Positions 1 through 56,782 of a stretch of 56,782 nucleotides of DNA are shown in pieces. Below the pieces are notes generated by a model, which saw nothing but the letters and a program-made list of their open reading frames with translations, was not told where the DNA came from and ran no database searches. This stretch comes from a virus. The stretch lies in the IMG/VR virus record IMGVR_UViG_3300042885_000612, positions 1 through 56,782 of that record, one strand, 5' to 3'. Position 1 is the stretch's first letter, and the number at the start of each line of letters is the position of its first letter. The translations under genes were made by a program, and so were the position numbers.

Positions 1-128
1 CAGAACAACAACAAAAGGACTTTTTAAATGATGTTCAAGATGTAGATATTACATTTAGATATATTGGAATGGATAAAAAAGTTGTTGAAAAAATAGTAAA
101 CAGATTAGAAACCTTTAAATCAGAATAG
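1..128 (+). CDS. 3' end of a gene that begins before the window
   Basis: An open frame enters from the left edge (first full codon at base 3) and stops at TAG 126-128, leaving 41 codons. The fragment begins with a run of glutamines and ends in the peptide TFKSE. It has no recognisable motif, so no function is proposed. Its last codons and stop are formed by the first copy of a 21-bp sequence that recurs at the next two gene junctions, and the following gene starts one base after its stop. It is called coding because the frame stays open to the edge and its spacing to the next gene matches the rest of the block. Confidence 0.6.
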   Translation, partial: EQQQKDFLNDVQDVDITFRYIGMDKKVVEKIVNRLETFKSE

Positions 129-132
129 AATG
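112..132 (+). repeat. 21-bp gene-junction repeat, copy 1
   Basis: This is an exact copy of cctttaaatcagaatagaat followed by g. It covers the last codons and stop of the upstream gene and ends on the ATG (130-132) of the next. Identical copies lie at 391-411 and 587-607. A 21-bp perfect identity at three successive junctions is not expected by chance. It may be a mobile promoter or translation-start cassette, or a leftover of tandem gene duplication. Confidence 0.85.
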
Positions 133-390
133 ATAGTTTACAAATGTAATCAGTGTAGTATACTTAATGAAAAACAAACAAAGTGCTTGAGAAATGAGAA
201 TGATGTACCAGATAATTGGATAACAATGGACTTGAATTATTATAATAATAATCAAGACACTGATACTTCAGTTAAACTTATGACATCTGTATCAAGACTA
301 AAGCATTTTTGTTCTAAAAAATGTTTCTTAGATTACTTTTTCCATCCTGATGAAGTTATGGCTAAAGCAAGAAAGAGTAGAAAAAATTAA
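130..390 (+). CDS. Small probable zinc-binding protein
   Basis: This 86-residue protein has a CNQC pair near the N-terminus (residues 6-9) and an FCSKKC pair near residue 61-66. The CxxC...CxxxC arrangement suggests one structural zinc site; the second half has the HFCSKKC look of treble-clef or zinc-ribbon phage proteins. The C-terminal tail is basic (KARKSRKN), which would suit nucleic-acid binding. The ATG lies at the end of the first 21-bp junction repeat, one base after the upstream stop. I do not recognise a named family. DNA- or RNA-binding is inferred only from the cysteines and charge. Confidence 0.7.
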   Translation: MIVYKCNQCSILNEKQTKCLRNENDVPDNWITMDLNYYNNNQDTDTSVKLMTSVSRLKHFCSKKCFLDYFFHPDEVMAKARKSRKN

Positions 391-411
391 CCTTTAAATC
401 AGAATAGAATG
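391..411 (+). repeat. 21-bp gene-junction repeat, copy 2
   Basis: Same 21 bases as 112-132. Here the copy is entirely non-coding: it begins immediately after the upstream TAA and ends on the next ATG (409-411). Conservation in a non-coding context argues that the nucleotide sequence, not the encoded FKSE peptide, is what matters. Confidence 0.85.
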
Positions 412-603
412 GCAATGGCAAAAAGATATTTTGACTCCGAAACTTACAACAAGTTAGGACAACCAGACTTAGGTGCAAAAATGTATTTTATAAGAAACGG
501 CAAAAAAGTATGGGGAACTGTTTCTTCAGTACATTTTACAGGAGAAAAGTCAAAACACAAAGGAAAAATAGAATTAGGAATTTCACCCTTTAAATCAGAA
601 TAG
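409..603 (+). CDS. Small hypothetical protein
   Basis: A 64-residue basic protein with no recognised motif. The start used is the ATG at the end of repeat copy 2; a second in-frame ATG lies two codons later (MAMAK), so the exact start is uncertain. The middle looks like a small beta-barrel-type segment (MYFIRNGKKVWGTVSSVHF). The last five residues (PFKSE) are encoded by repeat copy 3, so this gene and the truncated first gene share an identical C-terminal FKSE. No function can be assigned. Confidence 0.6.
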   Translation: MAMAKRYFDSETYNKLGQPDLGAKMYFIRNGKKVWGTVSSVHFTGEKSKHKGKIELGISPFKSE

Positions 604-607
604 AATG
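587..607 (+). repeat. 21-bp gene-junction repeat, copy 3
   Basis: Same 21 bases as 112-132 and 391-411. It encodes the FKSE C-terminus and TAG of the upstream gene. The ATG contained in this copy (605-607) opens only a four-codon frame; the real downstream start appears to be the overlapping ATG at 609. Confidence 0.85.
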
Positions 608-608
608 T

Positions 609-890
609 ATGACACTTAGAGAAACAGAATTAATAGGTAAAAAGCTTGTAAAGTATGGATTTCATAGATCTAAGGTTAATCATCATGTTTATACATTTAT
701 TTCAAAGGAAGTAAATGTGAGTCTTGAATTTAAACTCTACATCAGTTATATCTGGGTAGTAAACTTTACACATGATCTTGAGTATCATACTAGAGTTAAC
801 TTTGTAGAGCATACTGAAGTATTTACTCCAGAATGGTTGATAGATGAACACAATAAACTAAAAGCAATATTTAAATTTTTAGTATCATGA
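609..890 (+). CDS. Hypothetical protein
   Basis: A 93-residue protein of unknown function, rich in aromatic and beta-prone residues. The pattern GKKLVKYGFH then YTFISKEVNVSLEF resembles small phage proteins that form a mixed alpha/beta fold, but I cannot name a family. It follows repeat copy 3. Its TGA overlaps the next ATG by four bases (ATGA, 887-890), implying translational coupling. Confidence 0.65.
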   Translation: MTLRETELIGKKLVKYGFHRSKVNHHVYTFISKEVNVSLEFKLYISYIWVVNFTHDLEYHTRVNFVEHTEVFTPEWLIDEHNKLKAIFKFLVS

Positions 891-1294
891 TAAAAGTGTT
901 TAGAGACAAGAAGATCACAAGTTTGATTGAAAATATATGCCATGAACATCATATGGTATGTAAAGTAGAAGACAGTAATATGGGGTATCTGTGGTATATG
1001 TACACACATGGTACAAAGAAAGGAGAATTTAGGCCGTTTATCTTTTTATCTGAAGTAAATTTATTGGTAAAAACCGGATATATTACTCAAATAGAAAAAG
1101 AAAATCTTATTGGAATGCTAAGCAGTAATGATGAAGATAATTCTTATCTTACTGGATATTCTATAATTACTTTAAGAGACAAAAGAATAAAAGAAATGGG
1201 ACTATGGACTCTTGATAATGAAAAATATAGTGAAATTGACTATATTAGAGATATTATTAACACTGAAACATTTATTGGGCAATGGCAGAAATAA
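887..1294 (+). CDS. Hypothetical protein
   Basis: A 135-residue protein coupled to the upstream gene through ATGA and overlapping the next start by 13 bases. The region around FLSEVNLLVKTGYITQIEKENLIGML looks helical and could be a small helix-turn-helix-like segment, but no conserved signature is visible. Charge is mixed, and there is no signal peptide or membrane segment. Function unknown. Confidence 0.65.
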   Translation: MIKVFRDKKITSLIENICHEHHMVCKVEDSNMGYLWYMYTHGTKKGEFRPFIFLSEVNLLVKTGYITQIEKENLIGMLSSNDEDNSYLTGYSIITLRDKRIKEMGLWTLDNEKYSEIDYIRDIINTETFIGQWQK

Positions 1295-1509
1295 TTTTAA
1301 AGTTTGATTCTGTAGAAGAAGCAGATGATGCAAGAAATGCATTAGATGGTCACAAATGGAAAATGGCTTTGTTTGATGTTGATCAACATTTAAGAAATGA
1401 AACCAAGTATAATGAGAAACTTTCTCCTGAGTTATATGAATCTTATGAAAGTTTAAGAGATAAAATTCGAGAGATTTTATCTGATTATGAATTACAATTT
1501 AATTACTAA
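1282..1509 (+). CDS. Conserved small phage protein, unknown function
   Basis: A 75-residue acidic protein. The N-terminal beta strand (AEIILKFDSVEEADDARNAL), the centre HKWKMALFDVDQHLRNETKY and the C-terminal helix resemble a small protein that I recall as common in tailed phages of several hosts. Its role there is unknown. The ATG lies inside the end of the preceding gene, and its TAA overlaps the next ATG by one base (TAATG). Confidence 0.75.
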   Translation: MAEIILKFDSVEEADDARNALDGHKWKMALFDVDQHLRNETKYNEKLSPELYESYESLRDKIREILSDYELQFNY

Positions 1510-1691
1510 TGGAATGTATTAAATGTGGAGCTCCTGCTACCAAAAGGTATAGTCCTGATTTGGATATTAAAGGGATTGGAATGTGTGATGAACATGAAGA
1601 AGAAATAAAACTTGATTTGCTTGTCACACAGTTTGATCCAAAAGGTTGGAAGAAATTTGAGAAAAAATATTTACCTAAAAAAGATAAATAA
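1509..1691 (+). CDS. Small zinc-finger-like protein
   Basis: A 60-residue protein with CIKC at residues 3-6 and a CDEH pair near residues 26-29, a spacing consistent with a single CxxC/CxxH zinc site. The C-terminal half is lysine-rich. It is coupled on both sides by TAATG overlaps. It probably binds metal; a nucleic-acid or protein-adaptor role is only inferred. Confidence 0.7.
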   Translation: MECIKCGAPATKRYSPDLDIKGIGMCDEHEEEIKLDLLVTQFDPKGWKKFEKKYLPKKDK

Positions 1692-1786
1692 TGGAATTTG
1701 TAATTGGAGCAATTATAGTAGTTATAATTGTAGGTTTAATAATTTATAGTTTAAGAGATGAAGGGTATCATAACTGGGATGATTGA
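1691..1786 (+). CDS. 31-residue single-pass membrane peptide
   Basis: A very short frame starts at the ATG overlapping the upstream stop (TAATG) and ends at TGA 1784-1786. It encodes a hydrophobic helix of about 17 residues (residues 3-19, rich in I, V, A, G), then a charged soluble tail ending NWDD. A membrane helix placed exactly at a coupled start codon is unlikely to be accidental. It could be an inner-membrane effector such as a superinfection or lysis modulator; there is no direct evidence for a role. Confidence 0.55.
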   Translation: MEFVIGAIIVVIIVGLIIYSLRDEGYHNWDD

Positions 1787-1836
1787 TTGCATGTGTGTAA
1801 TCATCATTAGTATTATTTATAAAAATTTAGATTAAG

Positions 1837-2088
1837 ATGACTGAAGAAGAATTAATAGATCTTGGCTTTGAGAAAATAGATATACTTGATTCTGATAGCC
1901 AAAATGGATATGATTATTACTATTATAATAAAGAGCTATGTTCAGGAGTACTTTTACATAGTACGGATAATATTGATGTTATAGATAATAAATGGTCATT
2001 AAAATCATTTGATATACCAGCATTAAATATTACAGAAAGAATTCATTATGAGCAGTTTTTAGAAATTATGGGTAATATAACTTGTTAG
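1837..2088 (+). CDS. Hypothetical protein
   Basis: An 83-residue acidic protein. The start MTEEELIDLGFEKIDI followed by a tyrosine-rich strand is the common N-terminus of many small phage proteins with an alpha-beta layout, but no named family is recognised. It begins about 50 bases after the membrane peptide and ends one base before the next ATG. Function unknown. Confidence 0.65.
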   Translation: MTEEELIDLGFEKIDILDSDSQNGYDYYYYNKELCSGVLLHSTDNIDVIDNKWSLKSFDIPALNITERIHYEQFLEIMGNITC

Positions 2089-2089
2089 T

Positions 2090-2467
2090 ATGTTTAGTGG
2101 TAAATTCATAAAGAAAAATGGTAAACTTGTCTACGGAAATTCTAAAGATAAAACAGCATATGATATTTTTATTGAAAAAATTCCTGAAGGACAAATAGTA
2201 GACATGTATATTGATGTGGTAGGCTTAGACCACAGTAAAGCACAACTTGCAAAAGTACATGCTTGTATAAGAGAACTAGCCAAAGAATCTGGTTACACCT
2301 TTGATGAGATGAAATGTCTTGTAAAAGATCAATCAGGTTTAGCCTATAAAGAAGGTTTAATGATAACTTACAAATCTTTTGCTGATTGCAGTAAAGATGA
2401 ATTAATGTTAGCTATTGAAGCTTGTATACAGATAGGTAAAGAACAATTTAATATTAATCTTGGATAG
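2090..2467 (+). CDS. NinB-like putative recombination protein
   Basis: A 125-residue protein with an N-terminal beta segment (FIKKNGKLVYGNSKDKTAYD), a strand VDMYIDVV, then the segment AQLAKVHACIRELAKESGY followed by a DEMKCLVKDQSG motif. The layout of IRELA, ESGYTFDEMK and LVK resembles the NinB/Orf family, recombination-mediator proteins that load on ssDNA near replication genes. The match is by eye and partial, so the family is tentative. The 3' end overlaps the 3' end of a convergent minus-strand gene by 14 bases. Confidence 0.5.
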   Translation: MFSGKFIKKNGKLVYGNSKDKTAYDIFIEKIPEGQIVDMYIDVVGLDHSKAQLAKVHACIRELAKESGYTFDEMKCLVKDQSGLAYKEGLMITYKSFADCSKDELMLAIEACIQIGKEQFNINLG

Positions 2468-2768
2468 GAGATTCATAACCTTCATCTCCAGGAGCTAATA
2501 TTTCTTTTTCTTCTACTTTTCCTTGTAGTTTAGATGATCTTTCAATTTCAGCAACTAATAATGATAGAGTGTAAAATAATCTTTGAAAATCAGACATTTC
2601 ATGATATGTTTTGTCTTTTAATTCTTCTAGATTTTCAGCATCTTTACCTTTGTCCATATTCTCTTTGAACAAATATGCTAGAGAGGCTTTACACATTGCA
2701 TAATAGTTCTTGTTAACTTGGATCTCTACAAGAGCATCATCTTTAATTTCCATTATTTTAACCGGCAT
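2454..2768 (-). CDS. Conserved-looking hypothetical protein on the opposite strand
   Basis: This is the only minus-strand gene I support inside the plus-strand block. The frame could begin at a TTG at 2786, but the first ATG (2766-2768) gives MPVKIMEIKDDALVEIQV and a 104-residue acidic protein, and is preferred. It starts with a short beta-rich stretch, then has helices and an acidic tail (EEKEILAPGDEGYESP). No family is recognised. It is convergent with the NinB-like gene and divergent from the uracil-DNA glycosylase gene. Its orientation matches the late block, so it may be a displaced late or virion gene, which is inference. Confidence 0.65.
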   Translation of the reverse strand: MPVKIMEIKDDALVEIQVNKNYYAMCKASLAYLFKENMDKGKDAENLEELKDKTYHEMSDFQRLFYTLSLLVAEIERSSKLQGKVEEKEILAPGDEGYESPIQD

Positions 2769-2800
2769 ACTATAATTTTTAAACAAAAATAAAGAAAAAA
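2769..2800. promoter_or_regulatory. Divergent A-rich intergenic region
   Basis: These 32 bases separate the ATG of the minus-strand gene from the ATG of the uracil-DNA glycosylase gene. The plus strand ends in an A-rich leader (aataaagaaaaaa) directly before the ATG, without a Shine-Dalgarno core. The gap is too short for two full promoters, so promoters probably extend into the flanking genes. No clear TAnnTTTG element is seen. Confidence 0.35.
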
Positions 2801-3484
2801 ATGAATTTAGAAGAAATTAAACAAAAAATGTTTGACAAACTTGAACCCAGTGGTTGGGGTAGAGTTCTTAAATCTTTTATATTTAGTAGTGAGTTTGATG
2901 ATATTCTAACAAGGCTTTATACACTAAGTCAAGAGGATAAAAGATTTACTCCAACACTAAAACAAGTATTTAGGGCATTTGAGGAATGTCCATATGATAA
3001 ACTACAAGTAGTTATGATTGGTCAAGATCCCTATCCACAGTTGGGTGTAGCAGATGGTATATCATTTAGTTGTAGTAATACAGGTCAATTACAACCCAGT
3101 TTAAGATTTATATTAGATGAAGTAAACAGAACTGTTTACAGAGGTCATCCAGGATCTTTAGATGTGGACCTAAAAAGATGGGCAAATCAAGGAGTTCTTA
3201 TGTTTAATACAGCTCTTACAGTTGAAGTAGGTAAAATTGGTAGTCATTATGATATATGGAAACCTTTTACTGCATATTTATTAGACTGGTTAAATAATTA
3301 TAATCCAGGACTTGTTTATGTTTATATGGGTAAGAAAGCTGAAGAATGGTCTTCTCTTACTGATGATGATAATAACACTAAGTTTATGGTAAAACATCCA
3401 GCAAGTGCAGCTTATAATGGTTCTAAATGGGATTCAGACAATGTATTTATAAAAATACAAAACTATAAACATATAACTTGGTAA
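2801..3484 (+). CDS. ung: Uracil-DNA glycosylase, family 1 (UNG)
   Basis: This enzyme excises uracil from DNA, starting base-excision repair. The 227-residue length is normal for the family. Visible motifs are the water-activating loop GQDPY at 74-78 (catalytic Asp76), the segment FSCSNTGQLQPSLRFIL in the uracil-recognition position, MFNTALTVEVGKIGSH in the position of the LLLN strand and following helix, and KHPASAAY at 198-205 with His199 in the position of the HPSP DNA-intercalation loop. A proline follows GQDPY where cellular enzymes have His. It opens the replication module and is followed after one base by the next ATG. It implies that uracil is a lesion, not a normal base, in this phage genome. 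Confidence 0.93.
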   Translation: MNLEEIKQKMFDKLEPSGWGRVLKSFIFSSEFDDILTRLYTLSQEDKRFTPTLKQVFRAFEECPYDKLQVVMIGQDPYPQLGVADGISFSCSNTGQLQPSLRFILDEVNRTVYRGHPGSLDVDLKRWANQGVLMFNTALTVEVGKIGSHYDIWKPFTAYLLDWLNNYNPGLVYVYMGKKAEEWSSLTDDDNNTKFMVKHPASAAYNGSKWDSDNVFIKIQNYKHITW

Positions 3485-3485
3485 T

Positions 3486-4073
3486 ATGGAGGAATTATTT
3501 CAAAAGTTAGTTAGGGAAAATCTAACACCTAATAGTTTTTATGTATTATTTAGTATTGCAAAAAATATTAAACCACACACATTTGTCAATTCTAATCTAG
3601 AAATTACAAGATTAAAACAGGCAGGATGGTTAACAGAAAATTTGCAAATTACTGATAAAAGTATTATCTTTATAGAAGAAATAAATGGGTTTTTTAAGAA
3701 AAGTAAAAAGAAAAGTTCTCAAATCATTATGGGAACTGATTTCTTAAAAAATATTGAACAATATAACCTAATATTTCCAAACATAAAACTTCCTAGCGGT
3801 AAATATGCAAGATCTAATGTAAAGAACTTAGAGAATGCATTTAGATGGTTTTTTGATAATTATGATTATGATTGGGATACAATATTTAGTGCATCTAAAA
3901 AGTATATAAGAGAATATGCTGATAATCAATATAATTATATGAGAACCTCACAGTATTTTATTAGGAAACAAGAAGATGGAAGACAGTTTATGTCAGAATT
4001 AGCAAACTATTGTGAGATTATCTTAAACAAACCTGTAGATGATACACCAAAATTTAAAGAAAGATACCTATGA
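3486..4073 (+). CDS. Hypothetical replication-associated protein
   Basis: A 195-residue protein directly upstream of the helicase gene, separated only by a small membrane-protein gene. Residues 1-70 look like a helix-rich winged-helix segment (LEITRLKQAGWLTE then a strand). Residues 100-190 have a helical domain with FRWFFDNYDYDWDTI and YMRTSQYFIRKQ, the kind of tryptophan/tyrosine-rich helical repeat found in phage replication initiators and helicase loaders. Its place just before a DnaB-type helicase fits a loader or initiator role, but this is inference. Its TGA overlaps the next ATG (ATGA). Confidence 0.6.
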   Translation: MEELFQKLVRENLTPNSFYVLFSIAKNIKPHTFVNSNLEITRLKQAGWLTENLQITDKSIIFIEEINGFFKKSKKKSSQIIMGTDFLKNIEQYNLIFPNIKLPSGKYARSNVKNLENAFRWFFDNYDYDWDTIFSASKKYIREYADNQYNYMRTSQYFIRKQEDGRQFMSELANYCEIILNKPVDDTPKFKERYL

Positions 4074-4270
4074 GAAAAATGGAAGCTCAGTTTTTATTAG
4101 TCTTAATTGCACTAATAAATACAACACTGGCCTTTTTAATTGTTGATGCAAGTATAGTACATATTACTATATGGCAATTCCTAATTATTGAATTCTTAAT
4201 AACAGCTGGTCACTTTATTTATAATATAATAAAGAAGAAACTATTACTTAACTATTTTAACAATAAGTAA
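4070..4270 (+). CDS. Small two-helix membrane protein
   Basis: A 66-residue protein with two hydrophobic stretches, about residues 7-25 (FLLVLIALINTTLAFLIV) and 30-53 (HITIWQFLIIEFLITAGHFI), followed by a basic tail (KKKLLL...NNK) that would sit in the cytoplasm. No family is recognised. It lies between a putative initiator and the helicase with a four-base overlap upstream and a one-base gap downstream. A membrane protein inside a replication operon could tether the replisome or act on the host envelope; neither is shown by the sequence. Confidence 0.65.
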   Translation: MRKMEAQFLLVLIALINTTLAFLIVDASIVHITIWQFLIIEFLITAGHFIYNIIKKKLLLNYFNNK

Positions 4271-4271
4271 T

Positions 4272-5288
4272 ATGTATCAAAAACCAACAAAACAAGTTGT
4301 TCCTTTAAAGAGAACATCTGAGAAAGAATCTATTAAAAAAGCAATAAATAAAATTATTGCAATCAGTAAAGGAGAAATAAAAACATTAAAAACTGCATGG
4401 CCACAATTTAATAATGCATTTGTAAATGGCTTAGAATGGCGAACTATTACTGTCATTGGAGCAAGACCTGGTGTAGGTAAAACCTTTTTCATGGAGCAGA
4501 TGACTTCAGATATCATTGAACTCAACAAAGATCAAGATTTTAGAATATTAAAATTCCAACTTGAGATGGTTGATGAAACAGATGGTGCAAGGAAGTTATC
4601 AGTAAAATCAGGAATGTCCTATGAAAAACTTATGAGCAAGGGTAAACCTATTGACAAAGAGGATATCCACAAATTGATTGATATATATGAAAGTATTGAA
4701 GGTAAAGGTAAAACTAATATGATCTATGATCCATGCACAGTAGATGAAATGAAAGTTACCATACAAGATGAATGTGAAGATTTTAAGAAAATCATAGAAG
4801 ATGAAAATGGAAATCAGAAAGAAGTATATACTAATATACTTGTATGTATTGACCATTCTAATTTATTGAGAAAAGATCAGTCACAAAAAGACAAATTTGA
4901 AATGCTAAGTGACTTAGGTGAGGCAATGACAGAAATGAAAAAAAGGTTTCCTGTTTCTTTTTTGATTTTAAGTCAGCTTAACAGAAGTATTGAATCTCCA
5001 GAAAGAAATAAACCAGGTACCTATGGTAATTATATCTTGGACTCTGATATCTATGGTTCGGATGCTCTTTTACAGCATGCTGATGTTGTAATTGGAATCA
5101 ATAGACCTTATGATAAAAGATTAAGTTCCTATGGTCCTGACAAATTAATTATTGAAGATGAAGAAACATTAGTATTTCACTTTTTAAAATCCAGAAATGG
5201 TTTAACCGGTATTCAGTTTTATAGACTTAACAGAGATACTATGAGATTGGAAGAGGCACCAACTCCTGGAAGAAGACAAGAAGATTAA
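4272..5288 (+). CDS. Replicative DNA helicase core (DnaB/SF4 type)
   Basis: A RecA-fold hexameric helicase that would unwind DNA at the fork. Motifs in order are Walker A GARPGVGKT at 63-71, Walker B strand ILVCIDHSN with Asp194, the sensor segment LILSQLNRS at 232-239 and the basic motif FHFLKSRNG near the C-terminus that supplies the arginine finger. At 338 residues it is shorter than cellular DnaB (about 450) because the N-terminal primase-binding helical domain is missing, as in many phage SF4 helicases. A separate primase lies 2 kb downstream. The gene follows the membrane-protein gene after one base. Confidence 0.9.
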   Translation: MYQKPTKQVVPLKRTSEKESIKKAINKIIAISKGEIKTLKTAWPQFNNAFVNGLEWRTITVIGARPGVGKTFFMEQMTSDIIELNKDQDFRILKFQLEMVDETDGARKLSVKSGMSYEKLMSKGKPIDKEDIHKLIDIYESIEGKGKTNMIYDPCTVDEMKVTIQDECEDFKKIIEDENGNQKEVYTNILVCIDHSNLLRKDQSQKDKFEMLSDLGEAMTEMKKRFPVSFLILSQLNRSIESPERNKPGTYGNYILDSDIYGSDALLQHADVVIGINRPYDKRLSSYGPDKLIIEDEETLVFHFLKSRNGLTGIQFYRLNRDTMRLEEAPTPGRRQED

Positions 5289-5307
5289 TTTTTAAATTTA
5301 AAAACAA

Positions 5308-5973
5308 ATGAGAGAAGCACCAAATTTGAGAAATGAAAAACAAAATGAGTATTACCTTTATCACAAAGGAACATTAGACAGAGCTGGAATAGCACAAAGT
5401 GAGTTTACAATTAAAACAGCTTTTAGATCTAATATCAGTCCGTTGCCAGGTAAAAATATTCAATTGTTTGATGGAGAACTTAAGAAAAATAAAGATCTTT
5501 ATATTGAGCTCTTTGAAAAAGTAAAAGATGATAATGAAGTTGTTGTAGATTATACTCCGTATGATAACAACAGACCTTTATTTATCTACAAAGCAAATCC
5601 ACATTATAAAACTGAATATCCTATTAAAACAGGTGGAGATGTTGGTAAAGAATATGATTCATATCTTGTTAATTTATCTGAGTTAAAAGTATTGTGGAAA
5701 GGTAAAACAATGACTTATGCTGAATATGAAAAAGCTAAAGAACAAGCTTTACCTCCTGCAAAAGAACAAAATGGAGTTAATGATCTTTATTATTTTCCAA
5801 ACTTTGAAGAAGAGTTTCCTTCTTTAAAAGAAGATTCAGATAATGATAATCAAGAGAATTTAACTTTATCTAATATCTCTTTAAGAGATTTTGCAGCAAT
5901 CATGCTAGTAAAACCTGTAAGTGATAAACAATGGTTAAATGATCTTATTAAACAAGCAAAAAGTGAAATATGA
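5308..5973 (+). CDS. Conserved-looking hypothetical protein in the replication module
   Basis: A 221-residue protein of unknown function placed between the helicase and the Sak4-like ATPase. The middle is beta-rich (residues 60-125) and the C-terminal 60 residues hold an acidic patch (KEDSDNDNQ) followed by a helical tail (ISLRDFAAIMLVKPVSDKQWL). The start is the ATG after an A-rich leader (ttaaaaacaa), the typical start context here. Its TGA overlaps the next ATG (ATGA), so it is probably made together with the ATPase. It may be an accessory factor for recombination, which is only inferred from position. Confidence 0.6.
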   Translation: MREAPNLRNEKQNEYYLYHKGTLDRAGIAQSEFTIKTAFRSNISPLPGKNIQLFDGELKKNKDLYIELFEKVKDDNEVVVDYTPYDNNRPLFIYKANPHYKTEYPIKTGGDVGKEYDSYLVNLSELKVLWKGKTMTYAEYEKAKEQALPPAKEQNGVNDLYYFPNFEEEFPSLKEDSDNDNQENLTLSNISLRDFAAIMLVKPVSDKQWLNDLIKQAKSEI

Positions 5974-6689
5974 GTATTGTACTCCCAACTAAAAAAGTTG
6001 CGGCTAACAGAGTAAATCCTAAAAGAATATTGATTTATTCTAAGCCCAAAACAGGTAAAACCACTGCATTTGCAGGACTTGAAGACAATCTAATTATAGA
6101 TCTTGAGAATGGTTCTGATTATGTAGAAGCTCTTAAAGTTAAAGTAAATAATCTATCTGAACTAAGAGAAGTAGGTCAGGCAATTAAGGCTGCTGGATTT
6201 CCATACAAATATGTTACTATTGATACTGTAACTGCATTAGAAGATATGATCATGCCATTAGCTGTCAATCTTTATCAGGATACAACAATGGGTAAAAACT
6301 TTGATGGAGATAGTGTTCTTACATTAGCAAATGGAGCTGGTTATTTATATATTAGAAAAGCATTTTTCCAAATTCTAGAATTTATTGATAAATTCGCACC
6401 CACCATTATTCTATCTGGTCACATTAAAGACAAGGTAGTTGATGATAAGGGAGAAATGGTTATGTCTGCTAATATAGATTTAACTGGTAAAATCAAATCT
6501 TTAATATGTGCAAATGCAGATGCTATTGGTTATATGTACAGAAAAGGTAATGAAACTATTTTGTCTTTTAGGACAAATGAAGAAGTTACTTGTGGTGCAA
6601 GACCAGAGCATCTAAGAAACAAAGAAATAGTAATTTCTGAAATGAAAGAAGGTGTTTTAAAAACATCATGGGATGAAGTGTTTATTTAA
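5970..6689 (+). CDS. Sak4-like RecA-fold ATPase (single-strand annealing)
   Basis: A 239-residue P-loop ATPase of the Sak4/AAA_24 group, small RecA-like proteins that phages use for homologous pairing and annealing. Walker A is SKPKTGKTT at 24-32; the next strand IIDLENGSDYV is the typical Sak4 motif; Walker B is YVTIDTVTA with Asp85; and IILSGHIKD is the sensor strand. Length is normal. An SSB-like protein follows directly and a PD-(D/E)XK exonuclease lies further on, giving a complete phage recombination set. Its start overlaps the previous stop by four bases. Confidence 0.85.
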   Translation: MSIVLPTKKVAANRVNPKRILIYSKPKTGKTTAFAGLEDNLIIDLENGSDYVEALKVKVNNLSELREVGQAIKAAGFPYKYVTIDTVTALEDMIMPLAVNLYQDTTMGKNFDGDSVLTLANGAGYLYIRKAFFQILEFIDKFAPTIILSGHIKDKVVDDKGEMVMSANIDLTGKIKSLICANADAIGYMYRKGNETILSFRTNEEVTCGARPEHLRNKEIVISEMKEGVLKTSWDEVFI

Positions 6690-6708
6690 TAATTAAAAAT
6701 CAAAAAAA

Positions 6709-7404
6709 ATGGGATTAAGTACATTAGACTTAGAAAGTAAAGGTAGTGGTGAAGGTAGAAAACTTCCAAAAAAAATTCAACCAGGAAACCATAGAGTAAA
6801 ATTGCACAAGCTTGAGTTAGAGCAATATACCTATATTGAAAATGCTTATTATTTATTATTACATCTAGAAACTGAAGCTTTAGAAGGTTTTGAAGGTTTT
6901 TATATTGATAATGATCAAGAGAAAGGTAGATATGATGGCCAAATTGGTAAAGTAAAAGGTAGTTTTTATGCATTTGCAGATGGTTTTACTAAAAGAGGTA
7001 CACCAATTCAAAGAGATAAAGCAATATTAATTTTCTTGCAAAATCTTTGTAAATCATTGGGTATCAGTGATTGGTTTAAAGAACAAAATGACAAGCATAA
7101 AACTATTGAAGAGTTTATTGATGCATTTAATGGAACAGCTCCAATTAAAAATAAATTCTTTGACTGCTGTATAGGTGGTAAAGAGTGGACAAATAAAGAG
7201 GGTTACATTGATTATAATTTGTTCTTTCCAAATTCAGCAGATAAGCAATATGCTTTTGGTGAATTGGATGCAGCAAACATCATGAACTTTGATGACAAAA
7301 CTCATATCATCAAACAAAAAGAAGCTAAAAAAATAGACAAATTTGATTCTGATGATGAAATAAAAACACCAAGAAAATCATCTTCTGATTTCAACCTAGA
7401 CTAA
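6709..7404 (+). CDS. Putative ssDNA-binding protein
   Basis: A 231-residue protein following the Sak4-like gene, the usual place of a phage SSB. The N-terminal two thirds alternate beta strands with aromatic residues (HRVKLHKLELEQYTYI, YYLLLHLE, GSFYAFADGF), compatible with an OB fold. The C-terminus is a charged linker followed by KSSSDFNLD, an acidic/hydrophobic tip reminiscent of SSB tails that recruit partners. The start comes after an A-rich leader (aattaaaaatcaaaaaaa). The SSB assignment rests on position, tail and strand pattern, not on a conserved signature. Confidence 0.5.
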   Translation: MGLSTLDLESKGSGEGRKLPKKIQPGNHRVKLHKLELEQYTYIENAYYLLLHLETEALEGFEGFYIDNDQEKGRYDGQIGKVKGSFYAFADGFTKRGTPIQRDKAILIFLQNLCKSLGISDWFKEQNDKHKTIEEFIDAFNGTAPIKNKFFDCCIGGKEWTNKEGYIDYNLFFPNSADKQYAFGELDAANIMNFDDKTHIIKQKEAKKIDKFDSDDEIKTPRKSSSDFNLD

Positions 7405-7411
7405 TGGATAG

Positions 7412-7438
7412 GGGGATCAGAGATGGTCCCCTTATTTT
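7412..7438 (+). terminator. Intrinsic terminator after the SSB-like gene
   Basis: A 7-bp stem ggggatc / ggtcccc (one G-T pair) with a 6-base loop, followed by ttatttta. It lies directly after the stop at 7404 and closes the helicase-to-SSB transcription unit. The T-run is interrupted by one A, so it may be leaky. Confidence 0.65.
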
Positions 7439-7450
7439 AATTTTGATAGT

Positions 7451-8428
7451 ATGATATCAACTAGGTTAATTACAAGTTTATGGGATGTCCCAAGAGAATG
7501 GATATTTGAGTATTATCTCAATATAACTGAAAAGCTTACTGGTGAGTCAATAAAGATTAAATCAATATTTAATCCATCTGACAAAATACCATCTATGATT
7601 ATTTATTTTGATGGAAGAACTAGTCAGTATAAATTCAAAGACTTTTCTTCAGGTTATCAAGGTGATGCAATAAGACTTGTTGAACTTTTATATAATCTTA
7701 CAAGAGATAGTGCAAAGGATAAGATTATGTTTGACTATGAAAGTTACATAAGTAAAACAGATTTTAGTGCTTCTACTCCTGTTCTTGCAGCAACAAGATT
7801 TAAATTATCTGATTATCAAATAAGACACTGGAATACAAATGATAAAAGTTATTGGACTCCATATAATATTAATTCTAGAATTCTAGAAAATTATAATATA
7901 TATCCTTTAGAATATTATGAACTAACAAAAGACAAAGGTGACTTTGTTATGGATAGAATAAGAATAGAAAAGGAATTTATCTATGGTTATTTTAAAGAAG
8001 ATGGTAGTTTATACAAAATTTATCAACCTAAAGTTCCAGCTAAAAAGTTTTTGAAGATATCTGATTATACTCAGGGTCTTGAGCAACTACAATATGATAA
8101 AAAGTATTTGATACTTGTAGCATCTCTTAAAGATTTACTATGTTTTAATTTATTAGATATAAATAATATTGAAGCAATTGCTCCAGATGCTGAAAGTACT
8201 GTATTACCAAAAGAATTTGTTGAAGATATAAAAATGAAATACAAAAAAGTATTGGTTTTATTTGACAATGATCCTACAGGTAAGAAATACATGCAGAGAT
8301 ATCAAGAGGAATTTGGATTTATACCAATTGAGTTTGAAAATGAAAAAGATATTGCGGATTCAGTTAAAATACATGGTATTGAAGCCACAAGAAATAAATT
8401 ATTTCCATTATTAAAACAAGCATTATGA
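7451..8428 (+). CDS. DnaG-type primase (TOPRIM)
   Basis: A 325-residue primase-like protein that would make RNA primers for the helicase-polymerase pair. Residues 35-80 (FNPSDKIPSMIIYF then YKFKDFSSGYQGDAIRLVELL) match the beta-sheet core of the CHC2 zinc-binding domain, but all zinc ligands are absent. The TOPRIM part near residues 215-300 has LILVASLKDLL, where the usual Glu-Gly is replaced by Ala-Ser; IAPDAES, which may supply the acid; and LFDNDPTGKKY with the acidic pair Asp272/Asp274. The last four bases overlap the next gene (ATGA). This degenerate arrangement is familiar in Bacteroidota phages, so it is probably functional. Confidence 0.8.
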   Translation: MISTRLITSLWDVPREWIFEYYLNITEKLTGESIKIKSIFNPSDKIPSMIIYFDGRTSQYKFKDFSSGYQGDAIRLVELLYNLTRDSAKDKIMFDYESYISKTDFSASTPVLAATRFKLSDYQIRHWNTNDKSYWTPYNINSRILENYNIYPLEYYELTKDKGDFVMDRIRIEKEFIYGYFKEDGSLYKIYQPKVPAKKFLKISDYTQGLEQLQYDKKYLILVASLKDLLCFNLLDINNIEAIAPDAESTVLPKEFVEDIKMKYKKVLVLFDNDPTGKKYMQRYQEEFGFIPIEFENEKDIADSVKIHGIEATRNKLFPLLKQAL

Positions 8429-8850
8429 GTTGGATCCATCAAGGAAAAGAATTTAATGAAGGTGATATACCTCAAGGAGGTGTAGGATTTATTTATATTA
8501 TGACTGCTATCATTGATGGTAAGTCTGTTGCATATGTTGGTAAGAAGAATTTCTTTGCTAATATAAAGAAACCTCTTGGTAAAAAAGCTCTAGCCATGTC
8601 CACGGACAAGAGACTTAAGAAGTACAAAAGAGAGTTAAAACCAGACTTCATGAACTATTACAGTAGTAATAAAGTTCTAAAGGAAGCTCACAAAGCAGGA
8701 GTAGTAATCAAAAGAGAAATCTTATTGATATGTTACTCAGGTATGGAGCTTACATATCAAGAAACCAAACATCAGTTTGTTCACGAAGTACTTGAAAAAG
8801 AAGAATTCCTAAATGGAAACATATTAGGTAGATTTTACAAAATTAAATAG
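8425..8850 (+). CDS. GIY-YIG-like nuclease
   Basis: A 141-residue protein with GFIYIM at 21-26 and AYVGKKNFF at 36-44, the two halves of a GIY-YIG motif (here GFIY...YVG). It is followed by a basic region and NYYSSNKVLKEA, similar to the YYGSS element in phage GIY-YIG relatives of T4 Seg-type enzymes. GIY-YIG proteins cut or nick DNA; some are homing endonucleases, others act in repair or host DNA breakdown. It is coupled to the primase gene, so it may be a replication or recombination nuclease rather than a free-standing homing element. A catalytic Glu is plausible in TYQETKHQFVHE but not proven. Confidence 0.6.
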   Translation: MSWIHQGKEFNEGDIPQGGVGFIYIMTAIIDGKSVAYVGKKNFFANIKKPLGKKALAMSTDKRLKKYKRELKPDFMNYYSSNKVLKEAHKAGVVIKREILLICYSGMELTYQETKHQFVHEVLEKEEFLNGNILGRFYKIK

Positions 8851-8852
8851 TT

Positions 8853-9260
8853 ATGACAGAATTAGAATTAACAAGCCTCTTATTTAAGTTGGCTGATTTA
8901 GGTATCACAGGTATTAAAGTAAAATATGATGGTGGAGGAGACTCAGGTGCCATAGAATGGATTGGTTATACAAAAGTTCCATGTGAAACTCCAGAAGATG
9001 TAAATGACAATGTAAATGATTGGGACAATGAATATACTTTAACAAATTTAGATGGAGATCTTTATTACCAAATTGAATCATTTGCTGATGAAAAACTTCT
9101 TAATGATATAGAAGACTGGTGGAATAATGAAGGTGGCTTTGGAGATTTATGTATATGTGTTCCTTCAGGAAAGTATATTATTAATAATCATGTAAGAGTT
9201 ACTGAGACTGAAGATTTCTTTCATGATGGAGATTTATTAAGTAAAACAGAAGAAGAATAA
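8853..9260 (+). CDS. DUF6878-like small acidic protein
   Basis: A 135-residue strongly acidic protein. The segment KVKYDGGGDSGAIEWI near residue 23 and the later WWNNEGGFGDLCICVPSGKYIINNH with an acidic tail resemble a family of phage proteins of unknown function (I recall DUF6878, with the GSGDSG...NEGG.G pattern). The role is unknown; the many acidic residues would suit a DNA mimic or an inhibitor, which is speculation. The stop overlaps the next ATG by one base (TAATG). Confidence 0.65.
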   Translation: MTELELTSLLFKLADLGITGIKVKYDGGGDSGAIEWIGYTKVPCETPEDVNDNVNDWDNEYTLTNLDGDLYYQIESFADEKLLNDIEDWWNNEGGFGDLCICVPSGKYIINNHVRVTETEDFFHDGDLLSKTEEE

Positions 9261-9517
9261 TGGATAAAGAAAAATTTATTACTGGTAAAAATTTACAAGA
9301 AAACATTGATAAATTTATTAGGAGAAAAAGAGGACTTGAAGAAGCTCTTAAATCATGTTTTACATCAGTAACAGTACAATACTCAGCAGGTGCTTTTGGA
9401 AGAAAAAGTGAAGTTCCTTTATATGATAAAGAAGGGATAAAAGATCTTATTAAAAAAGAGCTTGATGATGTTATTATAGCTATAACAGATTTAGAGGAAG
9501 AATTTAAAAATCTTTAG
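9260..9517 (+). CDS. Hypothetical small helical protein
   Basis: An 85-residue mostly helical protein with a basic N-terminal helix (NLQENIDKFIRRKRGLEEAL), a short strand (VTVQYSAG) and an acidic C-terminal helix. No family is recognised. It is translationally coupled to both neighbours (TAATG upstream, one-base gap downstream), so it likely belongs to the same small-gene cassette. Confidence 0.65.
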   Translation: MDKEKFITGKNLQENIDKFIRRKRGLEEALKSCFTSVTVQYSAGAFGRKSEVPLYDKEGIKDLIKKELDDVIIAITDLEEEFKNL

Positions 9518-9518
9518 T

Positions 9519-9866
9519 ATGGCACATCCTTGGCAACATGCAAAATCCTCAGCTAAAAAGTTTGGAGGATCTCCTGTAGATTATTTGGAAATCCATAAAT
9601 GGTTTGATGAAACTAAAGGATGGATTGGACACAGTATGCATAGAGTATTCAGACACCACAGTGAGGGTATATTTGAATGTGAACAAAGATTTGGTATGAC
9701 TATTACCAACTCTGACGGTAAAGATGTATATGTAAGATATGTAGGAGAACAACATGTCAAAGAGGATTGCAACAACTATATCCCTACTGCAAAAGAATGG
9801 GTAGATATGATTGCAAGTGGTAAACCTGAAAAATGGGCAATAAAAACTTTAAAAATTGAAGACTAA
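9519..9866 (+). CDS. DUF6915-like protein, conserved in phages
   Basis: A 115-residue histidine-rich protein. HAKSSAKKFGGSPVDYLEIH, then WFDETKGWIGHSMHRVFRHH, then a strand with FGMTITNSDGKDVYVRYVGE and the C-terminal HVKEDCNNYIPTAKEWVDMI match a small phage family of unknown function that I recall as DUF6915. The clustered conserved histidines (HA, IH, H, RHH, QHV) could bind metal, so a small metal-dependent enzyme is possible; no activity is known to me. The stop overlaps the next ATG by one base. Confidence 0.75.
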   Translation: MAHPWQHAKSSAKKFGGSPVDYLEIHKWFDETKGWIGHSMHRVFRHHSEGIFECEQRFGMTITNSDGKDVYVRYVGEQHVKEDCNNYIPTAKEWVDMIASGKPEKWAIKTLKIED

Positions 9867-10285
9867 TGAGTAAAATGATTTTTGACAAAGAAGAAACAAG
9901 AAATTTATTAAATATGTTACAATCCTCTGATAAAGAGAATCATATTGTAGCATTTCAGGCATTGAAGAATGTTGATGTAGATAAATACATAGGAGAGTTA
10001 CTTGTAATGTATAAATTCTCTGGTGTACAAAGATCTGACTGGTCTGAGGCTGGGAAGAAATTACACAGCAAACTAGTAAGTATAGTTGGAGAAAGTAATC
10101 TTACTAGCCCAAGAACTCTAAGTCTTATTACAGGGCATAAAGGTTCTAAGAATTCAGTAGAGTTGTTTATGGAATATTTTGTAAGAGATATGACAAAAAT
10201 GTTAGAACAAATTGGGTACCCAACAGATAGTTTTGAAATAAACATTAAACTAAAAGACAATGGACAAACAACAGAGTCTAAGTAA
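9866..10285 (+). CDS. Hypothetical helical protein upstream of the VWA/MoxR pair
   Basis: A 139-residue helical protein with no recognised motif. It begins with FDKEETRNLLNMLQSSDKENHIVAFQ, the kind of helical hairpin seen in HEAT-like or adaptor proteins, and ends in a charged tail (NIKLKDNGQTTESK) that overlaps the start of the VWA-like gene by 26 bases. The deep overlap suggests the two products are made together. A possible role is adaptor or substrate selector for the downstream AAA-VWA module, which is inference. Confidence 0.6.
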   Translation: MSKMIFDKEETRNLLNMLQSSDKENHIVAFQALKNVDVDKYIGELLVMYKFSGVQRSDWSEAGKKLHSKLVSIVGESNLTSPRTLSLITGHKGSKNSVELFMEYFVRDMTKMLEQIGYPTDSFEINIKLKDNGQTTESK

Positions 10286-11441
10286 AACAGGTAAAGAACT
10301 AATGTTGAAGGAGCCCTATTATGGGTTCTTTCTCATTATGTTGAATAAGCTATGGGACAGTAAAAGAGTTCCTACAGCTGGTGTGAGCAAGAATGGTATT
10401 AATTATCAGCTTACTATTAATACAGAGTTCTGGGAAAGTCTCAGTGAAGACCACAGATATGGATTATTGAAGCATGAGTTACTACATATTGCTTTTGGAC
10501 ATCTTACTACATTCTTTAAGTTTTCTAACAAGAAACTAGCTAATGTAGCAATGGATATGGAGATAAATCAGTATATAAGTAAACAGTATCTACCAGAAGG
10601 TGGTATTGATATAGATAACTATACTGATATAGAACTAGATAGAAAGGCCGGTGCTAGATATTATTATGACAAACTGAATCAACTTCAGGATGAAAAAGAT
10701 AAGAATGGTACTTGTGGAGACTCTAATATGGATCAACTTCTTGAGAATATAGAGAATGGTGAGATACCTGATCACAGTACTTGGGAAGACTTTGAAGATC
10801 TTACAGAAGCAGAACAGAAACTTATAGAGAAACAGTTACAAAAGGTTCTTTCTGATGCTAAAGAGCAGACAGAAAAGAAGAAAGGTAATATTCCTGGGGA
10901 GATAGAAGGATTGATCAAAATTGAAGAGATTGTTAAACCTAAATTTGACTGGAGAGGATTCATTAGGAGATTTACTGGTGTTAGTACCAAAGTATTTACT
11001 AAGAAGATCAGAAGAAAAGAGAATAGAAGGTTTGATGCTAATCCGGGTCTTAAAGTAAAAATGAGACAACATATGTTGTTAGCTATAGATACTTCAGGTT
11101 CTGTAAGTGATGATGAACTTAAAGAGTTTATGAGTGAAATCTACCATATTTATAAATGTGGTGTTGATGTAACTGTAATACAGTGTGATACAAATATCAG
11201 ATCAATTGAACCTTACAAAGGTAAATTTGAGATGAGTGCATTTGGAAGAGGTGGGACTGAGTTTGATCCTGTCCTAGAGTACTTTAATGAAAACCAAAAG
11301 AAATATACAAGCCTGGTGTATTTTACTGACGGTGAATGTTGGACAAGTGTAAGACCTAAAGGAAATGTTCTATGGGTCTTGTCAGAAAGATCCCATATGA
11401 ATGACAGTTTACCAGGAAAAGTAATTAAATTAGAACTATAA
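10260..11441 (+). CDS. VWA-like/metallopeptidase-like protein (DUF2201 type)
   Basis: A 393-residue protein of the group of predicted metallopeptidases fused to a VWA-like domain (DUF2201/CobT-like), partners of MoxR ATPases. The N-terminal half has HELLHIAFGH at 72-81 (HExxH plus a third His at 81). The middle is an acidic/charged linker with an RRFTGVSTK...RKENRRF basic segment. The C-terminal half has the MIDAS motif DTSGS with Asp277, Ser279 and Ser281, and FTDGECW later. It directly precedes a MoxR-type ATPase (10-base gap). In this family the ATPase remodels substrates that the VWA protein presents through a bound metal ion. Confidence 0.85.
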   Translation: MDKQQSLSKTGKELMLKEPYYGFFLIMLNKLWDSKRVPTAGVSKNGINYQLTINTEFWESLSEDHRYGLLKHELLHIAFGHLTTFFKFSNKKLANVAMDMEINQYISKQYLPEGGIDIDNYTDIELDRKAGARYYYDKLNQLQDEKDKNGTCGDSNMDQLLENIENGEIPDHSTWEDFEDLTEAEQKLIEKQLQKVLSDAKEQTEKKKGNIPGEIEGLIKIEEIVKPKFDWRGFIRRFTGVSTKVFTKKIRRKENRRFDANPGLKVKMRQHMLLAIDTSGSVSDDELKEFMSEIYHIYKCGVDVTVIQCDTNIRSIEPYKGKFEMSAFGRGGTEFDPVLEYFNENQKKYTSLVYFTDGECWTSVRPKGNVLWVLSERSHMNDSLPGKVIKLEL

Positions 11442-11451
11442 AAAAAAGAGT

Positions 11452-12621
11452 ATGAGTCAAGTACAATTAAATGTTGAAGAGTTAAAGAGTTTTATTAAGC
11501 ACATGGTTAAAAATAACCAACACATTCAGTCTGAAGGAAAAGTTCCTGTGGCTATTAATATTGAAGGTGATGCTGGTTTGGGTAAAACTTCTGCTATCAT
11601 GCAGTTGGGTAAAGAATTACAAATGGATGTTGTAAAGCTGAATTTATCTCAGTTAGAAGAATTAGGTGACTTGGTTGGGTTTCCTGTAAAAGAATTTCAA
11701 ATTAGAAATGCAGAAGGTAAAGAAGGTTGGATTAATGAATCTCAGATAGCTGCAGCTACTGCAAATAAATTCAAAGTTGTGGGCAAGAGAATGTCACATG
11801 CTGCTCCTGAATGGATTCAGGGTAAAGGTGAAGGTGGTTTCTTGATTCTTGATGATTATACTAGAGCTGATGCAAGATTTATGCAAGCAACCATGGAGAT
11901 TCTAGATAGACAGGAATATGTTTCTTGGAAGTTACCAAAGAATTGGCATGTTATCTTGACTACTAATCCAGACAATGGTGATTATAATGTAACTTCTTTA
12001 GATGTTGCTCAGAAGACTAGATTTATATCTGTTGAGTTGAAATATGATGCTGATGTATGGGCTAAGTGGGCAGAGAAAGCAAACATAGATGGTAGATGTA
12101 TTAACTTTATGTTGATGCACCCAGAGTTGGTAACTCAAAGAGTTAATCCAAGATCTATTACTACTTTCTTCAATGCTATTAGTTCTGTACCTAAGTTTGA
12201 GGATGATCTTCCATTGATTCAAATGATTGGTGAGGGTTCTGTTGGTGTAGATTTTAGTTCAATGTTTACTATGTTCATCAATAACAAACTTGATAGAATA
12301 ATTAGTCCTGCAGATATCCTAACTAAAGATGAGCAGTATGTAATGAACTCTCTTACTAATGCAGTTGGTAAAGATGATGATTTCCGTGCTGATATTTCTA
12401 GTGTAATTGCAACAAGGGTAATTAACTATTCATTGACTTTGGCTGACAAAGGAAGTATAGGTAAACCTATTATTGACAGGATAGCTAAACTTACTACTGA
12501 CTGTGAAGCATTTACTAATGACCTTAGATATTACATGGTTAAGGAAATTGTTAATGGTAACAAAGTTAAGTTTAGTTCATTGATGATGAATCAAGACGTG
12601 GTGAAGATGGCTGTAAAATAA
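11452..12621 (+). CDS. MoxR-type AAA+ ATPase
   Basis: A 389-residue AAA+ ATPase, the expected partner of the upstream VWA-like protein. Walker A is GDAGLGKT at 39-46; Walker B is GFLILDDY at 129-136; sensor 1 is ILTTNPDN with Asn172; an arginine-containing DVAQKTRFI follows. MoxR-VWA pairs are chaperone-like machines that insert cofactors or remodel protein complexes; in phages their target is unknown. The start follows an A-rich leader (aaaaaaagagt) and the gene is closed by two consecutive hairpins. Confidence 0.87.
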   Translation: MSQVQLNVEELKSFIKHMVKNNQHIQSEGKVPVAINIEGDAGLGKTSAIMQLGKELQMDVVKLNLSQLEELGDLVGFPVKEFQIRNAEGKEGWINESQIAAATANKFKVVGKRMSHAAPEWIQGKGEGGFLILDDYTRADARFMQATMEILDRQEYVSWKLPKNWHVILTTNPDNGDYNVTSLDVAQKTRFISVELKYDADVWAKWAEKANIDGRCINFMLMHPELVTQRVNPRSITTFFNAISSVPKFEDDLPLIQMIGEGSVGVDFSSMFTMFINNKLDRIISPADILTKDEQYVMNSLTNAVGKDDDFRADISSVIATRVINYSLTLADKGSIGKPIIDRIAKLTTDCEAFTNDLRYYMVKEIVNGNKVKFSSLMMNQDVVKMAVK

Positions 12622-12623
12622 TT

Positions 12624-12650
12624 AAGGGTTAAAACTTTTTCCCTTTTTTA
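12624..12650 (+). terminator. Hairpin with T-run after the MoxR gene
   Basis: A stem of aaggg / ccctt (extendable by aaaa / tttt inside the loop) directly after the stop at 12621, followed by T-rich sequence. It is weaker than the second hairpin 30 bases downstream; together they form a double terminator. Confidence 0.55.
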
Positions 12651-12679
12651 CAAGTCCTATAGCAAATTAAAACAAACAT

Positions 12680-12704
12680 AAGGGGAGGTAATACTCCCCT
12701 TTTT
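12680..12704 (+). terminator. Strong intrinsic terminator
   Basis: A perfect 8-bp stem aaggggag / ctcccctt with a 6-base loop (gtaata) and a T-run continuing the stem. It lies only 12 bases before the next ATG, so transcription of the following gene must start between the hairpin and the ATG, or further upstream with read-through. Confidence 0.85.
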
Positions 12705-12716
12705 AAACTTAAGACA

Positions 12717-14084
12717 ATGAAAAATTATTTGTTTTTTGACATTGAAGTAGTTTCAGATGAGGTCAAGATAACTGTTGAACCACTTTTTGGTTCTCCTGAT
12801 TCAAGGGCTGATTTACAAGTATCCAATGGAGATTATGTCCCTACAAAAGGAGACAAATTATATTTTTTACCAGGAGTGAATATTCCTAGGGTAAAACTAA
12901 AAGATTTAACTATACAATATGGTATTAAATCTGTCAGAGATATAGATATTGCAACACATATATTTGCAGGTACTGCAACAGTTCATAAGATGTGTGACAC
13001 AAGATGGTTATACAGCATGCCTACAGAAATGTTTAGACAGATTTATGAAACTGTTAGAGACAAAATGGATGATTATTATGTAGAGAATGTAGATACAGCA
13101 CTTGAATTTTATACTGAGGACAGAGTTTATATGGATTATAGTTCTTCTAGTGAAATTAGAAATGAAAAAGTATTTATTGAAGCTATGAAAAATCCAGAAG
13201 TAACTATAGAATTGAGAAGTTCTAATACTTTTTATCAAGTAAGTAATAGCTATGCTGAATATTTTCCTAAGGTATTAAATACTACTATTTTAACAGAGGC
13301 TGCATTACTTAAACATATTAATGGTGCAGATGCAGTTATCATAGATTCAGTAATGTTTGATCAATTATCTGACATGTTTAAGAGCTCTGATAATGACAAT
13401 CATATCTTGGCAATGGAGATAATGGCTAATTCTAACTATATAGATAGCTTACTCTATTTAGAGTTATTGTTTAAAGAGTATCATAATCAAATGTACAACT
13501 GTCATACTAAAAAGCATGTTAACTTTAAATCTTTACTTGGATATCTAGGTAAAGATAGTTATATGAATACAGATATAGATGATATAATGAAGTCTTTGAT
13601 TGACAAGGGTGTTGTTGATACAGATAAGATTGATATTATTATGAAGAAATATGTTCATGAGATTGAATCAACTGGTGGTACTGATTACTTTAAAGTAAAA
13701 ACTATTACTGTTGATGAAGCAACTCTTGCTTTGTTAAATAAAAACTATGTCTATAAAAATATAGAAGACTTTGTACCAGAGGGTCAAGTTGAAGAAGAGG
13801 TTGTTGAATTACATGCTAATTTAGAGGACCTAAATTCAATACCAGGGGTTGCGGGGGTTGCTTTAGGGGTTGAAAGGGTTGAAAGTGACCTTGAAATCTC
13901 TGATGATGACATAGAAACTGCATTACTAAGAATTGAGAGAAATGACCTCAAGTCAGAGTTAATAGAGTTAGAACAGTCAAATCCTGTTTCCGAATCTGAA
14001 TTAAATGAAATTCCAGGGGTCCCAGAAGAACTAACTATTAATCCAACAGAAGAAAAGAATGATACAGACTTTGAATGGTTCTGA
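12717..14084 (+). CDS. Hypothetical protein with SSB-like acidic C-terminal tip
   Basis: A 455-residue protein of unknown function. The first residues, MKNYLFFDIEVVSD, resemble the first strand and DxE motif of DnaQ-fold exonucleases, but the other exonuclease motifs are not evident, so this may be chance. Residues 370-450 form a low-complexity acidic linker with repeated PGV units (IPGVAGVALGVERVE, EIPGVPEEL), and the last residues are NDTDFEWF. The acidic tip ending in aromatic residues is like the partner-recruiting tails of SSB and T7 gp2.5. The linker DNA contains a G-run cluster at 13845-13878. The 3' end overlaps the exonuclease gene by 26 bases. Confidence 0.65.
   Translation: MKNYLFFDIEVVSDEVKITVEPLFGSPDSRADLQVSNGDYVPTKGDKLYFLPGVNIPRVKLKDLTIQYGIKSVRDIDIATHIFAGTATVHKMCDTRWLYSMPTEMFRQIYETVRDKMDDYYVENVDTALEFYTEDRVYMDYSSSSEIRNEKVFIEAMKNPEVTIELRSSNTFYQVSNSYAEYFPKVLNTTILTEAALLKHINGADAVIIDSVMFDQLSDMFKSSDNDNHILAMEIMANSNYIDSLLYLELLFKEYHNQMYNCHTKKHVNFKSLLGYLGKDSYMNTDIDDIMKSLIDKGVVDTDKIDIIMKKYVHEIESTGGTDYFKVKTITVDEATLALLNKNYVYKNIEDFVPEGQVEEEVVELHANLEDLNSIPGVAGVALGVERVESDLEISDDDIETALLRIERNDLKSELIELEQSNPVSESELNEIPGVPEELTINPTEEKNDTDFEWF
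13845..13878 (+). other. G-quadruplex-like G-run cluster
   Basis: Runs of 4, 5, 4 and 3 guanines within 34 bases, separated by 4, 8 and 6 bases (ggggttgc, gggggttgcttta, ggggttgaaa, ggg). This stands out in sequence of about one third G+C. It lies in the coding strand of the linker of the 455-residue protein. Confidence 0.6.
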
Positions 14085-15075
14085 TGAACTAGAGAGATTT
14101 TACAAACAAAAGTTTTATTTTAGTTATAGTGGGTTGAATAAGTTACTTTTTTCACCTGCTTTATTCTACAATCATTATGTGCTCAACCAGAGGGAAGACA
14201 GTAAGGATGCTCACCTTGTAGGTGGTAGTGTCCTTCACTGCCTTTTATTTGAGAAAGAGAAATATAATGATAAATTTATATCCCTACCGGGAAAACTACC
14301 TAGTGACAATCCTAGAAAAATTATTGATAATATTTTTAGGATACATCTTGGATATGAAAATAATTCCTTAATTTTGGAGGACTACCCACAAGATATACTC
14401 ACACAACTACTTACAGCAAACCTTTATCAGAATCTTAAAACTGATCAGCAAAGACTTGACAAGATACTTACTGATGAACACAAAGAGTATTTTGAATTCC
14501 TTAAAAATAGTCTAGACAAATCAATAGTTGATGAACCTACTTTGGATGGCTGCAAAGCACAGGTTGAAATACTAAAGAGTAATAGTGATGTGAGAACACT
14601 ATTAGCACTAGATATAACTGAGGAAGACACTCACATTGAGACCTATAATGAGTTGCATATTAAGGTTGACCATGAAAAATTACCCTTTGGTTTACACGGA
14701 GTACTTGACAATGTTGTTGTTGATAAAGAGGCAAAGATAATTTTTATCAATGACCTCAAAACAACAGGTAAGTCTATTCAAGATTTTCCTGATGCTGTAG
14801 AATATTACAAGTATTGGATACAAGGAGTTATCTATACTATTCTAGCTTCAGATAAATTCTTGAAAGATAAACCGGATGCCAGAGACTGGCAGGTTCAAGT
14901 AACTTTTATTGTAATTGACAAATACAATTTAGTTTATCCTTTCCAAGTCTCTGTAGAAACAATGAGTCAATGGAAAAGTGATTTTAAATCTGTATTAGAA
15001 ATTGCCAAATGGCATTATATACAGAAAAGATATGACCTACCATATGACTTAGCAGTAGGTAATATTAAATTGTAA
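14059..15075 (+). CDS. PD-(D/E)XK exonuclease (RecB/YqaJ-like)
   Basis: A 338-residue nuclease of the PD-(D/E)XK superfamily, probably a 5'-3' dsDNA exonuclease working with the Sak4-like annealing ATPase. N-terminal YFSYSGLNKLLFSPALFYNHYV and GGSVLHCLLFE are the family's helical entry motifs. The active site is GVLDNVVVD (Asp217), NDLKTTGK (Asp232, Lys234) and the downstream helix YWIQGVIYTILA with Gln. The start at 14059 gives a 26-base overlap with the previous gene; no later ATG precedes the conserved YFSYSGL segment. Length is typical for phage enzymes of this kind. Confidence 0.82.
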   Translation: MIQTLNGSDELERFYKQKFYFSYSGLNKLLFSPALFYNHYVLNQREDSKDAHLVGGSVLHCLLFEKEKYNDKFISLPGKLPSDNPRKIIDNIFRIHLGYENNSLILEDYPQDILTQLLTANLYQNLKTDQQRLDKILTDEHKEYFEFLKNSLDKSIVDEPTLDGCKAQVEILKSNSDVRTLLALDITEEDTHIETYNELHIKVDHEKLPFGLHGVLDNVVVDKEAKIIFINDLKTTGKSIQDFPDAVEYYKYWIQGVIYTILASDKFLKDKPDARDWQVQVTFIVIDKYNLVYPFQVSVETMSQWKSDFKSVLEIAKWHYIQKRYDLPYDLAVGNIKL

Positions 15076-15079
15076 GTTT

Positions 15080-15646
15080 ATGGTTATTAATGCGCTTTAT
15101 GGCAAATATTTTCAAAAGTCCAAGATATTTATATATCCGCTCTTGGGCATAAAAAGAGGGGCACCTGCTATTCCAACAGAGACTTATTTGTCTTGGGGAA
15201 AAAACTACAGCACCGAGGATATGAAGTTTATATGTGTGTATGAGAATAGAAAAGACATTGAATATTTAAAATTTGAAAAAGATGTTTTATTAACACATAC
15301 TAGGTTATGTGATTATGTGAAGGCTGATGATAACACTAGTGTATTTACATTTGATTTCTCTGATATGGGGATTGACTGGGATAATATAGTTAGTGGTAAT
15401 TACAGTAAACTTAATATGAATTTAAAGCGCAAAATTCTTGATTATTTTGACAAACATGGAGGTAACTATGTCTATGTATATAGTTATTTATTTCCAGAAA
15501 AATGGTATGACAGATATGCAGAACTATTAGATGTTCCTGTAAGTTTGTTAAGTAGTGTGGGTGAGTTATGTGACAAGCCTGATTTAGAAAAAGAAAATCT
15601 ACAAATTTCAGTTGCAGACTTGCAGAATTTAGAAATTATAGATTAA
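15080..15646 (+). CDS. Hypothetical protein
   Basis: A 188-residue protein, aromatic-rich, with segments KIFIYPLLGIKRG, TETYLSWGKNYSTEDMKFICVY and NYVYVYSYLFPEKWYDRYAELL. I recall similar sequences beside exonuclease genes of crAss-like and other Bacteroidota phages but no known function. There is no signal peptide or metal motif. It starts four bases after the exonuclease stop and lies in the same unit. Confidence 0.65.
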   Translation: MVINALYGKYFQKSKIFIYPLLGIKRGAPAIPTETYLSWGKNYSTEDMKFICVYENRKDIEYLKFEKDVLLTHTRLCDYVKADDNTSVFTFDFSDMGIDWDNIVSGNYSKLNMNLKRKILDYFDKHGGNYVYVYSYLFPEKWYDRYAELLDVPVSLLSSVGELCDKPDLEKENLQISVADLQNLEIID

Positions 15647-15672
15647 TTTGTATTTAATTAAAAAACCAACAA

Positions 15673-16020
15673 ATGACACAATCAATGATGCTTGTCCAAG
15701 CAACTTGGCAAGAAAAACAAACTTTTAGAATGATTCCTATTAATGATACATGCCCATATGTGGAATGTATTTTTGATCCAGGAACAAAAGTATTTGTAAT
15801 AATCTCTAAGATTAAAAAAACTACATTGCATATGCTGCCCAAACTAGATGAGTATGGACAGGCAATAGCTGGTACAAAAGGTATGAAACAGGAGAGACAC
15901 AAAGTAGAAGTGTTTCAAGAATTTTATATTGAAGATACTGAGGCTATGGAAGAATTAATCAAAATGTTTGCAGTTAATGCAAAGTTTGATTATAAGAAGT
16001 TTATGGCTGAGCAAGCTTAA
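15673..16020 (+). CDS. Hypothetical protein
   Basis: A 115-residue protein with a beta-rich N-terminal half (TFRMIPINDTCPYVECIFDP, KVFVIISKIKKTT) and a helical C-terminal half. No family is recognised. It starts after an A-rich leader (aaaaaaccaacaa), as other gap-preceded genes here do, and is followed by a strong terminator, so it ends the unit that begins at 12717. Confidence 0.65.
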   Translation: MTQSMMLVQATWQEKQTFRMIPINDTCPYVECIFDPGTKVFVIISKIKKTTLHMLPKLDEYGQAIAGTKGMKQERHKVEVFQEFYIEDTEAMEELIKMFAVNAKFDYKKFMAEQA

Positions 16021-16040
16021 ACAATACCAAAAAACCAGAA

Positions 16041-16071
16041 AGAGGGTGGGTACCAAACACCCTCTTTTTTT
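16041..16071 (+). terminator. Strong intrinsic terminator
   Basis: A perfect 8-bp stem agagggtg / caccctct with a 9-base loop followed by six T residues. It closes the transcription unit that ends at 16020. Confidence 0.9.
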
Positions 16072-16113
16072 ATTTACTTAAATGGGGGAACAGCTTAACT
16101 GAACACAAGTCTT

Positions 16114-16344
16114 ATGGGTGATAGAGAATATGGTCGTTGTGACATATGTAAGTTAAATAATAATTTAACTAGGACTTATTTTCATTTTCCAATTGCATGT
16201 CAGTGTTGTGGATCTACTCATCATGAAATGATTAGTCATTGCAGCAAGTGTGAACCAAAAATGCCTAAAATAACAAAAGTAGAACTATCCACAAATAAAC
16301 TACTTGATCCAATTGCTAATGGTTTATTTAAAAAAGTAATATGA
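16114..16344 (+). CDS. Small zinc-ribbon protein
   Basis: A 76-residue protein with CDIC near residues 9-12, CQCC near 30-33 and HCSKC near 42-46. This CxxC...CxxC...CxxC pattern could hold one or two zinc ions. It begins about 40 bases after the terminator hairpin and its stop overlaps the DNA polymerase start by four bases (ATGA), so it is co-translated with the polymerase. It could be a small DNA-binding or polymerase-accessory factor; I do not recognise a named family. Confidence 0.7.
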   Translation: MGDREYGRCDICKLNNNLTRTYFHFPIACQCCGSTHHEMISHCSKCEPKMPKITKVELSTNKLLDPIANGLFKKVI

Positions 16345-18242
16345 GAACACATTGGGTAATGGACTATGAAACTCTTAGTAATTGTTTCATGGGAGTCTTT
16401 GAAGATGTAAAATCTGAACATCAAGAAATTTTTATCATTCATAAAAGTAGAAATGATACTGAAGATTTTGCTAACTTCCTGTATAGAAATGCAACACATG
16501 GAGAATGGCATGTTAGTTTTAATGGTTTGGCTTTTGACAGTCAAATAACTGAATATGTTATTAGAAATGCAGACCAACTCAAAATAATGAGTGGTGATGA
16601 AGTTGCTAGAAAGCTATATCAAATAGCACAACAAACAATCTCTAATCAGAACCAAGGAAATTTTCCTGAATTTGGACCTAGAGATTTGACAATTAAGCAG
16701 TTAGATGTATTTAAACTTAACCACTGGGATAATCCAGCTAAAAGAAGTTCACTAAAGTGGATTCAGTTTAGTATGGATTGGAAGAATATAGTGGACATGC
16801 CAATACATCATACTACTGAGATTGAAAATGAGGGACAAATAAACAATATTTTAAAGTATTGTATAAATGATGTCAAGTCAACTAAAGCTATTATGCAATT
16901 AAGTAAAAGCCAAATTGATTTGAGAAGAGATCTTACTAATGAATATGAAATTGACTTATATTCTGCATCAGAACCAAGGATATCTAAAGAACTTTTTATG
17001 TATTTTCTCAGTAAAAAGACTGGGATTAAAAAAGCACAACTTAGAAAACTTAGAACTTTGCGGGATAAGATTGAAGTCAAACATATAATTCTACCTTATA
17101 TTCAATTTACTACAGCTCCATTTCAAAAGTTATTAGAAAAATTTAAAGAGGCAGTAATATTTCCTAATGAAACAAAAGGAGGCTTTAAGTATTCTGTAAA
17201 CTACAAAGGAGTAAAAACAGATTTTGGTCTTGGTGGTGTCCATGGTGCTAGAGAAACTAAAGTTTATGAATCTAATGAAGACATGATAATTATGACTTCA
17301 GATGTTGTAAGTTTTTATCCTAATCTAGCTATTAGAAATAAATGGGCTCCTGCACATTTACCTAAACAAGAATTTTGTGAACTGTATGAATGGTTTTTTG
17401 AAGAAAGAAAAAAGATCCCAAAGAAAGATCCCAAGAATTATGTATATAAGATTATTCTTAATTCAACTTATGGACTCAGCAATGATGAGAATAGTTTTCT
17501 ATATGATCCACAGTTTACCATGAGGATTACAATTAATGGTCAGCTAAGTCTTACAATGTTGTATGAAATGATTTGTGAAGAAATTCCAGATGCTGTTCCT
17601 TTAATGCAGAATACAGATGGTCTTGAGACTATGATACCTAGAAAGTATGAAGCTAAATATATGGAAATCTGCAAGAGGTGGGAAGAAATGACTAATCTAC
17701 AGTTAGAACATGATAAGTATACTAAATTAATACTTGGTGATGTCAATAACTATATAGCTATCACTGAAGATGGTAAGTCTAAGTGTAAAGGTAGATTTGA
17801 GTTTGCAGACCTTGCACTTCATAAAAACAAAAGTTTTTTAGTTGTACCTAAAGCATTACATGCATATTTTGTAGAAGGGGTTGAACCTGAAACATATATT
17901 AGGAATTGCACTGATATATTTGATTTTTGTGGTGGTGTCAAGATTAGAGGAGACTGGAAGTTTTTCCAACATTTTGTAAAAGATGGAGAGTATACAGTAA
18001 AAGAACTGCAGCATACTATAAGATATTATATATGTAAGTCTGGTTCTAAAATTATTAAGAAGAATAATTCTGATAATAGAGAAATTCAGGTTGAAGCCGG
18101 AAAATGGATGCAACAGGTGCTAAATGCACATGTAAAACTTCCTATAGATGAATATGAAATCAATTATGATTTTTATATTGAAAAAGTAAGAAAAGAAATA
18201 CAAAGCTTACAACCTATTATAAATCAATTAAGTTTATTTTAA
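16341..18242 (+). CDS. DNA polymerase, family B, with 3'-5' exonuclease
   Basis: The replicative polymerase, 633 residues, compact for family B. Exonuclease motifs: Exo I MDYETLSN (Asp8, Glu10), Exo II SFNGLAFDSQI and Exo III YCINDVKSTK. Polymerase motifs: A MTSDVVSFYPNLAIRNKWAP, B YKIILNSTYGLSND and C LMQNTDGLET. Motif C has Asn-Thr-Asp instead of Asp-Thr-Asp; the second Asp, the metal ligand, is kept. FGLGGVHGARE before motif A is another family feature. The 3' third is short and lacks a large thumb extension. It is coupled to the zinc-ribbon gene and followed one base later by the DUF932-like gene. Confidence 0.92.
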   Translation: MRTHWVMDYETLSNCFMGVFEDVKSEHQEIFIIHKSRNDTEDFANFLYRNATHGEWHVSFNGLAFDSQITEYVIRNADQLKIMSGDEVARKLYQIAQQTISNQNQGNFPEFGPRDLTIKQLDVFKLNHWDNPAKRSSLKWIQFSMDWKNIVDMPIHHTTEIENEGQINNILKYCINDVKSTKAIMQLSKSQIDLRRDLTNEYEIDLYSASEPRISKELFMYFLSKKTGIKKAQLRKLRTLRDKIEVKHIILPYIQFTTAPFQKLLEKFKEAVIFPNETKGGFKYSVNYKGVKTDFGLGGVHGARETKVYESNEDMIIMTSDVVSFYPNLAIRNKWAPAHLPKQEFCELYEWFFEERKKIPKKDPKNYVYKIILNSTYGLSNDENSFLYDPQFTMRITINGQLSLTMLYEMICEEIPDAVPLMQNTDGLETMIPRKYEAKYMEICKRWEEMTNLQLEHDKYTKLILGDVNNYIAITEDGKSKCKGRFEFADLALHKNKSFLVVPKALHAYFVEGVEPETYIRNCTDIFDFCGGVKIRGDWKFFQHFVKDGEYTVKELQHTIRYYICKSGSKIIKKNNSDNREIQVEAGKWMQQVLNAHVKLPIDEYEINYDFYIEKVRKEIQSLQPIINQLSLF

Positions 18243-18243
18243 A

Positions 18244-19539
18244 ATGCCAAAGAAAATTTCAAATTGTACAAAGGGACACTTAGTTAGTGTTCCATTACCT
18301 AATCATGGTGCTACTTATACTGTTATAAGTCACCAATTTGTTATTGATTATGCCTATACAGCCCTTGCTAATGCAGGGTTTGGTATTGTAGATGAGGAGT
18401 ACAGATGTACTGCTGATGGGCAAATTGCTCAAGGAATTTATAGATTAAATTATAATTCAGATCCTGAATTAACTATGATGTTTGCATGGACAAACAGTTA
18501 TAATAAACAAGTAAAGTTTAAATGTGTAGTTGGTGCTTATAGTTTAAAAACTGGTTCTACTATGATTTCTGGTGAAGTTGGTAGTTGGGTTAGAAAACAT
18601 ACAGGTACTGCAGATGCAGAAGTAAAAGCTACTATTGATGATTATGTGGCTAATGCACATATGTATTATAATCAACTTGTTTCTGATAAAGCTGCTATGG
18701 AAGTTGTAACATTGAATAAAAGAAAACAGTCTCAGCTATTAGGAGTATTGTTTGCTGAATATGAAATTCTTACTACTGAACAAGCTAGTCTGGTAAGAGA
18801 TCAAATGAAGAAACCAATACATGTATTTGCTAATACAGATAGTTTGTGGGCATTCTATAATTTTATAACTCATGCACTTCAGTCATCACATCCTAAAACT
18901 TGGATGGAAGATCAAAGAATCCTACATTACTTTATAGGAACTATTTGTGATTTTAGTGCACCAGTTCAACAAATAAGTACACCAGTTCCTGTTTTAAGTA
19001 CACCACCTCAAGAAGATGTAGATCCTAATCAGATTAATTTACTTGATGCTATTGCTCAAGCAGAAGCTGAGGCAGATTTAGAAGCAGATCAAATAGATGA
19101 AGACATTAGATATGCTAAAGCAGAAGAAGAAAGTGGTACAAATGGGTCTGATTTTGATATAGATTTGCACCAGTCTGAAGAAGTAGTTGCAGATGTTGTT
19201 GAAGACATAGAAGTTCCATTTGATATTGATGAGGATGATGATGCTGTGTTAGATTCATTACTAGTTCCAATAGAAAAACCGGAGCCTGTTGCAACTATAG
19301 AAGATTATTTAGCTAGTAAAAATGAAGAGGAAGTTAGTCCTGAAAAAACAGAGGACATTTTTCCCCAAATTGATTTTGTAGTTGATACAGTTGAACTTAA
19401 TGAAACTACAAAGATGTCTGTAGTAGTTGTTGAAGAACCATTAAACACTTCAGTTGATGATGATTTTAGTTTTGATTTAGATTTTAATGAAACTGAAACA
19501 GAAGAAAAAGATAAACAGTCTTTTGATTTTGATTTCTAG
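18244..19539 (+). CDS. DUF932-like protein with long acidic tail
   Basis: A 431-residue protein. Residues 1-235 form a compact domain with LPNHGATYTVISHQFVID, MMFAWTNSYNKQVKFKCVVG and ISGEVGSWVRKHTG, resembling the DUF932 (phage/plasmid-like) family. Its function is unknown, but it is often near replication genes. Residues 245-431 are a strongly acidic low-complexity tail rich in E/D/V ending QSFDFDF. The tip recalls SSB-like tails with a terminal Phe. The tail may bind replication proteins or mimic DNA. The gene directly follows the polymerase gene and is closed by two hairpins. Confidence 0.6.
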   Translation: MPKKISNCTKGHLVSVPLPNHGATYTVISHQFVIDYAYTALANAGFGIVDEEYRCTADGQIAQGIYRLNYNSDPELTMMFAWTNSYNKQVKFKCVVGAYSLKTGSTMISGEVGSWVRKHTGTADAEVKATIDDYVANAHMYYNQLVSDKAAMEVVTLNKRKQSQLLGVLFAEYEILTTEQASLVRDQMKKPIHVFANTDSLWAFYNFITHALQSSHPKTWMEDQRILHYFIGTICDFSAPVQQISTPVPVLSTPPQEDVDPNQINLLDAIAQAEAEADLEADQIDEDIRYAKAEEESGTNGSDFDIDLHQSEEVVADVVEDIEVPFDIDEDDDAVLDSLLVPIEKPEPVATIEDYLASKNEEEVSPEKTEDIFPQIDFVVDTVELNETTKMSVVVVEEPLNTSVDDDFSFDLDFNETETEEKDKQSFDFDF

Positions 19540-19542
19540 GAG

Positions 19543-19563
19543 CCTTGGCTTATAACACCAAGG
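19543..19563 (+). other. Small hairpin after the DUF932-like gene
   Basis: A 6-bp stem ccttgg / ccaagg with a 9-base loop, directly after the TAG at 19539 and before the stronger terminator at 19577. It lacks its own T-run, so it is more likely an RNA 3'-end protector or processing site than a terminator. Confidence 0.45.
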
Positions 19564-19576
19564 GTTAATACTAATT

Positions 19577-19608
19577 AAGGGAATGCAGAAATGTGTTCCC
19601 TTTTTTTT
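19577..19608 (+). terminator. Intrinsic terminator before the MazG-like gene
   Basis: A 7-bp stem aagggaa / ttccctt with a 12-base loop followed by a T-run of about eight. It ends the polymerase/DUF932 unit. The hairpin excludes an earlier start codon for the next gene. Confidence 0.8.
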
Positions 19609-19619
19609 ATCTTTACAAT

Positions 19620-20027
19620 ATGGAAAAACAATTAAAAGCAGTGGCAGAGTTCCACAAAGCATTTGGTCAAAAAGATGGTAAGTGGCCACAATTATTATCT
19701 AATGCAGAGTATGATTTAAGACATACTCTTATGAAAGAAGAAAATGATGAATATCTTGAAGCATGTTATAACAAATCTCTAGTAGAAATTGCAGATGCTC
19801 TTGGTGATCAATTATATATTCTATGTGGTACAATTCTTAAACATGGTATGCAACACATTATAGAAGATGTATTTAATGAAATACAGTCTAGTAACATGAG
19901 TAAATTAGGTGAAGATGGAAAACCTGTTCTCAGAGAAGATGGAAAGATTCTTAAGGGCCCTGGATATTACCGTCCAGATATCAGTAAGTTTATTAAAGTT
20001 GACACAGATGCATCCAGTAACATTTAG
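19620..20027 (+). CDS. MazG-like nucleotide pyrophosphohydrolase
   Basis: A 135-residue all-alpha NTP pyrophosphatase of the MazG/PRA-PH superfamily, which hydrolyses nucleoside triphosphates and may clear damaged nucleotides or host alarmones. The metal motif EENDE (40-44) is followed by EIADALGD (56-63), the expected EExxE...ExxD layout. The C-terminal KGPGYYRPDI is typical of phage members. A longer frame reaches 19593, but that start sits inside the terminator hairpin, so MEKQLKAV at 19620 is preferred. The next gene starts inside its 3' end. Confidence 0.8.
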   Translation: MEKQLKAVAEFHKAFGQKDGKWPQLLSNAEYDLRHTLMKEENDEYLEACYNKSLVEIADALGDQLYILCGTILKHGMQHIIEDVFNEIQSSNMSKLGEDGKPVLREDGKILKGPGYYRPDISKFIKVDTDASSNI

Positions 20028-20190
20028 AAAAAAGATGATTGAAGCTTACATGGCAGGAGCTGAAGCTATGGCAAGTGGAGATATAGATGAGCCAAATAAA
20101 AAAGATGCCAGAGACTGGTATGATAATGAGTATGGTGTCTTAGACACTGAGGAGAAATGTGACTGTTGTGAAGATGATGGAGACTCTTAA
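20008..20190 (+). CDS. Small hypothetical protein (MHPVTFRKKM start)
   Basis: A 60-residue acidic protein with EAYMAGAEAMASGDI and KDARDWYDNEYG, a pattern I have seen in small phage proteins (a short helix followed by the DWYDNEYG motif), then a cysteine pair CDCC near the C-terminus. The chosen start overlaps the MazG-like gene by 20 bases; the next in-frame ATG at 20035 would give a 51-residue protein just after that gene's stop. A much longer upstream extension in this frame runs through the MazG-like gene and is not credible. Function unknown. Confidence 0.6.
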   Translation: MHPVTFRKKMIEAYMAGAEAMASGDIDEPNKKDARDWYDNEYGVLDTEEKCDCCEDDGDS

Positions 20191-20428
20191 ATGTTTTCAC
20201 TGTGGTATTGATAAACCATTAGAGAAATTCAAGGATAATACAAGAAAATATCAGATTAAAAGTGCAAAAGGTAAATGTATTGTATGTAAAGCATGTTCTT
20301 TTCATAAAGCATTGAAAACATTATCTGTAGTTAGATATGATTTTGAAGAAAAGAATTTTAAAGTGATAAACTTTAAAAACCAATATGAAGTCTTAGACTT
20401 CTATAACAATGAAGGGGGAGAGCTGTAA
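20174..20428 (+). CDS. Small zinc-finger protein at the end of the left block
   Basis: An 84-residue protein starting MMETLKCFHCGIDKPLEKF; the frame could also start at a GTG at 20159. CFHC and CIVCKAC give a CxxC...CxxCxxC zinc-binding pattern, similar to zinc-finger phage proteins with an HNH-like or treble-clef look, but no HNH catalytic residues are visible. The start lies inside the previous gene. The stop codon sits in the loop of the terminator hairpin that ends the plus-strand block. Confidence 0.7.
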   Translation: MMETLKCFHCGIDKPLEKFKDNTRKYQIKSAKGKCIVCKACSFHKALKTLSVVRYDFEEKNFKVINFKNQYEVLDFYNNEGGEL

Positions 20429-20452
20429 TAGGCTCTCTCCCTTCTTTTTTTT
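20412..20452 (+). terminator. Terminator at the convergence of the two gene blocks
   Basis: A 12-bp stem aagggggagagc / gctctctccctt with one G-T pair and an 8-base loop, followed by c and a run of eight T residues. The TAA of the last plus-strand gene lies in the loop. On the minus strand the same stem lacks a T-run (the plus-strand side upstream is not A-rich), so the terminator works mainly for plus-strand transcripts. Confidence 0.9.
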
Positions 20453-20453
20453 C

Positions 20454-20594
20454 TTACCTACCTTGGGCCCTATAAGACTTCTTGTAGTTCCTAGACTTCT
20501 TTGACTTAGAAGTTTTGGTTTTAGCATGCACCCCTGGACGGGAAACTTTTGGTTTAATGTATGCTTTTACTGTTCCTGTTGTTGCTTTTGCCAT
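20454..20594 (-). CDS. 46-residue very basic protein
   Basis: A short frame, easy to miss, starts with ATG at 20592-20594, one base after the stop of the 1934-codon gene. It ends with TAA at 20454-20456, just before the convergent terminator. The product begins MAKATTGTVKAYIKPKVSRP and ends SKKSRNYKKSYRAQGR; about one third of the residues are Lys or Arg. I recall similar small basic proteins ending in YR-GQGR beside virion genes of Bacteroidota phages. A DNA- or RNA-binding virion or packaging role is plausible but not shown. Confidence 0.75.
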   Translation of the reverse strand: MAKATTGTVKAYIKPKVSRPGVHAKTKTSKSKKSRNYKKSYRAQGR

Positions 20595-20595
20595 T

Positions 20596-23500
20596 TTATC
20601 TTAGATTTTGGAATTGTTCATCACTCTTAATTGCCTGAATAGGGTCATAGTTTTTACCTTTAATACCATACAAACTAAATAAATGATTCCATAGTTTATA
20701 ATCAAAGGTACCATCTTCATCTTTCATTTGCCAAGGGTAAGGTCCTACTTCAGATTTATAAACTGCTTTTTCATCACCAGTTGCTATGTAGTACAAATCT
20801 GCTAATATTTTCAAGTAAAGTTTAACAGTAGGTCCAAATGCTATAGATGTAACATTTCCATACTGTAACCATTCTTGAGGTGAAACAAAGGCAGCATTCT
20901 CTCTACGAACTGTTATAAGTTGATATAACATATGGTTTGATAACCAACCAAGTTTTCCAAACTCCTCTTCTCTCTGTCTCATTTTTTCAAATCTATCCTC
21001 ATCACCTTCATCATATCCATATAAGAACATAGTTGCAAGAGCCATGATCATAAGTAAGACACCTTCAGTAGCTATCTTCCTAAATGCAGCTTTTTCTTCA
21101 TCAGTCATTATAGGTAAATAAGCCATACCTGTTTTCAAGAATTTCATAGCACCTATAACCCCTGTTACATAGTATCCACGGGTAGTAGTTCCTAAATCCC
21201 AATTATATACATGACCCCATCTATTACCTTTAGACATATCAGCTTGAAATCTATTCAAGAACATTTGAGTTGCATACTTCTTATAGAAAGTAAATAATCT
21301 AAACAATAAAAACTGATCTGCTTGTGGAGAATCTAATTCTTCCATACCACCATTAGTTCTTTTAACAACACCTTGAATTTTTAATTTCATGTTGTTGAAC
21401 TTAGAGGCTTTAGAAATAATTATAGTATCTCCCGGTTGAAAACCATCAAGAGTTTTTACTTTATTTTTAGCTTGCAGTTCTTCTACAGTCATGTTATACT
21501 TTTTAGCTAAAGATTCAAATGTTTCACCTTCAGCAAAAGTATGTTCAATAGGATTAGGAGACCATTCAGGATCTATCCCATCTTTAAGTTTTAATTTTCT
21601 ATCTGCATCTAACTCAAATGCATCAATGTAATCTATTTGTTTTGGAGAACCATCTGGTTGTTTTTGTTCTACCTTTTGGAAGTACATCATACCACCAAAT
21701 ATCTGCAGAGATGCTTCAACATCCAAGAATCTTCTTGGGTCATACATCCATGAACCATCAAAGAAATCTTTAATAAAAGTTCTAGAACTTGATTTACCAA
21801 AGTCTTGTTTAGTTTTATCAGGAATAGGACTAAAGTTTTCAATTAATTGCATCTTCAATCCTTTAGGGCCCTTTGCATAGATATCTTTTTGCATTTCAAT
21901 CATAGCAGTAGCAGACCAAGCTCTACCTTTAGCAAATGCCATAGGGTTATAATAGGTAGCTGCAGCAGCTTCAATACTGTTTTGTATAACAGCACCAAAC
22001 CTGTTTTTCATAGCAGAAACCATATCCATTGCAATAAAGGATCTACTTGCATTCTTCATTAAGAAGTTTGCAGCTTTTGTAAGAATAGGGTTTTCTTGTT
22101 CAAATCCTGAATAAGCCTGACCATAGAAAGTTTTATCAATAAAATAATCCATTGCTTGAGCTCTTCTATTTGTATTAGCATTTAATAAAGCTAACTTACC
22201 TGTACTCTTATGGATATTCTTACTAAATGTATTTGTTTTTTTAATTGCATTACTTGGATCATTCATTACATCACTAATAGCTTTAGCAAGTGGTTCTTCT
22301 TTTATCAATGCATCTTGCTCATTAAGTGAATGCAAGTAAGTATAGAATGCTCTCAATACATCTTGAGATACAGATTCTTTTTTCAATCTATATAAACCTC
22401 TCACAGGTATTTTAGTAATTGGTTGACCTTGTAAATCTGTTTCAATTAACATGGCTTCTGAATCAACATTAAATCCAGGTTGTGTTTCTGGATCATCTGC
22501 AGACTTAGTAACAAATGATTTCATAAAATCACCTATACCAGATAGTTTACTTCCTAAATCATCTTTTGCTTTACCAGATTGTACAAGTTCAACATTTGTC
22601 CACTGTCTAAATCTAGCTAAATCTAAATACAATTTAGAACTTGCCGGCTTACCTTCTTGTACTTTTAAATATTCTTTCTTAATTGCATCAAGTAGTTTAA
22701 ACTCGGCACCATTTTTATCTAAAGCTTCATACTCAGGATTAATATATTTTTTATCAGTTGCATCTGCTCTAGGTAAGAAGTTACCTTTATTATCTATTTC
22801 AACACCAACTTTTAAATTAATATTACCAGTTGATGCATCATAACCAGTTCTCCATTCTTTTTTAATTCTTTGATTATAATATCTACCTGCAGGAACTCCT
22901 CTTATAACAATAGGTTCTCCTGTGGCAGCATCTTTAAGAACAGTAGTCTTATAATGTTTTATATCAGACGGTATTACATCTGTCCAAGCTTTAGTTCTAT
23001 AATACATCATTTCCCAAGCTTTAGTAGTAGGATTATAACCTACTTTTTGGTAATGATTTCTAAGGAACCATTCTCTAAACTTATCATTTTTTGACATTGC
23101 ATCATACAAATCTGCAGAGTTAACCCATGTATCAGCATTTTCTGTATTTATACTTTCAGATACTTCAGTATCACCAAGTGCTTCATAAAATGCAGCCATG
23201 TAATATTCAGTAGGAACTTTACTTGTAAGACCCTGAATTTCTCTGAGTATTTTTTTATACTCTTTCAGTATTAGTGGAGGCATACCAATGTTATTCTTAG
23301 TTGCAATAAGAGAGTTATATTCCAACATCTCATCATCAGTAAGAGTTTCACCATTGGCACTTCTTTCATCATAGGTTTTGAGTTTTACTAGATTCTCTTT
23401 ACTCAAACCACTTCCTGTATCAAACTGATCTTGAAGCTTAACAATCTCTTCTTCTAGATCTTTAATTTTTTCTAATACAGCATTAGTATATTGTAAGGCA

Positions 23501-26400
23501 TTAGTTGTACCATTCTTATCTGTAATAGCATTTGTAAGTCTCCATCTTTCTAGATAAAGATCTCTCATTTTATCTGCCAGGGGGGATTTATACTTATTAG
23601 TTATATCTGTAAGTCGTGTAAAAAGATCTTCCTTAGATCTATAATAATCTTCAGAATATGCAATACGGAAGTTTTTATCAATAAACTTCTTCATTTCTGC
23701 TTTCCACTCTTCAGGTTTAGCATCTTTGGTTATACCTCTAACTGCTAACTCCTGAACATAATTGTCGTAGTCTCTTTGAACTCTTTCTTCATTCAAACTA
23801 TACTCATAAAATCTTTTAGATTCATATCTATACTTTCTTCTTACAAGAGTTTTTAGAAGTTCATCACCGGTTTTATTTGTACCATCTGCATTAGTTATCT
23901 GATATAATTGCTCATACTCTGCCTTTGCAGCATCTGATTCAGTAAACTCATAAAGGTCATCCATTTCAGTATAAGCCTCGTGTTTGTATTGATTGAGTTT
24001 ATCCAAACCTGATTGTCTTTCTAAGAATGCTTCTGTAGATAGTGAAGCAGAAACACTAACATCTAATCCTGTGATTGGGTTTCTAACTGTGTTATCTTGT
24101 TTCCAAATATTTTGAAGGTCATAGTACTCTTGTTTATACTTACGGTGCATGTACTTTTCTTCAAACTCCCATAGTGCTTGTAGTGCAGATTTAATCTTTT
24201 CTTTATCACCACTCTCTCTTGCTTTATCAAAGTTGTGTTGTAATTCAGCTTTATCTCTTCTCCAATTAATAAATTGATCTAAGAAAGTATATAATTCAAA
24301 CTCAACAAACTCACCATTAGAATCAGTGTAACCAGTCTTATCTGTTTGTAATAACATCTTACCTAGTTGGCCTGTATTATTTGGACTATAACCTACAGCA
24401 TCTAATAAAGGAACTAGAGTATTAGCAATGTCATTTGCTTGAGATAAACTTTTGTTCTCAGCCTCAGATAATTTAGTCTTCATATATCTTACAAAAGATC
24501 CTAAAGGATCATCCATAGATAGATATGGGTTTAACCAAGCCTGAAAGAATGTTAGGTCTTCAGTTTCACCACTTAAATATTTTTCAATAGCATCTCTATT
24601 TAATCTTTTAAAGAAGTATTCTTTTAATTCATTAGCCAATACTTGAGCTCTCTTAGGATTAAGAGGATATTTCTTTAAGTCAATGTCATATTTTTTTACA
24701 TTAGGTAGACTGGTAATTTCTTTTACAAGTTCTTCTGTCAGGGCTTCTGATAGATTATCTGCCTTAGCTATCTGCCTAATTCTTTCAGAAATCTTTCTAT
24801 CCATTTCTTCTTGCATGAACTCAGTATTATCCACAAATATTTCTGTGACTACATCTGTCTTCAGTTCTTTGATTAAGTCAGAAGCATCATTGATAATATT
24901 GATAGTTGATCTAAGTTCTTTTACAAACTCATTGTCCCTACCCCGGCCTAATATTTTTTCTACATCAGTAAGAAACTCTTTCTGCCTCTGAATATACTCA
25001 CTAAAATATTGTACTTTGGCTATACCAGCAGCAGTAAGATGTCTCTTATTAGTCTGCATTTCTTGCAATATCTGTTCTATTTTTTCTGAGAATATCTTAG
25101 CTTCATTTATAGAATTAATAAGTGCAATACCTCTTATTCTAAACTCTTCTTGCTGAGATTCCATGGCATCTAAAATTTCATCTACTGAAATATCAGATAA
25201 GTCTGCAGAAACAGTTTGATATCTTTTCAAATGATCTCTGATAGATCTCAATACTTTTTCTCCACCAATTCTACTTAAATCTTCTTTTAGTTTCCAAGGA
25301 GCATTTCTTAACTGGGTTAACTGGAAAGTACTTTCTGTATAGGCTCTGTTGATAGCTTCTTGTAATTGTTTAGCAGTGGAGTTTTGTAAAGCACCAAGTA
25401 AAGCATCATACTCAGATGCAAAGTCTGCAAAATCAGTATTATCAAACTTAATAGATTCCATTTGAAAGTCTTCAAATAACATCATATCAGTTAGTTCAGA
25501 AAGTGTAGTTGTAGTAGTTAATTTTTTAGGACTAACCATCTTAGTCATGCCAGCAAGTATCTTTTTAATAGCATACATTAGCATGTTTATGAACTCCTTA
25601 AAGGCACTGTCACTTTTAACTACATTAGATAACTTCTCAGCAGCATCTTTTTCCATTGCTCTAACCAAGGCTTCTTCTTTAAATCTTGAAGTCTCAGGTT
25701 GTAATTTACCTTCAGCTACTAATTGATTCACTATATCTTGACCTGTATCACTTTTTAGTAAAGTTTCATATAGATTGTTAAATAGTTTAGGGTTATTTAA
25801 TGCAATAGCTTTTATAAGGGGATGTGAGAATTCATGAACCATTGTGTTCATAGTAGCTTTACCTTTAACAAAATAAACCTTGTCTCCATAAAAGAAACCT
25901 GGTTGATTGTTATAAGGAGTATTGCTATTTTGTAATATCATATTAGCCTCATATTCTGATACCATAACATATGGTATACCAAAGGCTGCCTCATATTTTT
26001 GACCTAATGCATTAAATAACTTGTCTGCTCTTTCAGCACTAACTGCTTCTTCATCAATGGCAACAGTTTCATAGAGTGGTCTAGTTTCTCTTGGTAAATA
26101 TTCTGGTTTTAAATAGTTATTTCCCGGATAGAATTTACCTTTAAAAGCATCTATCTTATGGAACATCATTATGTTTGGTAAAGCTCTTGTACCTCCTTCA
26201 AGTTCTGTAAAGAGTCTACCTGGAATATTCATTTCATTATTAGCTTTTTTAGATAAAGCTGCATTAGCCTCTCTAAACTTTACTAATTTACCTTCAGGGA
26301 TTCTTAAAAATCTATCTAATAAACCATTTGTTTTAAACCAAGCTTTAGTAGATGCCTCAGCTGTTTTAAATTTTTCAGTATCTCTACAATTTTTTGCCAT
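20596..26400 (-). CDS. Giant virion-associated protein with zincin and LysM motifs
   Basis: A 1934-residue protein, third of the giant block. Residues 140-240 hold a zincin-type site: HEFSH at 189-193 and a downstream EEALVRAMEKD that could supply the third ligand Glu. Residues 350-1100 are long charged helices with coiled-coil character. A LysM-like motif lies at about 1619-1664 (EHTFAEGETFESLAKKYNM through PGDTIIIS), expected to bind peptidoglycan. A hydrophobic stretch near 1770-1795 (GVLLMIMALATMFLYGYD) could be a membrane segment. Known crAss-like phages carry similar giant proteins beside the virion RNA polymerase. A role in ejection across the cell wall is inferred. The gene starts 9 bases after the 4739-codon gene. 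Confidence 0.8.
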   Translation of the reverse strand: MAKNCRDTEKFKTAEASTKAWFKTNGLLDRFLRIPEGKLVKFREANAALSKKANNEMNIPGRLFTELEGGTRALPNIMMFHKIDAFKGKFYPGNNYLKPEYLPRETRPLYETVAIDEEAVSAERADKLFNALGQKYEAAFGIPYVMVSEYEANMILQNSNTPYNNQPGFFYGDKVYFVKGKATMNTMVHEFSHPLIKAIALNNPKLFNNLYETLLKSDTGQDIVNQLVAEGKLQPETSRFKEEALVRAMEKDAAEKLSNVVKSDSAFKEFINMLMYAIKKILAGMTKMVSPKKLTTTTTLSELTDMMLFEDFQMESIKFDNTDFADFASEYDALLGALQNSTAKQLQEAINRAYTESTFQLTQLRNAPWKLKEDLSRIGGEKVLRSIRDHLKRYQTVSADLSDISVDEILDAMESQQEEFRIRGIALINSINEAKIFSEKIEQILQEMQTNKRHLTAAGIAKVQYFSEYIQRQKEFLTDVEKILGRGRDNEFVKELRSTINIINDASDLIKELKTDVVTEIFVDNTEFMQEEMDRKISERIRQIAKADNLSEALTEELVKEITSLPNVKKYDIDLKKYPLNPKRAQVLANELKEYFFKRLNRDAIEKYLSGETEDLTFFQAWLNPYLSMDDPLGSFVRYMKTKLSEAENKSLSQANDIANTLVPLLDAVGYSPNNTGQLGKMLLQTDKTGYTDSNGEFVEFELYTFLDQFINWRRDKAELQHNFDKARESGDKEKIKSALQALWEFEEKYMHRKYKQEYYDLQNIWKQDNTVRNPITGLDVSVSASLSTEAFLERQSGLDKLNQYKHEAYTEMDDLYEFTESDAAKAEYEQLYQITNADGTNKTGDELLKTLVRRKYRYESKRFYEYSLNEERVQRDYDNYVQELAVRGITKDAKPEEWKAEMKKFIDKNFRIAYSEDYYRSKEDLFTRLTDITNKYKSPLADKMRDLYLERWRLTNAITDKNGTTNALQYTNAVLEKIKDLEEEIVKLQDQFDTGSGLSKENLVKLKTYDERSANGETLTDDEMLEYNSLIATKNNIGMPPLILKEYKKILREIQGLTSKVPTEYYMAAFYEALGDTEVSESINTENADTWVNSADLYDAMSKNDKFREWFLRNHYQKVGYNPTTKAWEMMYYRTKAWTDVIPSDIKHYKTTVLKDAATGEPIVIRGVPAGRYYNQRIKKEWRTGYDASTGNINLKVGVEIDNKGNFLPRADATDKKYINPEYEALDKNGAEFKLLDAIKKEYLKVQEGKPASSKLYLDLARFRQWTNVELVQSGKAKDDLGSKLSGIGDFMKSFVTKSADDPETQPGFNVDSEAMLIETDLQGQPITKIPVRGLYRLKKESVSQDVLRAFYTYLHSLNEQDALIKEEPLAKAISDVMNDPSNAIKKTNTFSKNIHKSTGKLALLNANTNRRAQAMDYFIDKTFYGQAYSGFEQENPILTKAANFLMKNASRSFIAMDMVSAMKNRFGAVIQNSIEAAAATYYNPMAFAKGRAWSATAMIEMQKDIYAKGPKGLKMQLIENFSPIPDKTKQDFGKSSSRTFIKDFFDGSWMYDPRRFLDVEASLQIFGGMMYFQKVEQKQPDGSPKQIDYIDAFELDADRKLKLKDGIDPEWSPNPIEHTFAEGETFESLAKKYNMTVEELQAKNKVKTLDGFQPGDTIIISKASKFNNMKLKIQGVVKRTNGGMEELDSPQADQFLLFRLFTFYKKYATQMFLNRFQADMSKGNRWGHVYNWDLGTTTRGYYVTGVIGAMKFLKTGMAYLPIMTDEEKAAFRKIATEGVLLMIMALATMFLYGYDEGDEDRFEKMRQREEEFGKLGWLSNHMLYQLITVRRENAAFVSPQEWLQYGNVTSIAFGPTVKLYLKILADLYYIATGDEKAVYKSEVGPYPWQMKDEDGTFDYKLWNHLFSLYGIKGKNYDPIQAIKSDEQFQNLR

Positions 26401-26409
26401 TTTATTTAA

Positions 26410-29400
26410 TTAAAAAGGATATGCACAATTATTTTCTTGATCATCTTCAAAAGGATCAATAAAGTTATCATTAATTTCTGTTTCAGCAGCAGGCGGTGCA
26501 GGTAATTTAAACTCAATTTGCCAAGCTTTATCAAGTTTAGGTCTAACCTTTTCATTAAAATAAGATATTGACCAGCCTTCAAGTTGGCTCCAATCAGTTG
26601 GTGTTTTACCTGACCCCACTAATTTATGTAGTGGTCTTGTTACTTCTACATCTACAGTACGGCCATCATCAGATTTCCATGTAATAATATCTCCAACTTT
26701 GGCTTTTTTCCAGTATTCAATATTATCTGAAGTTTCATATCTTGTAGTAGCTGTTCTTTCACCCGTTAATATGGCATCAAATGTTGTATTAGCTATTACA
26801 CCAGCTCTTTTATTTTGACCATAAGCATAGGTCATTTGTCCTTCAAACTTTTTAATACCTGGAATTACTGTAGAAACTAATCCTCTTTTACCATTATTAT
26901 TTTTAGAATCAGCTACTCTAAATGTAAAGTTCATTCTCCAGTTAGATAAATTTAAACCACCATTAAAATATTTATTTACATTAGAGTTAGCAAGATTTAT
27001 GGTTCCTAAATCTGTCTGACCTGTTACATTAGTTACAGTATGTTGAACAAGTCTAGATTTACCACCAAAACTCATAACATCCCCACTCTTTAAATTAACA
27101 ACACCATCAGGAATACTATCTGCTGCAGGAGCATAACTTAATTTATCTCTTTTATTGTAAGTAAAATCAGCATCTGCTCCAATAGATACAGATATAATAT
27201 CTCTATCCATGTTTCTATAATCTTCAGTTATATCTTGATGCCAACCAAGTGTTCTACCTAATGGATATAAGTTAATTAGAACTGTATCATAGTCAGACAT
27301 ATCTTGACCTGTAACTTTTTCTAGTATACTTATAATATTATTTGGTATTGGAGCTATAGTAGTACCATCAAAATTAGTGAGGTAGTAATTATAATTCCAT
27401 CTTTTTTCTTTACTGTCTCTTCCTCCTAGGTTTTTCTTAATTTGAATGATTCCAGTATTATAATTTCCTGGTCTATCTACACCTTTTCCATTTTTATCAA
27501 CTACAAATTCAGGACTCCATTCCATTTTACCAGCAGAGGCCATAACATATTGTGCAAAAGGATTATAACCATTCTTTTCTAGAACTGTTTTACCAAATTG
27601 AAAGAATTGTTTTTGTTCTTCTTTAGTAAGAACACCTTTTTGTAAGATTAAACCATCTTCAATTTCTTGAGCATTTATTGGTTCAATAGGTTTTCTTTCT
27701 CCTGATATTGGTGGATTAGATGGTGGATTTAAATCATTGATATTAAATGTTCCTACAGTATCAAAATCTCCAGAGGCCGGATCATCAAAACTAGTAGGTT
27801 TTCCTGCAGCACTTCTATTAGTTGAAATATATACATAGTCAGTAGCTCTTGATACAGCAACATACTTTAATTGTCTTTCAACAGTTTGTGCTTGATCATC
27901 GGTAAGTCTTCTTCTATCTTTAATATATCCTACTAATCCTGTTATACTAGGATCATTTATAAATACTTTAGTATAAGTACCACCTTGAGATTTATGAATT
28001 GTATGAGCATAACCATAGTCTATTGCTTTTTTAATTTTAGACTTATCAGTTAAACCTTTTACGTCATTCATAAATAATACTTGTTTAGATAAATTAGAAG
28101 CTGCTTCAAAATATTTAGCTTTATCTTGTCCATAACCAGCAATCTTACCCATATAGTTTAACTTATGAATAGAATCTGCAAGTTTAGTAGATGCATCATC
28201 ATTACCTACAATATCTGGTATAAAGACTTCAAATGGTTTTGCTTCTGGATCCAATAGATTTTTAAGAGTTACATTGTATCCAGTAAAATTCAATTCTTCA
28301 AAACCGATATTTACAAATTTGTCTCCTTGTTTTTCATAATTAGTTATATAGACTTCTTTATTATCTTTCTTAAGTTGAGTAATCATATAATCTCCAGAGT
28401 TATATAATAAAGACTGGCCTGTTTTATAATCTCTACCAAAATTATCATACCCCATAAGAATTTCACCAACTACTAATTGTTCTTGATAGGTTTGAGGATA
28501 TAATATTTCTCTCGCTACTTTATTTAATCTAGCTACTTCAGGATTTGTTGCAGCTAACATTCTAAAATACAAATAGTTTTCTGAGTCTCTCATTTCATTA
28601 AGATTTTCAGCAAGTATTTGATTTTCTCTAGCTGTACTATTTATATATTCAACACCTTTTCCATTAATTTCTGCAGACTGATATGATAAAGAACCTCCAG
28701 ATCTTAGTGCAGTTGATTCTTTTAGTATAGGATTATCTCCTGTTCTTTCTACTTTAGTTAAAGTAATACTAGATGTGGGATTAGAAAATACTTTTGATGT
28801 CAAGCCTCCTTTATTTTGCACAGGACCTAACTGTCCTGGATCACCCATGTATATAACTTTAAGATCATACTTATCTTTTTGCTGACCTAAGAAATCATAT
28901 AATTCATCAGTAATCATAGAAGATTCATCTACAATAAGTATTTGACCTTTATCAATTTTTCCATTTCTATTATTAGCAAATTGTAAATCTCTTACGTCAT
29001 AATCCATTCCTTCAAAGTCTACTTCAGGACCAAATCCAAATAAGGAATGGAGAGTTAATACTTTAATTTTAGGATTCTTAAGTTTAGTAACAGCATTTGC
29101 TCTATGAGTTGGTGCAGTATATACTATATTAGGTCCAAACCATCCTTTATTCAACCATTTATCAAAGAGAGCCATGATTGAAGTTTTACCAGTTCCTGCA
29201 TATCCAATCAATGTAATTTCATTATTGAATTTTTTAGGATCATTATAGAATTCTTCAAGTTTTAACAGAGCTGCCTCTTGTTCTTTGTTTAATTTAAAAG
29301 GAGTTTCAATCTCATAACCATCAGCAAAAGTAAATGTATTACCTGTTGTTGGATCTGAGTTACCTGTATCATCATTATTTATTTCTTCATCACTTAAAAC

Positions 29401-32400
29401 TATTGGATCAGGTCCAGTACTTTGAGGATCTATATTTGGATTTTGATTAAAGTAAGCTAATAAAATTGCTTTTTTAGCCGGTTTCCCTTTATAGTTTAAT
29501 ACATCTATACCAAGTCCATTCTCTACAACAATATCATACATAGCACCATAGTACTTGTATTTAACTGTTGTACCATCTGATTTTTGTTTAGCCCCAAATG
29601 TTTGAGTATATACATCTCTGATGGCTTGTAATGATTTGTCTATTACTTCTTTTGTACTTAGTGTTCTACTTCCTATACCTGCAAAGTTTTTAGTAAGAGT
29701 TGGTGTATCAGTTTTTACAAAATTTTTAATTGAATAATCATACTTATACCATCCTTCTTTAGTACCATCAAATACATAAACAGGTTTACCTTCATTAATA
29801 GCCATTTGAACAGCATATCCTGTACCACCTTTAACAATAGGGACAGCAGCTATTCTTGTTTCACCAGCTTTATCAGATGCATTTTCACCAGGTTGTTTTA
29901 TAGTACCTAATGCAAATATGGCATCAGCATTTTTAACTTGTAACCAGTTACGAATAATATAGGCACTTCTTACTGATTTATTTTCAGAATCAGTATACAT
30001 CATTCTAAAAGCTTTTGTAGCTTTTTGTGCACCTTCATTATAGTCTTTTTGACTAATATGAGTAGGTTCAATACCAGCTGCTTGTAATTTTTTAGAATCT
30101 AATGTTTTACTTCCTTTAGCAGCTTCACCTTTTGTATCTACATAATCTAAAGGCTCTCTATAATGTTTATGATTAGTTACCCCAAACTCTCTACCTATTT
30201 GATCCCATTCAGTATCAGATAAAGCAGCACCACCCGAATGATTTGTAAAATCTTTAGGATCATTTACAGTTAAAGTAGGAGTTGTTGGTTTAATAGATGG
30301 TTGAGCACCTTCAGCTTTAGCCTCAATAACAAATGTATTATTACTTGTTGGCATGCTTGTATAGTTCTTAATTCTTAATTTATCTGCTGTAAGAACATCA
30401 ACAATATATTCAAGAGTATCTTCATTAAAATAGTATTTAGTGAATAAAGGACTAGCATTATTCATAACACTTAAGTATGAATCTTGAGGTAGTATTTCAT
30501 TAAAGCCATCAATTGAAGGACCTGAACCATGTTGGTAAGTTGCCATTAATTGAAGCATGTAAAATAATCTACTTATTTTTTCATTATCCTTAGTGTTTGC
30601 AATCTTTTGGATTTTTGGATTAGCTAGTTCTCTAATATTCTGAGCATATATATCAGCTTGAGCACCATCAAGTAAACCTTTATCATTTAAAGTTAATACA
30701 TTAAATTCATTAGAAAAAGCATATAAACTTAATTGGTTTACTACAGGATATTTAGAAAGTTCTGGAAACTGTTGAATAGATTCTAATAACTGATCTGTAA
30801 AAGAATATGTACCTCTTCTCAATATTACAGATGGATTATAAGTATTCAATAAAGCAATACTGTTAAGTTCTTCTTTAGTAAATCCTTTATTTTTTAAATA
30901 CTCTCTTTCTATAACATATCTATAGTAACTTGACTTAGATTCAAATACATCATCACCAACTTGGAATGCTTCAAGGCCTCTTGACTTGTAAGAGTTGTTA
31001 GAGCTACTGGTTACTAAGTAGTTTTTATTTTTAAAGTCAGCTTCAATTCTTTTTGGATTAACTCTAATAAGTTTCTTACCATCCTTCTCAGTTACTTCAA
31101 CATCTGTTTCAAGATTTTCATTAGTAACAACTTCAAAACCTTTGTAAGTATCCGGCACTAAAACAATCTCTCCATTAGAGTTTATATTGTTACTTAAGAA
31201 GTTTTGTAGTATAAATGTATTGATGGCATTTTTATACTCTTCAATAAACCTACTAATGTTGTCTGCTCCAAGACCACCATATCTTTCTTTGAGAGCTTCT
31301 GTTTTAGTATTGATAGTAGAAACAATCTGATCTAATACTTGCTTGCTATTTCTTAATGAAAACAATGGACTTATTACTTGAGTTATTATATCTTTATCTG
31401 CAAGAGCAGCAAGAATGCTGTCATTTCTTAATCTATCAAAAGTAGTTTTATCAACTTTACTGTAATCATTTAAGTATGCAATATTTAGATCTCTTAATAA
31501 AACCTCTTGTATAGTTTTAAATGTTTGAGTATCTGGTTTAGATAATCTTTTTACATTACCTAGACCCTTTAAATATTTTTCAATCTCAATAAAATGCAAG
31601 AATGCAGCCATTGAAAAATCAGAATATTTATCAGTATCATTTTTAGACTTAACTAATTGTTCAATTTTAGCTTTATCAAAATTACCAAAGCTATCTAAAT
31701 TATTATCACTTAATTGTACAGCTGAATTGTAAATTTCTTTATTTGAAACTCTTGGTTTACTGTATACTTTATTATTTTGTCTTCTATCTGCTTGCTGATA
31801 AAAATTGATTCTCATGACATCATTTGAATCAACATATTGTAAGAAGTCATTAATTTGATCTTTAATCACTTGATCATCAGTTCCTTTGAACTCTTGAGTC
31901 ATTAATTGTTTTCTACCATTAGGACCTAAACCATAGTAAGCTATTGATGCAGTATCAAAACTATAACCTGAGAATACAGCTTTATCAATAGTTCTTTTCA
32001 AGTAAGCATCTATAGCAGGACTTAATACTTCATTAGCTGCATTATATTGAGCAAACTGAGGTTCAGTAGGTGCAATACCCATTAGAGTTGCATATGGACT
32101 TTTCAATAGTCTTTGTTTATTTGCATACTCTCTAATAAGAGGAGTAGACACAAACATAACAGCATCTCTCACAGGTACACCAGCTTTTAATAAATACAGT
32201 AATACAGGAGATATTTCTAAGTTACCTTGAATATAAAAGATCCACTGATCTTTTTCAACGTCAACCCATCCATTCATACCTTGTGAAAACAAGTCAGCTA
32301 TTTTATTTACAGCATCAACAGAGTTTACATCTGCTAATGAAATTGTACCATCAGCATTTTTATTATGACGTAATAGTAATCTTGTTCTATAAGTTTCACC

Positions 32401-35400
32401 ATCCTTTATATCTTTATACTTATTGATTTTTGGATCAAATTCACTTTCCTGATAAGTCAATGGCATTTTAGCACCAATAGAATTTAATAAAGGACTAAAA
32501 GCATTCTCATTGGCACCAATACCAAGTACTGCTTTACCAATCATGTTACCATTAAACTTATCAATATTATATAAAGGTTCTAATGTAGTAGTAGGACTAA
32601 TTGCTTTTTTACCTTTTACAATTCTATATTCTTTGAATTTTCTATTTACTGTTTGGAATTTATCATAATCAACTACAACATCAGCTAATTCATCAGCAAT
32701 ATCTTTAAGCATGTAAGTATCATTTGGTCTTACAAGAGTTGCATAATTTTCTGGTAATTCAAGAATAGATCTGATACTAGTGATCAAGTCATTTTCCATT
32801 ACTTTTTTAGCTTGCTTGATTAAGGCCATTTTATCTTTACTGTCTGCTTCATTAATAGAATCAAGTAAAGCTTTTGCATTTTTATCTGAAGTATAAACAT
32901 TACCATCTTTATCTATGTTAGGCATGAATGTAGTAAGCTTATCAACGTCATAATCACCCCCTGATTTTGCTACTAGTTCTGTAGGAGGAATAATAATATT
33001 ACTTGCAGAAGGATCCAAGAACTCCCAAACTTCCATAAACTCCATAGAGTTAAGTCCTTGTACAGGAATCCTAACAGCAGTCATGGTAATAGCTTTACGG
33101 TTGTTATCTTTATTTAACCATTCATCTTGTTTGATCAGTTCATTAAGTCTTTCTCTTGTCTTAATTGGTTGACCATCTAAGTCATTTAAGTTTAATAAAT
33201 TGAAGAAGTCTCCTTGTAAAGCAATAGCAACTTTCATTGCATTTGTTTTACCATCCTCACCAGGATAATAGAAAGGTAGATTATTAGTACCCATATACTT
33301 TAATACATCTTCCTTAGATCCTGCTTTAAATTTATTTCCTGCAGTCCATAAACCATTTGTCATGGAACTTGCTACTTGAACTAAAGCTTCTCCTTTTAGT
33401 TTTTGTTTAACAAATCTATTTTCAGCAATTGATAATACAGTTCTTTCTATAGTTTGAGCATCAATAAAATTTGATAAGTCATACTTAAGTGAACCATCAG
33501 GATTTGTTTTTAATGCATCAAGAAGGTGACTTGGGTAATCTTTTTTAGCTAAATTGTCTTTGATTAATTTTAATAATTTAGCAGGCTTACCAACATATAC
33601 TCCATTCTCTTTTGTATAACCAATTTCAGTTAATAATTCTTCTTTTAATAATTTAGTATAAGAGTCAACCAATGAAGTGTATCCTTCTACTATATCTTTG
33701 TTAGCACCATTTACAAGTTCTCCTTTAATAAATAATCCTTCAAGAATTAATTTTCTTAACTGAGTTGAGAATATAACTTTACCTTTTAATTTACTAGGTA
33801 CACTGGTTACTTCTTTTAAGTACTCAACATTAATAGTATTTTTAGTAAAGTTTATTTTACTTTTTAATTTTTTATTATCTGAACCGGGCTCATAAATTTT
33901 ATCTAATTCACCATCAGATGTTACTGCACCTACCTTAGATCCACTACCAAATGTTGCATATTGAATGTTATTCCTTAGCATTTCTTTATGCAATACTTCA
34001 AGATCAGAACCCTTTACCCATGATGGAATTAAAGGTACCAAGGCAAACTTATGGAAAGCTGTAACTGGTAAAACTGTACCATTAGCAAAATCTTTTGTTT
34101 GTGCTACTAATGGACCAAAGTATTGTAATTTATATGGAGGAAAAAGTTCAATATATTCTGCTGGTGTAATCTCACTTCCTTTAATTACTTTTTGATATAG
34201 AACTTCTTGCTGATCTGACCAACGGTTTTGTAATTTTTTTAATGTTCTATATGCATCAACAGTAATATAACCTTGACCATCACCTTCTTTGATTTCATCT
34301 GCCGTATATTTAGCAATTTCTTTTGCTACTCTTTCTTCTATAAGTTTTTTAGCTTCTGCTGTTGGAAGTAAAGCATATCTTTTTGCATAATCTTTTTCAA
34401 GACCTTTTTTAATTATATCTAAGTATTCACTATCTCTAGTAATATCCTCCATGATGGCGGTATTAAATGTACCATTGTATTCAAAGTTTTGATACTCAGC
34501 AGGTAAAGTAGATGCATAAGTACTTTTTGCCCATAAAGCTTTATTATTTATAAATAATTGAGCAGCAGTATCAGTCCTAAATCTTGGACCATTTGAAATC
34601 AAACCAGAAGTTCTCTTATGTAATTCTTCTTTAAGATGATTATATTGAGATATGTCACCTAAGAATAATATCTGAGTCTCAACACTATGAATCCAATAAT
34701 TATACATGAAAGTCTTTGCAAGAACTTTTTCTTTTTCTGACTTAGTCAAATCACCAGGTACTTTATTATATAGTTTAGGATCTACATATTTACCTTCATT
34801 TAATCTGTTATAAACATCAGTACTTCTAGTAGTAAAATAACCTTTGATTTGTTTAATCAAACTAGATTTTAAATCAGGATCATTTTTAAGATAGTTTATT
34901 AAATCTATACCAGAGTTGTTTATTTTTTCTAATAAGTCTGATTTAGTTTTATCATCAAGTATACCTTCAAATATTGCATACTCTTCTCCAGCTCTCTTAC
35001 CTGAGTCAGTGACTTTTTGATTATACCCTATATAATTTTTTGCTTTTGGGTTTTCTTTGAATTTATTTATTCTTTCAAGTTCACCTGCAAGATATGGTAG
35101 GATAATTCTTTCAATTACTTCAGTCTCTTTATTGTTTGCAGTAAGGAAGTCATCTATATCTGCATATAGATGTTGTTCTTTATTCTTACCCATACCTTTT
35201 ACATCAATAGGGAAACCTCCACGTAAGATGAATCCAAATGAAGAGGATTTAGAACCTGGTCTTAAAAACTCTAAATAACCTGACTTAAGAAATGTATGAA
35301 AATCTTGTAAGAATTTACCCTGGCCATCTAAACTTGTAGTTGATGTTCCTGATAAAAATACATCATTTAATGTAAGCTGTGTACCAGCCACCATAATAAT

Positions 35401-38400
35401 TTCTAAAAATCTGTCAGTTCTTCTTTTATTACTTGGCTCAAATAAAGCTTTCATTATTTGGGACCTGTTAGTAAATGCATTAACTGCAGGGTTAAATGAA
35501 TTTAATAATCTATACTGTGTTTTTGTCCACATATCAGATTTATTACTTACTTGATTTATTGCATCAGCTATTACTGTTGCTGTGTTATCATCAGTATGTA
35601 AATTAACTCTGTTTCTTTCAGGATTTAATACACTAAAATTAGATCCGGTTTTACCGTATTTACTTTGTAATGTAAGCAGTCTATCAACAATAGTCTTTTG
35701 TGAAAGCCCATTTTTGTATAAAGAAGAATCTTTCTGACCCAATACATTTTCAGGTATACCACTTCTTAATACCCTCAATGGACTCATTCTAAACTTATTT
35801 ATTAATTCTCTTCCTTCTTTAGATAAGTTAGGATCTAAACTAGCTTCATGTACTAATTTGATTGTTTCAAATATTCTTGGTATATAATAATACTTTCTAT
35901 TATTGAAATCTTTTAATTCATCTTTAATAGCAGTAAGATCATCAAAATAGAATCCAATGGATGTAAGAAACTTAAATGCTTTATCTTCATCAAGAATTAA
36001 ATTTGCACTATTTTTATTTCTAAAATTTTGCAATACAGCATTTAAATTAAGTCTGGATATATTATTATCTTTTTCAATGTATGAATCATTTTTATCTGAC
36101 CGGAACTTAGCCTCAAATATCTTTAAAGTTTTACTTACATCTATACCAGCATCTGTTACTTCAGTTGAGAATTCTACACCATCATCAAAAGCTAACAATT
36201 GAATATATGGTACTTTTGGTCTACTAAAATCAGTAAAGAATGAAGTAGTAATATCAAACTCAGAAGAAGATTGATTTACTTGATTTGGTAAAGGCAACTT
36301 ATAATCTATTAACTGTTGTAGTTCTGGAGAAAACTTGGCAGCATTTACAAGTGCATCATATATTTTTTGAGGATCTTTTGCACTATTGGTGGCTCTTACA
36401 ACGGCATTCCATACTGTTCTAAAATCAGCTAATTGTTTATTACCAAATCTATCATATACATTAACATAACCAGTTCCTTTCTTTTCTTTCTTAAAGAGAC
36501 TTTTTAATATATATACAGTCTCTTTATTAGCCATTTCCTGTAATGTAAACTCTCCAATTTGTTTATCCCCAGTCCTAGTTTCATTAGCTCTTGTAGTATC
36601 TAATGATGAGTTTGTACTTGGGTCTTCTTCAAGTAAGATATATTTTTGTTTAATTATATCAAAGGTTGAGTTATTTTCATGATGAGCAATAATAGAATCC
36701 CAGTGTTTAAGTGCTGTTTCATAGATTCTAATGTTATCTAATTTAAGTTGTTGCTCTGGAGTAAATAATCTTGCAGCAACTCTATCTTCATTAAATTTAA
36801 TTGATTGTATTGAAGGTGCCTTTTGTTCGTTAGTAATAGGATCAATTTCAATATAATTTTTAAATTGATCTTCAGCTTCTTGTCTACTATCAACAATTAT
36901 TATACTTGCTCCTCTTCCTTTTCTATCTTTAATTAAATCATGTTCAAAGTAATCTGCTACAATTTCAATATTGTCTTTGTATAGTTTTCCTTTCTCTCTT
37001 TCTCCAAGTTTAGTATCAGCTGTTAGATTTTTAAAACTTTCAACTTGACCTCTTAAGAAAATATATTTATGATCACCTTTTTTACTTCTTATTACAGCAA
37101 AGGCATTTGAATCTAATTGATCTAAAGTGGTATAGGTATCAAACTTAGCATCTTTAATAAGAAGTTCTTTTTGCCATTGTTTAATATCTTCTATGAACTT
37201 CTTTCTAACCTTATCATAAGCAAGACCTTTATTATAGGAATCAGTTAAGATTTTTACAGTTCCTGATTTTTTATTATAAAATTTAGAACTTTCATCAATG
37301 ATTTCAGATAGTACAGAATCAATGGTATTTGCAAGAGCTCTACCATCTTGTTCATTCAGTACTTCAACTTTTATATTTTTACCCTTAGAATTCTTTTCTT
37401 CTGTTTTTACAACCACTCCTCTATCAAGTTCATCCCATTTTAAATTATCTACGGATGGAGAAAATTTATTTAATACATTATCATTATTGAAATAAAGAGC
37501 TTCAAACAATTCATTAACCATTCCTATTTCCATTATATTTGGATCAATGATATCTTTTGGAGATACCTTACCGAATAATTGTTTTAGGAAGTTTAATATT
37601 TTTCTAAATAATGTATTTCTAACAGGTTGACTTTTAACAGGTTTAGGATTTCTTGCATACTCTCTAAAGTTTTCTGCTAGTCTTTCTTCTATTTCAAAGA
37701 AGGACATATCCTTGTATGCAGGATCTGAATTTCTAAACTCTGTATATAATTTAACTCTTTGTTCATTAGTCATGAATAACTGAGAAAATACGTGCCAAGC
37801 TTCATGATAAACATCTACATAGTTCCCACCATTACGGGGATTTAAAGCAATAACTCCAAGTTTACCTGGCTGTAATTTGTAATCAGCATAACCTAAAAGC
37901 CATGCTCCTTTAGCAATAAATTTTGCATATACATCAGAGTTAACTAAATCTGCTGCTACACTGAGTTCAATGTATTTATTTAAAAGCTTACCAGAAGATG
38001 AATTCTCCCACCAATCTTTTGCATTATTTAATTGCTCTTGAGTAATTCCTGATTGACTCAGCCATGTTTTTCTATCAAGAACAAACCCCGGATCCTCATC
38101 AAGTATTCTACCTATACTACCTTTACCAGGTTCAATAGGAGTTATTGGAATATCTTTACTCTCACCTACTTCAGATTGTGTATCTGTTATATCATCAAGT
38201 TCTTCTTCTTCTTTAGCTTCCTCTATTGCTTCAGTATTTAATGGTACAGGTTGTCTTGATGGTTCATTATATTCTTTACTACGGAATGAGTCTTGTAAGA
38301 ATCCAAAGTCATATCTTCTACCTTCAAAATCTCTTACACCTACAATAGTATTAGGATATCCCATACCATCTTGTACTTCAATATCTCTAAGTATTAAACT

Positions 38401-40629
38401 TATCTCATCTCCAACTTTAGCACTAGTATCTACAACTCTATACAATCTAAAAGTTCCTTCTTGACCTTCAATTGTAATATCAATACTTCTATAATTACCT
38501 GTAGGTGTCTGTGTTATCTTTCCTAATTCAGTAACTGTTGCTTTTAAACTTGGATTTTGATCAGGAGAATTTTTTAATATATCTACTAACTCATTATACT
38601 TCTTACGTATTTCTGAAGGCTCTCCTTTTATTTCATTCTCATCTTTAATTTGATCAATAGATTCTGAAAATGCATTTGGAATTGCAAAAATCATGTAGCT
38701 ATTAAACAAAGGAATTGATTTAGATTTTCCTAATACAATTTTAGCATCCATTGTTGGAAGTAATCCTGTTTTATAGGAACCTACACTGAACATATATTCT
38801 CCAGGTTTATTTGGATCTTCTATATAATCAAAATAAGTACCGTCTTGCAGTAAACCTTTATCGTATTTAATTTTAGCTGGATAATATCTTCCCACTTCAG
38901 GAATACCGTTCTTATCCAATACAATTTTATTATTCTCTTTTTTTAAAGTTCCTTTACCTTTCAAAAGAACTTCAATAATTTTTGCTTCAGCTGCAGGGCC
39001 TCCAGTTAAATCAACTTCCAACCATGTATTTGCAGCTTTTGGATTTGTTTTTTTAATTTCTTTAAACTGAGCATTTATATATGTTCTATATAAAAATCTT
39101 AATTTTTTTTGGTCAGCATCATACTTTATAAAATGTCTTCTAACATCTTCATCTAATGCGTTATCTAAAAACTGTTGAACAAAGTCCAACTTACTTGTAA
39201 TACTTAGATCTTTAGAAGTAAGCACCTTAGCTATTTTTGTAGCCAGATCAGTTGATATATCTGGTCTGTCAACTTCAAATACTTCTCCATTAATTTGAAC
39301 AGCTGATGTATTAGCTTTAAGTGTTCTATCTTCAGTAATATAATCAGTATCTAATAATGTAATTGATTGTAGTATAGCTTCAGCTTGTTCAGGAGTAAAG
39401 GATCTTAAGTTATTGATGTTCATAGTTCCTGGTCTAACTCTACCATTTCTAACACCATTACTTACATCAACAAGTGGTAAAAATATTTGTCTATTAGCTG
39501 GCATTCCAATTAAGGACTGTCTAAAATCATAATACTCTTTAAACTTTGCTTGTCTTTCTTCTTCAATTTGATTTACAAAATCTGAGAACTTAACACCTTC
39601 AGATTTTTCAAACATATCAATGGATTTATAACCCATTTGTTTTACTCTTGCTTGAGCAGTTTGAGCAGAACCAAGGATCATATCCTCTCTACCATATATA
39701 TCTGTAACTCTATACTCACCACCTTTCTCTAATCTAACATCTCTTAGCATTTGATAAACAGGTTTACCTCCATTTTCTTTAGGAGTAACAACACCTGCTT
39801 CATTAAAATAAAGTATCTGACCTTTTTCATTTGTAAGAACAACCATGAATTGTTCAGTAACCGGTTTTACTTCACCTTGATCTTTAGCTTTACCAGATTG
39901 AAATGTATTTATTCTTTGTTTAAGATCTTTTGTCTTTTGATATAGTAAGTCTTGAGGAAATGCATTAAGAGACCAAACTCTAAGTTTAACCTTGTTATCA
40001 TCCATTACTATAGTATCTAAGGCAGTTCCACCAGAAGTTAACTTTCTAAGTCTATCTAGTGTATTATATACAGTAGTTTTAGCAGGATCTACATTCTCTA
40101 TTGTTTCATCAACTTTTAAATTAGGATCCATTTCTAAAAACTCTTCCCAGGTAGTTGATATAGCATTGTCAACTAAAACTTTTAATCTCTTATCAGTAAA
40201 TTTTTCTATTGGAGGTTCTTCAGCAATTGGTGGCCCATCATTCTCAACAGGATTATTTAACTCTGCATCTGCAAGTAGTTTTAGAGTAGATGCATCAATT
40301 GTCTTACCAAAAAAATTTAATAAAGATTGAACTCCAGAATCTTCATTTCTGAATTCTTTATTTAACTTAAATAGATCATTAATAGCAAAATCTTCAATGA
40401 GCTCAGTGCTTTCTTTAAAAGCAATTTGACCAACTAAAAATGGCATCTGTTGCATATAAGATAAGGCAACTTCTTGACCTTGTGCTTTATTTAATTTATC
40501 ATATAACTGATTCATTAAAACTCTGGCATCATAGGCTTTATTCTCTGCTTGGTATGATTCAATATCTTTATATATAACAGCAGCAAGTTTTAGTAAATGT
40601 TCTTTACTAAGAGCACAAGTAATTTTCAT
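26410..40629 (-). CDS. Giant multi-domain virion RNA polymerase fused to helicase, AlkB and ASCH domains
   Basis: A 4739-residue protein, one uninterrupted frame. Seen domains: zincin HEAWH (942-946) with ERLAENFREY as possible third ligand; RNA polymerase double-barrel core, with FHKFALVPLIPSW near 2190 and GGDYDVDKL (Asp2559/2561/2563); SLOG-like fold at about 3455-3665 (SGGAALSD, RNWLQVKNADAIFALG, GGTGYAVQMA, FAGIGSRT); SF1 helicase at about 3775-4280 (GYAGTGKTS, VDESSM, YMGDPGQLGPV, HTIHKSQGG, YVAVSRATD); AlkB-type dioxygenase at about 4310-4590 (His4464, Asp4466, His4530, Arg4565, Asn4567, Arg4571); ASCH domain at the end. The polymerase matches the crAss-like virion enzyme that makes early mRNA after injection. 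It overlaps the preceding stop by one base (TAATG). Confidence 0.9.
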   Translation of the reverse strand: MKITCALSKEHLLKLAAVIYKDIESYQAENKAYDARVLMNQLYDKLNKAQGQEVALSYMQQMPFLVGQIAFKESTELIEDFAINDLFKLNKEFRNEDSGVQSLLNFFGKTIDASTLKLLADAELNNPVENDGPPIAEEPPIEKFTDKRLKVLVDNAISTTWEEFLEMDPNLKVDETIENVDPAKTTVYNTLDRLRKLTSGGTALDTIVMDDNKVKLRVWSLNAFPQDLLYQKTKDLKQRINTFQSGKAKDQGEVKPVTEQFMVVLTNEKGQILYFNEAGVVTPKENGGKPVYQMLRDVRLEKGGEYRVTDIYGREDMILGSAQTAQARVKQMGYKSIDMFEKSEGVKFSDFVNQIEEERQAKFKEYYDFRQSLIGMPANRQIFLPLVDVSNGVRNGRVRPGTMNINNLRSFTPEQAEAILQSITLLDTDYITEDRTLKANTSAVQINGEVFEVDRPDISTDLATKIAKVLTSKDLSITSKLDFVQQFLDNALDEDVRRHFIKYDADQKKLRFLYRTYINAQFKEIKKTNPKAANTWLEVDLTGGPAAEAKIIEVLLKGKGTLKKENNKIVLDKNGIPEVGRYYPAKIKYDKGLLQDGTYFDYIEDPNKPGEYMFSVGSYKTGLLPTMDAKIVLGKSKSIPLFNSYMIFAIPNAFSESIDQIKDENEIKGEPSEIRKKYNELVDILKNSPDQNPSLKATVTELGKITQTPTGNYRSIDITIEGQEGTFRLYRVVDTSAKVGDEISLILRDIEVQDGMGYPNTIVGVRDFEGRRYDFGFLQDSFRSKEYNEPSRQPVPLNTEAIEEAKEEEELDDITDTQSEVGESKDIPITPIEPGKGSIGRILDEDPGFVLDRKTWLSQSGITQEQLNNAKDWWENSSSGKLLNKYIELSVAADLVNSDVYAKFIAKGAWLLGYADYKLQPGKLGVIALNPRNGGNYVDVYHEAWHVFSQLFMTNEQRVKLYTEFRNSDPAYKDMSFFEIEERLAENFREYARNPKPVKSQPVRNTLFRKILNFLKQLFGKVSPKDIIDPNIMEIGMVNELFEALYFNNDNVLNKFSPSVDNLKWDELDRGVVVKTEEKNSKGKNIKVEVLNEQDGRALANTIDSVLSEIIDESSKFYNKKSGTVKILTDSYNKGLAYDKVRKKFIEDIKQWQKELLIKDAKFDTYTTLDQLDSNAFAVIRSKKGDHKYIFLRGQVESFKNLTADTKLGEREKGKLYKDNIEIVADYFEHDLIKDRKGRGASIIIVDSRQEAEDQFKNYIEIDPITNEQKAPSIQSIKFNEDRVAARLFTPEQQLKLDNIRIYETALKHWDSIIAHHENNSTFDIIKQKYILLEEDPSTNSSLDTTRANETRTGDKQIGEFTLQEMANKETVYILKSLFKKEKKGTGYVNVYDRFGNKQLADFRTVWNAVVRATNSAKDPQKIYDALVNAAKFSPELQQLIDYKLPLPNQVNQSSSEFDITTSFFTDFSRPKVPYIQLLAFDDGVEFSTEVTDAGIDVSKTLKIFEAKFRSDKNDSYIEKDNNISRLNLNAVLQNFRNKNSANLILDEDKAFKFLTSIGFYFDDLTAIKDELKDFNNRKYYYIPRIFETIKLVHEASLDPNLSKEGRELINKFRMSPLRVLRSGIPENVLGQKDSSLYKNGLSQKTIVDRLLTLQSKYGKTGSNFSVLNPERNRVNLHTDDNTATVIADAINQVSNKSDMWTKTQYRLLNSFNPAVNAFTNRSQIMKALFEPSNKRRTDRFLEIIMVAGTQLTLNDVFLSGTSTTSLDGQGKFLQDFHTFLKSGYLEFLRPGSKSSSFGFILRGGFPIDVKGMGKNKEQHLYADIDDFLTANNKETEVIERIILPYLAGELERINKFKENPKAKNYIGYNQKVTDSGKRAGEEYAIFEGILDDKTKSDLLEKINNSGIDLINYLKNDPDLKSSLIKQIKGYFTTRSTDVYNRLNEGKYVDPKLYNKVPGDLTKSEKEKVLAKTFMYNYWIHSVETQILFLGDISQYNHLKEELHKRTSGLISNGPRFRTDTAAQLFINNKALWAKSTYASTLPAEYQNFEYNGTFNTAIMEDITRDSEYLDIIKKGLEKDYAKRYALLPTAEAKKLIEERVAKEIAKYTADEIKEGDGQGYITVDAYRTLKKLQNRWSDQQEVLYQKVIKGSEITPAEYIELFPPYKLQYFGPLVAQTKDFANGTVLPVTAFHKFALVPLIPSWVKGSDLEVLHKEMLRNNIQYATFGSGSKVGAVTSDGELDKIYEPGSDNKKLKSKINFTKNTINVEYLKEVTSVPSKLKGKVIFSTQLRKLILEGLFIKGELVNGANKDIVEGYTSLVDSYTKLLKEELLTEIGYTKENGVYVGKPAKLLKLIKDNLAKKDYPSHLLDALKTNPDGSLKYDLSNFIDAQTIERTVLSIAENRFVKQKLKGEALVQVASSMTNGLWTAGNKFKAGSKEDVLKYMGTNNLPFYYPGEDGKTNAMKVAIALQGDFFNLLNLNDLDGQPIKTRERLNELIKQDEWLNKDNNRKAITMTAVRIPVQGLNSMEFMEVWEFLDPSASNIIIPPTELVAKSGGDYDVDKLTTFMPNIDKDGNVYTSDKNAKALLDSINEADSKDKMALIKQAKKVMENDLITSIRSILELPENYATLVRPNDTYMLKDIADELADVVVDYDKFQTVNRKFKEYRIVKGKKAISPTTTLEPLYNIDKFNGNMIGKAVLGIGANENAFSPLLNSIGAKMPLTYQESEFDPKINKYKDIKDGETYRTRLLLRHNKNADGTISLADVNSVDAVNKIADLFSQGMNGWVDVEKDQWIFYIQGNLEISPVLLYLLKAGVPVRDAVMFVSTPLIREYANKQRLLKSPYATLMGIAPTEPQFAQYNAANEVLSPAIDAYLKRTIDKAVFSGYSFDTASIAYYGLGPNGRKQLMTQEFKGTDDQVIKDQINDFLQYVDSNDVMRINFYQQADRRQNNKVYSKPRVSNKEIYNSAVQLSDNNLDSFGNFDKAKIEQLVKSKNDTDKYSDFSMAAFLHFIEIEKYLKGLGNVKRLSKPDTQTFKTIQEVLLRDLNIAYLNDYSKVDKTTFDRLRNDSILAALADKDIITQVISPLFSLRNSKQVLDQIVSTINTKTEALKERYGGLGADNISRFIEEYKNAINTFILQNFLSNNINSNGEIVLVPDTYKGFEVVTNENLETDVEVTEKDGKKLIRVNPKRIEADFKNKNYLVTSSSNNSYKSRGLEAFQVGDDVFESKSSYYRYVIEREYLKNKGFTKEELNSIALLNTYNPSVILRRGTYSFTDQLLESIQQFPELSKYPVVNQLSLYAFSNEFNVLTLNDKGLLDGAQADIYAQNIRELANPKIQKIANTKDNEKISRLFYMLQLMATYQHGSGPSIDGFNEILPQDSYLSVMNNASPLFTKYYFNEDTLEYIVDVLTADKLRIKNYTSMPTSNNTFVIEAKAEGAQPSIKPTTPTLTVNDPKDFTNHSGGAALSDTEWDQIGREFGVTNHKHYREPLDYVDTKGEAAKGSKTLDSKKLQAAGIEPTHISQKDYNEGAQKATKAFRMMYTDSENKSVRSAYIIRNWLQVKNADAIFALGTIKQPGENASDKAGETRIAAVPIVKGGTGYAVQMAINEGKPVYVFDGTKEGWYKYDYSIKNFVKTDTPTLTKNFAGIGSRTLSTKEVIDKSLQAIRDVYTQTFGAKQKSDGTTVKYKYYGAMYDIVVENGLGIDVLNYKGKPAKKAILLAYFNQNPNIDPQSTGPDPIVLSDEEINNDDTGNSDPTTGNTFTFADGYEIETPFKLNKEQEAALLKLEEFYNDPKKFNNEITLIGYAGTGKTSIMALFDKWLNKGWFGPNIVYTAPTHRANAVTKLKNPKIKVLTLHSLFGFGPEVDFEGMDYDVRDLQFANNRNGKIDKGQILIVDESSMITDELYDFLGQQKDKYDLKVIYMGDPGQLGPVQNKGGLTSKVFSNPTSSITLTKVERTGDNPILKESTALRSGGSLSYQSAEINGKGVEYINSTARENQILAENLNEMRDSENYLYFRMLAATNPEVARLNKVAREILYPQTYQEQLVVGEILMGYDNFGRDYKTGQSLLYNSGDYMITQLKKDNKEVYITNYEKQGDKFVNIGFEELNFTGYNVTLKNLLDPEAKPFEVFIPDIVGNDDASTKLADSIHKLNYMGKIAGYGQDKAKYFEAASNLSKQVLFMNDVKGLTDKSKIKKAIDYGYAHTIHKSQGGTYTKVFINDPSITGLVGYIKDRRRLTDDQAQTVERQLKYVAVSRATDYVYISTNRSAAGKPTSFDDPASGDFDTVGTFNINDLNPPSNPPISGERKPIEPINAQEIEDGLILQKGVLTKEEQKQFFQFGKTVLEKNGYNPFAQYVMASAGKMEWSPEFVVDKNGKGVDRPGNYNTGIIQIKKNLGGRDSKEKRWNYNYYLTNFDGTTIAPIPNNIISILEKVTGQDMSDYDTVLINLYPLGRTLGWHQDITEDYRNMDRDIISVSIGADADFTYNKRDKLSYAPAADSIPDGVVNLKSGDVMSFGGKSRLVQHTVTNVTGQTDLGTINLANSNVNKYFNGGLNLSNWRMNFTFRVADSKNNNGKRGLVSTVIPGIKKFEGQMTYAYGQNKRAGVIANTTFDAILTGERTATTRYETSDNIEYWKKAKVGDIITWKSDDGRTVDVEVTRPLHKLVGSGKTPTDWSQLEGWSISYFNEKVRPKLDKAWQIEFKLPAPPAAETEINDNFIDPFEDDQENNCAYPF

Positions 40630-43600
40630 TATTCACAAACATTAGTTTCTAATAAATCATTCTCTAAATCATCCATTGATTTATTTTTAATTGAATCTTT
40701 AACTGCATCTAAGTCATCTGTAGTAATTGAATTAGCTGCATCTAATGAAGATTTAATTACATTTTTATCTTCTGTAGATAGAACTACTGGTTCTTCTTGT
40801 GGGATGTTTGACATGTTATCAAGAGTTGTATTATTAGTTAATTCTTCAAAGGTAAGATTTTCTGTTTCACCTCCCAACACTTTATATACTGTAACTCCAT
40901 TTTCATTAACAGATTCTATAAAGAGTGAATTTCCTGGTTCTGCAAAAATTTCCTTATTAATAAATATAGCATTTTTTACGATAAATCTATCACCTTTTGA
41001 AATATTATTTTCATTATATGTAATAGTTGCTGTATTAGTTTGTAATGCTTCAGTTCTCTGATCAATAAGATCTGATAGTTGATCTAACTCATCTACTGTT
41101 AAAGTATAGTCAGTAATTACATCATAGATCTTATTTAATTCAATAAGATCATTAGCAGCTTCTACCATATCTGAAAGAGTTTTAAATCCTTCAGTTTTAA
41201 CAGCAGGTTGTCCACTAGGGGCTTCTTCTATATCACTAAGACTAAATGATCCTACAGTGTCACCCATATCATCTTTAGCATCTTGGATTTCTTTATTAGT
41301 TTCTTCAATTCTAGTTTGAATTCTTTGTTGAGCAGGAGTACCACCTGTTTTTGGTTTAGGTGCATCAGGTGCATTTTTATCAGACAAAGGACTTTCATAA
41401 AATGCATCAGCAGCAACTGGTTCTAATAACTCTTGCAAGTATCTTAATTGATCATTATACTTTTTATGGGCAGCAACTAATTCTTCTAATCTATCTCTTT
41501 CAACTTGAATGACTTCATCAGTAAACTCAACATCATCCATGGATTTATTAACTTTATCTACAAGAGTGTCAAATTGTTTTTTAAGTTGAGGATATCTATC
41601 TAGTGTAGATACATCATTTGGATCTAAAGAATCAATCAATGCTCTAATTTCATCAGCTGATAATTCTTGGAAACCGGTATCTTTTCTGAATCTATCAAGT
41701 TTAGTATTATATTTATTAAAGATTTTTAAATACTCTTGAAGATATTCTAATGATTTTCTAATTGCATTTCTTAAGATATTTATTAATTTTTCAATTGTAG
41801 ATATCTTACGTTTAACCTTAACAATCTTTTGATTAATCTCAGACTTATTAATAAGTCTCATTGATGGATCAGTTTTTAGATTATTGTAATAATTAATCTG
41901 ATTAGTCAAATCTTTTTTAATCTCTTCAAGTTGTCTTATTTCATCTTGTACTTTTCTAACAGTATTTAAAATAAACTGAGCTTCTTTAAATGTAATTTTA
42001 CGTGCTTTCTCTTTAGTTTCCTTTTCATACTGACCAGCTCTGGCTTTAATCTTTTCTCCCCTTTTTACTTGTTTAGCAGATTTTAATTTATTAGCTAACT
42101 CATACAAACTATTAGCACTATTCATTAATGCTTCAAATTCAAGACCAGCTATTTCAACAGATGAGTCTAACATATTTTGTAAAAAACCAAGAGTATCTTG
42201 AAGTTCTCCTAAACTTTTGTCATTTTCAAGAGCTCTACTTTCTAGAATACTTATTCTTCTATTTAATATATCAATGTTTCTTTGTCTGGTTTCTTTTTCA
42301 GATTCAGTAAGAGCTTTACTTACTTCATCTAAGACAGCTTTTCCTGTAGCAGATTCAGCATCATCACCCACTTGATTCTCTTGTTCTTGTTGTGCTAATT
42401 GAATTAGTTTAAAGTTTATATCAGCTACAAATTCTTGACTGATTGCTAATTCTCTCTCTGTAAGTTCAATACCTCTAGATATTTTATAGGTGATATCATC
42501 TAGTCTACTTTGTGATACATTTCTATTATCAACAAAATCTTGAAATTCTTCATCACTTACTTCTTGTAATGGAGTTGTAGCAGGTTCAGCAGGAACAAAT
42601 TCTTTTCTTGGAATCAATGTATCAACTTTTTCTTGAATTGTTTCATCACCATATGCAGTATTAGGATCTAATACAATTAAATTTTCACCTAACTGTACTG
42701 GAGACGTAGCATATTTTGCAGTAAGTATTTTACCTCCAATTGGTAGACCTGTTTTTTCATCTAAGTCAACATTTGGATCTGATTCAATTTCAATAGGTAA
42801 TAAATAAACTTTTGGCATAATGCCGGTCATGTTATAAAACATGTTTGCATATGCTGTTTGTTGTAATAAATAAGTTTCCTTTTTAGAATAAGGATTAGCG
42901 GCATCATGAAAGCCAGACCACTTATCTTTATTACCTGATTTAATATCTACTATAGACACAGCACCTTCTCTATCAACTATTAATAAGTCAATCTCTCCAG
43001 CAATTTTAGAATCTTTATCAAATAACTTAATGTTATTAGCATAGATTTTTATTTCACCATTGTCCTGTCTAGTTTTTAATTTAGCAAGTACTGAATTAGG
43101 TCCAAAGATTGCATCAAAAGCAGCTTTATCAATCTTAGTTTCATCAAACTGAGCTTCACCTTCATCAAGGAATTTTCTTATTTCAGCATCTAAATAGTTA
43201 CCTCCTATTCTACTTTCTTCATATGTAAGTTCAGAGATCTGTTCTTTTAAATAATTTTTTAGTTCATCAGCAGATAATTTTTTAGCTTTAGGATCTTCTG
43301 GCTCAATAACTTGTTTTAAATTTCTGGCAAGTACTTTATATACATACTTACTCATACCATCTGTACCTATAGGTAATCTTGTTTTAAGAGCTGCTATAAA
43401 GTCATCAACTGATTTTCCTTGGCCGATTGTTTTATTGAACTCAGCTAAAACTATATTGATATTCTTATAGTTATATGCATCTTTCTTAAGTGATTCAATA
43501 GCAGTGGTAACACGGGTATATAAATCATCATCAATTACATACTTACTATTGTTGCTAGTTTTAGTTATACCATCTTGGAACCTTAAGATCTCTCTATTGA

Positions 43601-46600
43601 TAATATCTTTTACAGTCTCCATTTTTGCGGATCTGTTATTTTTTACTCTGTTAGCTAGATACTTTTCAGCAAGATTTATGTTAAATCTCATCTTTGCTAA
43701 TCTTTCTATATCAGCTTTATTTCTTTTATCTTCAGGTAAAGCTTCTATATCTTCACTTAACTTGTCAGCTGCTTTAGTCAAAGATCTAATCTTGTTTCTA
43801 ATTTGAGCATCGGTTAAAGTAGCAAAGTCAATCATTTGACCATTTATCTCAATAACAGGTGCTTCAATCTCACCAGTTGGAGTAGTAGCTTGTTCAGCTA
43901 ATTTCTTTTTATTGTATCTATCAATTATTTCTTTTGCAATTCTATTTGTTCTAATAAAAGAATCTCTTTCCTCAGCATAAGCATAATCATCTAAATCTAC
44001 AACTTTCTCCATCAACTCTGGATTATCATCCAGATATTCATTGTAGGCACCAGCTAAAAGTTCTCTTAATTCAACATCCATATCTTCATATGGAGTAGCA
44101 CTAGTAAAAGGAATAAATCTATTCTGTGCTTCTTCAGCTGCTGTATTAGCAACTTTTTCAGACATCTTATTGATATAATCTATTCTTCTTTGTGCATACC
44201 TTTCTTTTATTTCTTTTACAGCCTCTTGATCTTTTGGTTCTAATTTTAATGTATAGATATCTCCATCAAGAAATTGAGCTGTTATAGCATCTAATTCTAC
44301 CTTGTTACCTTTATCATTATCATAATAAAGTTGATCATCTTTTTTATAAAAGATTTGTTTTTGTTCTTTACCTGCCGCATCTAAATAAGAAACTTCAATG
44401 TATTGGTCATTACCTAATTGATCAAATACAGCTTGAATACCAACAAAAGGATCTCCCATTGTATCTAAACTTTTGATTCCTCTTTTTACTTCTATCTGAG
44501 GTAATGCATCAATTTCTTTTTGCATTTCTTCATCTAAGAAATCCAAGTTTCTTTCTAAGTCTTCATTTGTAGGATCAGCAACTCCTCTGATTGCAGTAGC
44601 AGAGGCTATAACAAATAAAGTTCTAAGTTCTTCATACTCTGGATGACCTTCTCTAATAACTGCTTTTCTAGTATTATCAAAAAATTCTTCAGGGATCATT
44701 CTTGGATTTCTCAAGAAATTTATTGCATCTTCCTCAGATATGAATACATTTCTATCAGCTAATGCATTAAGAATAGCATTAAGTTCTATATGAGCAAGTT
44801 GTTTATTTACTAGTTTATCATAATGGTCTTGTCTGTTTTCATATAGACGGGACATCCATTCATAATTTCTTTCAACATGTTCAGCAAATTCTTTTGGATT
44901 ATGGAGTAAGTTTATATAGTCAGCCATAATATTAGACTCTCTTCCAAGTTTATAATGGTCTAATAATAATTCAAATGCTTTATCAGCACCCTCTTCAAAA
45001 TAAGTACCCTCATTTAAATTAGCTGATGCTCTTAAGAAATTTTTATAAGCAGTTTCTAAATTAGTTTTTGCTTGTAAAGTTGCTTCTTCTGATTTAGGTT
45101 CTACTTTTAATTTAGCTAACAAAAATTTCTTAGCCTCTTCTCTAGCATCTTTTTCAGATAAAGCATTACCATCATTATCTTTTATATCTTTTAGTTTTCC
45201 TTCAGCTTCAAGATAGTCTAATTGTTCTTCAATATCAAATACTTCATAATTTTGAAAGTAATCATAAGCTTTAATGAACTCATCTAAAGCATCAAGTTTT
45301 TTCTGTTTTTTACCTGCCCCTGTTAAATCAAATCTGCTTGCGGTTCCTGAACCTTTTACAGCATCAATTTCAGCCTTTAACATGTCTCTCTCACTTTTCA
45401 TTTTAGAGACATTAGTAAGCATCTCCATATCCCTTGCAGATAGTGTTTTAGATAAACTTGGATCAGAAGATACAGCATTAACTATGGAAGACATCCTTTC
45501 TAAAGAGTCTTTGTATGAACTATTTAAAAAGACTGCATTCCTTTTTGCTAAGTTCCATGCTGAGTTAAATATGGCAGCTCGTTTATATTCATCAGTTCCT
45601 TTTTTATAGTCACCTAAATTAATTGGAGATGGATATCTTTTATTGATCTCATTATAAGTTTCTTCAATTTGATTTGCTTTATCTAAAACATTATTAACTC
45701 TATCTTTATATTTTTGACCTAAGCCTTTTTCTAACCCAAGATCTTCTTCAATCTCTTCAGCAGTCATATTATTATATTCACCTATGTAGTGCTTAAGCAT
45801 ATCATAGTTACCTGTTTCTAAAAATGCTGTAACAGTATCTACAATAGCTTCATCTGAAGCATCAAGAGCTATTTTTCTTGAACCAAACTTTTTAGCAGAA
45901 AAAATTTGATCTTGTGTGGCATAGTTGAAAATTTTTGATTCAAAGAAAGCTTGGGGATCTGAATACATTCTATTCATTGTAGCAGCTACACCTTTAGCAT
46001 AATTTGATTTAGCTTCAATATATTTATTGTATTCTTCTTTATTAAAGTTTTTATTATATGCTATAGAAGCCCACTCAACAGATTGATTTATTGGAGAAGC
46101 AAATAATCCCATTAATGCACCAGAGGCAAATATTTCAAAACCTTCTGATGTAAAAGGATTAAATTTTTTCCATGCTTCAGATATATATTCAGATTTATCC
46201 TTAGAGTATTCAGTTGCTGCCCTATTAAATAAATGTGCTCTTAATGCATTTGACTCAAACTTATTTACATAATAATTCTCAAGACCCATTGATAATGTTT
46301 CCTGAACATTTTCTTGTAAACCTTCTGCAATGTTTCCTTTAAGATATACTAATGCACCTTTTGCAGATTTTCTAATTGGATCTTTTGCAAAAGATTTTAA
46401 AGTTTCTTTAAAACTATATTCAACAAACTCACCTTTGTATTTATTTTTAAGTCCACCTTTTTTTACAACATCTTTATTCTTACGAATAACCATCTTACCA
46501 ACCTTAGAATCTAAGTTCAATATATCATCAGTCTTGCTTCTTAAGAAGTTTTTAATTCCTCCTTTTGGTCCCATTATATTAGGGAATGTAATTTTATTTG

Positions 46601-47972
46601 TTCCATATACAAGAGCAACATTCCAAAGTAATGTTTCTTGTCCAGCATCAATTGCTTGTTGTAACATAGCTCTTTGCATCTCATCATCTGGAGTTTCTCC
46701 ATTCTTCATATAATAATCATTATATAATTTTTCATATGTAGAATTTTGAACTAAACCACCTTCAAGTCTAGCTTCAGATAAAGCCATATTTAGAGCTCTC
46801 ATGTCTCTATATAAACCACCTGCCGTTTTATTTACAACTTGATAACTTTTAGCTAGTCCTGTAAGGTTATCTAAATTTTTACCAACACCAGCTATAGCAT
46901 CAATTGTATTGTCTAAAGGGTTAAGAAATTTTACTATGTTATTTGTTCTTACAGCATTCCAAAAACCTCTAGATCCATTAATAGTTCCACCAATTCCTTT
47001 AATACTATTATTTAAAACTTTACCATAAGCAGCAGATGATCTAGCTACTGCTTGAGCTCTACTAGCTCTATTAAGATTCATTCCTTTTGAAGCAAAATTT
47101 GGTAACTTTCTAGACATAGATATTGTTTTTCCTACAGTACCTAGTTTTCTCATATTATTTGCTGTAGCAGCTACAACACTTGCACCACCAGTTTCAGGAG
47201 CTAATAATAGAGCAATACCTTCTTCTGCAATTGCTTCAGTAATTATACCTGCAGTATAACCAAAGTTCATTGCTGTATTATTAAAGAAAGAACCAAAACC
47301 ACCTGTACTATCTTGACCAATTGCAGCAGCTCTTTCATAAAAGTCTGCCTCTTCAGGATCAGCACTAAAATCACCTGTCATAGCTTTAGCTAAACTTTTT
47401 GGTCCTGAAACAAATCCTCTAAAAAACAATGGCCAAAAAGAATTAGTCATCATTCTACTATGTCTCTGCCACCAAGTAGTATTGTCATTATATAATGCTT
47501 CATTATTTCTAATTGGAGAGAACCCTAACTCATCAAATTTTTCTTGACCAAAAGCTTGGTATCTTTCCATAAAAGCATCTCCATTAGGAGCATCTTTGTA
47601 AGAATAAATTCTACCAAAACTATCTTTTGGCTGTGCATTCCTAGTAGCATTCTGACCTTTCCATTTAGCCATCCATGCCATTGCTCTATCAGAAGCTGAT
47701 GATTTAACAGGAGATGGTGTCTTACCAGGAACTGTTCCAGTTGCAAGTTGTCTTACATTAGGAGCTTGGTTAACTAATCTGGATTGAGGAGGTAATATAT
47801 TAACAGCTGGTATATCATACACATTTTTATAATTCTCTAATGTAGGCACATTAATATTATCACCTTCAAAAGGACTTAATCCAATTGGGTCAATAGTAGG
47901 TAAATCAACCTTTCCAACATCAGGTCCTAATGGATCTAATGGGTTAAATGGTATTCCAGTATCCTCTGCCAT
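40629..47972 (-). CDS. Giant virion-associated protein with PD-(D/E)XK nuclease motif
   Basis: A 2447-residue protein, first of the three giants. The N-terminal region is proline-rich, followed by a typical crAss-like segment (residues about 110-260: FGRIYSYKDAPNGDAFMERY, GFVSGPKSLAKAMTGD, FFNNTAMNFGYTAGII) with a hydrophobic stretch near 240-270 (AIAEEGIALLLAPETGGASV). Residues about 1640-1720 carry a PD-(D/E)XK nuclease site: GEIDLLIVD, SIVDIKSGNKDKW and QQTAYANMFYNM. Residues 1850-2250 are long coiled coils. It may form part of the ejected RNA polymerase complex; the nuclease target is unknown. Its stop overlaps the start of the 4739-codon gene. Confidence 0.8.
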   Translation of the reverse strand: MAEDTGIPFNPLDPLGPDVGKVDLPTIDPIGLSPFEGDNINVPTLENYKNVYDIPAVNILPPQSRLVNQAPNVRQLATGTVPGKTPSPVKSSASDRAMAWMAKWKGQNATRNAQPKDSFGRIYSYKDAPNGDAFMERYQAFGQEKFDELGFSPIRNNEALYNDNTTWWQRHSRMMTNSFWPLFFRGFVSGPKSLAKAMTGDFSADPEEADFYERAAAIGQDSTGGFGSFFNNTAMNFGYTAGIITEAIAEEGIALLLAPETGGASVVAATANNMRKLGTVGKTISMSRKLPNFASKGMNLNRASRAQAVARSSAAYGKVLNNSIKGIGGTINGSRGFWNAVRTNNIVKFLNPLDNTIDAIAGVGKNLDNLTGLAKSYQVVNKTAGGLYRDMRALNMALSEARLEGGLVQNSTYEKLYNDYYMKNGETPDDEMQRAMLQQAIDAGQETLLWNVALVYGTNKITFPNIMGPKGGIKNFLRSKTDDILNLDSKVGKMVIRKNKDVVKKGGLKNKYKGEFVEYSFKETLKSFAKDPIRKSAKGALVYLKGNIAEGLQENVQETLSMGLENYYVNKFESNALRAHLFNRAATEYSKDKSEYISEAWKKFNPFTSEGFEIFASGALMGLFASPINQSVEWASIAYNKNFNKEEYNKYIEAKSNYAKGVAATMNRMYSDPQAFFESKIFNYATQDQIFSAKKFGSRKIALDASDEAIVDTVTAFLETGNYDMLKHYIGEYNNMTAEEIEEDLGLEKGLGQKYKDRVNNVLDKANQIEETYNEINKRYPSPINLGDYKKGTDEYKRAAIFNSAWNLAKRNAVFLNSSYKDSLERMSSIVNAVSSDPSLSKTLSARDMEMLTNVSKMKSERDMLKAEIDAVKGSGTASRFDLTGAGKKQKKLDALDEFIKAYDYFQNYEVFDIEEQLDYLEAEGKLKDIKDNDGNALSEKDAREEAKKFLLAKLKVEPKSEEATLQAKTNLETAYKNFLRASANLNEGTYFEEGADKAFELLLDHYKLGRESNIMADYINLLHNPKEFAEHVERNYEWMSRLYENRQDHYDKLVNKQLAHIELNAILNALADRNVFISEEDAINFLRNPRMIPEEFFDNTRKAVIREGHPEYEELRTLFVIASATAIRGVADPTNEDLERNLDFLDEEMQKEIDALPQIEVKRGIKSLDTMGDPFVGIQAVFDQLGNDQYIEVSYLDAAGKEQKQIFYKKDDQLYYDNDKGNKVELDAITAQFLDGDIYTLKLEPKDQEAVKEIKERYAQRRIDYINKMSEKVANTAAEEAQNRFIPFTSATPYEDMDVELRELLAGAYNEYLDDNPELMEKVVDLDDYAYAEERDSFIRTNRIAKEIIDRYNKKKLAEQATTPTGEIEAPVIEINGQMIDFATLTDAQIRNKIRSLTKAADKLSEDIEALPEDKRNKADIERLAKMRFNINLAEKYLANRVKNNRSAKMETVKDIINREILRFQDGITKTSNNSKYVIDDDLYTRVTTAIESLKKDAYNYKNINIVLAEFNKTIGQGKSVDDFIAALKTRLPIGTDGMSKYVYKVLARNLKQVIEPEDPKAKKLSADELKNYLKEQISELTYEESRIGGNYLDAEIRKFLDEGEAQFDETKIDKAAFDAIFGPNSVLAKLKTRQDNGEIKIYANNIKLFDKDSKIAGEIDLLIVDREGAVSIVDIKSGNKDKWSGFHDAANPYSKKETYLLQQTAYANMFYNMTGIMPKVYLLPIEIESDPNVDLDEKTGLPIGGKILTAKYATSPVQLGENLIVLDPNTAYGDETIQEKVDTLIPRKEFVPAEPATTPLQEVSDEEFQDFVDNRNVSQSRLDDITYKISRGIELTERELAISQEFVADINFKLIQLAQQEQENQVGDDAESATGKAVLDEVSKALTESEKETRQRNIDILNRRISILESRALENDKSLGELQDTLGFLQNMLDSSVEIAGLEFEALMNSANSLYELANKLKSAKQVKRGEKIKARAGQYEKETKEKARKITFKEAQFILNTVRKVQDEIRQLEEIKKDLTNQINYYNNLKTDPSMRLINKSEINQKIVKVKRKISTIEKLINILRNAIRKSLEYLQEYLKIFNKYNTKLDRFRKDTGFQELSADEIRALIDSLDPNDVSTLDRYPQLKKQFDTLVDKVNKSMDDVEFTDEVIQVERDRLEELVAAHKKYNDQLRYLQELLEPVAADAFYESPLSDKNAPDAPKPKTGGTPAQQRIQTRIEETNKEIQDAKDDMGDTVGSFSLSDIEEAPSGQPAVKTEGFKTLSDMVEAANDLIELNKIYDVITDYTLTVDELDQLSDLIDQRTEALQTNTATITYNENNISKGDRFIVKNAIFINKEIFAEPGNSLFIESVNENGVTVYKVLGGETENLTFEELTNNTTLDNMSNIPQEEPVVLSTEDKNVIKSSLDAANSITTDDLDAVKDSIKNKSMDDLENDLLETNVCE

Positions 47973-47978
47973 AATTTA

Positions 47979-50900
47979 TTATTCTAATCCGTATTTAATA
48001 TTTTGATTTTGCAGGTTGATTTGAGCTGACATATCTTCCCAATCTTTTATAATGCCGTCTATATCCTGACCATTTGTAAATGTAGGTTCCCATCCGGAAT
48101 ATTCTTCTAACTTACCTGTTTCTGGATTATACACATTTATTTTAGATTGATATTGATACTGATTACTACCTGAACTTAAGACAGGTGGAACTGTAAAATT
48201 AAGCTCATGACCACCTAAAGGATCTACAAAATTTAATTCTTTATTATATTTTAATACAGCTTCTAGAGGTGATGTAAAAGTACCTTCAATAAGAGAGTTC
48301 ATAATCTTATCACTATCGGCCATAATTGATAATCCATTTTGCAATAATCCATCATACTCATCTTTTGATAAGAATCCTTTTTTTGGATCTGCCTGATTAT
48401 AATATCCATCTAAGAATTCTTTTGGTAGTCTAATAAAATTACCTGCTCTATTTTTTTCACCTGCTGCAAATAATACACCTCCAATTTCTATTGCTGGTTG
48501 AGGTTTTGTAAAGTCATTAAATCTAGTATTGAAATCATTTAATATAGTATATAGCTTTTGCTGTGTTTCTGCCTCTTTAGCATCTTTAATAGCAGATTGT
48601 TTAAAACCACCATATGTTAGTATACCATCTTTACCATCAAATGCAATCCCACTATTTAAAATAGTAGACATCATTTCATTATAGTATCTTCTACCATCCC
48701 CACCTTTTTGATTAGCTACAACACTATTAGCGGCATTTTGAAATACATTGTTTACTAAACCATTAATAGAAGCAGCAGCAGGACCTGCAGGTATTCCTCC
48801 TTTTTGTTGTATTTTATTTACTTGTTGTAAATACTTATTCCATGCTTGATTAGTTGCTTCATCAAAAGTACTTTGTCTACCACCTGTACCAGTAATACCT
48901 AATCCAGGTGAGTTTATTGAACTACCATAACTTTGTCCAGTAAATGTTTCTTGAGCTAATTTTGTATATGTTGGATTAGCATCAAGAAATTCTTTTTTAG
49001 TTTGAAATATTGATCCTCTTGAATCTGTCATTTTTAAACTATATTCTTTAGCAGCTATCATTTCTTTTTGAGCAGTCATTTGTTGAGCTACTGCTTTATC
49101 TGCTTTATCTTTCCATTGAAAATAAACTTTTTCATATTTACCATAATCTTTCAATGGTTTAACATAACCCTGCATTGCTTGTCTTTCCATTTCAAACTCT
49201 GGAGAGTATGGGGCATTGGCCGCTAGATAACTATCAACTCTTTCAACTAAACCTGATATATAGGTATCACCATACTTTTTAGATAATGACATTAAATAAT
49301 CAGCACCTTTTTCTTGAAAACCTTTTTGAATATCCTCAACTTTCATTAAGTCTTTTGTACCTTTACTAACCAGCATTAGATCTTTCATATACTGATTTGC
49401 TCCAGCCAAAATACCTCCTTTATTATCCATATAAGCTGACAGACCGCTCATCATTGGATCTTTATCTTTAGCAAGAGCATAATCAGGATTAATAAGTTTA
49501 GCTAAATCTCCAGGACCAATTTTATTTTGTAATTTATTTAATGTATTAAAAACAGTATTTAATGCTTGATCTGTTTGAGCCTTTTTTTGAGCATTAGCTA
49601 AATTCTGTTTTTCTACATCATATACATTTGCTTTTTTATTATCTGGTATTGGAGTTAAGTTATCATTAGGTATTGTTTTTGTAGTAACCTTTTGATTTGG
49701 ATTACCAACTACCCTAAAATCTTTTAATGGTTGATTTGTATTAGGGTCAATTATTTTATTACCTTGAGCATCTGTAACTTCATATTCTTCATATACACCA
49801 TTACCTGTTTCAACTCTCCATTTATCATAGTCAGCTTTTCTTTCTTTTTCAGCTTTGATAGCATCAGCTTGAATTTTAGCAGCAGCTACTTTTTCTCTTG
49901 ACTGATTAGCCATTTGCTGTGCTTGAATTTTATAAGCACCTGAAGTATGAATCTGTTGCATTTCTTGAGAATGTTTGATCTCAAGAACTTTATATGGATT
50001 TTCTTTAATACTTGTTTTAGCATCTCTATAAGCATATATCTGAGCTGCTTCTCCAAAATCTTTCTCCATTAAAGTACTTGCCATACCGGCATCTACTTTA
50101 TATCTTAAAGTAGCAACATCACTATAAGGGTTAGTCCAACCAGATGATGTAGTTGATGTTGAATTAGAATTGCTAAACATCTCAGATTCCTTTTGTATTC
50201 TAGCTAAGACATCATCATTTATCTTTTTGTTATCTTTTAAGTCTTGTAATTTATCTTCAGATCCAACAGGTGCCTTTTTATCATCAATTAATTTTTGTAA
50301 ATCATTGATTCTTTTATCATAAACATCACTGTTCTTTTGAATACTTTTATATTGAAGGTCTCTTTGTTTCTTAAGTATATTAAAACTATTCTCAAGATAC
50401 TTCATCTCTGCAGCATTCTTATCTCCATTGAACTCTCCAGCATTACTGAATGCATAATCTTTTCTATTAACATATGCTTGAGTTTTATAAACAGATTGTA
50501 TACCAGGATCTGATCCCAAGCTTGATTCAAATAATTTTTCTAAAGGTTCAATAAGTTGTTGACCATTCTTCTGGGTAATAATCCATCTTTGATCATCAGT
50601 AAACTTTACACTCTCTACAGAAAGACCAGCATCTTTAGCTAACTTAAGAGCTTTCTCCATTGTATTTACATAAGGAGTATAAGAGACTCCGGCCATTCCC
50701 ATAGCTTCTTCATCTGTAGCTTCTTTAAATTCATCTTTTCTATAGTTTAATTCCTTAAGGCCTGTATCCCAATATTGTTTTCTATCTTCTTCTTTTGCAG
50801 AACCTTTTAATGCATTTGCTCTTCCTGTTTCTCTATTGTATGTTTTAGTCCAAGCCATGTCTTTCATCAAATTTTTATCCTCATAAAAAGGTTTAAAAAC

Positions 50901-51182
50901 TTGAGTAGCTTGATTTACATTTTGCTCTAATGAAAGATCAAGTCCAGAAACTCTTTTAAGATTAAATTCAATTTGTTTTAAAAGATCTTCTTTCTTTTTT
51001 ACATTGTTATCTCTTGTAAGATCAGCATAAAAATATTGACCATAAACTTTATTTAAAGCCTTCCAATTTGAATCATACTGAGACTGCTTAGTTTGCATTA
51101 AACTAGCATAGAAATTCAGGTCCGGTTGAAATGGTTGGAACTGAGGAATATAGTCTGTGACACCTTGTAAATACGTTGCCAT
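47979..51182 (-). CDS. Probable cargo/ejected virion protein (crAss-like)
   Basis: A 1067-residue soluble protein. The N-terminus MATYLQGVTDYIPQFQPFQP, with NKVYGQYFYADLTRDNNVKKK and LSLEQNVNQATQVFKPFYED after it, matches what I recall of a conserved crAss-like virion protein next to the RNA polymerase genes, packaged as cargo in the head. The middle (350-550) is helical and Q/K-rich; residues 720-800 include GS-rich low complexity (SYGSSINSPGLGITGTGG). No enzyme motif is evident. It lies after the only sizeable gap (61 bases) in the minus-strand block. The cargo role is from memory of the family. Confidence 0.7.
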   Translation of the reverse strand: MATYLQGVTDYIPQFQPFQPDLNFYASLMQTKQSQYDSNWKALNKVYGQYFYADLTRDNNVKKKEDLLKQIEFNLKRVSGLDLSLEQNVNQATQVFKPFYEDKNLMKDMAWTKTYNRETGRANALKGSAKEEDRKQYWDTGLKELNYRKDEFKEATDEEAMGMAGVSYTPYVNTMEKALKLAKDAGLSVESVKFTDDQRWIITQKNGQQLIEPLEKLFESSLGSDPGIQSVYKTQAYVNRKDYAFSNAGEFNGDKNAAEMKYLENSFNILKKQRDLQYKSIQKNSDVYDKRINDLQKLIDDKKAPVGSEDKLQDLKDNKKINDDVLARIQKESEMFSNSNSTSTTSSGWTNPYSDVATLRYKVDAGMASTLMEKDFGEAAQIYAYRDAKTSIKENPYKVLEIKHSQEMQQIHTSGAYKIQAQQMANQSREKVAAAKIQADAIKAEKERKADYDKWRVETGNGVYEEYEVTDAQGNKIIDPNTNQPLKDFRVVGNPNQKVTTKTIPNDNLTPIPDNKKANVYDVEKQNLANAQKKAQTDQALNTVFNTLNKLQNKIGPGDLAKLINPDYALAKDKDPMMSGLSAYMDNKGGILAGANQYMKDLMLVSKGTKDLMKVEDIQKGFQEKGADYLMSLSKKYGDTYISGLVERVDSYLAANAPYSPEFEMERQAMQGYVKPLKDYGKYEKVYFQWKDKADKAVAQQMTAQKEMIAAKEYSLKMTDSRGSIFQTKKEFLDANPTYTKLAQETFTGQSYGSSINSPGLGITGTGGRQSTFDEATNQAWNKYLQQVNKIQQKGGIPAGPAAASINGLVNNVFQNAANSVVANQKGGDGRRYYNEMMSTILNSGIAFDGKDGILTYGGFKQSAIKDAKEAETQQKLYTILNDFNTRFNDFTKPQPAIEIGGVLFAAGEKNRAGNFIRLPKEFLDGYYNQADPKKGFLSKDEYDGLLQNGLSIMADSDKIMNSLIEGTFTSPLEAVLKYNKELNFVDPLGGHELNFTVPPVLSSGSNQYQYQSKINVYNPETGKLEEYSGWEPTFTNGQDIDGIIKDWEDMSAQINLQNQNIKYGLE

Positions 51183-51243
51183 TTTATTTTTTTATCTTTT
51201 GTAAAACTATTAAAATTTTTAAAGTTTAATAAACTTATTATGT
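51183..51243 (-). promoter_or_regulatory. 61-base AT-rich gap in the late block
   Basis: The only gap over 12 bases in the minus-strand block. Read on the minus strand it is almost all A/T and ends in the A-rich leader (agataaaaaaataaa) directly before the ATG of the cargo gene, with no Shine-Dalgarno core. It has no clear TAnnTTTG element. It could hold a promoter or an RNA processing site that sets the level of the cargo and giant proteins. Confidence 0.35.
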
Positions 51244-53565
51244 TTACATAAACTCTGGCCAAGCCATGTATATGAATCCACCATCTCTAAACATAACCCC
51301 ACCTTTCTGACCATACATAGCTGCAACAATGTTTGGATCAGGAGCAACTGAATTATCAGATCCTCTTGATTTATACCAATTAGCCATCATTACTCTTTGT
51401 ACATCAGCATCTAATCCAGAACCTTTAAGTTGTTGTGCATATGCAATTTCATCTTCAGGTTTAATTGGATTAGGATCTTTTTGAGTTGGATTATAATACA
51501 TTTGACCACCAACAGATGGATCAACTTGATAGTTAGGATACATTTGATTTAATGCATCTGTCTTATATTTATTTGTATCAGCTGTATTTGCAGCTAATGT
51601 TTGATTATCTGCCAACTGATTTAATGCATTATCATATTGTTGATTAGCAATTGTAGTACCCATAAAGTCTTTAGTCTCAGCTTCACCTCTTAAAAGATTC
51701 TCCTGATTTCTAATACCTGTTTTAGTTTGATCCCACTGATTGGCTATATTAACATTTTGATTATTTATATTAGAACCAATATCTGCAATACCTTGTAAAG
51801 TTCCAGCTTGAGAAGCAGCATTTCTGGCAGCAAGTTGTTGAGGTCCTGCAAAAGCTGCATTACCTTCTACTTCTGTAGCAGCTCTTTCACCAAGTGCAGC
51901 ATACTGTCTAGTAGGATCTAACCAGTAAGGTCTACCTTCTTCAAGATCAACTCTTGCAGACCATGGAAGATATTTCTTTAATCTCATTCTATCCATGAAT
52001 GCATTCACTGAATTTCTAGTATCTTGAATCCAGTATTTTGCTGGTGGTCTACCTTGAGCCATACCTTTCATTCCTCCAGGACAATCTGGTTCAGTACCAT
52101 TAGGTCCACAAGGAACTTCTATTTTTTGACCATTCTCATCAAGACAGTAACATTTTTTTACTTCTTCTTCACAAGGACATTTACCATCTTTATCAAGTGG
52201 AGTAACTACATCATTACCATCTTTATCTTTACATACACATTCTTTACCCGGACCTTCTTCTTTGTAGAATTCCATTTCTTCATCAACAACCTCACAACCT
52301 TTTAAGTAACCAAGAAGACTTTTGTGAGCAATACCTGCAGCAATCATTTGTTCTGCTGTAGCTCCATAATATGAACCACCCTCTGTTTTCATCCAAGCAC
52401 AAACATCCTCTTGATTATAACCTGCACCACCTCTTACAACAGGACCTCTTTCTGCAAGTGTTTTAACATCAATACCTCCTCTAGAACCTCTACCCCATTC
52501 ACCACCTCCTAAATCAATCCATCCTGTACCTTCTTTTGATTTGTTATAGGTTCTATTTTTATTTTGAGAAAGACGGTTTTTGTCAAGAGCTGTTCTATTT
52601 GGTAAAGGATTACCTTTTTTAGCTTGTGGTAATTGTTTTATTCTTACTGCATGTTTTTGTGCTCCACCAAAGGCATACTCAGGATAAAATCCTCCCATTG
52701 ACATACCATATTGTGCCATAGGTGCTTGACCCATATCTTCTGGAGTCATTTGGGCTGACATCATCATTTCTCTAGGATCCATTTGTGGTTGACCTTCCAT
52801 AGGTTGAGGCATAGCTATAGGAGCTCCATTTGGCATTTGAGTTGGCATACCTTCTCCACCTGGCATTGGAGCATCTTGTTGCATTGGTCCTTGTGCCATT
52901 TCAGCTTGAGCAGCTTCCTCTTCTTGTGGTATAAAGTCTTCTTCAGAAAGACCATTAGCCTCCATAAATGGTTTAGCTATCATTGGTATACCTTGAGGAA
53001 AACCTTTTTTTGCTTCTTGGGCAAGAGCTAATGCACCAAGTTTCATGTTATAATTACGGATCATTAATTCAGCAGTTTTTCTATCTAGATAGTCTGAATC
53101 TGGATCTTGTAATATTGATCTATAATGATTTATGTCATACTGTTTAGCTAGCTGTGCAGGAGTATAAGATTTTTGTTTTTGAGCTTTCTTAACTACTTTA
53201 CCAAACTTTTCAAGTAAGTCAGGATCATTTATTTTCATTTCTCTAAAGTCTGAGAAAATAAATGTATCCTCTGGAAGTTTTAATGGTACACCACCTTGAG
53301 CATGTCTTGGTCCTTTAATAGTATAGTGCTCAGGAAAACCATCAAAGTTGATATCTCCTAATACAGTCTCTCCACCTTCAGCTTCTAAGTTAGCTTCTTC
53401 TCTAGGTACTTTACCAATAGACTTTTGAGGCTTCATAGATTTATTGCTCATCATAGAGTTAAAATCAGCTCCACCTAAACCGACTATATCATTTTTTAAA
53501 GAACCATCAACTTGATAACCCATACGGGCTTCTGGTAATTTTTTAATTTTTACTTTATACTTCAT
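51244..53565 (-). CDS. Probable virion protein, Q/G/P-rich with cysteine-rich segment
   Basis: A 773-residue protein. The N-terminal domain (1-190) has EEANLEAEGGETVLGDI and YTIKGPRHAQGGVPLKLPED then FIFSDFREMKI, a signature I recall from structural proteins of crAss-like and related Bacteroidota phages. Residues 215-300 are M/Q/P/G-rich. Residues about 440-500 are cysteine-rich (CVCKDKDGND, KDGKCPCEEEVKKCYCLDENG). A short motif, IKKLPEARMG at the N-terminus, recurs as IKQLPQAKKG near residue 310. It ends with a Gly/aromatic tail (GGVMFRDGGFIYMAWPEFM). Virion location is inferred; no enzyme motif is seen. Confidence 0.65.
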   Translation of the reverse strand: MKYKVKIKKLPEARMGYQVDGSLKNDIVGLGGADFNSMMSNKSMKPQKSIGKVPREEANLEAEGGETVLGDINFDGFPEHYTIKGPRHAQGGVPLKLPEDTFIFSDFREMKINDPDLLEKFGKVVKKAQKQKSYTPAQLAKQYDINHYRSILQDPDSDYLDRKTAELMIRNYNMKLGALALAQEAKKGFPQGIPMIAKPFMEANGLSEEDFIPQEEEAAQAEMAQGPMQQDAPMPGGEGMPTQMPNGAPIAMPQPMEGQPQMDPREMMMSAQMTPEDMGQAPMAQYGMSMGGFYPEYAFGGAQKHAVRIKQLPQAKKGNPLPNRTALDKNRLSQNKNRTYNKSKEGTGWIDLGGGEWGRGSRGGIDVKTLAERGPVVRGGAGYNQEDVCAWMKTEGGSYYGATAEQMIAAGIAHKSLLGYLKGCEVVDEEMEFYKEEGPGKECVCKDKDGNDVVTPLDKDGKCPCEEEVKKCYCLDENGQKIEVPCGPNGTEPDCPGGMKGMAQGRPPAKYWIQDTRNSVNAFMDRMRLKKYLPWSARVDLEEGRPYWLDPTRQYAALGERAATEVEGNAAFAGPQQLAARNAASQAGTLQGIADIGSNINNQNVNIANQWDQTKTGIRNQENLLRGEAETKDFMGTTIANQQYDNALNQLADNQTLAANTADTNKYKTDALNQMYPNYQVDPSVGGQMYYNPTQKDPNPIKPEDEIAYAQQLKGSGLDADVQRVMMANWYKSRGSDNSVAPDPNIVAAMYGQKGGVMFRDGGFIYMAWPEFM

Positions 53566-53575
53566 GTTGGTATAA

Positions 53576-56500
53576 TTAAATAAATTCTATTTGACCACCT
53601 TGTTCCATAAATCTTTTTACTTCATCAGCAGTCATATATGCTGTACCTCCTACTTGAAGAGCTCCTCCACTTTGAGTTTGACCATACTGTAATTGACCTT
53701 GATCTCTTGCAAAGTCTAAACCTGTACTTGATCCTGTAAGTGATGTTTGACCAGTTTTCTTAAATGGATCTCCAGCTACATTACTTGCATAAAGATTGTC
53801 AGAAGTTTTATTAGCTAGTTTTTGATTCTTAAGTTTACCAATTTCAAATTGATTTGCTAACCAAGGAACAGTACTACCTAGTTTATTTCCAAAAGCCATC
53901 CAAGCTTCTGTATCATATTGTTTAACATCTTTATTTTTGAATTTCATTTTTACATCTTGCTTATCCATCATTTCTTTTTTCAAATCTGCTGGATTCATAG
54001 ACATAGGATCTTTTTCATTCAATTTTATTCCCTCATAACATTTACTTGTAGGATCTTGCTTATCAGCATCTGTACAATCTTTCAAATACTCATTTTTAAG
54101 TTGTTCACCTTGTGGTGCAAATCCAAATGAATTCATATCACTCCACATACTTGATGGTTTTAATCCTGTATCAGGACCCATGTTGTCATATGTACTAATT
54201 AAATCTAAATTAGATTTACCTACAAATGCTGGATTCATAGTATAGTCTACAGGATTATTACCGCCTTCTGCAGTTGGTAGATAACCTCCATAAGCCATGT
54301 AATCTGGCATATAACCACCATAAGCAAAGCCAGGAAAATTACCTCCAGGAAACTGATTCATAACACCTTGCATTTTTTGTGCATCCTGAAGTCTTTGAAT
54401 TTCATTCATGAAATTTCTTTCAGCATTTGCTCCTGGACTATTTGAAATATAATTACTAGCAGGCATTTGATTTTTAGCCTCTAATGGAGATGTTCCTACA
54501 GTACTTCTAGAAGTATTATAATCTAAATTATTCCCAGATGCAGTACCTTGTATAACATTGGCTCCTTGTTGAGGACTTCCTGGATCTCTAGTATCTCTGG
54601 GTTTTGCTTGCAAAGGACTTGAACCTATCATGTTTCTAGTATCTTGATAGTTTAAATTATTACCTGATGCAATATTTTGAATTACATTTGCTCCTTGACT
54701 TGGGCTACCAGCATTTACATTTGGTTGTATTGAAGATGTTTGAGATTTATCTTCTATAGTTTCAGTTGATTGATTCAGTTCAGTCTTTGGCATATTCGAC
54801 CATTTCTGATCTTCCCTCATATATCTTTTTTCTCTTCTTTTATCTCTGTTAGACATGTTGTTCCACTCTTCATCAGTATATTTAAAATAGTCTTGTACAG
54901 GATTCTTTTTTGGAGTTTGATTATTAGTTGCACTATCACTTTTATTATCACTTGTATTATTAGCTTGATTATTATTTTGAATTTGAGCATTCTTGTTTGG
55001 ATCTAGAGTAATATTATTTGCAGTTCTAGGATCAATATATTTACTAAAACTCATTTCATATTCTTTAGGTCTTCCAGATAACCAACCTGACTTAGTAACT
55101 TTAAGATTTGTAAGATGTGTTTTATCATCAAAACCAGTAAAAGGCATACCGTTACTAGTTTCCATTCCTTTAAGTTTACTCCAAGTTCCTAAATAGTTAG
55201 GTGCCAGATTAGCTGAAAACATTTGATCTAAGAAACCATTAGATCTATAACCTGGGTTATAGTTATAACCAGGATTATATCGTTGACCATAATTATTGTA
55301 ATAACTACCTTGTTGTTGTTGCATGTTATTACCAAATTGCTTAGTGTACTGAGCCATTCTTTGGTTTACAGCATCATCAATTAATTTTTGTTGTTCTGAT
55401 TGATTTGTGAATTTATCTTTATTTTGATTATAGTATTCTTGATTTCTTTTTAATACATTTTCATCATAAGCTTTTTTCTCATCATCAGACATTGCTGTCT
55501 TTGTTTTATCAATAGTACCATCATCTTTTAAGAATATAGTAGTACCATCTGGCTTAGTTACCCATTGACCACCACCTTCAAATGTTGGCATACCACCATT
55601 TCTATACATTCTTCCAAAGTATGGATCAGCTGTATTAATAGTATTTCTATCATCATCAAAAATGTTTTCATCACCACCATATACAAATCTAGTTAAGCCT
55701 GATTCTGGATCAGCAAAACCTCCCATTTGATTTAGTGGAGCCTGAATATAATCAGGTACACCGTTATTATCTTTATCTACCACCTTTGTATTATCTACTT
55801 TAGGTTGTACTGTACTATCTGGTTGACCCGGATATAGAATTTGATCTATCTCAGTTACATCTGCAACTTTGTTATTATCTTGATCCCATGATGGAGGATT
55901 AGGTTCTGCATTTTCATCTGGTCTTTGAACTAAATCCGGAATATTATTATTGTCTTTATCATATGTTTGAGGATCAGCTTTTTTATTAATCTCTCGGATA
56001 ATCCCCTCTCTTTTTACTTTGGTAGTTTCTACCATACCTTTAACAGTATTCCAATTAGAACCCCAAGAAGTATTCCAACTACCACCACCTACTCCCATAT
56101 TAGCTCCACCTGGAAGCCCTAGTAGAAGAGTACCATGTCCCCATCCTGGCATAATGCCTTGATTTCCTTGGAATTTAATGTCATATTCTTTAGGTCTTCC
56201 TAACCAATTAGTTTTATGTACATTGAGTTCAGAACCTTTAATAGCAGGATCCATATAAATGTTAGGCAGCATTCTAGAAACTTGTCTATGCATTTTTCTA
56301 TACTCTCTTGGAGAAGGCATTGTCATTCCTTTTTGAGCACTAAACATGGCATTCATAGGATTATCAGTCATATAGTTATTAGCATCTTGCATCATAGCTA
56401 AATGATGATAAGGATGTTCAGTATCTGTTAAAGGTTGCTGACCACCATCTTGACCCATTGGCATTTGCATTGGTGCTCCTGCTTGTTGCATAGGTGGACC

Positions 56501-56782
56501 TTGTTGCATCATTTGTTGTTGCTGTTGCCATGCTTGTTCTGCTTTCTCTTTATCTTTAGCAGTTTGAGTAACTCTAGCAAGACCCTCTACAAATTTAGAT
56601 TTTTTCTTACCTCTATCTAAAGTTAATGTATCTGTCATATCAAATTGCTCAGAAGGATCTTCTTGTTGCATTCCTTCTCTAGCTTTTTTAAGTTCTGACA
56701 TTACATTTTTAATGAAGCTTCTTTTATTTGTAGCTCCACCATTTGCATAATTAAATGCATTTAAGTCATCTCCTTCAAAGCC
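53576..56782 (-). CDS. Large low-complexity probable virion protein, 5' end outside the window
   Basis: The frame has an ATG at 56701 (1041 residues), but 27 further in-frame codons run to the window edge without a stop (FEGDDLNAFNYANGGATNK and on), so the gene most likely begins outside. Numbered from that ATG: a Q/M/P-rich stretch at 55-95; a WLGRPKEYDIKF motif near 165 repeated as WLSGRPKEYEMSF near 535; three DxDNNxxxD calcium-loop-like motifs at about 242-317; Q/N-rich linkers; two 42-residue repeats (GANVIQ...SGNNL...SSPLQAK) near 665-740; YGGYMP/YGGYLP units; C-terminal GGQIEFI. No enzyme motif. It precedes the 773-codon gene by 10 bases. Confidence 0.65.
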   Translation of the reverse strand, partial: GFEGDDLNAFNYANGGATNKRSFIKNVMSELKKAREGMQQEDPSEQFDMTDTLTLDRGKKKSKFVEGLARVTQTAKDKEKAEQAWQQQQQMMQQGPPMQQAGAPMQMPMGQDGGQQPLTDTEHPYHHLAMMQDANNYMTDNPMNAMFSAQKGMTMPSPREYRKMHRQVSRMLPNIYMDPAIKGSELNVHKTNWLGRPKEYDIKFQGNQGIMPGWGHGTLLLGLPGGANMGVGGGSWNTSWGSNWNTVKGMVETTKVKREGIIREINKKADPQTYDKDNNNIPDLVQRPDENAEPNPPSWDQDNNKVADVTEIDQILYPGQPDSTVQPKVDNTKVVDKDNNGVPDYIQAPLNQMGGFADPESGLTRFVYGGDENIFDDDRNTINTADPYFGRMYRNGGMPTFEGGGQWVTKPDGTTIFLKDDGTIDKTKTAMSDDEKKAYDENVLKRNQEYYNQNKDKFTNQSEQQKLIDDAVNQRMAQYTKQFGNNMQQQQGSYYNNYGQRYNPGYNYNPGYRSNGFLDQMFSANLAPNYLGTWSKLKGMETSNGMPFTGFDDKTHLTNLKVTKSGWLSGRPKEYEMSFSKYIDPRTANNITLDPNKNAQIQNNNQANNTSDNKSDSATNNQTPKKNPVQDYFKYTDEEWNNMSNRDKRREKRYMREDQKWSNMPKTELNQSTETIEDKSQTSSIQPNVNAGSPSQGANVIQNIASGNNLNYQDTRNMIGSSPLQAKPRDTRDPGSPQQGANVIQGTASGNNLDYNTSRSTVGTSPLEAKNQMPASNYISNSPGANAERNFMNEIQRLQDAQKMQGVMNQFPGGNFPGFAYGGYMPDYMAYGGYLPTAEGGNNPVDYTMNPAFVGKSNLDLISTYDNMGPDTGLKPSSMWSDMNSFGFAPQGEQLKNEYLKDCTDADKQDPTSKCYEGIKLNEKDPMSMNPADLKKEMMDKQDVKMKFKNKDVKQYDTEAWMAFGNKLGSTVPWLANQFEIGKLKNQKLANKTSDNLYASNVAGDPFKKTGQTSLTGSSTGLDFARDQGQLQYGQTQSGGALQVGGTAYMTADEVKRFMEQGGQIEFI
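54475..54715 (-). repeat. Two tandem 42-residue coding repeats
   Basis: Within the largest low-complexity virion gene, two adjacent units share GSPxQGANVIQ, ASGNNLxY and GxSPLxAK. The units differ at several positions, so they are old enough to have diverged, but the backbone is kept. Boundaries are approximate. Confidence 0.75.
55745..55980 (-). repeat. Three calcium-loop-like DxDNNxxxD units
   Basis: The encoded protein has DKDNNNIPDLVQ, DQDNNKVADVTEI and DKDNNGVPDYIQ at spacings of about 30-40 residues. The D-x-D-x-N-G/N-x-x-D pattern is that of thrombospondin type 3 and related calcium-binding loops. Boundaries are approximate. Confidence 0.75.

Follow-up and report, generated by a model that had tools for sequence, protein, structure and literature searches.

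How an RNA polymerase (RNAP) comes to share one polypeptide with a helicase, a dioxygenase and further domains, and how such a protein could be delivered to a host cell, is the question raised by one open reading frame in a viral DNA of 56,782 nucleotides (IMG/VR record IMGVR_UViG_3300042885_000612; the whole stretch is called the window). The frame runs on the minus strand from 40629 to 26410 and encodes 4739 amino acids plus a stop with no internal stop, exactly two of the residues being cysteines (5 and 4735); read on the plus strand, 26410-40629 contains many stops and is not open. The encoded protein is referred to as the RNAP giant. A fusion of separate genes by an assembly or frame artefact can practically be dismissed, as the same frame recurs in a 120.7-kb IMG/VR sister contig with 1 mismatch in 34,217 bases compared, which rules out the chimera that the sequence-only reading had named as its own possible refutation, and as relatives from other samples have this core, with a long tail, in a single frame. 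A near-identity search across GenBank phages gave no match. The terminase of the sister contig compares with crass-like terminases at 24-27% over 85-90%, and matches to the capsid protein were limited to Leptolyngbya phage Lbo-JY46 and a single gut contig without annotation, with no named member of Crassvirales.

Domains of the RNAP giant

The polymerase had first been recognized from the two-barrel signature GGDYDVDKL, which begins at residue 2557, and this assignment is borne out. Indeed, a profile built from residues 1950-2900 (31930..34782, minus strand) and four relatives retrieves the DNA-dependent RNA polymerase 6vr4 in collinear pieces with an E-value of 6.4e-21 (next match 0.17); with the RNAP giant of the window as lone query, 6vr4 is not found. 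By this profile match and by the catalytic DxDxD motif (DYDVD, residues 2559-2563, 32941-32955, minus strand), the core is a sequence homologue of the Crassvirales virion RNAP. In particular, homology of the core and the DxDxD motif are shared with the RNAP of Cellulophaga phage phi14:2 (6vr4; gp077 of KC821624, g066 of NC_021806), which differs in its length of 2180 instead of 4739 residues and in having no HExxH motif.

The enzymes proposed for the C-terminal tail, all encoded on the minus strand, are supported to different degrees. Residues 3775-4290 (27760..29307) match AAA_30 (5.8e-21), UvrD_C_2 (3e-7) and the Dda-like helicase profile phrog_325 (3.2e-72) and contain a Walker A motif at 3809 and the DExx motif DESSM at 3901, so that profiles and motifs support the proposed SF1 helicase, of Dda/RecD2-like type, with scores below the NCBIfam equivalog cut-offs. 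Residues 4399-4571 (26917..27435) match 2OG-FeII_Oxy_2 (PF13532) with an E-value of 2.6e-20 and 73.9 bits against a cut-off of 31.2, and include HQD at 4464 and QHTV at 4529 (H4530). The expected dioxygenase is thus supported by sequence as an AlkB-type 2OG-Fe(II) enzyme, yet not as AlkB in the strict sense, because it scores far below the NCBIfam AlkB equivalog cut-offs.

The SLOG-like region (residues 3455-3715, 29485..30267) stands on its predicted structure and not on the Pfam family, as PF12694 has no match in the giant of either the window or the sister contig; the tails of five relatives exceed its cut-off. Profile matches to the PDB are chance-like (best E-value 0.096), and the region was therefore judged by fold: the predicted model (pLDDT 76) superposes on 3imk with Z 9.5 over 141 residues (rmsd 3.9; next Z 5.0), while Foldseek gives an E-value of 0.13 at best. 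As 3imk presumably belongs to the cpYpsA-type SLOG family, a cpYpsA-like SLOG fold is supported by the model. For residues 4584-4728 (26446..26880), an ASCH identity is plausible. The cr272_1 and cr114_1 giants each contain a homologue of this segment, and a profile that includes the cr272_1 homologue reaches YqfB (1te7) third in its list with a weak E-value of 0.076. PF04266 has no match in the sister contig, which is also the only relative of the segment among viral_contigs, and the single-sequence AF2 model is uninformative on the fold (pLDDT only 37). Judged by eye, linkers rich in Pro, Asp and Thr lie between the domains of the giant.

With several unrelated enzyme domains on one chain of an invading element, the RNAP giant is, by its sequence, a polyvalent protein. 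Such proteins are described as large, multidomain and presumably injected, their parts including peptidase, ART and helicase domains (Iyer et al. 2017, PMC5512222, available part); the words AlkB, ASCH, crAss and SLOG are absent from the main text of that paper. Judging from its relatives, the giant of the window would be injected as well. The sequence-only reading had taken a crAss-like polymerase with helicase, AlkB and ASCH in one polypeptide to be undescribed; the helicase fusion, for its part, is not unique, since GenBank already contains two Suoliviridae coding sequences, annotated as DNA helicase, that join the RNAP region and a C-terminal SF1 helicase (cr118_1 QOR58373.1 and cr50_1 QOR58058.1). 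Their helicases match that of the window at 9e-35 and 3e-82, respectively, and a Pfam search of QOR58373.1 found no AlkB. A literature search returned no paper combining crAss-like, RNA polymerase, helicase and AlkB.

The tail as an exchangeable cassette slot

Comparison with relatives sets apart a conserved part, about residues 1-3458, and a tail behind it that is an exchangeable cassette slot. The best 80 of 217 relatives were kept, three whose 3' end was open were excluded, and the remaining 77 fell into 59 clusters with one representative each (n=59, sister contig included; 55 of 59 complete at the 5' end). Among these, tails range from none to about 1900 residues and carry helicase, AlkB, NADAR, SLOG, ART or kinase domains; the Pfam scan covered 35 of the 59 tails, L052 and the 23 shortest being set aside. 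In the domain tree these 24 tails were scored as domain-less, and AlkB rows below the cut-off, as well as L046 with a cpYpsA match below it, were scored as present. The exchange can be seen in the pair L060 and L061, in which identity is 97.8% over residues 1-3224 and 97.4% across the final 193, the difference being an insert of about 168 residues with a cpYpsA match. Among relatives the tail is swapped or missing.

This bears on the proposal of the sequence-only reading, in which helicase and AlkB would be an obligate module attached to the polymerase for transcription. In its favor, the helicase is seen solely within the giant: PF13604 matches inside it in 7 of 31 records, and a stand-alone helicase gene was not detected by the same profile in any of the 31, several of which are fragments. 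Against it, the profile finds nothing in 24 of the 31 records, some of them fragments, and similar cores are followed by different tails or by hardly any. Because relatives swap or lack the tail and PF13604 is missing from these 24 records, the tail enzymes are likelier to be passengers of the slot, and an obligate elongation module seems improbable. What stands of the earlier proposal is a virion RNAP that may bring nucleic-acid enzymes into the cell; a fixed, transcription-coupled machine does not.

The SLOG passenger extends beyond crass-like phages. The giant RNAPs of two N4-like phages (Schitoviridae), Klebsiella phage Pylas and Alteromonas phage PT15-A5, which are annotated as virion RNAP or RNAP, carry the same domain, with 38.4% identity (E-value 4e-31) and 40.6% (2e-15) to that of the window, placed near residue 1000-1150 as opposed to the C-terminal slot. 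N4-like virion RNAPs belong to a different, T7-like polymerase family. That this passenger occurs on virion RNAPs of two kinds suggests an early function common to both, which may counter immune signals derived from NAD.

Cysteines at the junctions between giants

The RNAP giant lies between two further giants on the same strand. The first (40629..47972, 2447 residues) has a PD-(D/E)XK domain by profile (42915-43316) and a single cysteine at 2446 (codon 40635..40637); the third (20596..26400, 1934 residues) has LysM by profile (21415-21543), HExxH at residue 189 and a single cysteine at 5 (codon 26386..26388). The two cysteines of the RNAP giant face them, Cys5 (40615..40617; invariant in the window giant and four relatives) towards the first giant and Cys4735 (26425..26427) towards the third. 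The three proteins thus have one, two and one cysteine, where the cysteine content of other window ORFs (0.86%) would give about 21, 41 and 17. The next upstream protein (47979..51182, minus strand, 1067 residues) has no cysteine and by gene order corresponds to the phiCrAss001 cargo gp45/gp46.

The same arrangement is found in metagenomic relatives. Among 55 RNAP giants that are complete at both ends, including that of the sister contig, 53 have cysteines within the first 6 and the last 8 residues; 47 of the 55 have no other cysteine, and internal ones amount to 7 in 203,829 residues. Facing them, a C-end cysteine is present in 51 of 52 upstream pieces and an N-end cysteine in all 40 complete downstream ORFs, against 4/200 (N-end) and 17/200 (C-end) in control ORFs of 150-1199 residues. 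Where a piece of 242-655 residues is split off behind the RNAP, it gains a cysteine at residue 3 and at its last residue (7/7 among 24 loci viewed: L028, L030, L032, L039, L041, L067 and L076); an eighth piece, in L077 (396 residues), has them at 3 and 395. The two misses among the 55 are L030, probably a frameshift, with MVNCSL in another frame ahead of the open one, and L078, a 1226-residue fragment behind a frame break whose 2190-residue upstream piece is the sole upstream miss.

Among 19 named crassviruses and relatives, all 25 junctions between consecutive giants, one counted after its start codon was re-called, have cysteines at the facing ends on both sides. Conversely, outer ends have none, be it the N-end of complete named first giants (11/11) or the C-end of named third giants (15/15). 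Fused ends behave likewise. Five Intestiviridae with an RNAP-third fusion have no cysteine at the RNAP C-end; the fusion is annotated in GenBank for p-crAss gp44, and for Rudgehvirus, crAss002, cr11_1 and cr3_1 we infer it from the length of the protein and the lack of a third giant. Six phages (Suoliviridae and Fpv3) with an apparent first-RNAP fusion lack the N-end cysteine; this fusion is suggested by motif positions, as DxDxD lies at 3210-3446 in cr118_1, cr10_1, cr1_1, cr114_1 and cr109_1 and at 3117 in Fpv3, compared with 1362 in the phi14:2 RNAP, which follows a first giant of 1797 residues. When six first giants and seven third giants were compared with 13 RNAP giants by phmmer, no hit fell below 0.01. 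These counts establish, at the level of sequence, a junction-specific cysteine rule.

The rule has its margins. Outside the 25 junctions were left cr10_1 (cysteine 10 from the end), cr130_1, whose RNAP is cut at the 5' end and which would fit (cysteine 4 from the RNAP end, C5 in the third giant), and a split within the cr116_1 RNAP. There, two ORFs are parted by a 215-residue ORF, the first part with a C-end cysteine and the second without an N-end one; the split was regarded as an insertion interrupting a single gene, and if counted it breaks the rule. The first giant of cr126_1 is represented by a 395-residue end piece only. Internal cysteines are not purged everywhere (7 in the p-crAssphage RNAP, 6 in cr10_1, 25 in a cut 5437 residues of cr130_1); in cr272_1 they number 38 in a cut 4999, near background, so that a terminal cysteine is weaker evidence there. 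An origin of the terminal cysteines in stop/start overlaps was considered and ruled out, as the rule still holds where the first giant is encoded on the opposite strand, in crAss001, DAC17 and cr116_1.

A putative disulfide-linked chain

Known virions provide the setting for these proteins. The available part of one study reports three RNAP-associated giants in phiCrAss001 virions (gp47, gp50 and gp49, of 262.5, 276.9 and 154.5 kDa) together with disulfide bonds that link tail proteins, and expects partial unfolding of the cargo (PMC10172136). Like the window giants, these three have cysteines at the facing ends; unlike them, gp47 is on the opposite strand and gp50 has one internal cysteine. 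In the available main text of that study the word cysteine is absent, and the disulfide passages concern gp57 and the tail. The phi14:2 RNAP likewise lies between two neighboring giants, all three being annotated in GenBank from virion MS/MS, and has cysteines only at 3 and 2179 of 2180. Because both virions contain three giants, the evidence agrees with a virion RNAP that takes nucleic-acid enzymes along into the cell, and packaging of the window giant may be assumed by analogy with its relatives.

The reading that we consider probable is that the RNAP giant carries a cassette slot and that the facing cysteines link three giants as a disulfide chain, threaded unfolded and reduced in the host. 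The facing ends would be joined head-to-tail in the virion (first-SS-RNAP-SS-third) into a chain of 9,120 residues, which would pass through the tail unfolded with order and ratio fixed, until reduction in the host cytoplasm frees the separate enzymes. Loss of internal cysteines would avoid wrong links, and fission and fusion of ORFs would be tolerated because couplers appear and vanish together with the junctions. The slot ahead of the last RNAP coupler would allow the phage to alter the injected enzymes; phages of this clade fill it differently, with enzymes that would serve the opening minutes of infection, in the window SLOG, SF1 helicase, AlkB and the ASCH-like domain. The sequence-only reading had suggested a fixed ratio of the activities within one protein, and this may be widened, because the terminal cysteines suggest that the three giants travel as one chain. 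We also lean towards the general form, in which crassviral transcription proteins would be packaged as a covalent disulfide-coupled train with ordered ejection and a swappable RNAP cassette. A difficulty lies in the timing of the bonds, as the giants are synthesized under the reducing conditions of the cytoplasm and the hosts are in many cases anaerobic.

Other arrangements have to be weighed. The giant could be a polyprotein cleaved by its own zincin-like domain (residues 850-1080, 37390..38082, minus strand), freeing the tail enzymes. Its HEAWH motif (942-946), overlooked by the sequence-only reading as were the two terminal cysteines, is invariant at all five residues in the window giant and four relatives, and the region, which has no Pfam match in the window giant, is conserved in many more; the Pro/Asp/Thr-rich stretches would suit such processing, and peptidases of polyvalent proteins have been discussed as releasing other domains (PMC5512222, available part). 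Against this, no cleavage site or product is known and the protease role is putative, and we consider the polyprotein unlikely. Cleavage of this kind would be compatible with the disulfide-linked chain if it acted after entry.

Docking of consecutive giants through a metal ion shared by the terminal cysteines, or in a non-covalent pocket, would produce the identical pairing pattern without a covalent chain. The C-end contexts of the cysteines vary widely, however (KKSC, RKYTC, DPFKC, KICK, NNCAYPF), with no constant second ligand by eye, and disulfides do occur between tail proteins of the phiCrAss001 virion (PMC10172136, available part), making this docking a doubtful option. It is also rather improbable that each end is tethered by its cysteine to another virion component, such as the portal or an ejection protein. 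Such tethers would account for terminal cysteines without an obvious partner in proteins at the cargo-1 position (p-crAss gp47, crAss002 gp30, Rudgehvirus g49), but do not predict that outer and fused ends have none.

The RNAPs of Pylas and PT15-A5 (3819 and 3495 residues) have no cysteine at all; each is a single protein and so has no couplers. In P23-45, a two-barrel virion RNAP is ejected as part of the giant gp96, which unlike the window giant is fused to the tape measure protein; the available text mentions neither cysteine nor disulfide (PMC10770324).

Among viruses of the human gut, crassviruses are described as the most abundant, and the ordered exit of several megadaltons of protein through their narrow tail is presented as a hypothetical model in the available part of the same study (PMC10172136). 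Among the matches listed for crAss-like phages and cysteine, no title or beginning of an abstract was fitting, one use being a culture reagent. The junction rule may offer a simple chemical answer to ordered protein ejection that is testable on laboratory phages, and the cassette slot reveals a way in which phages change the set of enzymes they would inject at minute zero. The rule is also of use in annotation, for start codons and frame breaks; it flags a likely wrong start codon in crAss002, as well as frame breaks.

Consecutive giants and their terminal cysteines

The RNAP giant is read on the minus strand from 40629 to 26410 as 4739 aa without a stop, and the single 4739-codon frame proposed in the sequence-only reading recurs in another IMG/VR contig, 120,701 bases long (the sister contig, L094), at 1 mismatch in 34,217 bases. 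The window, a phage record of 56,782 bases, is probably a fragment. Two giants of the same direction flank the RNAP giant, namely the first giant before it (P0003, 2447 aa, window 40629-47972), with a PD-(D/E)XK nuclease domain (PF12705 7e-5; phrog_298 7e-10), and the third giant after it (P0002, 1934 aa, window 20596-26400), which has a LysM match (3.3e-6) and, at residue 189, HExxH. Crass-like terminases are 24-27% identical to that of the sister contig, whose capsid protein matches two records overall, the best being that of the cyanophage Lbo-JY46 (28.6%), which is also the nearest isolate match. On these matches the phage would belong in or beside Crassvirales. In the sister contig another two large proteins, of 1498 and 1370 aa (L094:9626-18234), are both without cysteine.

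The RNAP giant contains two cysteines in total, at residues 5 and 4735, while the first giant has a single one at residue 2446 of 2447 and the third giant a single one at residue 5; at the Cys content of the other window ORFs (0.86%), 41, 21 and 17 would be expected, respectively. The same rule, a Cys on both facing ends of consecutive giants, is present in the metagenomic relatives. In particular, 53 of the 55 RNAP giants with complete ends carry Cys in both the first 6 and the last 8 residues, the two exceptions looking like frame-broken genes, and 47/55 have no further Cys (7 internal Cys in 203,829 residues). A Cys lies among the last 9 residues of the upstream-giant piece in 51 of 52 cases, and the complete downstream ORF starts with Cys in 40/40. 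Among 200 control ORFs (150-1199 aa; Cys content 1.17%), drawn from the sister contig and from 13 stretches of named phages, Cys is present within residues 2-6 in 4 and within the last 8 residues in 17. An M-x(0-3)-C pattern is common to the RNAP N-ends of this clade; the C-ends differ widely, and the C-terminal Cys thus lies outside any one conserved motif.

Split, fused and opposite-strand giants

The position of the cysteines can be followed where the giants are divided differently. Among 24 loci viewed, seven relatives have an extra piece of 242-655 aa between the RNAP and the last giant, with Cys at residue 3 and at the last residue, and in the same seven the following giant starts with Cys. 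In the relative L077 the extra piece, 396 aa long and with Cys at 3 and 395, is followed by an unrelated-looking 197-aa ORF (L077:14884-15519), which has three Cys, breaks the row of giants and may be a mobile endonuclease. In Steigviridae with three giants the facing ends carry Cys even where the first giant lies on the opposite strand (crAss001, DAC17, cr116_1), Intestiviridae with an annotated (p-crAss) or presumed (Rudgehvirus, crAss002, cr11_1, cr3_1) fusion of RNAP and third giant retain a single pair, that between the first giant and the RNAP, and apparent fusions of first giant and RNAP have an N-end without Cys (cr118_1, cr10_1, cr1_1, cr114_1, cr109_1, Fpv3). With Cys accepted up to 6 residues from a start and up to 9 from an end, the pair is found at 25/25 junctions readable on both sides, in 19 phages: two each in crAss001, phi14:2, cr126_1, cr116_1, DAC17 and cr111_1, and one each in p-crAss, cr118_1, cr50_1, cr272_1, cr114_1, cr109_1, Rudgehvirus, crAss002, cr1_1, cr11_1, cr3_1, Fpv3 and Lbo-JY46, the last two not being placed in Crassvirales by their records. 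The outer ends lack Cys in the named phages, both at the N-end of complete first giants (11/11) and at the C-end of third giants (15/15). Collectively, these sequence comparisons establish the cysteine rule and its dependence on junctions.

Two annotations bear on these counts. The crAss002 RNAP start (L116:13088) seems to be placed 32 codons too early, an inner start giving MSC, and the cr116_1 RNAP consists of two ORFs around a 215-aa ORF (L113:17732-18379), with Cys at the end of the first part only; its halves were counted as one gene by judgement, and whether they are spliced or separate proteins decides the fit to the rule. An HExxH motif lies at 942 within the RNAP giant of the window, and elsewhere one is found towards the end of the first giant (crAss001 2157 of 2341, crAss002 1814 of 2020, cr3_1 1796 of 2057). 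If these motifs correspond, the protein break may move relative to the domains; some third giants also contain HExxH. In Lbo-JY46 (L101, genes a and b), two adjacent giants have a single Cys apiece, C-terminal in the first (1552 aa) and N-terminal in the second (2748 aa). Proteins in the cargo-1 position of some phages have a lone terminal Cys and no evident partner for it, at the C-end in three Intestiviridae (p-crAss L110 gp47, crAss002 L116 gp30, Rudgehvirus L115 g49) and at the N-end in Fpv3 (L114 c1) and Lbo-JY46 (L101 gene e).

For phiCrAss001, PMC10172136 reports the three giants in virions and disulfides that link tail proteins, and expects cargo to unfold partly at constrictions < 50 A; for phi14:2, GenBank annotates all three giants from virion MS/MS. 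Within virions, disulfides would probably connect the facing cysteines, so that the giants would exit as a single chain, and reduction in the cell would release them as separate proteins. Internal Cys could form wrong links, a risk that would explain their loss here, including from borrowed tail enzymes: the helicase, AlkB and SLOG regions of the RNAP giant have 0 Cys, and two stand-alone AlkB of relatives 1 each. Against such a chain, gut crassviruses retain internal Cys, with cr272_1 near background, and the terminal Cys of p-crAss gp47 is unpaired.

Polymerase core, tail domains and precedents

A profile built from residues 1950-2900 of the RNAP giant and four relatives matched PDB entry 6vr4 in collinear pieces (E 6.4e-21; runner-up E 0.17), which confirms the polymerase. 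In the tail, C-terminal of this core, profile searches likewise bear out the proposed SF1 helicase (AAA_30 5.8e-21; Dda-like phrog_325 3.2e-72) and AlkB (PF13532 2.6e-20). For the SLOG-like region, 3imk is the best match to the predicted fold (Z 9.5, next 5.0; pLDDT 76) and the tails of three relatives contain 45-47% identical counterparts, whereas Pfam gave no match in the RNAP giant or the sister contig and Foldseek only E 0.13. The last domain, a candidate ASCH, has homologous stretches in the cr272_1 and cr114_1 giants.

The fusion of RNAP and helicase has precedents in GenBank: a single CDS, named 'DNA helicase', includes both in cr118_1 (where it has 4946 aa) and in cr50_1. Other gut giants are also named for a side domain ('DprA-like' in cr130_1 and cr109_1, 'DUF1768' in cr126_1). 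Crassviral RNAPs are put at up to about 6000 aa in PMC10136315, and the giants of the transcription block are called large and multidomain in PMC7886860. On its own, the RNAP giant therefore extends a known class, and what would be new is not the fused domains but the cysteine rule with the coupling reading, a limited search of the searchable literature on crAss-like phages having returned no prior account of the end-to-end rule. The SLOG domain is also found in annotated RNAPs of N4-like phages, at about residues 984-1158 of 3819 in Pylas (38.4%, E 4e-31; L103:14998-15528) and in PT15-A5 (40.6%, 2e-15; L104:14989-15330), and the presence of one passenger in two different types of giant RNAP speaks for its delivery together with the polymerase. 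Both N4-like RNAPs are single proteins, with zero Cys in 3819 and 3495 aa.

A variable tail behind a conserved core

The core profile retrieved 217 relatives. The 80 that were used gave 59 clusters, which include the sister contig and are all complete at the 3' end. Between 546 and 2542 residues follow the core match and, since about 600 of these are conserved RNAP, the tails range from none to about 1900 aa. Pfam scans of 35 tails found helicase in 7, AlkB in 9 (6 above cut-off), cpYpsA in 5, NADAR in 4, AAA_33 kinase in 2, and ART-PolyVal and DUF7831 above cut-off in 1 each; 7 tails had no match at E 0.05. On the tree of the 59 cores, with unscanned tails scored as domain-free, the minimum changes are 3 for helicase, 9 for AlkB, 4 for NADAR and 5 for cpYpsA. 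Between relatives L060 and L061, identity is 97.8% in the first 3224 residues and 97.4% in the final 193, and an insert of about 168 aa sets the two apart; the pairs L058/L084 and L012/L017 appear to follow the same pattern. The helicase profile matched 7/31 records, always within the giant, and AlkB 6/31, five times within the giant and twice as a stand-alone gene. With similar cores bearing different domains or none, the tail represents a cassette slot.

The NADAR, SLOG and ART domains suggest an action on NAD-derived molecules. In a 2022 survey, viral SLOG and NADAR are proposed to counter host ADP-ribose signalling, and SLOG fusions with SF1 helicases are reported (PMC9503650). AlkB may demethylate bases or repair alkylation damage, and the helicase may clear R-loops or be loaded onto entering DNA. 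As read by eye, the ASCH-like domain is inserted within the SLOG domain at the C-end of the cr272_1 giant (L105), and the two halves of the ASCH-like domain stand in swapped order at that of cr114_1 (L106).
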